In this document: positions 1 through 40,047 of the stretch, piece by piece | Position numbering within the stretch: the stretch's first letter is position 1 | How the letters are laid out: the number at the start of each line of letters is the position of its first letter | Assembly: GCA_002718655.1 (NCBI GenBank) | Contig: PBFM01000010.1 | Span: 1-40,047 of the forward strand | Direction of reading: 5' to 3' | DNA length: 40,047 nt | Origin: Fidelibacterota bacterium | GTDB lineage: Bacteria > Fidelibacterota > Marinisomatia > Marinisomatales > UBA1611 | Translations under genes and position numbers: made by a program | Notes under the pieces: generated by a model | Databases searched by the model: none | The model's input: the letters and a program-made list of their open reading frames with translations, nothing else | Told to the model about the DNA's origin: nothing

Positions 1-44
1 AAGCGAGGGTTTTATTGAGAGGTGTATGGTATTTACTCTCTGTG

Positions 45-118
<74 letters not shown>

Positions 119-120
119 TT

Positions 121-378
121 TTAATTTTTATTTTTATTTACATTATTATCGCGATATAAAATTGAGATAGGGATAATTATTATATAGCCAACAAACAACA
201 TAATGGGTGCAAGAGTGAGACTTTGAAAACTGTTCACACTTCCAGTAGCCATTACGATGTATCCTAAGATAATAAAAATGAGGCCAGTGAAAAAAATTAT
301 ATAATTTTTTTTTGATAGAGACCAATAATTGAATAACTCTGAGCTACTATCTGAATTTTTTTTGAAAATTTTGTTCAT
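121..378 (-). CDS. DUF3098-like small inner-membrane protein
   Basis: The 85-residue product has a short charged, Ser-rich N-terminus and two hydrophobic segments (about residues 27-45 and 55-73) joined by a loop reading GSVNSFQSLTLAPI, then a charged Asn/Lys tail. This layout, and the loop ending in a TLAPI-type motif before the second helix, resembles the DUF3098 family known from Bacteroidota and relatives, whose function is unknown. The predicted topology is a two-helix hairpin in the inner membrane. The stop codon sits 2 bases before the tRNA-Asp 5' end, so RNase P processing of a shared transcript is likely. It is divergent from mltG. The family assignment is from memory of the pattern, not a search. 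Confidence 0.72.
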   Translation of the reverse strand: MNKIFKKNSDSSSELFNYWSLSKKNYIIFFTGLIFIILGYIVMATGSVNSFQSLTLAPIMLFVGYIIIIPISILYRDNNVNKNKN

Positions 379-449
379 TTTGTATCAAAATTTACGCTTG
401 ATTGGAGTAGTGCCAAAATTATTTTTTTGTTCAGTTAGTTCAAAAATAA

Positions 450-478
450 TTGAAAACAAAATTTAATATTATTATAAA
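450..478 (+). promoter_or_regulatory. Sigma-70 type promoter for mltG-pcrA
   Basis: TTGAAA (450-455) and TATAAA (473-478) are separated by exactly 17 bases, matching the housekeeping -35/-10 layout. The predicted start of transcription near 485 leaves a leader of about 20 bases before the mltG ATG at 506. The background is very AT-rich, so chance matches are possible, but position and spacing are right. Confidence 0.55.
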
Positions 479-505
479 AATTACTATTAAATTCATCGCC
501 CGATA

Positions 506-1540
506 ATGGCTAATAAATTAAGGAAAAAATTAATAGTACCAATCGGTAAGGTTGTTTTATCAGTACTTTTTTTGGGAATAGTAGTGGTGTTAATCATTAT
601 TTATTGGCCACAAAATAATATTCACAAAATAACCAAAGTAAAGATAGAACCTGGCTCCTCACTTACTAGAATAACAAATCAATTACATAAAGAAAAAATA
701 ATATCAAATAAAAAGATGTTTGATTTTGCTGTGAGAATCTTAGGTAAAGAAAAGGAAATTCCGATTGGGACTTTTAACTTAATAAAAGCAAAATCAAACT
801 ATGATATCATTAATCAGCTTATTTTTGGTACACCTGAAGTAAAAAAAGTTACAATTCTTGAAGGATGGAATATAAATCAGATAGCTAGCCAATTAAGTAA
901 TAAATTAGGTCTCGATAGTACAAGAGTAGTACAACTAGCTTATGATCCATTATTTCTTAAATCAGAAGGTGTAAGTGCCTTATCGCTAGAAGGATATCTT
1001 TACCCCGATACATATTTTTTCTTTATTGGTGATGAACCTGAGTCAATTTTATCACAACTCGTAAAAAAACATAAACAGTTTTGGGTCAGGTCGCATATGA
1101 TACAAGCAAAAAAATTAAACCTGTCAAAAAATGAGATTATAACTTTAGCATCAATCATTGAAGGTGAAGCAATACATAACAGTGAAAGACCCAAAATCTC
1201 AGCTGTTTATCATAATAGATTAAACATTGGAATGAAGCTACAGGCTGACCCAACCATACAATACATTATCAGAGATGGTCCAAGACGATTACTTAATAAA
1301 GATTTAAGAATAGACTCACCTTATAATACATATTTAAATAAGGGTCTTCCCCCAGGTCCAATCAATTCACCTAGTAATCAATCACTGCTAGCAGCCTTAT
1401 ATCCAGAAAATAATGACTTTTTATTTTTTGTAGCTACTGGTGATGGTTACCATACTTTTACTACAAATGAAAAAGATCACAATAAAGCAAAAAGAAAACT
1501 TCAAAAATTGAGGCGTTCATTAAAAAGGAAAAAAAAATAA
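506..1540 (+). CDS. mltG: Endolytic peptidoglycan transglycosylase MltG (YceG-like)
   Basis: The enzyme cleaves nascent peptidoglycan glycan strands at the inner membrane and acts as a terminase of glycan synthesis. The 344 residues match the family's usual length of about 340. One membrane anchor lies at about residues 13-34, followed by a LysM-like region (about 45-110) and the YceG catalytic domain. The family motif LASIIEGEA (about 214-222) carries the expected catalytic Glu219, followed by SERPKISAVYHNRL and LQADPTIQY. No clear Shine-Dalgarno precedes the ATG, but the hydrophobic anchor begins soon after it and no earlier in-frame start is offered by the track. The pcrA ATG follows the TAA stop immediately, so the two are co-transcribed. 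Confidence 0.96.
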   Translation: MANKLRKKLIVPIGKVVLSVLFLGIVVVLIIIYWPQNNIHKITKVKIEPGSSLTRITNQLHKEKIISNKKMFDFAVRILGKEKEIPIGTFNLIKAKSNYDIINQLIFGTPEVKKVTILEGWNINQIASQLSNKLGLDSTRVVQLAYDPLFLKSEGVSALSLEGYLYPDTYFFFIGDEPESILSQLVKKHKQFWVRSHMIQAKKLNLSKNEIITLASIIEGEAIHNSERPKISAVYHNRLNIGMKLQADPTIQYIIRDGPRRLLNKDLRIDSPYNTYLNKGLPPGPINSPSNQSLLAALYPENNDFLFFVATGDGYHTFTTNEKDHNKAKRKLQKLRRSLKRKKK

Positions 1541-3712
1541 ATGAGTTTAAAAAATTTAAATAGAATACAAAGGAAAGCGGTAGAGTCAATCGATGGCCCT
1601 GTTCTTATTTTTGCTGGAGCTGGTAGTGGGAAAACACGTGTACTGACTCATAAAATGTTTTACCTAATAAAAGAGAAATTATATAAGCCAGAAAATATAT
1701 TATCTGTTACTTTTACTAATAAAGCAGCAAAAGAAATGAAAAGTAGGGTTATGAAATTATTAAGAACTGATAATCTTCCCATCACAATTGGCACTTTTCA
1801 CTCAGTTTGTGCAAGATTATTAAGAAATGAATCTAGACATTTAGATATAAGCCCACATTTTGCAATTTATGATGTACAGGACCAATTAGATTTATTAAAA
1901 GTAATATTAAAAAATCTTAACATTCCAAAAGACCAAATAACACCCAATTTTGCTCGAAATCAAATTAGTTATTTGAAAAATAAAATGATAAGCCCTGATG
2001 CTCAACTACGAAAATCACGTACAATTAATGAAAAGAAATTTGTTGAGGTTTATAATGCTTATCAAAAATCCTTAGCTGACAATGATGCATTAGACTTTGA
2101 TGACTTATTGTTATTTCCCTTAGAATTATTTGAAAAAAACCCAAAAATCCTCTCCAAGTACCAAAATAGGTGGAAATATATATTAGTTGATGAATACCAA
2201 GATACAAATAGACCTCAATTTTTTTTCTTAACAAAGCTTGCTGAAAAAAATGAAAATATTTGCGTTGTAGGTGATGATGATCAATCAATTTATGGTTGGC
2301 GTGGTGCAGATGTGACTAATATACTGGATTTTGAAAAGTTCTTTCCAAGTTGTAGGGTTTTTACTCTTGAAAAAAATTATAGATCGACTCAGCAAATACT
2401 AGATGCAGCAACAGCCGTTGTGACCCATAACGATCGCAGAGCAAAGAAAAAATTATTTGCGGAGAATGGTTCAGGAGAACTATTAGGATTGATTGAAACA
2501 AGTGACGAACTTGAAGAATCAGATGCAATTATCTCTGCATTAGAGAAGGAAATAAAAATAAACAAACGCACTTTTAAAGATTTTTCAGTACTTTACAGGA
2601 CTAATGCGCAATCTCGCCCACTTGAAGATAGTTTTAGAAGAATGGGAATACCCTACAATCTAGTAGGTAGTATTAGATTTTATGACCGTAAAGAGGTAAA
2701 AGATGTTTTAGCATATTTAAGGCTTGTAATTAATCTTAAAGATACAATATCACTTAGAAGAGTGGTCAACTTTCCTGCAAGAGGAATTGGTTTGAAAACA
2801 ATGGATAAATGTGTTTACCAAGCTGAAAAAGATAAAATAGAATTATTTGAAGTTTTGAAAAAAGCAGATGAATTACCAATACGCGGAAAACAATCCGACT
2901 CATTAATTAAATTTTATAGTTTGATAAAAAAATATAATGGTTTAAGAAAAAAATTGAGTGCTAGTGAATTAAGTCAAAGTTTGATTGAAGAGGCAGGTAT
3001 TTTAACTCAATTTAAAAAATCTAAAAATATTGACGATAAAGAAAGATACGAAAATGTAAGAGAATTATTAAATAGCATAGATGAATTTTGTTCCAAAAGA
3101 GAAAATACTACATTAAGTGATTTCCTTGAGGAAGTTTCATTGTTAACGGATTTAGACCATTGGAATGATTCAGATAACAGGGTCACTTTAATGACAGTTC
3201 ATTCGGCAAAAGGTCTTGAGTTCCCAGTAATTTTTATCGCTGGTCTTGATGATGGATTATTTCCATTATTTTCATCAATTGAACAAAAAAAGGATTTGGA
3301 AGAAGAAAGAAGGCTTTTTTACGTTGCTCTTACAAGAGCTGAAGAGCGAGTGTTTTTACTTTATGCGACAAATAGGCGAAGAATGGGTGGTGAAAACGTA
3401 TTAGGGTTACCAAGTAGATTTATTAGTGAAATTCCGCCAGAATATTTAGATAGGATTGAATTTCAATCAGCATTAACTAGAAGAGTAATCTCTGATTCTG
3501 GACAAAAAAGAACTAAGATTAGAGTTAGGAGGACTGTAACAACCTTTGATGATTTTAAAGTTGGGGATATGGTAGAACATTCAATCTTTGGTATAGGTAA
3601 AATAATGGTCCTAAGTGGTACAGGTGAGAATCAGAGAGTAGGTGTCATATTTAAAGATGGTACAAAGAAAAAGCTGATAGTAAAATATGCAAATTTGACA
3701 AAGGTAAGTTGA
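1541..3712 (+). CDS. pcrA: ATP-dependent DNA helicase PcrA/UvrD (superfamily 1)
   Basis: A 3'-to-5' SF1A helicase for nucleotide excision repair, mismatch repair and clearing of replication or transcription blocks. All helicase motifs are visible: Q motif LNRIQRKAVE at the N-terminus, Walker A GAGSGKT (about 26-32), Walker B VDEYQDTN, motif III GDDDQSIYGWRGAD, motif IV YRSTQQI, motif V TVHSAKGLEF and motif VI VALTRAEER. At 723 residues it has the full PcrA length. The C-terminus ends in a Tudor-like module (VGDMVEHSIFGIGKI...GVIFKDGTKK), the RNA-polymerase-binding domain typical of PcrA/UvrD rather than Rep. The start codon directly abuts the mltG stop, so translation is probably coupled. PcrA versus UvrD naming is a matter of convention here. 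Confidence 0.96.
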   Translation: MSLKNLNRIQRKAVESIDGPVLIFAGAGSGKTRVLTHKMFYLIKEKLYKPENILSVTFTNKAAKEMKSRVMKLLRTDNLPITIGTFHSVCARLLRNESRHLDISPHFAIYDVQDQLDLLKVILKNLNIPKDQITPNFARNQISYLKNKMISPDAQLRKSRTINEKKFVEVYNAYQKSLADNDALDFDDLLLFPLELFEKNPKILSKYQNRWKYILVDEYQDTNRPQFFFLTKLAEKNENICVVGDDDQSIYGWRGADVTNILDFEKFFPSCRVFTLEKNYRSTQQILDAATAVVTHNDRRAKKKLFAENGSGELLGLIETSDELEESDAIISALEKEIKINKRTFKDFSVLYRTNAQSRPLEDSFRRMGIPYNLVGSIRFYDRKEVKDVLAYLRLVINLKDTISLRRVVNFPARGIGLKTMDKCVYQAEKDKIELFEVLKKADELPIRGKQSDSLIKFYSLIKKYNGLRKKLSASELSQSLIEEAGILTQFKKSKNIDDKERYENVRELLNSIDEFCSKRENTTLSDFLEEVSLLTDLDHWNDSDNRVTLMTVHSAKGLEFPVIFIAGLDDGLFPLFSSIEQKKDLEEERRLFYVALTRAEERVFLLYATNRRRMGGENVLGLPSRFISEIPPEYLDRIEFQSALTRRVISDSGQKRTKIRVRRTVTTFDDFKVGDMVEHSIFGIGKIMVLSGTGENQRVGVIFKDGTKKKLIVKYANLTKVS

Positions 3713-3717
3713 TTATT

Positions 3718-3765
3718 TATCAATTTAATTCATTATTGATAGTATTTAAATCTTAATTATATTAA
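3718..3765 (+). promoter_or_regulatory. Candidate fur promoter with overlapping dyad operator
   Basis: A perfect 7-base inverted repeat, TATCAAT (3718-3724) and ATTGATA (3735-3741), has a 10-base spacer. Its right arm contains TTGATA, which with TATTAA (3760-3765, 18-base spacing) makes a plausible promoter whose start would lie almost at the fur ATG. A dyad over the -35 element fits an operator for self-regulation. The sequence is not a good match to the classical Fur box, and the region is AT-rich, so this is only a candidate. Confidence 0.3.
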
Positions 3766-3773
3766 AATGAGTA

Positions 3774-4196
3774 ATGGGAAAAGCTAGTTCAATTATTTTA
3801 AATGAGGTTCTTAAAACAGAAGGTCTTCGTTATACAGAACAAAGACAAGCAGTTTGGGATGAGATTCTTCGAATTCAAGACCATAGAGATGCTGAGGATA
3901 TTTATCTAACACTTGTTAGAAAAAATATAAAAGTTTCAAGAGCTACAGTATATAGGACAATTGATGTTTTAGAAAAAAATAGATTAGTTAGAAAAATGGA
4001 TGTAGGAGATGGTCGAAGTTTATACGAACCTAGATTAAATAATGAGCACCATGATCATATGATCTGTATGGATACTGGAAAAATTATTGAATTTTACAAT
4101 GAGGATTTAGAGAACCTACAGGATAAAATTGCTAAAGAACATGGCTATAGAGTCATTAAACACGTTCATCAGCTTTTCGTGAAACCAATAAAGTAA
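3774..4196 (+). CDS. fur: Fur-family metal-responsive transcriptional regulator
   Basis: The 140 residues show the Fur layout: an N-terminal winged helix (about 10-80, recognition helix around VSRATVYRTIDVL) and a C-terminal dimerisation domain with the metal-binding run HHDHMIC (92-98) and GKIIEF. Fur represses iron uptake genes when loaded with Fe2+. The first CxxC of the structural zinc site is broken (Cys98, but Thr101 where the second Cys is usual), and the usual C-terminal second CxxC is absent because the protein ends HVHQLFVKPIK. His130 and His132 may still serve the regulatory site. Fur is the best guess over Zur or PerR, but the metal cannot be read from sequence. An ATG at 3767 is out of frame and closes after six codons, so 3774 is preferred. 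It converges on the GNAT gene with 9 bases between stops. Confidence 0.88.
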   Translation: MGKASSIILNEVLKTEGLRYTEQRQAVWDEILRIQDHRDAEDIYLTLVRKNIKVSRATVYRTIDVLEKNRLVRKMDVGDGRSLYEPRLNNEHHDHMICMDTGKIIEFYNEDLENLQDKIAKEHGYRVIKHVHQLFVKPIK

Positions 4197-4205
4197 TCTT
4201 TACTT

Positions 4206-4700
4206 CTAGTATAACTCTTTTTTCATTTTATAATAAGTGGTCTTCGATTTTTTTTCAAAAAATTTGTATCCAATCTTTTCAAAAAGTTTTATACTTATTT
4301 TATCTTTCTTATTTATGGAAACAACAATGTAGTTTAAGTTTATTTTCTGTCCATAATTTTCTATTTTTTTTGTGAGCTTTTGCCCAAATCCATTTCTTCT
4401 GAAAGCAGGATCAATAAAAAGATGAAAAATACTACCATAGCCATCAAAGATTTTTACGCTAACATGACCAATTATCCATTTATTTCTTTTTATTATTAAG
4501 GTTTTAATTTCATGATTTATGTCATCCTTGTAATAATACAATAACCACTTTTTATAATTAAATGGGAAGGTGACTTTTGGTGCGAAAAAGTTTAAGGTTT
4601 TAGGATTGCGTAACCATTTACTAAGTATTTTTTCCATAATTTTTTTATCATCTTTCGATAAATAAGAAATTTCTTCTATTTTATATTCTTGTAATGCCAC
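4206..4700 (-). CDS. GNAT-family N-acetyltransferase
   Basis: The 164-residue protein carries the acetyl-CoA-binding motif A of the GNAT fold, seen as LFIDPAFRRNGFGQKLTKKI (about 111-130), with the RRNGFG loop that grips the CoA pyrophosphate. A preceding strand (IFHLFID) and a later motif B region (SIKLFEKIGYKFFEKKS) complete the pattern. Substrate specificity cannot be inferred; small-molecule or protein N-acetylation are both possible. It stands alone on the minus strand, convergent with fur and divergent from the yhaM-like gene across a 49-base gap that must hold both promoters. Confidence 0.82.
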   Translation of the reverse strand: MALQEYKIEEISYLSKDDKKIMEKILSKWLRNPKTLNFFAPKVTFPFNYKKWLLYYYKDDINHEIKTLIIKRNKWIIGHVSVKIFDGYGSIFHLFIDPAFRRNGFGQKLTKKIENYGQKINLNYIVVSINKKDKISIKLFEKIGYKFFEKKSKTTYYKMKKELY

Positions 4701-4749
4701 AGTAAAAATTAGAATAAATTGGTTAATTAAAGGAAAAAAATTAGGAAGT

Positions 4750-5712
4750 ATGAAAAAATTAAAGTCTATTAAATCATTTGTTGAAGGCGAAAAAATTCAA
4801 GGATTTTTTTTATGCACGGAAAAACATCTAAGGCATACAAGAAATGGAGATATATATATTGACATAGAATTAAGAGATATAACAGGGCATATTTCAGGAA
4901 AGATTTGGAATAATATTTCAGCATTGAATGAAAAATTTGTAGCAGGAAATGCAGTTGCTATATCTGGAATTGTAGAACTATATCTTGAAAAAACTCAACT
5001 TAATGTTAAAAAAATAAATAAAGCTACAATTCAGCATTATGCACGTTATGGATTTGACCCCGCAAATGTTGTTCCTTCATCCAAGAAAAACACAGATAGA
5101 ATGTGGAAGGATATTAAATCTAATATTCGATTAATGAATGATAAATCACTTCGCCGGTTAGTAGAGTCCATATATCGTTCTTTCAAGAAAAAAATTATAA
5201 TTTTACCAGGCTCTATAAAATCTTATTATTCATTTCGTTCCGGGTTCATTGAGCATATTGTTTCCATGTTGAGATTGGCAAACAAAATCACTTCATCCTA
5301 CAATATTAATAAAGACATGGTAATTGCTGGAATTTTTCTACATGACATTGGAAAATTAAGAGAAATTAATTCTGAATATATTGCTGATTATACCATAGAG
5401 GGTAATTTATTAGGAAGTAAGGTATTAGGTAGAGATATTCTCATGGAAAATGCTAGGCATATAAAAAATCTAAATGAAATAGATTTATTAAAGCTTGAGC
5501 ACATCATTCTCGTATGTGGATTTAACAACGAGTTAAAATCAGAAGATATTCCTTCATTTTCTGAAGCATTATTTATTAAACAAATCAAAATGTTAGATAC
5601 CAGTATGAACATTATGGATATGGTCTATGATGAGGAAAAAGAAAATAGTACTTTTACAACAAGGTTTAATTATTTTGGAATACCCCTTTTGAAAGGAAAT
5701 GAAACTAGATAA
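4750..5712 (+). CDS. yhaM: YhaM-like 3'-5' exoribonuclease (OB-fold plus HD domain)
   Basis: The N-terminal half (about residues 12-95) reads as an OB-fold nucleic-acid-binding domain (GDIYIDIELRDITGHISGKIWN). The C-terminal half (about 160-290) is an HD phosphohydrolase domain with FIEHIVSMLRLANKI and the HD pair in IFLHDIGKL. This combination and the length of 320 residues match YhaM of Bacillus (314 residues), a Mn-dependent 3'-5' exonuclease acting on RNA and single-stranded DNA. A Shine-Dalgarno-like AGGAAG lies just before the ATG. The last 14 bases overlap the next gene, suggesting translational coupling to the membrane protein downstream although no functional link is obvious. Confidence 0.85.
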   Translation: MKKLKSIKSFVEGEKIQGFFLCTEKHLRHTRNGDIYIDIELRDITGHISGKIWNNISALNEKFVAGNAVAISGIVELYLEKTQLNVKKINKATIQHYARYGFDPANVVPSSKKNTDRMWKDIKSNIRLMNDKSLRRLVESIYRSFKKKIIILPGSIKSYYSFRSGFIEHIVSMLRLANKITSSYNINKDMVIAGIFLHDIGKLREINSEYIADYTIEGNLLGSKVLGRDILMENARHIKNLNEIDLLKLEHIILVCGFNNELKSEDIPSFSEALFIKQIKMLDTSMNIMDMVYDEEKENSTFTTRFNYFGIPLLKGNETR

Positions 5713-6220
5713 GATTGTAAAAGCTTCAATTTTTGCTGGTACTTCCATTGGACTAGGATTTGCCTTTGTTTTTATACCAAACGTAGAATTCATATCCGTA
5801 ACAGTTTTCATTTCAGGTATGTACTTGGGATTCCCATTTGGCATCCTTATTGGATTTTCAACTATGTTAATTTATTCTGTTCTAAATCCAATGGGTTCAG
5901 GGTTAATTCATTTGCCACTTTTATTTAGTCAATTAATTGCAATGGCTGGGATTGGAGGTCTAGGGTCAGCTTTCAGAAAAATTTTTAGGAATATGGGTAT
6001 CAAGACTCTTATGCTGGTTTCTGGAATTTTAGGCTTCATATGCACTGTATGGTATGATATGCTAACAAGCTTATCATACCCATTGAGTGCAGGTTACAGT
6101 TGGGAAGAATCTATGGCATTTGCAATTTCAGGTTTTATGTTCACTATTATTCACGTAATCTCAAACTGCATTATTTTTTCAATTGTAGTACCAGGGTTTA
6201 TAAAAAGGTTAAATAATTAA
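5699..6220 (+). CDS. ECF-transporter S-component-like membrane protein
   Basis: The 173 residues are almost entirely hydrophobic with about five or six membrane helices. The N-terminal stretch (KIVKASIFAGTSIGLGFAFVFIPNVEFISVTVFISGMYLG) with Pro-Asn before helix 2, and the Gly-rich GIGGLG segment, resemble substrate-binding S subunits of energy-coupling factor vitamin transporters. Those subunits dock on a shared EcfT/EcfA module, which is not in this window. The gene overlaps yhaM by 14 bases and ends one base before the beta-barrel gene, forming a tight run that converges on a riboswitch-controlled BtuG-like gene. That context makes cobalamin or a precursor a reasonable guess for its substrate, by inference only. 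Confidence 0.55.
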   Translation: MKLDKIVKASIFAGTSIGLGFAFVFIPNVEFISVTVFISGMYLGFPFGILIGFSTMLIYSVLNPMGSGLIHLPLLFSQLIAMAGIGGLGSAFRKIFRNMGIKTLMLVSGILGFICTVWYDMLTSLSYPLSAGYSWEESMAFAISGFMFTIIHVISNCIIFSIVVPGFIKRLNN

Positions 6221-6221
6221 T

Positions 6222-7829
6222 ATGAGATTGTTGATAATAGTATTATCAAGTTTTATTTACGGTAACAACCTTTCCTCATTACCTTTTGATTGGTCTGGCC
6301 AATTTGGACTATTTAATCATCAAGGAAGTCTTTTATGGAATAATGATTGGTATTCAAAATCACTTTTTTTTGATGGTACATGGTCTGTTTATCCGACAAT
6401 GTATGGTGATGAAATAAAAAAGGATTTTAATTTTAGCCGAACAAAGCATAAAGATATTTTTGGGAAAAATGATAATCAAGAAAATGATTCATACTTTAAA
6501 TATGATCAAGGTGATTATCTTCTTGATAGATTTTCTTGTGGAATAATATTAAAAACAAAAAGAAGACTTGCAAGTTTTAATGGTTTTAAAAGGACCTATT
6601 CGGGCAATAAAAACCAATATGCAAACAATTCTTATCAGCCACAGCAGCAATCATATGTATTTTCATACAAATCAAATGAGGATCAACAAAACATAGGTTT
6701 CACATTAGGTCATTTTGATACATATTCAGGATTTCCTGATGGAACTGAGATAGGTTTAATTGATAATCAGATAATTACTTCAAATCTTAACTGGGGCAAT
6801 AAATTATTGACTTCATATATAACGTTATCCTTAGATCAGTTTTATCAAAAGTATAAAACAAAACATACACTTTCTAGTTATCATAAATCTAGATTCCTAA
6901 TTAGAAAAAATTTTGAATTAGATTTAGTTTTACCAACCAATAATCAAAACTTATTTGCTAATATTTCGCATAATTCTCGATCTATAAACATAGATACTAC
7001 AGTTAATTTAAAATGGAATAATTATTTAATTGGATATGGCAATGATTCAACAAAAATTATCTTTAGTATTTTCCATCTCTCTAATAAGTTTTTATTTCAG
7101 ACATCTTTAGATTTCAAGAAAAAAATAGGGCCATTCGTAGCAAAAATTAATTATGACATTGATTATAAACCCATACATCCATACTATGTTCTGTTTCTAA
7201 ATGAAAATATTACCAAAAAAGAAATTCAAAGAAAAAATGCTAGTGCACTTATTTATTATAAATTCAAAAATGGTCGTATTTCTTCATCATTTTATCAAAT
7301 AAATGATGAAGAAGAATTTTGGAGCATGATTGATGGTAATACTGTAAACAATCTTGTGCACAGAATGCTTTCCCTTGATTACAGTTCTATTATTTTTAAT
7401 AATACTGAAGTTAAATTGAAATATAACATCCAAAATTCAGATGGATTATACTCCGGCGGGATTAAAAATTGGCTAGAAATTGGCCTAAGTTCAAATTTTA
7501 AGGTCTTCGATGATAAAATGATGATTAATCTAAATTGTGATTTTATTCAATTAAGTTATGGAACCAATAAAAGAACATTAAATCCAATAGAGATGGTGCC
7601 AGACTTGAATAGTTTTGATATATATGATAATAATCCTGTTAATGTAATCAATACGAGCATATCTGCTAAAGTAAATAATTTTATCATTTCATATGAGTCA
7701 TATAACTTTATTGATATAATCTATAATTCAATCAATCTCAATCGAGGGAATAGTGTATACTATGACCCGACCATACCAGATCTAGGCCACCAAACAATTA
7801 TCTCAATAAAATGGGCGTTCAAGGATTAA
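6222..7829 (+). CDS. Putative outer-membrane beta-barrel protein, unknown function
   Basis: A short hydrophobic N-terminus (about residues 1-15, MRLLIIVLSSFIYGN) looks like a signal peptide. The remaining 520 residues alternate polar and aromatic residues in many short strands (for example QQSYVFSYKSN, KLLTSYITLSLDQ) and end in a strand reading HQTIISIKWAFKD, typical of outer-membrane barrels. No TonB box or plug domain is recognisable, and the length is short for a TonB-dependent receptor. I do not recognise the family. It follows the S-component-like gene by one base and its 3' end overlaps the convergent BtuG-like gene by 4 bases, so a role in vitamin uptake is possible but unproven. A porin-like or assembly function is equally open. 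Confidence 0.6.
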   Translation: MRLLIIVLSSFIYGNNLSSLPFDWSGQFGLFNHQGSLLWNNDWYSKSLFFDGTWSVYPTMYGDEIKKDFNFSRTKHKDIFGKNDNQENDSYFKYDQGDYLLDRFSCGIILKTKRRLASFNGFKRTYSGNKNQYANNSYQPQQQSYVFSYKSNEDQQNIGFTLGHFDTYSGFPDGTEIGLIDNQIITSNLNWGNKLLTSYITLSLDQFYQKYKTKHTLSSYHKSRFLIRKNFELDLVLPTNNQNLFANISHNSRSINIDTTVNLKWNNYLIGYGNDSTKIIFSIFHLSNKFLFQTSLDFKKKIGPFVAKINYDIDYKPIHPYYVLFLNENITKKEIQRKNASALIYYKFKNGRISSSFYQINDEEEFWSMIDGNTVNNLVHRMLSLDYSSIIFNNTEVKLKYNIQNSDGLYSGGIKNWLEIGLSSNFKVFDDKMMINLNCDFIQLSYGTNKRTLNPIEMVPDLNSFDIYDNNPVNVINTSISAKVNNFIISYESYNFIDIIYNSINLNRGNSVYYDPTIPDLGHQTIISIKWAFKD

Positions 7830-8839
7830 TTGTTTTTCCAAATTGCATAATCATTTGGAAGTGCACCAACAGATATGAAGGTCTCTAATTCGCCTATTTC
7901 ATTGTATGTAAAAACCGTATCTGGGGCATTGTAATCACTTGTTCCTAGATATAGAATATCGTCATTATCATGAAATGCAGAATAAGGTGTTCTTGTTGAT
8001 AAGGAACCTATTTTAGCCGAAAGATTTAAACTCAAATCATCATCAAGTGGTGCTATCCCACCACTAGTTGTTCTGTAGACGATTTCATTAATTTTTAGTA
8101 TTCCTCCTCCACAAACTATTCCTGGACCATAATTATTTATCGTAACCTCACCAGTTTCTAAATCTAACTTACTTGATCCGTAGTATGCAGTATACCAATC
8201 TGAAGAATAAAAGGTCCTTGATATCCATAAAAAATTATTATCGATAATAAGTTGCTGGGGGCCACGACCTACTTCATATGTTTGTAAAATACTATTAGAA
8301 GAGATGTCAATTTTTACGACACTGGAACCTTGATTTGTATCATATAACTCTAAATTAGGTAAGCTTATCCAAAGATATTGCCCATCATATACGATATCTT
8401 CTGGAATACCTTGGAGAGGTATGGATGTTTCAATTGCATATGTATTGAGATTCAAAATTTTAACATCCATTGAGTTCCAATTAGTAAAATATAATTTATC
8501 ATTAACGATTACCATATTTCTGGGGCTCGAATTGTTAGTGGATATTTCTATACCAGGTAAATTAAGGCCAGATTCTGTAATGGTATATTTTTTGATCAAA
8601 TGGCTATTATTAGCAATTACAAAAAGTTTATCACCATCTACTAGTAGTGATTGAACGACGTCTCCAATATTTTCAACGGATTGTATTACCTGGTTATTTT
8701 TTATTACTGCTATTGAACCATCACTATTTCCAAATGTGCCTTCAGATGATATAAACAAGATATCTGAATCTTCTGTTGTTTTTATTGAATCTTCGCAACT
8801 TATATATAGTAGAATAAAAAGAGGTATGACTTTTCTCAT
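7826..8839 (-). CDS. BtuG-like beta-propeller surface lipoprotein (DUF5074/YncE type), cobalamin-regulated
   Basis: The start is placed at the ATG at 8839, not the GTG at 8893 used by the ORF track. From 8839 the protein (337 residues) begins with a lipoprotein signal peptide, MRKVIPLFILLYISCEDS, with probable lipidated Cys15, whereas the longer form runs into the riboswitch leader. The mature part has beta-propeller repeats of about 45 residues: ILFISSEGTFGNSDGSIAV, SPRNMVIVNDKLYFTNWNSMDVKILNL, IPEDIVYDGQYLWISLP, GPQQLIIDNNFLWISR. The N-terminal SEGTFG...GSI pattern resembles DUF5074 and the BtuG proteins of Bacteroides, surface lipoproteins that capture vitamin B12 and hand it to BtuB. The upstream cobalamin riboswitch strongly supports that role. 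The exact affinity or partner is inferred. Confidence 0.78.
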   Translation of the reverse strand: MRKVIPLFILLYISCEDSIKTTEDSDILFISSEGTFGNSDGSIAVIKNNQVIQSVENIGDVVQSLLVDGDKLFVIANNSHLIKKYTITESGLNLPGIEISTNNSSPRNMVIVNDKLYFTNWNSMDVKILNLNTYAIETSIPLQGIPEDIVYDGQYLWISLPNLELYDTNQGSSVVKIDISSNSILQTYEVGRGPQQLIIDNNFLWISRTFYSSDWYTAYYGSSKLDLETGEVTINNYGPGIVCGGGILKINEIVYRTTSGGIAPLDDDLSLNLSAKIGSLSTRTPYSAFHDNDDILYLGTSDYNAPDTVFTYNEIGELETFISVGALPNDYAIWKNN

Positions 8840-8864
8840 ATTGTTTTCCAAATTTAATTCAGGT

Positions 8865-8909
8865 GTGGGATATATAATGACAAATAATCCCACTTTTAAC
8901 CCGAAAGTG
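8865..8909 (-). promoter_or_regulatory. Expression-platform hairpins of the cobalamin riboswitch
   Basis: On the minus strand two stems compete. The first, CACTTT (8909-8904) with AAAGTG (8896-8891), has loop CGGGTTA. The second, GTGGGAT (8893-8887) with ATCCCAC (8871-8865), has a 15-base loop. They share bases 8891-8893, so only one can form fully. The loop GGGTT of the first stem is complementary to AACCC (9010-9006) inside the aptamer, which fits the L5-L13 kissing contact of cobalamin riboswitches. No U-tract follows, so control is more likely at translation than by termination. Confidence 0.5.
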
Positions 8910-8924
8910 TTATTTAAGAAGCTT

Positions 8925-9085
8925 CATATAATCAGGTCTCCTGGCTTATGCAGTAATCAACCAATTCCGTCTTCTTCAATACACAAAAGGTAAAAAATGA
9001 CTCTTGGGTTTGGTATTCTGCAAATACAGTAGCGGGCACTGCACTCGACTCAAACGAGTTTCCCTGTTTTAAATGAAAGTTATAT
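8925..9085 (-). promoter_or_regulatory. Cobalamin riboswitch
   Basis: On the minus strand the conserved elements of the B12 box appear in order: AACAGGGAA (about 9067-9059), then GCAGTGCCCGCTACTGT (about 9043-9027), a variable region with AACCC, and the hallmark AGCCAGGAGACCTG (8946-8933). It lies in the leader of the BtuG-like lipoprotein gene, about 90 bases upstream of its ATG, and is expected to reduce expression when B12 is plentiful. Boundaries are approximate because stem P1 was not modelled. Together with its promoter it explains the 331-base gap between 8839 and 9171. Confidence 0.93.
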
Positions 9086-9093
9086 TCATAAAA

Positions 9094-9122
9094 ATTTTAC
9101 ACAAAATAAAAATTGTTATCAA
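9094..9122 (-). promoter_or_regulatory. Sigma-70 type promoter of the riboswitch transcript
   Basis: On the minus strand TTGATA (9122-9117) and TAAAAT (9099-9094) are spaced by exactly 17 bases. Transcription would start near 9087, just before the riboswitch aptamer and about 250 bases before the lipoprotein ATG. The position relative to an independently recognised riboswitch makes this more convincing than motif matching alone. Confidence 0.6.
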
Positions 9123-9170
9123 TATTAAAACTAACTGTTTTCCAATAATTTCATAGATTAATTTTTTGTT

Positions 9171-9896
9171 ATGCAAATCAGTAAAAAAAAATGGTTTATT
9201 ATCCAATCTGGATCTGCACCTGTTTATTCAAAGCCAACATTCAATTCATCTTGGCTTACTGAAAGCATATATGGCGAATCATGTAGTATTATAAAAAGGA
9301 ATAAAGATTGGCTAAATATTAAATGCGAAGATGGATATGTTGGTTGGATTCATTCATTTTACGGTATTCAAACAGTTAAAAAAAATAGTCCTAAATTTAT
9401 TGTCGCATATCCAAATGAATTAGGTTTGTTTAGTGGTTTGCATCCATTTGGTGCAATGCTAAATCGAAAATTTACTGGTACTATAAAATTAAATGAACCA
9501 CTAAAAATTAATAAATTAAATACCATCCTCAAATCACTTATCGGTATACCATACAGATGGGGAGGTAAATCATCTTTAGGATTTGATTGTTCTGGCTTTA
9601 CGCAAACCGTATTAAAAATGTTTGGATTAGAAATCCCACGTGATTCAAAAGATCAATTTTCATATTTAGATGATTATAGAGTGAGTTTATTTGATGCAAA
9701 TCCCGGCGATTTACATTTTTTTTCTAATGGTAAAAAGGTAAATCATGTAGGCTTATCAATTGGCGGGCCTGAATTAATACACGCGCAAGGTTTTGTGAAA
9801 AAAGATTCCTTAGATCATAAAAAGAAAAGTTTTAATAAAAATTTATTAGATATCTATCATTCAACATATTCGATTGAGAGTAAATTACAACAATGA
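9171..9896 (+). CDS. SH3 plus NlpC/P60 peptidoglycan endopeptidase
   Basis: The N-terminal part (about residues 8-65) is a bacterial SH3-like domain (GSAPVYSKPTFNSSWLTE...WLNIKCEDGYVGWIHSFYG). The C-terminal part (about 110-235) is an NlpC/P60 cysteine peptidase with the sequence RWGGKSSLGFDCSGF; Cys140 is the nucleophile, His192 (NHVGLSIGG) the base and His204 (ELIHAQ) the likely third residue. Related proteins such as YkfC and dipeptidyl-peptidase VI cut gamma-D-Glu-diaminopimelate bonds in murein peptides, often during recycling. No signal peptide is visible, in line with a cytoplasmic recycling role. The stop overlaps the HNH gene start by 4 bases (ATGA). Confidence 0.87.
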   Translation: MQISKKKWFIIQSGSAPVYSKPTFNSSWLTESIYGESCSIIKRNKDWLNIKCEDGYVGWIHSFYGIQTVKKNSPKFIVAYPNELGLFSGLHPFGAMLNRKFTGTIKLNEPLKINKLNTILKSLIGIPYRWGGKSSLGFDCSGFTQTVLKMFGLEIPRDSKDQFSYLDDYRVSLFDANPGDLHFFSNGKKVNHVGLSIGGPELIHAQGFVKKDSLDHKKKSFNKNLLDIYHSTYSIESKLQQ

Positions 9897-10444
9897 AAAT
9901 ACCTTCATCTAATTTAAATGAGGTTAGATTATTGGACCGTGCAGTATTAGTTCTTAATGCAAATTATTCTCCAATGATGATATGTACTGCAAAGCGTGCA
10001 ATATGCTTAGATTACTTAGATAAAATAGATATCTTAGCTAATTATAATGAAAAAGTCTCCAGTCCTAGTTTAACCCTAGATCTCCCAAGTGTTATAAAAA
10101 TAAAAAATTATGTTCGGTATGATAATTTATCTTTAGATCTAAATAGAAAAAATATTATATCAAGAGATGACTATTTATGTCAATATTGTGGTTGTAACAA
10201 AGGGCCTTTAACAATAGATCATATAATCCCGAAAGGTAAAGGAGGGACCGACACTTGGGAAAACTTGGTTGCTGCTTGTAAACCATGTAATCAAAAAAAA
10301 GGTAACCAAAAGCCTGAGGAAGTTGGCATGTTGCTGAGAAAAAAACCGAAAAGGCCCAATAGACTACATTATTTTCAAAAATTTGTTAAAGAAAAACAAA
10401 AGGATTGGAGACCATATTTGTTTATGGAACCATTTAAAACTTAA
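9893..10444 (+). CDS. HNH endonuclease family protein
   Basis: The 183 residues contain a zinc-supported HNH nuclease core: CQYCG (Cys96, Cys99), the TIDHIIPKGKGG active-site segment with Asp109-His110, the central Asn in WENLVAAC, and CKPCNQKKGN (Cys129, Cys132). The N-terminal region VLVLNANYSPMMICTAKRAICL is characteristic of a widespread chromosomal HNH family in Bacteroidota, Cyanobacteria and others whose role is unclear (repair or processing are suggested). No toxin, restriction or intron context is present, so it is probably a housekeeping nuclease. It overlaps the preceding peptidase gene by 4 bases and is followed by trpS after 11 bases. Confidence 0.9.
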   Translation: MKIPSSNLNEVRLLDRAVLVLNANYSPMMICTAKRAICLDYLDKIDILANYNEKVSSPSLTLDLPSVIKIKNYVRYDNLSLDLNRKNIISRDDYLCQYCGCNKGPLTIDHIIPKGKGGTDTWENLVAACKPCNQKKGNQKPEEVGMLLRKKPKRPNRLHYFQKFVKEKQKDWRPYLFMEPFKT

Positions 10445-10455
10445 CATTACGTCTT

Positions 10456-11424
10456 ATGCGTGTTCTAAGTGGCATACAACCATCAGGTGAATTACACCTC
10501 GGTAATTATTTTAGTATGATGTCGAAGATGATTAGATATCAATCTGAAAACGAATTATTTTGTTTTATAGCAAATTATCATGCTTTGACCACGGTTTCAA
10601 ATTCTGAGGTTCTCAGAAGAAATACATTTAATGCAGTATGTGATTTTTTAGCACTAGGCTTAAATCCTGAGAAATCAACTTTTTGGGTACAATCTGATGT
10701 GCCTCATGTTACTGAACTAATGTGGATTCTTTCTTCTCATGCAGGCAAGGGTTTAATGGATCGTTCGACTTCCTACAAGGATAAGATTAATCAGGGTTTG
10801 AAACCAAATATGGGTCTATATTCCTATCCGATACTGATGGCAGCAGACATTTTACTTTTTGATACGAATTTAGTTCCTGTTGGAAAAGACCAAAAACAGC
10901 ATCTTGAAATGGCTAAAGACATAGCAAATAAGTTCAATAACTTGTATGGTGATACATTAGTTGTTCCTAAAGCCAATATCGATAAAGAAACACAACTTAT
11001 TCCAGGTATTGATGGTCAAAAAATGAGTAAGTCATACAATAATACAATTCCAATATTTAGCTCTGATATGGTGATTAAAAAAAGGATTATGTCAATAGTA
11101 ACTGATAATGCGCCAATTAATGAAACAAAAAGTAAAAAAACTCCATTATTTCAACTCTACAGTCTTTTTCTTGATGAAAAAGAAAAAAAAGATTTAGCAA
11201 ATAGATATGATACTCCAGGTGTAAGGTATGGAGACATAAAAATAGAATTTTATGAAAAAATTATGGATTATTTTCAACCATTTAGAGAAAAAAGAAATAA
11301 ACTAATAAAAAACCCAGATTTTGTTTTTGAAATTCTAAATTTTGGTGCAGAGAAAGCAAAAAAAGTAGCAATTGAGGTTATTGAACGAGTGAAAAACTCT
11401 TCAGGGCTGAAATACAGTAAATAA
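10456..11424 (+). CDS. trpS: Tryptophan--tRNA ligase
   Basis: A class I aminoacyl-tRNA synthetase of the cytoplasm that charges tRNA-Trp. The opening MRVLSGIQPSGELHLGNYFS carries the HIGH-type signature (GELHLGNY, about 11-18), and KMSKS is exact at about 189-193. Family segments AGKGLMDRSTSYKDK and MAADILLFDTNLVPVGKDQKQH for tryptophan and adenylate binding are also clear. The 322 residues match the bacterial family length. It sits in a dense plus-strand run, 2 bases before scpA. No TRAP, T-box or leader peptide is visible in the 11-base gap upstream, so it depends on read-through from the genes before it. Confidence 0.97.
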   Translation: MRVLSGIQPSGELHLGNYFSMMSKMIRYQSENELFCFIANYHALTTVSNSEVLRRNTFNAVCDFLALGLNPEKSTFWVQSDVPHVTELMWILSSHAGKGLMDRSTSYKDKINQGLKPNMGLYSYPILMAADILLFDTNLVPVGKDQKQHLEMAKDIANKFNNLYGDTLVVPKANIDKETQLIPGIDGQKMSKSYNNTIPIFSSDMVIKKRIMSIVTDNAPINETKSKKTPLFQLYSLFLDEKEKKDLANRYDTPGVRYGDIKIEFYEKIMDYFQPFREKRNKLIKNPDFVFEILNFGAEKAKKVAIEVIERVKNSSGLKYSK

Positions 11425-11426
11425 TT

Positions 11427-12149
11427 ATGTATAAAATTAAACTAGAAAACTTTGAAGGGCCATTAGATTTGCTATTGTACTTCATTAGAAGAGATGAACT
11501 CGACATATATGATATTCCAATATCAAAGATAACTAAAGATTTTATCAATGTAATTGAAGAATGGAAAAGCCTTAACTTGGTTATTGCAGGAGATTTTATT
11601 TTTATGGCTTCCACTCTTATGAGGGTCAAAGTAAAAATGATGATACCTAGACAAGAAATTGATGATTATGGTGAAACTATTGATCCAAGGGCTGAATTAA
11701 TGCAGAAATTAATCGATTATAAAAGATTTCGGGATATTTCTGATGTATTACAAAGCTTAATTGGAGATGAATCTCATAATATACCTAGACAAACCATATA
11801 TGACATAATAGATATGAATGATAAGATGGATATCGTGATGAGAGATATTTCTCTTTTTGATTTAGGGAGTGTTTTTAAAGAAATTATTGATTCAAGGCCT
11901 GTAATATCTCAACTTGAACTAAATCGTGAGCCTATAAAACTTGAAAGCCAAAAAGAATTAATTATCAATTATTTTGATGATGAAGGAAAATTAAGATTTA
12001 ATTCATTAATCAAGAAATTGGAAACTAGAATGGAAATTGTTGTTACATTTTTAGCGCTATTAGATTTAGTTAGGGAAGGTATCTGTACTATTATTCAATC
12101 TGATATTTTTAAGGATATTGAAATCATACATTTAAAGATTAAATCATAA
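11427..12149 (+). CDS. scpA: Segregation and condensation protein A (ScpA kleisin)
   Basis: ScpA bridges the SMC dimer in the bacterial condensin complex. The N-terminus YKIKLENFEGPLDLLLYFIRRDELDIYDIPISKIT is the conserved kleisin helix region that binds the SMC neck. The segment FIFMASTLMRVKVKMMIPR follows, and the C-terminus (about 190-240) reads as a winged helix that binds the SMC cap. At 240 residues it is the usual length. The stop overlaps the scpB ATG by one base (TAATG), consistent with stoichiometric co-translation. The smc gene is not in this window. Confidence 0.95.
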   Translation: MYKIKLENFEGPLDLLLYFIRRDELDIYDIPISKITKDFINVIEEWKSLNLVIAGDFIFMASTLMRVKVKMMIPRQEIDDYGETIDPRAELMQKLIDYKRFRDISDVLQSLIGDESHNIPRQTIYDIIDMNDKMDIVMRDISLFDLGSVFKEIIDSRPVISQLELNREPIKLESQKELIINYFDDEGKLRFNSLIKKLETRMEIVVTFLALLDLVREGICTIIQSDIFKDIEIIHLKIKS

Positions 12150-12766
12150 TGAATGAAAAAGAAATAAAGAGAATTGTTGAAGCACTATTATTTGCTAGTC
12201 CTGAGCCATTAACTCAAAAAAAGATAAATAATATTTTTGATCCTTTAACATCTAACCTTAAAAAAATCACCGCAGATTTGAATGAGCAATATCATAAAGG
12301 TAACCATGCTTTTCACATAAGAAAAGTTGCAGGTGGTTATCAACTTGTATCAAATAAAGAATTTGAACCGTATATCCTTAAAATGCTTAAAAAATCATAT
12401 GCAATGACTTTATCAAGAGCTTCAATGGATTGTCTTGCTATCATTGCATATAAACAACCGATAGGCAGATATGAAATTGAAGCTATTCGCGGTGTGGATT
12501 CTAGCGGTGTAATAAAAACCTTACTAAAAAAGAATATGATTAAAATTAAAGGAAGAGATTCAGGCCCTGGAAGACCTTTGCTTTATAAAACAACTAATTC
12601 ATTTATGGAACATTTGGGAATTAATCGCTTATCTGATTTACCAAAGCTTAAAGAAATAACAGAAATAATATCCTCAGATCATTCTCTTGGTGAACAGATT
12701 GCAGTATTTGAAGATAATTTAAATCACAATGATTTGAATGATATTACAATGAATGAAAAAAAATGA
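12149..12766 (+). CDS. scpB: Segregation and condensation protein B (ScpB)
   Basis: ScpB is a dimer of tandem winged helices that binds the central part of ScpA. The conserved opening IKRIVEALLFASPEPLT, then FHIRKVAGGYQLVSNKEFEPYI and LDCLAIIAYKQPIGRYEIEAIRGVDSSGVIKTLL, with GRPLLYKTT near the end of the second domain, all fit the family. It has 205 residues with a short acidic tail. Its start overlaps the scpA stop and its last 14 bases overlap the longer possible rluB start, which suggests coupling through scpA-scpB-rluB, a common gene order. Confidence 0.95.
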   Translation: MNEKEIKRIVEALLFASPEPLTQKKINNIFDPLTSNLKKITADLNEQYHKGNHAFHIRKVAGGYQLVSNKEFEPYILKMLKKSYAMTLSRASMDCLAIIAYKQPIGRYEIEAIRGVDSSGVIKTLLKKNMIKIKGRDSGPGRPLLYKTTNSFMEHLGINRLSDLPKLKEITEIISSDHSLGEQIAVFEDNLNHNDLNDITMNEKK

Positions 12767-13475
12767 AATATTTATGCGTCTAAATAAGTTTTTATCACTT
12801 TCAGGTATTGCTTCAAGAAGAAAATCCGATAATCTTATTAAGATGGCGACTACTGAGGTCAATGGGAAGATATGTTTAGATCCTGCTTTTGATGTTAATA
12901 TTAATGATAGAGTTTCTTATGAAGGAAAAACAATAAAACTAATAACTGATAAAATAGTATTAATGCTAAATAAACCGGCAAATGTAATAACCACAGTCAA
13001 AGATACGCACGGAAGAAAAACCGTTATGGATTTTGTTAAATCCAAAACTAGATTAACTCCCATTGGACGCTTAGATCGCGATACTACAGGATTATTACTA
13101 TTAACTAATGATGGTGACCTTCAACAATTTCTTACTCATCCAAGTAATAGAATTTCGAAAGATTACATAGCAATAATAGAAGGAAGGATGAAAAAACTCG
13201 ATATTAAAAAACTAAATAAAGGAGTTTATATAGGCAATAAAGAATATGGCAAAGCTAAAATTCTTAAACAAGAAACCATTAAAGGTAGATCAAAAATAAC
13301 TTTGAGATTAAAACATGGGAAAAAAAGAGAGATTAGAAGAATATTCTTTAGAATGAGAAAAAAATTATTAAGTCTTAAAAGAATTGGTTTATCAAAATTA
13401 AAACTTGGAGATTTAAGGGAAGGATGTTTCAGGCAATTAACGGATAATGAGATTAAATCCTTGTATCAGAGGTAA
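12753..13475 (+). CDS. rluB: Pseudouridine synthase, RluB/RsuA family
   Basis: An N-terminal S4 RNA-binding domain (MRLNKFLSLSGIASRRKSDNLI) is followed by the RsuA/RluB catalytic domain with the signature GRLDRDTTGLLLLTNDGDL, whose second Asp attacks the uridine. KHGKKREIRRIFFRM is the conserved second motif. Gene order next to scpB suggests RluB, which modifies 23S rRNA. The track starts at 12753, but the ATG at 12774 gives the usual family start MRLNKFL and avoids the overlap with scpB; neither has a good Shine-Dalgarno, and I favour 12774. The exact target nucleotide is not readable from sequence. Confidence 0.93.
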   Translation: MKKNEIFMRLNKFLSLSGIASRRKSDNLIKMATTEVNGKICLDPAFDVNINDRVSYEGKTIKLITDKIVLMLNKPANVITTVKDTHGRKTVMDFVKSKTRLTPIGRLDRDTTGLLLLTNDGDLQQFLTHPSNRISKDYIAIIEGRMKKLDIKKLNKGVYIGNKEYGKAKILKQETIKGRSKITLRLKHGKKREIRRIFFRMRKKLLSLKRIGLSKLKLGDLREGCFRQLTDNEIKSLYQR

Positions 13476-13541
13476 ATATTTCTTCATTGGCAATCAGGAA
13501 ACAAAAAGTTAACTTCGCCGGCTTATTGAGATTAAAATTAT

Positions 13542-14189
13542 ATGATTATTGCAATTGATGGACCCTCTGCATCGGGCAAGAGTACCACAGCAAAAGAGGT
13601 AGCTAAACGATTGAGCATAATGCATCTCGACACTGGGGCTATGTACCGTGCTGTTACTTGGGGAATTAAACAATCATCAATCAATATTTATGATGATAAT
13701 GCAATAAAGAATTATCTATATAATATAGAGCTTTATTTTGATGAAAATAATCATATATACCTTAATAATAGGAATGTATCAGATGTCATAAGGACAGTTG
13801 ATATTTCAGAGCAAGTTAGCATAATTAGTGCGAGACCTGAGGTGAGAAAGAAAATGGTTGAAATACAAAGGAAGCTAGGTAGGGAATTCAGTTGCGTATT
13901 GGAAGGGCGTGATATCGGAACCGTAGTTTTTCCCAACGCTGAATTCAAATTTTTCTTAAACGCTGATGTAGATATTCGTGCAAAAAGAAGATTCTCTGAG
14001 CTAAAGAAAAAAAATGAAAAAATTACCTTTGACGAAATACTTAAAAATATTAAAAATAGAGATAGAATGGATTCATCAAGAGTACATTCTCCTCTCAAAA
14101 AAGCAAAGGATGCAATAGAGATTGATACTACTCAGCTAACAATAAATGATCAAGTAGACAAGATTTTGGAAAGAATAAAAAACAAATAA
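13542..14189 (+). CDS. cmk: Cytidylate kinase
   Basis: Phosphorylates CMP and dCMP to their diphosphates in pyrimidine nucleotide metabolism. The P-loop GPSASGKST (about 7-15) is at the N-terminus, followed by HLDTGAMYRAVT, the CMP-binding segment, VLEGRDIGTVVFP and a lid region RDRMDSSRVHSPLKKA. The 215 residues match the family. It lies 20 bases before rpsA; cmk-rpsA is a widely conserved pair. A 66-base gap before it shows no obvious terminator or promoter. Confidence 0.96.
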   Translation: MIIAIDGPSASGKSTTAKEVAKRLSIMHLDTGAMYRAVTWGIKQSSINIYDDNAIKNYLYNIELYFDENNHIYLNNRNVSDVIRTVDISEQVSIISARPEVRKKMVEIQRKLGREFSCVLEGRDIGTVVFPNAEFKFFLNADVDIRAKRRFSELKKKNEKITFDEILKNIKNRDRMDSSRVHSPLKKAKDAIEIDTTQLTINDQVDKILERIKNK

Positions 14190-14209
14190 AAAAGGACATT
14201 AATAGAGTT

Positions 14210-16147
14210 ATGTATAATGAACAAAATCAAGAACAGGTTGTTGAACAGACTTTAGAATCGACTGAAAATGATAGTGATGAAAAAGTCAGCGTTATGGATA
14301 CGCCTACTGCCATAGAAAATAATAGTACAAAAATAAAAGATTACCTTAATCCAAAATTATTTGATGAAATAAAAACAGTAAATAAAAATGATTTGGATGA
14401 AAATAAGCTTGTGACAGATGTGGATGATGAACTAAAAGCTAAATATGCAAGTACATTTGCTGATATTTCAGAACATTCATTAATTAATGGACGTGTAATT
14501 GGTATGAATGAAAGAGATGTCCTTATTGATATTGGTTTTAAATCAGAAGGCATTATTGATAGATCTGAGTTTAGCGAAAATGATTTACCAGCTGTTGGTG
14601 AACAGGTTGAGGTTTATTTAGAGTTTATTGAGGATGCAAGTGGAAATACTATTCTATCAAAAGAGAAAGCTGATTTTTTACTCCGATGGAAAGAACTTAA
14701 AGATGCTTTTGAAAACGAAACGATTATTACTGGAAGAATTGTTCGTCGCATCAAAGGTGGATTGATTGTCGATTTGGGAGTTGTTCAGGCATTTTTACCT
14801 GGTTCTCAGGTAGATGTTCGTCCCATTCAAGATTTTGATATTTATTTAGAAAAAGAAATTGATATTCGAATTGTTAAATTCAATGAATCAAGAAAAAATA
14901 TAGTTGTATCGCATAAAATCATATTAGAAGATAGTTTGCAAGAGCAAAGAGAAGCTCTTTTTAAAGAATTAGAGGTTGGATCAATCCTTGAAGGAAGAGT
15001 CAAAAATATCACTGATTTTGGTGTTTTTGTCGATTTAGGTGGTATTGATGGTTTATTACATATCACAGATCTTTCTTGGGGTAGGGTGAACCACCCATCT
15101 GAATTATTATCAATGAATGATCCAATCACAGTCAAAGTAATCGAATATGATGAAGAAAGAAAACGTGTTTCACTGGGCTTAAAACAACTTGCCCCTCACC
15201 CTTGGGAAGAAGTTGAGATTAAATTCCCAATAGGAAATGTTGTTAAAGGGAAGGTCGTTAGTCTAACAAACTATGGTTGCTTTATTGAATTAGAACCAGG
15301 TGTAGAGGGATTAATTCACGTATCTGAAATTTCTTGGACTAAGCATATAAAAAACCCATCTGAGGTTTATAATATGGGCGATGAGGTTGATGCAAAAGTA
15401 TTATCAATTGACGCTGATGAGAAGAAAATAAGTTTAGGTGTAAAACAACTTACACCAGACCCATGGGATGAAATTGAAGAAAAATTTATGGTAGGTACCG
15501 TTCATAAATCAATAGTGCGAAACCTTGCACAATTTGGTGCATTTTCTGAATTAGAGGATGGTATTGATGGACTAATTCATGTATCTGATTTATCCTGGAC
15601 AAAGGTTATAAAACATCCTAAGGAGGTTCTTGAAAAAGGACAAGAAATAGAAGTGAAAATATTAGAAATATCTAGAGAAAATCGAAGAATATCACTTGGG
15701 TATAAACAAGTTCAAGATGATCCTTGGTCTGAAATCGAAAATTATTACGAAGCAGGGAAAGAAGTAAGTGGCCCAATATTAAGAGTGCTTGACAAAGGGA
15801 TAATTATTCAACTTGATATGGATGTAGAGGGTATAATACCATTTGGCAAAATGTCAAAAAAAGACAGACGAGCATTAGCTGGACAGTACGAAGTTGGAGC
15901 AAACCTATCAGGAATTGTTATGAAAGTAACGCCCGAAGATAAAAAAGTAGTTTTGTTTAAGGAGGAATTAGCAGGAGCTACAAATAGGACTTCAGCCAAT
16001 GATGAGGTCAAACAATATTTATCTAATCAAAAAACTTCAGATGGTGATAAACTCGAATTGCCTCAGGAATTATTGGAAATTGCTAGTCAGGCTGAAAAAG
16101 ATGGTAAAGTTTCTGAAGAGCCTGAACAGGAATCAGAAAAAGAATAA
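14210..16147 (+). CDS. rpsA: 30S ribosomal protein S1
   Basis: S1 binds mRNA on the small subunit and helps initiation on weakly marked or structured messages. Six S1 domains are visible at about residues 87-155, 170-240, 257-327, 342-414, 429-500 and 517-588; the third, fourth and fifth carry the best RNA-binding signatures (DFGVFVDLGGIDGLLHITDLSW and similar). The extra length (645 residues) comes from an acidic N-terminal extension of about 85 residues and an acidic C-terminal tail ending EPEQESEKE. A Shine-Dalgarno AAAGGA lies 10-14 bases before the ATG. A full-length S1 is notable since many genes nearby lack a clear ribosome-binding site. Confidence 0.97.
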   Translation: MYNEQNQEQVVEQTLESTENDSDEKVSVMDTPTAIENNSTKIKDYLNPKLFDEIKTVNKNDLDENKLVTDVDDELKAKYASTFADISEHSLINGRVIGMNERDVLIDIGFKSEGIIDRSEFSENDLPAVGEQVEVYLEFIEDASGNTILSKEKADFLLRWKELKDAFENETIITGRIVRRIKGGLIVDLGVVQAFLPGSQVDVRPIQDFDIYLEKEIDIRIVKFNESRKNIVVSHKIILEDSLQEQREALFKELEVGSILEGRVKNITDFGVFVDLGGIDGLLHITDLSWGRVNHPSELLSMNDPITVKVIEYDEERKRVSLGLKQLAPHPWEEVEIKFPIGNVVKGKVVSLTNYGCFIELEPGVEGLIHVSEISWTKHIKNPSEVYNMGDEVDAKVLSIDADEKKISLGVKQLTPDPWDEIEEKFMVGTVHKSIVRNLAQFGAFSELEDGIDGLIHVSDLSWTKVIKHPKEVLEKGQEIEVKILEISRENRRISLGYKQVQDDPWSEIENYYEAGKEVSGPILRVLDKGIIIQLDMDVEGIIPFGKMSKKDRRALAGQYEVGANLSGIVMKVTPEDKKVVLFKEELAGATNRTSANDEVKQYLSNQKTSDGDKLELPQELLEIASQAEKDGKVSEEPEQESEKE

Positions 16148-16173
16148 AAACATAAACTCAGTGGGTTAAAATC

Positions 16174-17139
16174 GTGAAAAAAAATAAACCCATTGAACAC
16201 AAATTCACATTCTTACCGGGTGCTTTCGGGTTAGCTTTATTGCTCTGGATTTTTGTTGTTGCAGAAAATGAATTTACCTTAGTCTTAGACCTTCCCATAG
16301 AAGCCAGAAATTTAAATGTTCAAAAAGCGCATAAAAAGGAGGTACCTCCATATGCATCTGTGCGCTTGAGAGGAACGGGAAGAGATTTATTCAAATCTTT
16401 TTTATTAAAAAATTTTGCTGGATTTAAGTTAGTTTTAGATTTAGAGGGTATATCTCAGGAATACGAGTTTAACTTAAATGAATATTTTGAAAAATATCCA
16501 CAAAAAGTAGTGTTACCATTAAACTATAATGTCTCTTTTGTTGAAGTGATTTATCCAAACCGAATAAATATTAGTTTAGATGAATACTCATCTAAAATGG
16601 TACCAATATTATCAAATTTTCATGTAAAACCTGCACCTGGTTATACTATCATTACTAAACCTGATATAACTCCTTCAGAAATTGAAGTAGCAGGTCCAAA
16701 AAAAGAATTAGCTTTGATAAATCATATAGAAACTATTTATGATACGATAACTGGAATAACTACAAAATATGATGGTTCAATTGAACTAACATCTCTAGGA
16801 CGCTTAATTGAATATTCAAAAAATTTTGTTACGATTAGTGTAGATGTACAAATTATCAGTGAACGTATAATTTCGGATATTCCAGTTGGTGTAATAAATA
16901 TACCGAAAAACTTTAGAGTGTTTGCATCTCCACAAACGGTTTCACTAACGGTCTTAGGTGGTGTTAAAAGAATATCTGAGCTTTTCCCGAATGATATAAA
17001 AGTCATCGTTGATTTTAAAAATTGGGATAGATTAATTCAGTTCTATGAACCCAAAGTAATTATACCTGAGGATATCTTAGATTGGAGGGATATTTCTCCA
17101 AAAAATCTTGAAATAGCAGTTGCGAGAGAATTAGAATGA
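16174..17139 (+). CDS. ybbR: YbbR-domain membrane protein
   Basis: The gene begins with GTG. One membrane helix (about residues 14-29, GAFGLALLLWIFVVAEN) anchors an extracytoplasmic region with YbbR-type repeats, for example RNLNVQKAHKKEVPPYASVRLRGTGRDL, PAPGYTIITKPDITPSEIEVAGPKKELALI and IPKNFRVFASPQTVSLTVLGG. In Firmicutes the relative CdaR controls the c-di-AMP synthase CdaA; no cdaA is seen here, and in FCB bacteria the role of YbbR proteins is unclear. The stop codon overlaps the tsaD ATG by 4 bases, so the two are translationally coupled. Confidence 0.8.
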   Translation: MKKNKPIEHKFTFLPGAFGLALLLWIFVVAENEFTLVLDLPIEARNLNVQKAHKKEVPPYASVRLRGTGRDLFKSFLLKNFAGFKLVLDLEGISQEYEFNLNEYFEKYPQKVVLPLNYNVSFVEVIYPNRINISLDEYSSKMVPILSNFHVKPAPGYTIITKPDITPSEIEVAGPKKELALINHIETIYDTITGITTKYDGSIELTSLGRLIEYSKNFVTISVDVQIISERIISDIPVGVINIPKNFRVFASPQTVSLTVLGGVKRISELFPNDIKVIVDFKNWDRLIQFYEPKVIIPEDILDWRDISPKNLEIAVARELE

Positions 17140-18125
17140 TTGTCTTAGGTATTGAAACTTCTTGTGATGAAACAGCAGCTTCAGTGTGCAGGAGTGGAAA
17201 AATATTATCAAGCATAGTTAGTAGTCAGATTATACATAGTGAATTTGGAGGAGTAATACCTGAACTAGCTTCGAGAGAACACGAATTGCTTTTAAATGAG
17301 GTAGTAAATAAATCACTAATTGATTCAAAAATTAGCTTAGGAAATTTGGATGGTATTGCAGTTACACAAGGTCCTGGTCTTTCTGGCACATTGCTCACTG
17401 GAATTAGTTTTGCTAAAGGTCTAGGCATTGGTTTAGGTATTCCAGTTATTCCAGTGAACCATCTAGAAGGGCATATTTTTGCAAATTTCTTAGCAAATGA
17501 CAAATTAAATTTTCCTTTTATATGTTTATTAGTATCTGGCGGTCACACTCAATTATGGTCCATATTGGGTATGAATGATTATGAATTATTAGGAGAGACT
17601 AGGGATGATGCAGCAGGAGAAGCTTTTGATAAAGGTGCTCGAATTTTTGGTTTGGGTTATCCAGGTGGGCCACTGATTGAAAAAAATGCAGAAGGTGGCG
17701 ATCCAAATAAGATAAAATTTCCAAGAAGTTTGCTTGAAGATAATAGCTTGGAGTTTAGCTTTAGTGGTTTAAAAACATCCTTACTTTATTATATGGATGG
17801 TTTTCAGGAAAAAGAATCCTTATTAATTAAAGATGTAATCGCAAGCTATCAACAAGCTATCATTGATACATTAGTTGAAAAAATGAGAAGAGCAGTCAAA
17901 CTTACAGGTATAACTAGATGTGTTATTGCAGGAGGTGTCGCAGCAAACCTCTGTTTAAGAGAGGCACTAAAACATAAACTGCCGGAAAATGAATTGATTT
18001 TTCCCGATTTATCTTATTGTACGGATAATGCAGCAATGATTAGTTATTTAGGCGAGTTAAAACTGCAATTTGATGAGTATGATTCTATGGGATTTGGCGC
18101 AATCCCGAATTTAAAGTTAAGATAA
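17136..18125 (+). CDS. tsaD: tRNA N6-adenosine threonylcarbamoyltransferase TsaD
   Basis: Transfers the threonylcarbamoyl group from TC-AMP to A37 of ANN-decoding tRNAs, together with TsaB and TsaE (not in this window). The opening VLGIETSCDETAASV, the metal-binding HLEGH (His109 and His113), the nucleotide-binding LLVSGGHTQLW, and VIAGGVAANLCLRE with FPDLSYCTDNAAMI are all family signatures. The length of 329 residues is close to the norm of about 340. It overlaps ybbR by 4 bases and is followed 2 bases later by the VWA protein. Confidence 0.97.
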   Translation: MIVLGIETSCDETAASVCRSGKILSSIVSSQIIHSEFGGVIPELASREHELLLNEVVNKSLIDSKISLGNLDGIAVTQGPGLSGTLLTGISFAKGLGIGLGIPVIPVNHLEGHIFANFLANDKLNFPFICLLVSGGHTQLWSILGMNDYELLGETRDDAAGEAFDKGARIFGLGYPGGPLIEKNAEGGDPNKIKFPRSLLEDNSLEFSFSGLKTSLLYYMDGFQEKESLLIKDVIASYQQAIIDTLVEKMRRAVKLTGITRCVIAGGVAANLCLREALKHKLPENELIFPDLSYCTDNAAMISYLGELKLQFDEYDSMGFGAIPNLKLR

Positions 18126-18127
18126 TT

Positions 18128-20230
18128 TTGAAATTTAGTTTTGTAGATTATGACCAATCATTTTGGTTGATATTATTTTTATCGTTTGGTGTTGTTTTTT
18201 TCTCTTTCCATAAATCCTGGAAATTTAAAAAGGTAAAGATTCTTTTGGTTTTTAGAATAATTGTAATTGGAATAATAATTTTTCTTTTTTTAAACCCCAA
18301 ATTAACCCTAGTTAAAACAAATAATCGTGAACAAAAATGGAATATTTATATAGATGAATCATTAAGTATGGCATATCATTCTTATCCATCAATAAGCTCA
18401 CTTATTTCTGGGATAGATGAATTAATTCACAAATTAAGTAAGAAACAAATCCCCCTCAATATTTATGGGTTTGGAACAAATTTGGATACTAGTCTGGCAA
18501 TAAACAATACTGAATTCAAAGATATTTCAACAAATATTGGTCAAGTAATTGAACAAATAATTAATGAAAGTGATAAAAACCTTGCTGGCTCTATAATAAT
18601 TACTGACGGGCAAATTAACCAAGGATCGGAAATTATTATTGACCAACTAGACAAGATTAAACCTATAAATATTATTGGTATAGGTGATAAAAATCCATTG
18701 GTTGACGTTTCAATTCAATCAATCAATGCACCCCCTGCAATTATCAAAGGTGAGAATGCTGAAATTGAAGTCTCTGTTAATTCATATGGCACTATAGATA
18801 ATAGAATTAATGTCACCTTGAATAATGGAAAAAAATTATTAGGTTCAAAAGTATTAACAGTTTCTGGGAATGGTAGTATCAATAAAATTCGATTTATGAT
18901 AAATCCTGATCAAACAGGAGAAGTAGAATATAAAGTGCAGGTAAGCGCGCTTCCCGATGAAATTAATATTCTAAATAATAAACAGATAGTACCAATTCAA
19001 GTATTAAAGAATAACTATAAAATTTGTATTATCACAGGTTCGCCAAATTTTAATACTAGGATAATAAAGGATGTATTATCAGGTAATAGTAAATTTGAAA
19101 TTGAACATTTTTATCTAACAAGAAATGGCTATTCAGAAAAGTTAAAAATATTTTGGGATACTAAATATGATTTGATTTTATTTGATAATCACCCAGTAGA
19201 CCTTAACTCATCAAATTGGGATTCATTTTTAAGAATTTTTGCAAAAAAAATACTATCTCAAAAAACTAGTTTTGCAGTGATCATGGGAAATGATGTAAAC
19301 AAAAATTCATTGATGCCATATCTAAATCTGATGGATTTAAAAATAAATCAATCGGTGATAAAATTAGATTCAGAACACAAATGGAATTTTACAAAAAACT
19401 GGAATAAATACTTCCCCTTCCATAGCCTTGATTTAATAAGCATAGAAAATGATTATCCTCCATTATACGTTGATTTAGAAATAGATTCAGCAGGAGCTGT
19501 GGTTTTGGCAGAATTCACAATTTCTGATGTTAATTTACCCCTAATACTCCTTGGAGAAAAAGACCCTCTGAGGTACATGGTTTTTGTATCTCCCAATTTA
19601 TATCAGCTTTATTATAAAATACAGAATGATCAATCTCACAACATTGCTAAACAAACTTTAGATCCAATTTTTTCTTGGTTAATGAGAACTGGTCATGGAG
19701 AGGACTTTTATTTTAGATCTGGGAAGAATTCTTATCAGCAAGGTGAAAGGGTTAAAATAAGTGGCAAACCTATAAAAGAAACTGAAATTGCAACAGAAGG
19801 ATATATACATATTTACAGCAAAGGTAAAAAAGTTAATGTAAAACCAGTTGTATACAATAATGAGACAGGCCATTATGAAGGTCAATTTTGGGCATCCCAG
19901 CCAGGGAGATTAGATTATGATATTGAGTTGGTCTATGGAGATAAATCCTTAATTGTAGGTGAAGGGTCTTTACAAATCCAAGAAAGCCAAATTGAATTAA
20001 ATAGGGTATACTTAAATGAAGAATTTCTACGTAATTTGTCAGAATCTACGGGTGGTACATTTTATGGATGGGATAAACGTTTCGAAATATTAAACAATAT
20101 TGATAAAAAAACAAATACTCAGAAGATACTATCAAGAATTACTATCCATAATAGCTGGTGGTTATTTTTTGCTTTAATTTTTTTTCTAACATTGGAGTGG
20201 TTGTACAGAAGAAAAGTTGGTTTGATTTGA
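18128..20230 (+). CDS. Membrane-anchored VWA-domain protein (BatA-like), unknown function
   Basis: Translation appears to start at TTG. Two helices at about residues 12-27 and 38-56 are followed by a von Willebrand A domain with a recognisable metal site: DESLS (Asp76-Ser78-Ser80) and TDG (Thr159-Asp160). A beta-sandwich-like region comes next (VDVSIQSINAPPAIIKGENAEIEVSVNSYG), then a central region without a clear match, and a C-terminal helix (about 676-695). The layout resembles the large VWA membrane proteins of Bacteroidota and Planctomycetes that accompany MoxR-type ATPases and BatA/BatD. No MoxR ATPase is encoded here. The gene follows tsaD by 2 bases. Surface stress or envelope roles are only guesses. 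Confidence 0.75.
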   Translation: MKFSFVDYDQSFWLILFLSFGVVFFSFHKSWKFKKVKILLVFRIIVIGIIIFLFLNPKLTLVKTNNREQKWNIYIDESLSMAYHSYPSISSLISGIDELIHKLSKKQIPLNIYGFGTNLDTSLAINNTEFKDISTNIGQVIEQIINESDKNLAGSIIITDGQINQGSEIIIDQLDKIKPINIIGIGDKNPLVDVSIQSINAPPAIIKGENAEIEVSVNSYGTIDNRINVTLNNGKKLLGSKVLTVSGNGSINKIRFMINPDQTGEVEYKVQVSALPDEINILNNKQIVPIQVLKNNYKICIITGSPNFNTRIIKDVLSGNSKFEIEHFYLTRNGYSEKLKIFWDTKYDLILFDNHPVDLNSSNWDSFLRIFAKKILSQKTSFAVIMGNDVNKNSLMPYLNLMDLKINQSVIKLDSEHKWNFTKNWNKYFPFHSLDLISIENDYPPLYVDLEIDSAGAVVLAEFTISDVNLPLILLGEKDPLRYMVFVSPNLYQLYYKIQNDQSHNIAKQTLDPIFSWLMRTGHGEDFYFRSGKNSYQQGERVKISGKPIKETEIATEGYIHIYSKGKKVNVKPVVYNNETGHYEGQFWASQPGRLDYDIELVYGDKSLIVGEGSLQIQESQIELNRVYLNEEFLRNLSESTGGTFYGWDKRFEILNNIDKKTNTQKILSRITIHNSWWLFFALIFFLTLEWLYRRKVGLI

Positions 20231-20273
20231 TTACCCAGAAAAACAATTAAATGGAAGAAAAAATTAATTAGAT

Positions 20274-21596
20274 ATGAGAAATGTAACAATTGTAGGTGCT
20301 GGTTATGTAGGATTGGTTAGTGGAGCAGGAATTTCTGATTTTGGCCACATAGTAACGTGTGTTGATATATCTAAAAATAAAATCAAAGAGTTGAAAAATG
20401 GTAAAATACCAATATACGAACCTGGTTTAGATGAATTAATAAAAAAAAATGTAAAAGCAGGTAGATTATTTTTTGAAAACAATATAAAAGATGCTATATC
20501 AAATGCAGATATAATTTTTATTGCTGTAGGGACACCAATGAATCAAGATGGTAGTGCCGATATAACTGCAGTAAAAGATGTAGCCAAATCAATTGGTGAA
20601 AATTTAAATAACTATAAGGTTATTTGTACTAAAAGTACAGTCCCAATAGGTACGGGGAAACTGATTATTGATATTATAAAAAATTATAAACCTAATGATA
20701 TTAGATTTGATTATGTCTCAAACCCTGAATTTTTAAGGGAAGGTTCTGCTGTTAAAGACTTTTTATGGCCAGATCGAGTTGTGATTGGTGCACAAAGTCA
20801 ATCTGCTTTTAATATTATGAAAGAAGTATATGGACCATTATATATAAATGAAACGCAAATTATACATACAGGTGTTGTAACTGCTGAGATGATAAAGTAT
20901 GCTTCAAATTCCTTTTTAGCTTTGAAAATAAGCTATATAAATGAAGTCGCCAATTTATGTGAAGCAATAGGTGCTGATGTACATCAAGTATCAAATGCTA
21001 TGGGAAAAGATGGAAGAATAAGTCCTAAATTTTTGCATCCAGGCCCTGGTTTTGGAGGATCATGTTTTCCGAAGGACACGAAAGCATTTCTTTCTTTTTC
21101 AGAAAGCTATGGAAATAAGTTAAGAACTATACAAGCTGCAATTGAAACAAATAAAAATCAAAAGCAAAGAATGGTTGAAAAAATAAAGAAACTTATCGGT
21201 GGAAATTTAAAAAATAAAAAAATTGCAATTTTAGGATTGGCTTTTAAACCAAATACCAATGATGTGAGAGAATCTGCATCAATACATATGATTGAATCCT
21301 TAAATCGTAAAAGGTGTATAATAAATGCATTTGACCCAATTGCAAATGATGAGATGAAGAAAATTTTTCCTAATTTAAATTATAAAAACTCTTGGCAAGA
21401 AGCATGTAAAGGTGCAGATGGGGTAGTAGTGATGACTGAATGGAATGAGTTTAGAGGTATAAGTCTCTCATTATTAAAATCACTTTTAAAACGACCTATT
21501 TTATTGGATACTAGAAATATATTTGATATAGAAAAACTAATAAAGCATAATTATAAATTTGATAATGTTGGCAGGAAATATTTAGATGAAAATTGA
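20274..21596 (+). CDS. ugd: UDP-glucose 6-dehydrogenase
   Basis: Oxidises UDP-glucose to UDP-glucuronate using two NAD+, supplying an acidic sugar for surface polysaccharide. The Rossmann start VTIVGAGYVGLVSGAGISDFGH, the segment NPEFLREGSAVKDFLWPDRVVIG, and the active-site GPGFGGSCFPKDTKAF with the catalytic Cys are all present. A second Rossmann domain begins at KKIAILGLAFKPNTNDVRESAS. At 440 residues it fits the family. The details favour UDP-glucose over GDP-mannose or UDP-ManNAc dehydrogenase, though specificity within this superfamily needs care. A Shine-Dalgarno-like GGAAGA occurs about 20 bases upstream. The end overlaps rfbC by 11 bases. Confidence 0.92.
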   Translation: MRNVTIVGAGYVGLVSGAGISDFGHIVTCVDISKNKIKELKNGKIPIYEPGLDELIKKNVKAGRLFFENNIKDAISNADIIFIAVGTPMNQDGSADITAVKDVAKSIGENLNNYKVICTKSTVPIGTGKLIIDIIKNYKPNDIRFDYVSNPEFLREGSAVKDFLWPDRVVIGAQSQSAFNIMKEVYGPLYINETQIIHTGVVTAEMIKYASNSFLALKISYINEVANLCEAIGADVHQVSNAMGKDGRISPKFLHPGPGFGGSCFPKDTKAFLSFSESYGNKLRTIQAAIETNKNQKQRMVEKIKKLIGGNLKNKKIAILGLAFKPNTNDVRESASIHMIESLNRKRCIINAFDPIANDEMKKIFPNLNYKNSWQEACKGADGVVVMTEWNEFRGISLSLLKSLLKRPILLDTRNIFDIEKLIKHNYKFDNVGRKYLDEN

Positions 21597-22131
21597 AAAT
21601 TCTTATCTTAATGAAGTAAAAATAATCACTCCTGATATCTATTTTGACGAAAGAGGAAATTTTTCTGAAGTATATAAATCCTCAGTATTTAAAAATAATG
21701 GCATAAGAGCAAAATTTGTTCAGGATAATGAAGTTAGATCAAAGTACGGAGTTTTAAGAGGATTGCATTATCAATTAAAATCACCTCAAGGCAAACTTAT
21801 TCGCTGTATTTTAGGAACAATCATTGATGTTGCGGTTGATATTCGAATTGGATCACCAACATTTGGTAAACATATTAAACTAGAATTATCAGCAGATAAT
21901 AAAAAAATGTTATATATACCTGAAGGGTTTGCACACGGATATCTTGTAACATCAAAAAAATCAATTGTTATTTATAAGTGTACAACATACTATGATGAGA
22001 ATGATCAGTATGGTGTTATTTGGAATGATAAAGATTTAGATATAAATTGGAATTTTGAAACACCAGCTCTATCTCAAAAAGATAAAACTTTACCAATGTT
22101 AAAAATAAATAAAAATCTCCCAAAATATTAA
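21586..22131 (+). CDS. rfbC: dTDP-4-dehydrorhamnose 3,5-epimerase
   Basis: Third enzyme of the dTDP-L-rhamnose pathway, a cupin-type epimerase. The signatures [32 protein letters not shown] (catalytic His in RGLHYQ), [15 protein letters not shown] and [12 protein letters not shown] are all visible. The 181 residues are normal. Its start overlaps the end of ugd and rfbB follows after 2 bases. It is present although no rfbD reductase gene is in the cluster. Confidence 0.96.
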
Positions 22132-22133
22132 AA

Positions 22134-23186
22134 ATGAAGAAAATTCTTGTAACTGGTGGTTGTGGATTTATAGGTTCAAATTTTATTAAATCTGTTATTA
22201 AAAAGGATGAATCTATTTTTATTGTGAATGTTGATAAACTAACATACGCTGGAAATTTGTCAAATTTACAGGATATATCTAGCAGTAATTTTCTGCATAT
22301 AAAAGGTGATATTTGTGATTCAGAATTAATATACTCCATATTTAAAAAATATTCCTTTGATGCAGTAGTGCATTTTGCTGCTGAAAGTCACGTTGATAGG
22401 TCTATTGATGGTCCGTCTAAGTTTGTTAAAACGAACATTGTTGGTACGATGAACTTATTAGAAAATTCGAGAAAATTCATAACGGAATCAAAAGTTAAAA
22501 AATTCAGATTCGTACATATTTCTACGGATGAAGTATATGGGTCACTTACTGATGATATGAAGTTTGTAGAAACGACAAAGTATGATCCTAGTTCACCATA
22601 TTCTGCATCAAAAGCTGGAGCCGATCATTTAGTTAGATCATGGTATCGGACATTTGGTCTCCCCACATTAATAACTAATTGTTCAAATAATTATGGTCCA
22701 TTCCAATTTCCAGAAAAACTAATCCCTTTAATGATAATAAATGCTATGATGGATAAACCCTTACCTATTTACGGTAAAGGGGAAAATATAAGAGATTGGT
22801 TGTATGTTACTGATCATTGTGACGCTATTTGGTCTGTTCTAAATAGTGGTCTTGTAGGAGAGACTTACAATATTGGAGGTGATAACGAAATTAAGAATAT
22901 AGATATTGTTACTAAAATTTGTGAAATTCTTGATGATTTATTACCAAGGGATGATGGGAAAATGCATTCAGAATCAATTACTTTTGTCAAAGATCGTCCT
23001 GGTCATGATTTCCGTTATGCGATAGATGCAAAAAAGATCAGAACTGAATTAGGTTGGAAACCAAAGGAGTCTTTTGATACAGGAATCAGAAAAACTATAG
23101 AGTGGTATCTTTGTAATAAGTCTTGGTGGAAAGCAATACAAGATCAAACATATGGGCAAGAAAGATTAGGAACATTAAATAAGTGA
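22134..23186 (+). CDS. rfbB: dTDP-glucose 4,6-dehydratase
   Basis: Second enzyme of the pathway, converting dTDP-glucose to dTDP-4-keto-6-deoxyglucose. It is an extended short-chain dehydrogenase with the NAD motif [11 protein letters not shown] (about 7-17), the dTDP-sugar family segments [14 protein letters not shown] and [15 protein letters not shown], the STDEVYG active-site segment and [15 protein letters not shown] (catalytic Tyr and Lys). The 350 residues match the family. The stop overlaps the GTG start of rfbA by 4 bases. Confidence 0.97.
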
Positions 23187-24073
23187 AGGGAATTATTTTA
23201 GCAGGAGGAAGTGGAACAAGGTTGTACCCAATTACCTCTGTAGTATCAAAACAATTACTTCCCATATATGATAAACCAATGATATACTATCCTCTTTCTA
23301 CTTTGATGCTTTCAGGTATAAATGATATTTTAATTATCTCGACAATTGAAGATACGCCTAGATTTCGTGATTTACTCGGTGATGGAAATCAATTAGGTAT
23401 AAAAATTACTTATAAAGTACAGCCATCACCAGATGGTTTGGCCCAAGCTTTTATATTAGGGGAAGAATTTATTGGTAATGATTCGGTTTGTTTAATTTTA
23501 GGAGACAATATTTTTTTTGGACACGGATTATCAGAATTATTAAATCGAAGTAAAAATATTGTTAATTCAAATGGTGATGCAGTCATCTTTGGATATGAAG
23601 TCAAAGACCCAGAACGTTATGGAGTGGTTACTTTTGATAGCAAAAATAATGTAAAGAGCATTATAGAAAAACCAAAAAAACCAAAATCAAATTATGCTGT
23701 AGTAGGATTATACTTTTATCCAAACAACATCATTGAAATTGCAAAAGATATTAAGCCTTCAGATAGAGGTGAATTGGAAATAACGTCAGTCAATGAAGTT
23801 TTTCTTAGCAGAAGACAGTTGACTGTTGAATTGATGGGTCGTGGATATGCTTGGCTTGATACAGGAACTCAACGTGCGATGAATAACGCTTCGAATTTCA
23901 TCAAAACTATTGAAGATAGACAAGGATTGAAAATAGCATGCCTCGAGGAAATTGCATATCAAAAAGGCTTTATTAATATCAATCAATTAGATGATTTATC
24001 TAATCAATTTTCTAATGATTATGGTCAGTATTTGAAAAATTTGGTAGCAAGAAATAAAAAAATAAAATCTTAA
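23183..24073 (+). CDS. rfbA: Glucose-1-phosphate thymidylyltransferase
   Basis: First enzyme of the dTDP-sugar pathway, joining dTTP and glucose-1-phosphate. The nucleotidyltransferase signature [17 protein letters not shown] is at the very start, then [37 protein letters not shown] and VVGLYFYPN. Start codon is GTG, overlapping the rfbB stop (GTGA). At 296 residues it is the usual length. It is the last plus-strand gene of the cluster and converges on wzi with only 3 bases between stops. Confidence 0.97.
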
Positions 24074-24076
24074 TTT

Positions 24077-25417
24077 TTAATGATTGTAATTCACACCTAT
24101 CTCGATTGCAAGTTTGTCTATGCTAATTATGCTCACATCACTTTCATTTAAAATAAAATTTGAATTAATAAATTTTATATTATTTACTGCAAAAGACAAT
24201 TCTAATCCATCTATACTGGTTAATCTATCAATTTTTAGTAAAGTAAAAGCCCTCTTTTGATATCCGTTTTCATAACGCTTATCATAAGTATCATTATAAT
24301 GAGAGTTTATCATTTCCCTAGTCATCGAGCCACGCTTTACATATGAATATTCAAATGTTATTCTGAATTTTTCATATAAAGATAAAAATTTTAAAAGTAA
24401 CTCTTCTGAGTGTGGTCCTGCCCAGAATCCCAGTGGTGAATTATGGGAGTAATAATCATTGATATTATATTTATGTTTATAAATACGTTGGTCTGTCCAA
24501 TTGTATTCTGCAGTAAGAAAAATATCTTTTGATCTTATTTTTTTAGCATTTATTCCTATTTGCCATGCAAACCAATTATGATTTTTTTCGTTCAATATCC
24601 ACTCAGGAGTAACTTCATCCATAAAGAAGCCTAAATATATTTTTTTATTCGCTGAAAGTTTGTAACTCATATCGAACCCCATTTGAAGATTATCAGTGTC
24701 ACCTAGATAATTCTCAATTGGATAAAATGGTGCCATCGGTATTAGATAATGGATGTCAAGTGAACGTGATGCATAAATTACAGTCTCATTTAAACTTAAT
24801 GAGAAATCTCCTGTAGGAGACCATTCAATCTTATGTGATGCGATGCTTCTTGGTATATTTATTGTTCGATGACTGAAATCATTATCGTAATAAATCATTC
24901 TTGATGAGTCTTCTATACCACTATTTAAAAAGCCATGGAAATAACTTAAAATTAAGTTTTCATTTAATTTCCACTCTAACCCAAATTGTGGATAAGACGG
25001 GGCTTTCGAAGAGACTTGTAATGCTCTAACACCATACCCCCAATGTCTGTCAAAGATACCAAAATCAAATTCCAATACATTTGTGATATATGCTATCCTA
25101 GCATTGATATATTCACTCCAATATCCAGGGGCATCTTTTGATTTATCAAGATATGGAAGACTCTTTATTGGAGAAAAATGATAAAGTTCAGATTTGATTT
25201 CACCAAAAAAACCTAGTTGCGTGTATTGCAAATCAATATTCCATAAGTCATTATCGAAATTTGCTTTCAAGCCAGCTCCAAAATATGTCAAGGGAGTTTT
25301 TTGATAAATCCAATCACTTCCAGTTGAAGAGTAAATTGAAAAAAAAGTTGGTTTTATTTTAATGTCATTCGAAAAAATCAAATTAATTCCTAGAAAAAAA
25401 AAATAATTGTTTAACAA
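24077..25417 (-). CDS. Wzi-like outer-membrane capsule assembly protein
   Basis: A short hydrophobic N-terminus (MLNNYFFFLGINLIF) can serve as a signal peptide. The rest is strand-rich with the Wzi family region FDFGIFDRHWGYGVRALQVSSKAPSYPQFGLEWKLNENLILSYFHGFLNS, corresponding to the W-G-x-G...L..S..AP.f motif seen in capsule assembly Wzi proteins. Wzi is an 18-stranded outer-membrane barrel that helps hold or organise capsule at the surface. The 446 residues fit, and its place at the end of the wza-wzx-wzy locus, 9 bases after the sugar transferase, supports the call. The extreme C-terminus does not end in Phe. Confidence 0.8.
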   Translation of the reverse strand: MLNNYFFFLGINLIFSNDIKIKPTFFSIYSSTGSDWIYQKTPLTYFGAGLKANFDNDLWNIDLQYTQLGFFGEIKSELYHFSPIKSLPYLDKSKDAPGYWSEYINARIAYITNVLEFDFGIFDRHWGYGVRALQVSSKAPSYPQFGLEWKLNENLILSYFHGFLNSGIEDSSRMIYYDNDFSHRTINIPRSIASHKIEWSPTGDFSLSLNETVIYASRSLDIHYLIPMAPFYPIENYLGDTDNLQMGFDMSYKLSANKKIYLGFFMDEVTPEWILNEKNHNWFAWQIGINAKKIRSKDIFLTAEYNWTDQRIYKHKYNINDYYSHNSPLGFWAGPHSEELLLKFLSLYEKFRITFEYSYVKRGSMTREMINSHYNDTYDKRYENGYQKRAFTLLKIDRLTSIDGLELSFAVNNIKFINSNFILNESDVSIISIDKLAIEIGVNYNH

Positions 25418-25426
25418 AATTCTTAA

Positions 25427-27403
25427 TTATTTACTCCTCGCACCTAAAAAAATAATATTTGATAGTGCCTTTATAAAGTATTTCAAATCGGTAAATAATG
25501 GTGATTTTTCTTTTTGGTTTAAATATGTTCTTTCACTTTCAATTATCGCATCGAATGACTTTGGTAGGTCTGCGTAATATGGTGGAATTAATCCAGGCTT
25601 GAAATTTATTCGCTTTTCTTGTAAATCTTTAGGATAAAGGCTGTAATAGTGTTCACTGAGGGCTCTAACTCCTATAAAATTCAAGTCACCTTTTAACCAA
25701 TTATATAGTTGTGGAATTTCATCAATAAAATATTTTCGAAAAAATTTCCCCCATGATGTGATTCTATAATCCCCTTGTAATTTCCCTGTTTTATCTAAGT
25801 GATATTTATCATAAATCTCACCCTGAATAAACTCACTATAGGGATACATTGTTCTTATTTTATATATGTAAATTAGTTTTCCTTCATATCCTATTCTTTT
25901 CAATTTTACTATAGGACCGTATGAAGGAGAGGTTTCTTTTGAAATAGTTTTCTTTTTCTTGCATACAAAGTATAATCTATCTGAAATGAGATTTTCATCT
26001 ATAATTTCAAATCCACAAAATGAAAGTCTTCCAAATATTTCTGATTTTGATAATATTCGATTTTTTCCCTTGGTTAAAATGAAATATATTTGTTTAGTAA
26101 TCATAAGTTTTGGAAATACTCTGTGAAAAAGAAAATGAAAAGGAAGTAATATTAAATAGAGAAAATGAGGCATTTTTGATCTAAGATGTATTCTAAATTT
26201 TTCCAATGGAACAAAATTACCTACTAAAATTCCACCACTTTCTAGTTTTTTATAATTAGCCAGTAAATATTCATTTATTCTTCTACAATCATTTAATCTA
26301 TTAACATTAATTATTAATTTTTTTGAATCATTGAATAACAGTTTAATATTTACGGTTTGATCTGTATTGAAAATTGAAACTTTATTTTTTTCAATTTGTT
26401 CATCAGTGATTGTACTCCAAATGAATTTTATTAATTGATTTTGATAAGCGAAACCAAATGTTTTGATGCTATCTTTTAACAATTCTCTTGTATATGTATT
26501 TTTATTATTTTCTCCAATATTTTCGATTTCCAATTCATCTTGTCCCTCATCTGTAAGAGGAATTTTATTATATCTCTTATTCCTAATTCCATTTTTTTTT
26601 GATTCTCCAAAAAAGAATAAATAAAAAGCAGTTATTTCAATACCAGAATGGAAAATCCCAGCGTTGAAAATTAGAGAAATTGAATCTGAATCGATTCTCA
26701 ATATGTAATAAAATAAGGTTATAAAAAGAATTGTTAATATAGATGCCTTGATATAAGGTGCAATTTCATAGTAGTGATTAATAGAATTTGGTTCCTTATA
26801 TCTATTAGTTAAAAGGGTTCCTAAACCCCAAGATGCTATTAATATTAGTAGATTTTGTTCGTGCATTAGACCATATTGAAAAGACCCATATTTTATGTAA
26901 TTGGTACCAATGTATGTAAAAAAAAGCAATAATATTCCTGGTATAAGCCATTTAATATAAAATTTATTGATGCCCTTTATTTCTATTCTTTTGTCACTGT
27001 ACTTTACTTTGACATTAGTAGATTGAATCATAGCCTTAAATAATATTGAAACAAAAATATCATATAAAAACAAAATAATTGTTAGGGTAAGTATGAATAA
27101 TCTTGAAGTACTCCATAGGTTAGAAAAAGATATAATTATTACTACAAATAATATGCATATAAGAGTTGACCAGAATGTTATTCTTAATGCAAGCCAAAGT
27201 GGTTTTTGTATTAATGCAATTGTTCTTTCATAGTAAAAAGATGTGAAATTTCTAAAAATTAAAAAAATAAAGTATAAGTATAAGTAATTACCATATGGAA
27301 TAAATACTGAGAACTTTTCATAGTGTAAAATTGAAAAAAAGATAGAAAAGAAAGTTAAATCTATTGTAAAAAGAATACTTTGTAGGGTTTTTTTGTGTAT
27401 CAT
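25427..27403 (-). CDS. Large polyprenyl-phosphate sugar-1-phosphate transferase (initiating enzyme)
   Basis: Transfers a sugar-1-phosphate to undecaprenyl phosphate at the inner membrane, starting each repeat unit. The C-terminal third (about residues 485-655) is the bacterial sugar transferase domain: GKLIYIYKIRTMYPYSE, RITSWGKFFRKYFIDEIPQLYNWLKGDLNFIGVRAL (Asp-Glu of the active site in FIDEIPQ) and FKPGLIPPYYADLP. The N-terminal part (about 1-260) has several membrane helices. A middle region (about 290-480, including INVNRLNDCRRINEYLLANYKKLESGGILVGNF) looks like a degenerate methyltransferase-like or nucleotide-binding fold known from Bacteroidota sugar transferases of this size. The specific sugar is unknown. 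Two tandem AGGATG copies surround the start codon. Confidence 0.88.
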   Translation of the reverse strand: MIHKKTLQSILFTIDLTFFSIFFSILHYEKFSVFIPYGNYLYLYFIFLIFRNFTSFYYERTIALIQKPLWLALRITFWSTLICILFVVIIISFSNLWSTSRLFILTLTIILFLYDIFVSILFKAMIQSTNVKVKYSDKRIEIKGINKFYIKWLIPGILLLFFTYIGTNYIKYGSFQYGLMHEQNLLILIASWGLGTLLTNRYKEPNSINHYYEIAPYIKASILTILFITLFYYILRIDSDSISLIFNAGIFHSGIEITAFYLFFFGESKKNGIRNKRYNKIPLTDEGQDELEIENIGENNKNTYTRELLKDSIKTFGFAYQNQLIKFIWSTITDEQIEKNKVSIFNTDQTVNIKLLFNDSKKLIINVNRLNDCRRINEYLLANYKKLESGGILVGNFVPLEKFRIHLRSKMPHFLYLILLPFHFLFHRVFPKLMITKQIYFILTKGKNRILSKSEIFGRLSFCGFEIIDENLISDRLYFVCKKKKTISKETSPSYGPIVKLKRIGYEGKLIYIYKIRTMYPYSEFIQGEIYDKYHLDKTGKLQGDYRITSWGKFFRKYFIDEIPQLYNWLKGDLNFIGVRALSEHYYSLYPKDLQEKRINFKPGLIPPYYADLPKSFDAIIESERTYLNQKEKSPLFTDLKYFIKALSNIIFLGARSK

Positions 27404-27421
27404 CCTATGGAATCATCCTAT
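27399..27421 (-). repeat. Tandem 10-base repeat over the sugar-transferase start
   Basis: On the minus strand ATAGGATGAT occurs twice with TCC between (27421-27412 and 27408-27399). Each copy carries AGG-ATG, so the ribosome-binding and start signal is duplicated. The upstream ATG (27416-27414) opens a three-codon frame, ATG ATT CCA TAG, that closes just before the real start codon at 27403. Confidence 0.85.
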
Positions 27422-27623
27422 TTTGCTTGCAATGGGGATTAAATTAAAGGATGGAATACATATGATACTGTGTCCAGGATCACATTCTTGTAGGGTAAGT
27501 ATAGCAAAACGCATTTGGCATTTATTCTTTTTTTCTTAAAATGCTAACGTTCTACACCGATAAACTTTTCTCCTACTTACATACCAAATATAGCTATTTT
27601 TAAATTGATAAGGAAAAAAATTG
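27404..27623 (-). other. 220-base intergenic leader inside the capsule locus
   Basis: This is the only long gap within the minus-strand capsule genes. I see no open frame of note. A 7-base inverted pair, GTAAGTA (27495-27501) and TACTTAC (27574-27580), is widely spaced and may be chance. Low-complexity T/A runs occur around 27527-27538. It may hold a separate promoter for the sugar transferase and wzi, or a leader controlling them, but no clear -35/-10 pair, JUMPstart or ops element was recognised. Confidence 0.4.
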
Positions 27624-28694
27624 TTATTCTATTAATAATTGTTTTTCAGAATTTTCAAACATTTCTTTCTTTGACTCAGGATAGTTCAATATAAACCATT
27701 TCATAAATTTTGTTACATCAATTGTTTTTTTTATAAACTTATCTCTTTTTTGTATTTGATTTGTTTTGATTTTTTTATTTTTTATGATGCTAATAGCTTT
27801 TTCTTTAACACCCTCAGTTGAATTAAAAATATATACTAACCCATTTTTCTCTTGCTCTTCCAAGGTACCTGCAGTTAGGGTATTTATATAAATTGCAGGT
27901 GTGCCTAAAATCGCGCATTCAGATGCCATAGTCGCACCCTCACCAATAAATAAAGTTGCATGGAATAGAATGCTATGAATTTCATTTGCAGTTGCATTTA
28001 ATTTATTTTTTCCTAGTTGAACTGGTATATCTCCCTCAGAAGAAATAAATACTGGAGCATAATTTTCAATTTCTTTAACAAGTTTAATTAAAAAATTTAA
28101 TTCAAAACCTTTTTGGCCAATATCATGGCTGGCATTCCAAGAAACTAATCGAATTATTACGTATTTTTGATTTAACGCTAAATTCAAATTGGTAAAAAAA
28201 TTATTATTTGGTTGGAAATATTTAGGGTGCAGGTAACATTGCTCCATAAATCCGTTAAAACGAATGTGCTTATTTCCTAAATGATTTTTATATGCATTAG
28301 GTGTTAGTACTATTTGAGAGAATGGTAAAAATGACATAATGCCAATTTTAGCGTTCTCAGTATCAGTAAATGTAATGTGAGGTTTTTTTAAAAAAAATGC
28401 CACCTGCGCAGCATAAGGTGATGCAAAACTTAGGAATAGATTAGGCTTGAATATTTTTGCTATTTTGTATAACTGATAGTTTGCTTTGAATAAATAAAAA
28501 AATTTCCCGATTAATCCTCTCTTGCCTTCGCCTCTTGATACGTATTGTATACTGTAATGATCTAGTAGATTATGAGTAACATCTTTATTACGTGCAGTTA
28601 TTAAAACTTTGTGACCTTCATTTTTTATCTCCATAATAAAATTTTTAAAATAATGCACATGTGCAGGATGCCCTATATCAAGAAAAATTTTCAT
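27624..28694 (-). CDS. DUF354-family glycosyltransferase-like protein
   Basis: The N-terminus MKIFLDIGHPAHVHYFKNFIMEIKNEGHKVLITARNKD is the hallmark of DUF354 proteins, which have a GT-B-like two-domain fold related to UDP-GlcNAc 2-epimerases and glycosyltransferases. A later segment, HSILFHATLFIGEGATMASECAILGTPAIYINTL, matches the sugar-nucleotide-binding C-terminal half. The 356 residues fit the family. It has no signal peptide or membrane helix and likely acts on the cytoplasmic face during repeat-unit assembly. Its start overlaps the GT4 gene stop by 4 bases. Donor and acceptor sugars are unknown. Confidence 0.85.
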   Translation of the reverse strand: MKIFLDIGHPAHVHYFKNFIMEIKNEGHKVLITARNKDVTHNLLDHYSIQYVSRGEGKRGLIGKFFYLFKANYQLYKIAKIFKPNLFLSFASPYAAQVAFFLKKPHITFTDTENAKIGIMSFLPFSQIVLTPNAYKNHLGNKHIRFNGFMEQCYLHPKYFQPNNNFFTNLNLALNQKYVIIRLVSWNASHDIGQKGFELNFLIKLVKEIENYAPVFISSEGDIPVQLGKNKLNATANEIHSILFHATLFIGEGATMASECAILGTPAIYINTLTAGTLEEQEKNGLVYIFNSTEGVKEKAISIIKNKKIKTNQIQKRDKFIKKTIDVTKFMKWFILNYPESKKEMFENSEKQLLIE

Positions 28695-29611
28695 GAAACA
28701 TATTTTACTTTTTCATACACTTTTAAGATTTTAATCGAAACCAAATCCAATCTATATTCTTTTACAGCATCTCTTCCATTAGTTTTTTCTTTTGATTCTA
28801 AGATTAATTTTATTTTATCTTGTATTTCCTTTTCGTTGTAATCTGTTATGAAGCAATTTTTCACATTTTTTATCAATTTATTAACATCACCAACATTGGT
28901 TGAAATTATTGGACAATTACATGCCAATGCTTCTTTAACTACTAATGGTCCTGTTTCTGAAAACGATGTGACAAGTAACATATCAACTGCATTCATTAAA
29001 AGACTTACCTCAGTTCTAGAAAGATCTTTCATCTCAATCAGCTCACAATTGTCTATTTTTTTAACTGCTAATCTTGCCAAAGGATAGTTTTTGATTTTAT
29101 TATTGAATGAAGACGAAAATAGTACATAATTCTTATTTTGATTAAGCCCTAGTTTATTTCTTGCATCTGAAATTGGCATTGGTTTAAAAATATTTAAATC
29201 TATACCACAGGGTATAATGTCAATATCTCTTGAATATATTTTTAACTTTTTTGACAAATCTGAATGAACAAAAATATTTCTTGCTGATAATCTTGATGCT
29301 AGCCAACTATATAAGTAATTATGCCATAAATTAACATCGCTTCCATGAAATGTAATCACAACAGGGACTAATTTTTGCATTGATGCTAGTAAACCAGATA
29401 AGCCATAATGAGCATGAATGATATCATAACTTTTATTTTTTGTTAACTTGTTTCTTAGTAAGAAATAATTTTTTAAGTATCCAACAATTCCTTTGCCTTT
29501 GATTAGAAAATAATCAATTGCTAGACCGTGTTTCTCAAGACTATTTACCTGTTCCTTAACAAACGGACTGATTTTATAACTATTCCCACTCGCTACAATT
29601 AAAATTCTCAT
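28691..29611 (-). CDS. Glycosyltransferase, GT4 family
   Basis: A GT-B-fold retaining glycosyltransferase. The N-terminal domain has the acceptor-side pattern IIHAHYGLSGLLAS and VVITFHGSDVN; the C-terminal domain has ADMLLVTSF-like NAVDMLLVTSFSETGPLVVKEALACNCPIISTNVGDV, which holds the E-x7-E donor-binding motif (SETGPLVVKEAL). The hinge segment IIPCGIDLNIFKP is typical. At 306 residues it is somewhat short, lacking some N-terminal elements of larger GT4 enzymes. It lies 1 base after wzy and overlaps the DUF354 gene, so it is part of the repeat-unit assembly operon. Specificity is unknown. Confidence 0.9.
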   Translation of the reverse strand: MRILIVASGNSYKISPFVKEQVNSLEKHGLAIDYFLIKGKGIVGYLKNYFLLRNKLTKNKSYDIIHAHYGLSGLLASMQKLVPVVITFHGSDVNLWHNYLYSWLASRLSARNIFVHSDLSKKLKIYSRDIDIIPCGIDLNIFKPMPISDARNKLGLNQNKNYVLFSSSFNNKIKNYPLARLAVKKIDNCELIEMKDLSRTEVSLLMNAVDMLLVTSFSETGPLVVKEALACNCPIISTNVGDVNKLIKNVKNCFITDYNEKEIQDKIKLILESKEKTNGRDAVKEYRLDLVSIKILKVYEKVKYVS

Positions 29612-29612
29612 A

Positions 29613-30836
29613 TTAAGATTTCATCGTGGCTAGTAAGTAATAAAAAAGGGATCCAGAAGTGACTGAGTCAATTACATGACCACCAAAAAAGCTGTAGGCA
29701 AAAAATAAGATAATAGCAATATTGTTCCTTTCATTAGATTGGTAAAAGTCTTTTATTAAACCTCTGGTAATCAAAAGTAAAAAAATTAGTGTTCCAATTA
29801 TGCCATATTTGAAAAAAAAATCAAAAAAATCCATAGATGCATTAGTAAACCAAAATTCACCTCTTTTTTTCCAAAATAAATTTTGTCCGGAAAAACTAGT
29901 TCCAAAAAGTAAAGTCAATGAGTTAGAAAAAGATTCTTCCATTTGTATGTTCAATGAGGCATAGCGTCTAAAATTAATTGATGCTATTCGATTTAAAGTT
30001 TGATTATCATATAAGCCACCAACTTTTTCTGCAGCAGCTATTGATTTATTTATGTTAATACCAAACCGTGACTCATACATTTCAATCGATTTATCAATCA
30101 ACATTGAGAATGAAAAAATAAAAATAATAGTAAAAATATTATATGCTATAATCTTATTTAGACTAAGAGCCCTTCTTTTTAGAGCAAAAAAAATTGGAAT
30201 AATAAAACCAAAAACACTTTTTGATGCAATTATAAAAGCATTGAAAAAAGTTAATGATAAAGGAATAATTTGCTTTCTTAGTTTTTCATCTAGTAAAAAA
30301 TATGTGAAAAAAATCAAGTTCAATATTGAAACAGGGTTACCACCTTGGAACATGCCTTTTGATGTCCCTTCAAATCTATATGCCTCTAGTCCTAATCCAA
30401 ATAAATGACCTGCTAAAAGGTTTAACACAAAAATAGAAAAATTGATATAAATAACTCTCTTAGAAAAGTTTTCACTTATATCCATACGATATTTAATAAA
30501 TACAAAAAGAAAAAGAAGAAATTGAAATCTTAGAATGTAGGTTACATCTTCAAGCAGCATATTAAGCGATGCATGAAAGAAAAAGTGGATAATTGTATTA
30601 AGAACAAAAAATAATAACATAAAGATACTTAACAATTCACCGAAAAATAAATTTTTCTTTATGGCTTTCATGAAATAAAATATTATAAAAAAAAATAAAA
30701 TTGGACCCCTAATCCAATATCCAATATTGAATAATGGATTAGAGATTCCTAAATAAATACGAATGAACCCACTTAAGGTATCAATAAATAGAAAGCTCAA
30801 CATATAATATTTAACAATAGTGTGCAATCTAATCAT
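29613..30836 (-). CDS. wzy: O-antigen/capsule polymerase-like membrane protein (Wzy)
   Basis: The 407 residues form about ten to twelve hydrophobic segments with a long polar periplasmic loop (about residues 260-325, including YESRFGININKSIAAAEKVGGLYDNQTLNRIASINFRR) before the last helices, the topology of Wzy polymerases and O-antigen ligases. Sequence identity in this family is always low, so the call rests on topology and on its place between the flippase and the glycosyltransferases. Wzy joins flipped repeat units on the periplasmic side in a block-wise manner. A WaaL-type ligase or a PelG/EpsK-like permease is less likely in this context. Confidence 0.72.
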   Translation of the reverse strand: MIRLHTIVKYYMLSFLFIDTLSGFIRIYLGISNPLFNIGYWIRGPILFFFIIFYFMKAIKKNLFFGELLSIFMLLFFVLNTIIHFFFHASLNMLLEDVTYILRFQFLLFLFVFIKYRMDISENFSKRVIYINFSIFVLNLLAGHLFGLGLEAYRFEGTSKGMFQGGNPVSILNLIFFTYFLLDEKLRKQIIPLSLTFFNAFIIASKSVFGFIIPIFFALKRRALSLNKIIAYNIFTIIFIFSFSMLIDKSIEMYESRFGININKSIAAAEKVGGLYDNQTLNRIASINFRRYASLNIQMEESFSNSLTLLFGTSFSGQNLFWKKRGEFWFTNASMDFFDFFFKYGIIGTLIFLLLITRGLIKDFYQSNERNNIAIILFFAYSFFGGHVIDSVTSGSLFYYLLATMKS

Positions 30837-30850
30837 ATGATTGTTTCATT

Positions 30851-32167
30851 TTAACCATTAGCGAATGATTTAATTTTAAGATAAGCCATTAATATTTGGT
30901 AACTGACACCTGTTATGTTTCCAATTGTATATCCGATGGCAACACCTAATAAACTGTAATTAGGCACTAAAATAACCCAAGATATAAGTGATACAAAAAA
31001 TATTATTACACCACCAATATTTGGGTAGATTATGTATTTAGTGCCAGAAAGAAATGATACAAATGGGATTGATGTTATCCTAATGAATACACTTGGTAAA
31101 AGTAATTGCAAAATAATACTACCCTTTACGAATTCTTCGCCAAATAAGTTTAGAATATCTGATGAAATTAAATAAACTATAGTACATAATGCTGCTGATA
31201 ATGAAATCATTATTTTACTTGTTTGATAAAATAATTGAGTTATTTCTTTATTTTTTTCTGCACCAAATAGGTTTGATATTTCTGGAAGGAACACCTGGGT
31301 GAAAAGTTTGGGTATGAACATAAGAATGCTCACGATAGCAAGGACTGAAGAATAAAGTCCGGCGTCTGACTGACTAAGGTACATTCCTATTACAAGTATT
31401 GACAGATAACCAGTGCCTGTACTTGCTACAGTACCTACCATACTTACTATGCCATAATGAGAAAATTTTTTCATAATATCATTTTTATTGAAATTATCCA
31501 AATATGACATATTTTTTGTTATGGTTTGATAATTTTTCAACAAAAGTATTATGCTAATAATAACAAAAGTTGCATAGCCATAAATATAACAGTCTAATAA
31601 AAGAGTAGTTTTACCTTTAAAAGCAACTAAGATGATTGCTAAAAACAAAACTATATCTGATATAATTTCAATTTTTGCATATATAGAAACTAGATCTACA
31701 CTGTAATAGATTCTTCTAAAGATAATGTAGAAAGACCGGAAAAATATGTAAAATATGATTTTTATAAATAACTCATATGGTAAGGAAAAGTTTTTACTAA
31801 AATAATCCCATTTTATAAGCAATATTGTGTTTAGAAGTAATAAAATTATTATTGGTCCAAATATGACTATCTTTAAAACATACACAAATTGATTGTAACT
31901 ATTCTTTCCTCTATACTCGGCAAGAAATTTATTTCCAGCACTGCCAAAAAAATTTGTTACAAAAATTGTAATTATTAGACAAAAACTAATCATTATATTG
32001 AATTCTCCAAGGACTTCTTGTCCAAAGAACCTTGCAATAATGAAATTAAATAGCGGAGTTATTATTCCAGCAAATAGCAGAGCAAGCCCTGTGTAAAATG
32101 AGTTTTTTAAAATACGTTTACTGAAAATAGAGGGTTTAATTTTCTTGTCTATCAATATATATTGCAA
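30851..32167 (-). CDS. wzx: Polysaccharide flippase (Wzx, MATE/MOP superfamily)
   Basis: A 438-residue protein with about twelve to fourteen membrane helices and the usual family opening LKNSFYTGLALLFAGIITPLFNFIIARFFGQEVLGEFNIMISF. Further typical segments are KFSHYGIVSMVGTVASTGTGYLSILVIGMYLSQSDAGLYSSVLAI and LFTQVFLPEISNLFG. Wzx flips undecaprenyl-linked repeat units across the inner membrane. Its start overlaps the 3' end of the wzz gene by 32 bases; no better internal ATG precedes the first helix, so the overlap is probably real and the two are coupled. Confidence 0.87.
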   Translation of the reverse strand: MQYILIDKKIKPSIFSKRILKNSFYTGLALLFAGIITPLFNFIIARFFGQEVLGEFNIMISFCLIITIFVTNFFGSAGNKFLAEYRGKNSYNQFVYVLKIVIFGPIIILLLLNTILLIKWDYFSKNFSLPYELFIKIIFYIFFRSFYIIFRRIYYSVDLVSIYAKIEIISDIVLFLAIILVAFKGKTTLLLDCYIYGYATFVIISIILLLKNYQTITKNMSYLDNFNKNDIMKKFSHYGIVSMVGTVASTGTGYLSILVIGMYLSQSDAGLYSSVLAIVSILMFIPKLFTQVFLPEISNLFGAEKNKEITQLFYQTSKIMISLSAALCTIVYLISSDILNLFGEEFVKGSIILQLLLPSVFIRITSIPFVSFLSGTKYIIYPNIGGVIIFFVSLISWVILVPNYSLLGVAIGYTIGNITGVSYQILMAYLKIKSFANG

Positions 32168-33338
32168 AAGGGATTGCTAAAATAATTCCCAAAAATAATG
32201 AAAGAATTACTATCAATGTTCGTTTAGGCTTTGCCTTCTTAACTGCAGGTTCAGCAGTATCCAAAATACTGATTAGAAGTCGTTCCTTTGCTTCGTCAAT
32301 TTTTGCTATTTCAAATTGTTGTCTTAGTGTAATGTCAACAGCGCGATTTTCTTCAACAGCGCTTTCAAGTCTTTCCCTTGTCATTTCTATGGAAGGGGTA
32401 TCAAGCCTAAGAGGGTGGCTTTTTCTAAAATCTGTTAAAATATCCTCTGAATATTCCGTTTGTGATTTTGCATCTTCCATTTGATTCTCAATAAACACTC
32501 TATTTCTTGAAGCTTCTCTTTTTTGTTCTATCGATATGAAATTTTTGACATATTCAGCGATATAGTTTGCTATGTCAGATGAAAGTTTTGGATCTTCTGT
32601 TAAAACTTTGACCGTTATCAAGCCCGAAATTTCCTCTTTTACGGAAATTAATTCATCTAATTGTAATATAGCTTCATAGGTTTGTTTATCAATCTTATTT
32701 GAGCTAAAACCGCCCGTTGGTAAAATTTTTTTAATTAATTTAATTGGTGAGAAAAGGGGAGGCTTGTCTAGTTCCCAATATTTAATTAGGTTTGAGCCGT
32801 TTGGATAAAGTTTTGATTCCCATTGTTTTAAGACAATATCTTTTTTTAATCTTCTGCTCTTGATGATATCAGGTATATTGTATGTCGTAGTACTAGTAAG
32901 ACCTCCAATTCCAAAAGATTTTGCAAGGCCTTGAAAATCACCAAGCATTCCTCCTGAGTTATTTTGTTCTCCAGCAGGATATAGTGATATTTTTGATTCG
33001 AAGTAGATAGTAGCAAGAAGGGAGTAAACCAGCCCAATTAAAGTAAAAAATATGCCAAATTTTAAAATAAAAGTTTTTTTATTACTGATAATTTTAAATA
33101 TTGCCTCGACATTAATTTCATCATTTTCATTTATTAATTGGAGATGATTCTTTTTCCCCTTTAAGTGTTCAAGCTGAATAAGGTCTCTTTTTTTTAGTTC
33201 AGCAATACGGTTTCTTAAAGTTTTTTCGGTTAATCCATATTTGGATGCAATTTTAGTTCTTTCGCTAGGATTATCAATAATTTTAGGATTTTCATTAATA
33301 ATATTTAAAATCTTTTCTTCGTGTGGAGTCAATTTCAT
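32136..33338 (-). CDS. wzz: Wzz-type chain-length regulator with N-terminal winged-helix DNA-binding-like domain
   Basis: Residues about 1-68 form a predicted winged helix (LTPHEEKILNIINENP, then RTKIASKYGLTEKTLRNRIAELKKRDLIQLE) joined to a Wzz domain. The first membrane helix is at about 91-112, followed by a periplasmic coiled-coil-rich region (about 113-370). A C-terminal Pro-rich segment (LDTAEPAVKKAKPKRT) leads into the second helix (about 373-395) and a short cytoplasmic end. Wzz sets the length distribution of Wzy polymerisation. Both ends are cytoplasmic, so the HTH could reach DNA from the membrane. No Walker motifs are present, so it is not a Wzc kinase. The fusion is in one uninterrupted frame, with the HTH at the natural start. 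Regulatory function is inferred. Confidence 0.85.
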   Translation of the reverse strand: MKLTPHEEKILNIINENPKIIDNPSERTKIASKYGLTEKTLRNRIAELKKRDLIQLEHLKGKKNHLQLINENDEINVEAIFKIISNKKTFILKFGIFFTLIGLVYSLLATIYFESKISLYPAGEQNNSGGMLGDFQGLAKSFGIGGLTSTTTYNIPDIIKSRRLKKDIVLKQWESKLYPNGSNLIKYWELDKPPLFSPIKLIKKILPTGGFSSNKIDKQTYEAILQLDELISVKEEISGLITVKVLTEDPKLSSDIANYIAEYVKNFISIEQKREASRNRVFIENQMEDAKSQTEYSEDILTDFRKSHPLRLDTPSIEMTRERLESAVEENRAVDITLRQQFEIAKIDEAKERLLISILDTAEPAVKKAKPKRTLIVILSLFLGIILAIPFAIYIDRQEN

Positions 33339-33369
33339 ATTTTTAATCTTTTATCAAATTTTTTTGTAT

Positions 33370-35100
33370 TTATTGGTCTCTTTCTCTAATGATAATCGAT
33401 TGGAGATAATACATTAATAGCCCTCCTTGATATAAAGCTCCCACTAATTCTTTAGCTGCTACCCATTCATTATAATCAACTTTGTCTGGTATAAAAATTA
33501 TATCACCATATGATAGGCTTTCATTTTTATTTAATTTTAGTCTTTGACCAGTTGTAGATTTTATAATAAACTTTTTTCTACTTGCGTTTTTTGATACACC
33601 ACCAGCTAATTTAATGTAATCTTTTGCATTGTTAATTGGTTTGTATAAATATCTACCAGGTGCATTTACAGCACCTATGACCTCTATGTATGGAAAGTAA
33701 CGCGGAATGTATATTTCATCACTATTATTTAGGATTATGTCTTTTTGTTTAAGGCTATTCACAGATGTTTCAATGGAGCCTTTTTGGGTTCTTATTCGTG
33801 CTTTTACATAGGCATTTTCTTCAATTGATCTCACTACTTCATTTTTAAGTAATATACGCTCTAACTCTTTATCTGGAATACGCGCAATAATATTGTTATT
33901 GATATAAATTTTGGAACTGTCAGCACTTGGAAGAAATCCACCTGCTTTCTTAATTATATCATTGACGGTTGTTTTTCCTTTTGTGATTGGGTAACTACCT
34001 GGGAATTTAACTTCGCCTAAAATTTGTGCAATACTATAAGAATCATTATTCTCAAAATAAGTCACCATAATATGATCGTCAGGAAGTAATCTTGTAAGAT
34101 TAGTTTCATTTGAATTAACAAAAAAGGATTCTGATTGGTTCTTAAATTTTGACCTTGTAATAAAAATGCTATCTCTTGTTGCATTCGGATGTAGACCTCC
34201 AGCTATGTTAATGGCATTAAGTATATTGTCTTCAGGATTATATTCATATTTTCCTGGCATTTGCACACCGCCTTGGATAGTAAAAAACTGTTTTTTATAT
34301 GGAATATTTATAATGTCATTTTGCCTTATGTATACATTATGGTTTTCATCACCGGTTACCTTAAATTTTTCTAGGTCTATTCTTAATGTATCTGATTGCC
34401 TGAATATTAAAATGTTTCGGTTTGAAAGAAGATCTGATTCAAGCATTTGTTTTTCAGACATTCCCAACTTTCTATCGTAAAAATCATCTACAGCTATTCG
34501 AGAACGCATACCAAATGTTTCTGAAGCACTTAATTGTCTAGCATCCAAATCTAAAATCTCTTTTTTCTTAATATTATGATCAGATATAATTTGGTCATAC
34601 AAATCAGATACTCTTGTCATTGGTGTTACAATAAAATAACCTGCGTTGCTAAACTGTCCAATTACTAATACTCTAAATTCTCTAATTACTTCTAGTTCTA
34701 CATTGATTTTCACATTTGCATTCCAAGATTTTATTTCTTTTTTTATTACTTCAATCAATGTTTTCAAAGTCAAGCCATTACAGGTTACGATGCCTACAGA
34801 CGGGATTAATAAATTTCCGGTTGGGTTTATAATCAGGTTATGGTCAAAGGTTTCATTACTAGATATTATGTTAATATGTAATTGATCGCCCGGGCCAACA
34901 TAATAATTATTAGGATCAACAGCTTTGTCAGCTATAAAATATTCTCTATTTTGATTTCGCTTGGATATTTTATTTGACTGATTGGAAGTTCTTGATAATT
35001 GTTTTTGAGCAATTCTAATTGCACTTAAGTCAAGATTTTGTAATTTAGCAGTAGTACTAATACAAAGCAGTAGCACTGAAAGTTTAATAATTTTTTTCAT
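33370..35100 (-). CDS. wza: Polysaccharide export protein, Wza-like with multiple SLBB domains
   Basis: An N-terminal signal peptide (MKKIIKLSVLLLCISTTA) lacks a convincing lipobox, so the mature protein may not be lipidated as E. coli Wza is. A Poly_export domain follows (about residues 60-150, YYVGPGDQLHINIIS...LVIGQFSNAGYF). At least three SLBB modules come next: FTIQGGVQMPGKYEYNPEDNILNAINIAGGL, AQILGEVKFPGSYPITKGKTTVNDIIKKAGGF and IEVIGAVNAPGRYLYKPINNAKDYIKLAGGV. It ends with an amphipathic or hydrophobic stretch (about 555-570). At 576 residues it is longer than E. coli Wza because of the extra SLBB units. It forms the export channel in the periplasm and outer membrane. It is first in the minus-strand locus, so its leader probably controls all the genes below it. 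Confidence 0.9.
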   Translation of the reverse strand: MKKIIKLSVLLLCISTTAKLQNLDLSAIRIAQKQLSRTSNQSNKISKRNQNREYFIADKAVDPNNYYVGPGDQLHINIISSNETFDHNLIINPTGNLLIPSVGIVTCNGLTLKTLIEVIKKEIKSWNANVKINVELEVIREFRVLVIGQFSNAGYFIVTPMTRVSDLYDQIISDHNIKKKEILDLDARQLSASETFGMRSRIAVDDFYDRKLGMSEKQMLESDLLSNRNILIFRQSDTLRIDLEKFKVTGDENHNVYIRQNDIINIPYKKQFFTIQGGVQMPGKYEYNPEDNILNAINIAGGLHPNATRDSIFITRSKFKNQSESFFVNSNETNLTRLLPDDHIMVTYFENNDSYSIAQILGEVKFPGSYPITKGKTTVNDIIKKAGGFLPSADSSKIYINNNIIARIPDKELERILLKNEVVRSIEENAYVKARIRTQKGSIETSVNSLKQKDIILNNSDEIYIPRYFPYIEVIGAVNAPGRYLYKPINNAKDYIKLAGGVSKNASRKKFIIKSTTGQRLKLNKNESLSYGDIIFIPDKVDYNEWVAAKELVGALYQGGLLMYYLQSIIIRERDQ

Positions 35101-35115
35101 CTATTTTTATGTAAT

Positions 35116-35159
35116 CTGTTGTAATGAGGCTTAGAAATAGGAATAACATTACACAACAG
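35116..35159 (-). promoter_or_regulatory. Long dyad in the wza leader
   Basis: CTGTTGTAATG (35116-35126) and CATTACACAACAG (35147-35159) form an 11-base-pair stem with a 2-base bulge and a 20-base loop. On the minus strand it ends about 15 bases before the wza ATG. It could be an RNA hairpin affecting translation or an operator for a dimeric regulator. No U-tract follows, so it is not a normal terminator. Confidence 0.5.
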
Positions 35160-35227
35160 CTTTTGATTAATTTACCTTTACCTTTATTTAATTAAAACTT
35201 GGCGCGGTTTTTTCAGATTGTATTCCT

Positions 35228-35377
35228 TTGTATTATGATAAAAATTATTCTTATAAAATCAATATTACAAATTATATTTAGCCCGGGCAAATGCCCATAA
35301 GTATCTATTCTTTTCATAAGGTTTGAAATAGAATAATAATCAAAATAAATTAATGCTCTTCATAAGGGTTATTATAT
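35228..35377 (+). promoter_or_regulatory. serS leader: candidate promoter, hairpins and direct repeat
   Basis: A weak promoter candidate TTGTAT (35228-35233) and TATAAA (35252-35257) with 18-base spacing is followed by a GC-rich hairpin GGGC-AAAT-GCCC (35285-35296). A second hairpin pairs TATTCTTTTC (35306-35315) with GAAATAGAATA (35325-35335). TTCATAAGG occurs twice, once at the loop of the second hairpin and once just before the start codon, where it provides an AAGGG ribosome-binding site. No T-box features were found. Confidence 0.35.
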
Positions 35378-36631
35378 ATGATATCAATTAAAAAACTAAG
35401 AACTGAAACTCAGTACTGTCAGGAGAGATTAAGTTTAAAGCAGCAAAACATAAAACTTAATAGTATTATTGAACTAGATCAGAAACTTCGGCAGTTAAAA
35501 ACAAGCTCGAGCGATATGCGTGCAAAGCGCAATGCTGAATCTGAAAAAATCGGTCATTTTAAAAGAGATGGTTTAGAAACTAAAAAATCAATTGAGAATA
35601 TGAGAATCCTAGGTTCCAAGTTAAAAGCACTTGAAGCTGAGCTTAGTGAAGTTTCAGATATGTTAAGAAATAAATTATACCAGCTACCAAATATCCCTCA
35701 TGAAACTGTACCAAAAGGTCTTGAATCAAATGAAAATAAAGTAGTGAGGTATTGGGGTGAAAAACCGAAATTTAATTTCACACCCCTATCTCATTTAGAA
35801 ATTGGAGATAAACTTAATTTATTTGATTTTAAAAGAAGTGCAAAATTATCAGGTAGTGGTTTTCCTTTATATAGAGGATTTGGTGCAAAACTTGAACGAG
35901 AGCTAATTAATTCAATGATGAATTACCATCGAGACAAATATAATTTTGAAGAAATTTTTCCGCCAGTATTGATGAGAAAAAAATCTATGTTAACAACAGG
36001 GCAGTTACCCAAATTTGAAGATGACATGTACCATACTGAAACTGATAATCTTTATCTTGCTCCCACTGCAGAAGTTCCTATCACTAACCTTCATCGCGAT
36101 GAAATATTAGATGAATCTGAATTACCAATATATTATGTCGCTTACTCTCCTTGTTTTAGGCGAGAGTCTGGTTCCTATGGCAAGGATACGAGAGGTTTAC
36201 TTCGTGTACACCAGTTTAATAAAGTAGAATTAGTGAAATTTGTAGTTCCTGACACTTCTTATGATGAATTAGAAAGCTTGACTATGCAAGCAGAATCAAT
36301 TTTACAAAATTTGGGTTTACATTATCGCATTGTAGAATTGTGTATAGGAGATTTGGGATTCGCAGCTTCTAAATGTTATGACATTGAGGTTTGGGCACCG
36401 GGTGAATGTAAATGGTTAGAGGCCTCATCTTGTAGCAATTTTGAATCGTTTCAGGCTCGCAGAGGTAATATTAGATTTAGGAATGCTAACAATGATGTGA
36501 AATATCTTCACACTTTGAATGGATCTGGTCTTGCTACTCCAAGATTAATGATTGCATTACTTGAGACATACCAAACAGAAGATGGTAGCGTAGAATTCCC
36601 AGAATCCGTTTCAAAATTTTTAAGCGTTTAG
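35378..36631 (+). CDS. serS: Serine--tRNA ligase
   Basis: A class II synthetase charging tRNA-Ser and tRNA-Sec. The N-terminal part (about 1-110) is a long antiparallel coiled coil that binds the tRNA variable arm, with IPHETVPKGLESNENKVVRYWGEKP at its end. The catalytic core has LAPTAEVPITNLHRDEI, motif 2 YSPCFRRESGSYGKDTRGLLRVHQFNKVEL, and motif 3 GSGLATPRLMIALLETYQTEDGSVEFPESV. At 417 residues it is full length. The 277-base gap upstream carries a structured leader. It probably heads the plus-strand run serS-plsC-rfaE2. Confidence 0.97.
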   Translation: MISIKKLRTETQYCQERLSLKQQNIKLNSIIELDQKLRQLKTSSSDMRAKRNAESEKIGHFKRDGLETKKSIENMRILGSKLKALEAELSEVSDMLRNKLYQLPNIPHETVPKGLESNENKVVRYWGEKPKFNFTPLSHLEIGDKLNLFDFKRSAKLSGSGFPLYRGFGAKLERELINSMMNYHRDKYNFEEIFPPVLMRKKSMLTTGQLPKFEDDMYHTETDNLYLAPTAEVPITNLHRDEILDESELPIYYVAYSPCFRRESGSYGKDTRGLLRVHQFNKVELVKFVVPDTSYDELESLTMQAESILQNLGLHYRIVELCIGDLGFAASKCYDIEVWAPGECKWLEASSCSNFESFQARRGNIRFRNANNDVKYLHTLNGSGLATPRLMIALLETYQTEDGSVEFPESVSKFLSV

Positions 36632-36644
36632 GGGATATTATAAA

Positions 36645-37349
36645 TTGAGATTTATATGGGCATTATTTAATACTGTAATTTTTACCATAATCTATGGTTT
36701 GCCAGGTATGTTATTAACTTTCTTTGAATCTAAAAAAGGTAAAATTTTAAGTCATTGTGCACGAATGTGGGGTAAAAGTATTTTATTTTTTAGTGGTGTT
36801 AAATACACTGTCAAAGGTTTGGAGAATCTTAAACCAAAAGGAAATTATGTTTTTGCAGGGAACCACGCTTCTGTTTTTGATATACCAATTGCTTTTTCTT
36901 GTTTACCATATTGGTTGGTTCCGGTTGCAAAAATTGAATTGAAATCAATTATTTTACTTGGTTGGATTATGAGGTCTGCTGGACATATTTTTATTGATAG
37001 GAAAAATAGAGATAGCGCTATTCAGACCTTAGAAAAGGCAAAAGATTCATTAATTAATCATCCCAGATCAATATTATTATTTCCTGAAGGGACTCGCACA
37101 ATTGATGGTTCACTTGGACAGTTTAAAAGAGGAGGGATGTTATTATCAATAAATACAAACTTACCGATTGTCCCTATTGCATTTGTTGGCACTTTTGATT
37201 TGCTTGAGAAAGGTGCTTGGAAAATGAAAAGAATGACTGTTGAATTAAGAATAGGTCACCCGCTCAATACTGAAAAGTTTTCTTATGAAGATTGTGGCAA
37301 TGTAGCTGATACTCTTAGGAAAAAAGTTTATGAATTACTTCAAAACTGA
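36645..37349 (+). CDS. plsC: 1-acyl-sn-glycerol-3-phosphate acyltransferase (PlsC)
   Basis: Acylates lysophosphatidate to phosphatidate at the inner membrane. The start is TTG. One or two hydrophobic segments occur near the N-terminus (about 5-27), then the catalytic H-x4-D motif in GNHASVFD (His74, Asp79), block II GHIFIDR, block III FPEGTRTIDGSLGQFKRGG (about 146-164) and block IV LPIVPIAFVG. The 234 residues match the family. It is 13 bases from serS and 6 bases before rfaE2. A related acyltransferase role cannot be fully excluded. Confidence 0.92.
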   Translation: MRFIWALFNTVIFTIIYGLPGMLLTFFESKKGKILSHCARMWGKSILFFSGVKYTVKGLENLKPKGNYVFAGNHASVFDIPIAFSCLPYWLVPVAKIELKSIILLGWIMRSAGHIFIDRKNRDSAIQTLEKAKDSLINHPRSILLFPEGTRTIDGSLGQFKRGGMLLSINTNLPIVPIAFVGTFDLLEKGAWKMKRMTVELRIGHPLNTEKFSYEDCGNVADTLRKKVYELLQN

Positions 37350-37355
37350 ATAATT

Positions 37356-37829
37356 TTGACAAAACAATTAACTCAAATAGCAGATGATTCAAGAAATTGG
37401 AAAAATCTTGGAAAAAAAATTGTATTTACAAATGGATGTTTTGATCTCTTGCATAAAGGCCATTTGGATTTGTTATTCAATGCCTCCAGACTTGGCGACC
37501 TATTGATTGTTGGACTGAATTCTGATAATTCAGTAAAAAAATTAAAAGGCAGAGATAGACCAGTACAACCTGAGGCAGATAGAAAAGAAGCAATACTTAA
37601 TACAAATTTTGTTGAAAAAGTTTATATTTTTAATACTGAAACTCCAAAAGCAATAATAGAAACACTTCGTCCAGATTATTTGGTTAAGGGTGGTGATTAC
37701 AAATCAGACGAAATTATTGGTGCAGAAGATGTCCATAGTTGGGGAGGAAAAGTGAAGATTTTTCCATTAACACCCGGATATAGCACTACTAAAAAAATAA
37801 AAAAAATGAGAACACAAGGTCTTGTATAA
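37356..37829 (+). CDS. rfaE2: D-glycero-beta-D-manno-heptose 1-phosphate adenylyltransferase (RfaE2)
   Basis: The stand-alone adenylyltransferase half of HldE. The cytidylyltransferase-type core IVFTNGCFDLLHKGHLDLL contains HxGH (His33 to His36), with VGLNSDNSVKKLKGRDRPV, RPDYLVKGGDYKSDEIIGAE and PGYSTTKKI as family signatures. It supplies ADP-heptose for the lipopolysaccharide inner core, so the organism probably makes heptose-containing LPS. The 157 residues match the domain. The start is TTG. The kinase half (RfaE1) and other heptose genes are not in this window. Confidence 0.93.
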   Translation: MTKQLTQIADDSRNWKNLGKKIVFTNGCFDLLHKGHLDLLFNASRLGDLLIVGLNSDNSVKKLKGRDRPVQPEADRKEAILNTNFVEKVYIFNTETPKAIIETLRPDYLVKGGDYKSDEIIGAEDVHSWGGKVKIFPLTPGYSTTKKIKKMRTQGLV

Positions 37830-37877
37830 TTAAATATTTAAAGTTTATATTTAGACGCGGAGTTTCACTAGATACCT

Positions 37878-39497
37878 TTGAATAAAATACTTACAGTCAT
37901 AGTAAATATCTATATCACTGCCTCGATAGTCATTGGCGCAGAGACTAAATCCATTACGAAAGTAAATCCTACCCCGTCTTTTTTTACTACCATTCAAGAT
38001 TCCACAATGGATATTGATGAAACAAGAAATAGGTTCCCTGCAATATTAAAAGATGCAAAACTATTAATGTCTGAAGTGATGATATCAGACTTTAATAGAG
38101 ATACATTGGAGGTTGCTTATATACTAAGTAAAATTTTTGAACTCCTTATGGAAGCAGACCAAATTGGTGATATGAACCTTGAAGATAAAGAAGAATTTGA
38201 TAGATTTAATAGAACATTTACTGAATTGTATACCCATAATTTAGCTACTGTGCAGAGTATAGATGCTCCGGTAATGGCGGAAAAGTTAAGGACTGTTATA
38301 AGCGAGAGTTTTGAGATTGAGATGGGTGAAACAAAATTCACGGTTGTTGAAGATAGGGATGGTCATTTACCACTTGTTCGCACGAAACAGGTCGACCAAT
38401 ATATTAATTATTTTCAAACAAAAGGTAGAAAACAATTTCAGATATGGTTAGAGCGTTATGACAAATATAAAGGTTTAATTTTACCAATTCTAAAAGAACA
38501 TGAAATGCCACAAGAGTTTATGTATTTGGCAATGATTGAGTCTGGTTTAAATCCAAAGGCCTATAGTAAAGCTAAAGCTTCAGGTATGTGGCAGTTCATT
38601 TATTCAACCGGAAAGAAATATGGTTTAGATAGGGACTGGTATAAGGATGAAAGGAGAGACCCTGAGAAAGCTACCCATGCCGCATGTATGTACTTAAAGG
38701 ATTTATATAAGCAATTTGACAATTGGTATTTAGCTATTGCAGCATATAATTGCGGTAGTGGTAGGGTGATGAGAGCATCGAAGATTCATCAAACTTATGA
38801 TTTTTGGCAAATGCATTCACTACCAAGAGAAACAAGAAATTATATTCCATACTTTTTATCTGCAGCAATTATTGCACGAAGCCCAGAAGCATATGGTTTT
38901 ACAATACCAAAAAATATCCAACCTTTTCGATACGAAACGATAGAATTAGAAAAAAGTGCAGATATTGCAGTGTTGGCTCGTGTTGTAGGAGTTAAACCTA
39001 AAGTTTTAAGAGATTATAATCCTGAGCTTAGACAATCAGCGACTCCTACCGAACCTGGTTACCAGCTAAAATTACCATTAGGTAAAAAAGATGATTTTAT
39101 AAATGCATGGAATGCCATTCCTGAAGAAGAAAGATTTGCACCTCAGTTTGTTGTTCATAGAGTTAGATATGGTGAAAGTCTTTGGACAATATCAAAAAAG
39201 TATAATGTTTCGATTCACGATTTGGCCGCTGTAAATAAAATAAGAAATAGAAATAAAGTAAGAGTAGGTCAAAAATTAAATGTCCCACTAAAAGGAGGAC
39301 GAATTTGGGGTAATGGAGAAAATGGAGGACCACCTGGCTATGCTAAGAAAATATACCGTGTAAAACGTGGAGATACCCTTGGGCAAATCGCTGAAAACTT
39401 TGGTACTCGAGCGAGTAAGATAAGGCGTTGGAATAATATGAAGTATGGCTCACATCTAATTCATCCAGGCCAGAAACTGGTGATTTGGGTTAAATAA
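37878..39497 (+). CDS. mltD: Membrane-bound lytic murein transglycosylase with LysM domains (MltD-like)
   Basis: Cleaves peptidoglycan glycan strands in the periplasm. The start is TTG, followed by a hydrophobic signal sequence (about 3-20, ILTVIVNIYITASIVIGA). An uncharacterised helical region (about 40-190) precedes the SLT catalytic domain (about 200-310), with Glu221 in AMIESGLNP, and SGMWQFIYSTGKKYGL and AIAAYNCGSGRV downstream. Two clear LysM domains follow, about 426-472 (HRVRYGESLWTISKKYNV) and 490-538 (YRVKRGDTLGQIAENFGT), plus a weaker LysM-like region near 352-397. No lipobox Cys is seen, unlike E. coli MltD. It stands before the HU gene, with 30 bases between. Confidence 0.92.
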   Translation: MNKILTVIVNIYITASIVIGAETKSITKVNPTPSFFTTIQDSTMDIDETRNRFPAILKDAKLLMSEVMISDFNRDTLEVAYILSKIFELLMEADQIGDMNLEDKEEFDRFNRTFTELYTHNLATVQSIDAPVMAEKLRTVISESFEIEMGETKFTVVEDRDGHLPLVRTKQVDQYINYFQTKGRKQFQIWLERYDKYKGLILPILKEHEMPQEFMYLAMIESGLNPKAYSKAKASGMWQFIYSTGKKYGLDRDWYKDERRDPEKATHAACMYLKDLYKQFDNWYLAIAAYNCGSGRVMRASKIHQTYDFWQMHSLPRETRNYIPYFLSAAIIARSPEAYGFTIPKNIQPFRYETIELEKSADIAVLARVVGVKPKVLRDYNPELRQSATPTEPGYQLKLPLGKKDDFINAWNAIPEEERFAPQFVVHRVRYGESLWTISKKYNVSIHDLAAVNKIRNRNKVRVGQKLNVPLKGGRIWGNGENGGPPGYAKKIYRVKRGDTLGQIAENFGTRASKIRRWNNMKYGSHLIHPGQKLVIWVK

Positions 39498-39527
39498 AAA
39501 AAGATGCATAAATATTAGGAGATTAAA

Positions 39528-39815
39528 ATGACAAAACAGGAAATTGTCAATTCAGTGTCAGAAGCAACAGGTTTAACTAAAGTTGAAACTGAAACGGTAA
39601 TGAATGGGGTAATGGGTACAATTATTGATTCATTAGCGAATAATGAAAAAGTTGAATTGAGAGGTTTTGGTACATTTGGGATTAAACACAGGATGCCAAA
39701 AAAAGCGAGGAACCCTGGTACTGGGGAACCAGTTTTTTTACCAGAAAGGTTTGTTCCTACATTTAAACCTAGTAAACTTATGCGCCTTCGGGTTAATGAT
39801 TTGATTAATAAATAA
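39528..39815 (+). CDS. hup: HU/IHF-family DNA-binding protein
   Basis: A small nucleoid protein (95 residues) that bends DNA as a dimer. MTKQEIVNSVSEATGLTKVETETVMNGVMGTIIDSL forms the dimerisation helices, VELRGFGTFGIKHRMPKKARNPGTGEPV the beta-arm with the conserved RNPGTGE tip, and FVPTFKPSKLMRLRVN the C-terminal region. A strong Shine-Dalgarno AGGAG lies 9 bases before the ATG. HU and IHF-like members cannot be separated with confidence. The AURKAIP1-type gene follows after 11 bases. Confidence 0.95.
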   Translation: MTKQEIVNSVSEATGLTKVETETVMNGVMGTIIDSLANNEKVELRGFGTFGIKHRMPKKARNPGTGEPVFLPERFVPTFKPSKLMRLRVNDLINK

Positions 39816-39826
39816 ATGGATTTTCA

Positions 39827-39922
39827 ATGCCAAGCGGTAAAAAAAGAAAAAAGAAAAAAATGAATACACACAAACGAAAGAAACGTTTGCGTGCTAATCG
39901 TCACAAGAAAAAAGATAAATAA
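39827..39922 (+). CDS. AURKAIP1/COX24-domain mini-protein (mS38/bS22-like ribosomal protein candidate)
   Basis: Too short for the ORF track. The frame reads MPSGKKRKKKKMNTHKRKKR then LRANRHKKKDK, 31 residues, almost all Lys, Arg and His. This closely resembles the MPSGKKRKRHKxxTHKRKKRxRxNRHK proteins annotated in Bacteroidota as AURKAIP1/COX24-domain proteins (DUF1713). They are related to mitochondrial ribosomal protein mS38 and mycobacterial bS22, which bind near the decoding centre of the small subunit. The gene is 11 bases after HU. The conservation pattern, not just the composition, supports a real gene. Confidence 0.85.
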   Translation: MPSGKKRKKKKMNTHKRKKRLRANRHKKKDK

Positions 39923-39979
39923 ATTATAAGATTTTAATCCATCATACCGAAAACAATGTATTTTTAGACAATTTGACTT

Positions 39980-40047
39980 ATGGCTAGCTATAAAGATTGT
40001 TTAACTGTTTCTGGTTTAAACTCCATAATAAGTGAAAAGTTTGAAAA
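39980..40047 (+). CDS. xseA: Probable exodeoxyribonuclease VII large subunit, N-terminal fragment
   Basis: An open frame from ATG at 39980 runs off the window end: MASYKDCLTVSGLNSIISEKFE. The pattern LTVSxLNxxI resembles the start of XseA, where an OB-fold begins with a YSVSELN-type helix. Only 22 residues are available, so the call is tentative. It is 57 bases after the mini-protein gene. Confidence 0.45.
   Translation, partial: MASYKDCLTVSGLNSIISEKFE

Follow-up and report, generated by a model that had tools for sequence, protein, structure and literature searches.

BtuG has been described as confined to the Bacteroidetes, lying beside btuB in 106 of 112 homologues (PMC6143338), and BtuG2 of Bacteroides thetaiotaomicron depends on BtuB2 for membrane retention and for handover of B12 (PMC6143338, PMC10404256). 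What is the role of a BtuG-like gene that stands behind a cobalamin riboswitch, with no btuB beside it, in a marine bacterium of another phylum? The question is raised by the window analysed here, a stretch of 40,047 nucleotides from a member of the Fidelibacterota. A preliminary description had considered a marine FCB host, and the records of close orthologues, catalogued as Ca. Marinimicrobia, Neomarinimicrobiota or Fidelibacterota, agree with it. The gene and its upstream region contain the following features.

7826–8839, minus strand: BtuG-type beta-propeller lipoprotein of 337 aa with lipobox Cys15 (ATG at 8839, stop at 7826)
8111–8113, minus strand: codon for Cys243, a residue that does not vary within the btuB-less BtuG clade
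8891–8909, minus strand: hairpin CACTTT-CGGGTTA-AAAGTG, expression platform, probable P13/L13
8914–9113, minus strand: cobalamin riboswitch aptamer (RF00174, 68.2 bits, E 6e-15)
8935–8945, minus strand: intact B12 box GCCAGGAGACC of the riboswitch, from direct reading and the RF00174 alignment
9094–9122, minus strand: sigma-70-like promoter candidate TTGATA-17-TAAAAT, 10 of 12 consensus positions, not above chance

Homology and a predicted seven-bladed propeller fold confirm the window protein as a true BtuG relative. Its best PDB matches in a single-sequence phmmer search are nine BtuG chains (E 1e-9 to 9e-6), and BtuG3, BtuG2 and BtuG1 are matched over almost their entire length by a profile of 28 relatives (E 7e-18 to 7e-12). 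When the AlphaFold2 model (pLDDT 88, pTM 0.86) was compared with 350,542 PDB chains, the first 16 fold matches were all BtuG structures, mostly B12 complexes (TM 0.73–0.79, E 1e-18 to 4e-15); the next match stands at 4e-11, and generic propellers trail by several orders of magnitude. The BtuG-like propeller of the preliminary description is thus borne out, while the likeness to DUF5074 that it also proposed reaches only 23.2 bits, below the cut-off of 27.2, with 17 of the 28 relatives matching that family at E up to 0.01. The N-terminus, MRKVIPLFILLYIS-C-EDS, was taken for a signal peptide whose lipobox is relaxed; Cys15 follows a hydrophobic leader and is kept in all members covering that site, and in some orthologues a T9SS surface-sorting tail stands in for the lipobox.

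In BtuG2, the loop Asn54–Thr64 and the loop beta5A grip B12 "like a pair of pliers" (PMC10404256). The first of these loops corresponds to SEGTFGNSDGS, residues 32–42 of the window protein, in which Glu and Gly never vary in either the btuB-less or the btuB-linked group; the same is true of Pro-Arg 106–107, Glu147 and Tyr211 (Tyr239 of BtuG2). Among the BtuG2 contacts, loop 54–64, Tyr239 and Tyr335 are largely kept, Trp194 is replaced by Tyr166, Trp272 is lost and Tyr316 is ambiguous, as two alignments differ. Since MAFFT and HMMER disagree on the placing of Trp272 and Tyr316 in the second half of the protein, claims on these two positions are cautious. Identity to BtuG2 of about 24% over 303 aligned positions, the non-conservation of Trp272 and the failure to find a BtuB2-like partner count against reading the protein as a B12-capture factor.

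All btuB-less proteins that cover the site carry Cys243, and all 15 btuB-linked proteins of the Fidelibacterota lack it, most of them having Tyr or Phe there. A PDB profile alignment, in the half of the protein where alignments disagree, puts it adjacent to BtuG2 Trp272, the residue narrowing the upper-ligand cavity. By analogy with BtuM, where a Cys ligates the cobalt (PMC6072759), one may speculate that Cys243 does likewise.

The cobalamin riboswitch proposed for the minus strand upstream of the gene was recovered by the Rfam model with a score more than twice the gathering score of 31.5. The alignment covers the full model (1–189) and is the sole match in the 2.1-Mb assembly. Together with the B12 box and the downstream regulatory hairpin, this identifies the RNA, and its relatives are alike in these respects; the aptamer immediately precedes the gene in the window, in 11 close relatives and in a further genome (G012), and in the other two genomes of the clade (G020, G026) the btuG-like gene sits at a contig end. 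From the aptamer to the start of the btuG-like gene there are 74 bases, in which a search for a terminator found none. In 14 of the 17 btuB-less btuG loci examined, the hairpin core CTTTCGGGnnAAAAG recurs in the stretch that separates the aptamer from the start codon, and in several of these it abuts the likely ATG. Because this conserved core precedes the start so closely, the riboswitch likely controls translation initiation. The "well-placed promoter" of the preliminary description fared less well: the site exists, yet two promoter-like sites were observed against 3.7 expected in shuffled sequence. Its −10 box falls within the 5' strand of P1 as modelled for the aptamer.

Gene order around the locus is conserved across the taxonomic order: an OB/HD-domain protein, an ECF-S-like protein, a barrel protein, a B12 slot, NlpC/P60, HNH, TrpS, ScpA and ScpB, the last four named by reading. 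In many sister genomes this slot is occupied by riboswitch-btuB-btuG (e.g. L049, L055), with the riboswitch just upstream of btuB; in G013 these occupy 6377–6550, 4255–6279 and 3254–4228, respectively. The best model for the TonB receptor of the sister slot is TIGR01779, the B12 receptor, at a score far under its cut-off. Elsewhere (e.g. G007, G008, G017, G033, G034, G040, G045) the slot is riboswitch-btuB, BtuG being undetected by the window protein alone, and in the window's own clade it is riboswitch-btuG only.

Pfam and NCBIfam agree with the earlier observation that no recognisable btuB is adjacent in the window. The check for a btuB elsewhere in the genome likewise gave nothing convincing. 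A profile of the sister btuB genes found no orthologue in 15 genomes of the window's clade, where the best match (E 2e-19) is partial and comes from paralogues also present in btuB-bearing genomes; the same profile gives E < 1e-77 in 37 btuB-bearing relatives. The window's own genome (G000) is 80% complete, and four of the 15 are 92–96% complete. As for a canonical BtuB among the 18 plug-bearing receptors of this genome, none was convincing, with no barrel-level match to TIGR01779. A BtuB partner thus accompanies BtuG in the sister genera and is found neither in the locus nor in the clade of the window, for which reason the protein is filed as BtuG-type rather than canonical BtuG. Subject to the incompleteness of the genomes, comparison of the slots supports the view that the window locus is the remnant of a riboswitch-btuB-btuG operon minus btuB.

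The host needs B12. This is supported by the MetH and the methylmalonyl-CoA mutase C-terminal (B12) domain encoded in its own genome and by the failure to find a MetE-type synthase there and, in all, in 21 of 23 genomes tested; G051 is the only genome with the btuB-less gene and a MetE match, of 346 aa. CbiC was sought in 61 related genomes and found in none, so the corrin ring is not made there by known pathways. BtuC-type permeases are absent in 8 of 11 genomes tested. The single FecCD permease of the window's genome was considered as BtuCD and set aside, since its operon neighbours, a HugZ/HutZ-like protein, an ABC ATPase and a periplasmic binding protein, indicate heme uptake.

With BtuB apparently lost, the cell must have a different entrance for B12, and the genes alongside may encode it. 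The btuG-like gene had been said to sit alone; this understates a locus in which two membrane-protein genes converge on the lipoprotein gene.

5699–6220, plus strand: ECF transporter S-component-like membrane protein, CbrT-like (only PDB match 6FNP chain A, E 1.3e-4)
6222–7829, plus strand: predicted outer-membrane 22-strand barrel, TonB-dependent-transporter-like without plug (AF2 model and Foldseek)

The 3' ends of the barrel gene and the btuG-like gene overlap by 4 bp, and the barrel protein has no Pfam or NCBIfam match. The AF2 model, built from 12 sequences, has 22 strands at a mean pLDDT of only 71, and its Foldseek matches are led by BtuB and other TonB-dependent transporters (E 3e-12). 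None of 23 family members matches the plug domain PF07715, and the plug site holds about 70 residues, as against about 130 for a plug. Of 21 Fidelibacterota genomes tested, 19 carry the gene (the exceptions being G046 and G074), each as a single copy and mostly next to the B12 slot; none of the Flavobacteriia tested has it. The barrel gene also lies beside intact btuB and is therefore not simply a replacement for it; shared synteny alone could explain its place. Among open-access papers, none was found on plugless TonB-type barrels as a natural family. The CbrT-like gene ends one base upstream of the barrel gene. PF12822 matches its product below threshold, and one member of its family grazes the FolT-family model (E 0.0025). 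An EcfT-like gene lies beside truA in relatives, where an ECF module is weakly seen, and was not found in the window's genome. From synteny and weak homology, we infer that the barrel and the CbrT-like gene may be functionally linked to B12.

A scan of 84,980 species genomes found 36 relatives, a number that does not measure btuB-linked forms, as the scan patterns were built from the btuB-less group. They comprise Fidelibacterota and pelagic Flavobacteriia/Cryomorphaceae without adjacent btuB, along with one Aquimarina carrying the classical riboswitch-btuB-btuG arrangement. The btuB-less proteins form one clade in a maximum-likelihood tree (support 100/98). This supports, again subject to incomplete genomes, a distinct marine subfamily that appears to be uncoupled from BtuB in one clade. 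In the Flavobacteriia, uncoupling means unlinking rather than certain loss, since some of these genomes encode BtuB-like receptors of about 610 aa elsewhere.

SAM-II riboswitches usually control methionine and SAM genes. One lies directly upstream of four flavobacterial copies (L107, L112, L116 and L117, two close pairs). In L109 and L114 the copy is transcribed divergently from a split metH that has metF behind it, with SAM-II before metH in L109; L115 has the first metH piece and SAM-II in common. A lax Rfam scan for overlooked riboswitches in L108, L111 and L114 found none. The two kinds of control, by cobalamin in one of the phyla and by SAM in the other, meet at B12-dependent methionine synthesis. 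The flavobacterial SAM-II riboswitch is also compatible with a protein that serves methionine or one of its precursors, and in this respect speaks against B12 capture.

These comparisons suggest a model whereby low cobalamin leaves the riboswitch open and allows the protein to be made. The lipoprotein would then be exported to the cell surface, as its lipobox and the T9SS-domain orthologues suggest, and would bind corrinoids on the face carrying the EGNFG, NNSH, SPR and E147/Y211 motifs common to BtuG2; the B12 would supply MetH and methylmalonyl-CoA mutase, whose genes are present. To this extent, that the locus encodes a B12-capture lipoprotein of BtuG type, repressed by intracellular cobalamin and serving these two enzymes, we regard the model as highly probable, with binding predicted from fold and homology. 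Between capture and use, B12 may be handed to a barrel unlike any recognisable BtuB, most plausibly the plugless neighbour or else one of 18 other TonB receptors, and may cross the inner membrane without BtuCD, possibly through the CbrT-like ECF component. The full route independent of BtuB and BtuCDF, from an uncoupled lipoprotein with a possibly cobalt-ligating Cys through the plugless barrel to the CbrT-like component, is offered tentatively and is, on balance, unlikely.

Whether a different door is needed at all depends on the status of btuB. A normal BtuB may have been overlooked, being divergent or in the missing part of an incomplete bin, and may serve in a Bacteroides-like partnership; the incomplete genome, its 18 plug-bearing receptors and the unlinked flavobacterial BtuB-like receptors all leave room for it. 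Its absence from all 15 clade genomes, including the four most complete, against the strong profile matches in 37 relatives, and the lack of a barrel-level match to TIGR01779 in any of the 18 receptors make this doubtful, though it retains an appreciable chance. It is compatible with B12 capture and concerns the outer-membrane handover only, so that its probability overlaps that of the preferred model.

Two other explanations do away with B12 uptake. The protein could capture methionine, a methionine precursor or another methyl donor that relieves B12 shortage, and its expression would therefore rise when cobalamin or SAM is low, as that of metE does in other bacteria. The SAM-II riboswitches directly upstream in four flavobacterial loci, the lack of an adjacent btuB and the changed upper-ligand loop are all consistent with this; we hold it improbable, as both the fold and the profile match over nearly the full length point specifically to BtuG, the ligand-loop motifs are kept, some flavobacterial copies adjoin B12-dependent metH, and nearly all tested genomes lack MetE, so that their methionine synthesis depends on B12. 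Alternatively, the gene could be a remnant left after btuB loss with no uptake role, or could merely store or hoard B12 at the surface. No BtuB orthologue or other partner was identified in the clade, which would fit such a vestige. It is nonetheless very improbable, given that some 30 genomes keep the gene open and conserved, at 40–63% identity and with invariant motifs, that the riboswitch is retained with conserved B12 box and hairpin, and that the gene was acquired or kept in a second phylum under a different riboswitch.

The preferred reading, surface capture of B12, places BtuG in another, marine phylum and in two forms, with and without btuB, the latter common also to pelagic Flavobacteriia under a different riboswitch; no open-access paper was found on BtuG in marine phyla. 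The earlier proposal that the BtuG type extends beyond the gut thus stands for fold, homology and riboswitch control in a marine host, while capture itself is predicted. Should the protein bind B12, the capture of a scarce vitamin at the surface is a marine trait too, and BtuG is able to function when its operon encodes no BtuB, raising the question of which outer-membrane door is used. The unrecognised barrel next door is a direct candidate.

Compared with known systems, the barrel resembles BtuB (E. coli 1NQG; B. thetaiotaomicron 8P98) in its predicted 22 strands, equal size and best fold matches, and differs in having no plug or Pfam match and an identity below 12%. The match of the 5699–6220 product to CbrT (ECF-CbrT, 6FNP, PMC5997447) spans 160 of 173 profile positions and includes the PNV motif region, at an E of only 1.3e-4. 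With BtuG1, BtuG2 and BtuG3 of B. thetaiotaomicron (8BLW, 8BMX/8BMY, 8OKV/8P97), the window protein shares the predicted seven-bladed propeller, the predicted lipoprotein nature and cobalamin-riboswitch control. The ligand loop NEGNF...NAT reads SEGTF...DGS, and SPR and the equivalents of Glu180 and Tyr239 are common to both. Unlike these proteins, it comes from the Fidelibacterota rather than the Bacteroidota, has no btuB in its operon or detected in its genome, and carries Tyr for Trp194; in the upper-ligand loop, the aromatic residue of btuB-linked relatives is an invariant Cys in its clade. The riboswitch-btuB-btuG operons of sister Fidelibacterota differ from the window clade in possessing btuB and in a BtuG only 30–38% identical, whereas the slot, the riboswitch and the orthologous neighbours on both sides are alike.

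The gene at 6222-7829 (+) of the window, which converges on the BtuG-type gene, belongs to a family of outer-membrane barrels predicted by structural modelling to have 22 strands and no plug. This family is matched by no Pfam or NCBIfam model, and is present as a single copy per genome in the majority of Fidelibacterota tested. In seven related genomes (G007, G008, G017, G033, G034, G040 and G045), the barrel gene is directly convergent with a riboswitch-btuB unit, and a search of these genomes with one query sequence found no BtuG. A putative CbrT-like ECF S component, assigned by sequence, is encoded at 5699-6220 (+); its coupling to the barrel gene is the usual arrangement, and its absence beside the barrel gene in several genera (g10, g11) represents loss. 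A further cluster in the window was delimited from ORFs judged by reading:

20274-35100, surface-polysaccharide gene cluster

Its genes, as we take them to be from the ORFs, comprise UDP-glucose dehydrogenase, dTDP-sugar genes, a flippase, glycosyltransferases, and chain-length and export proteins.

The window's own genome contains a single FecCD permease, on contig 6 (L087), within a heme-uptake-like operon in which a HugZ/HutZ-like protein is encoded along with a TonB receptor in truncated form. Among the genomes tested whose BtuG-type gene has no btuB alongside, a MetE match was found in G051 only, where a short MetE-like protein (346 aa) is encoded at contig 25:134327-135310.

The BtuG orthologues at L052, L053 and L059-L062 lack a lipobox. 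A domain scan of the L052 protein, the only one scanned, revealed a T9SS C-terminal sorting domain; the remaining orthologues are of the same length and show the same C-terminal pattern.

In pelagic Flavobacteriia, the BtuG-type gene is preceded by a SAM-II riboswitch at L107, L112, L116 and L117, while at the flavobacterial loci L109 and L114 it is divergent to metH, in two pieces, followed by metF. Divergent BtuG-type copies occur in Neomarinimicrobiota at L119, with a weak cobalamin riboswitch match ~0.8 kb upstream, and at L120. The tree places both with the flavobacterial copies (support 94/90), a grouping of sequences that hints at transfer of the gene between phyla.
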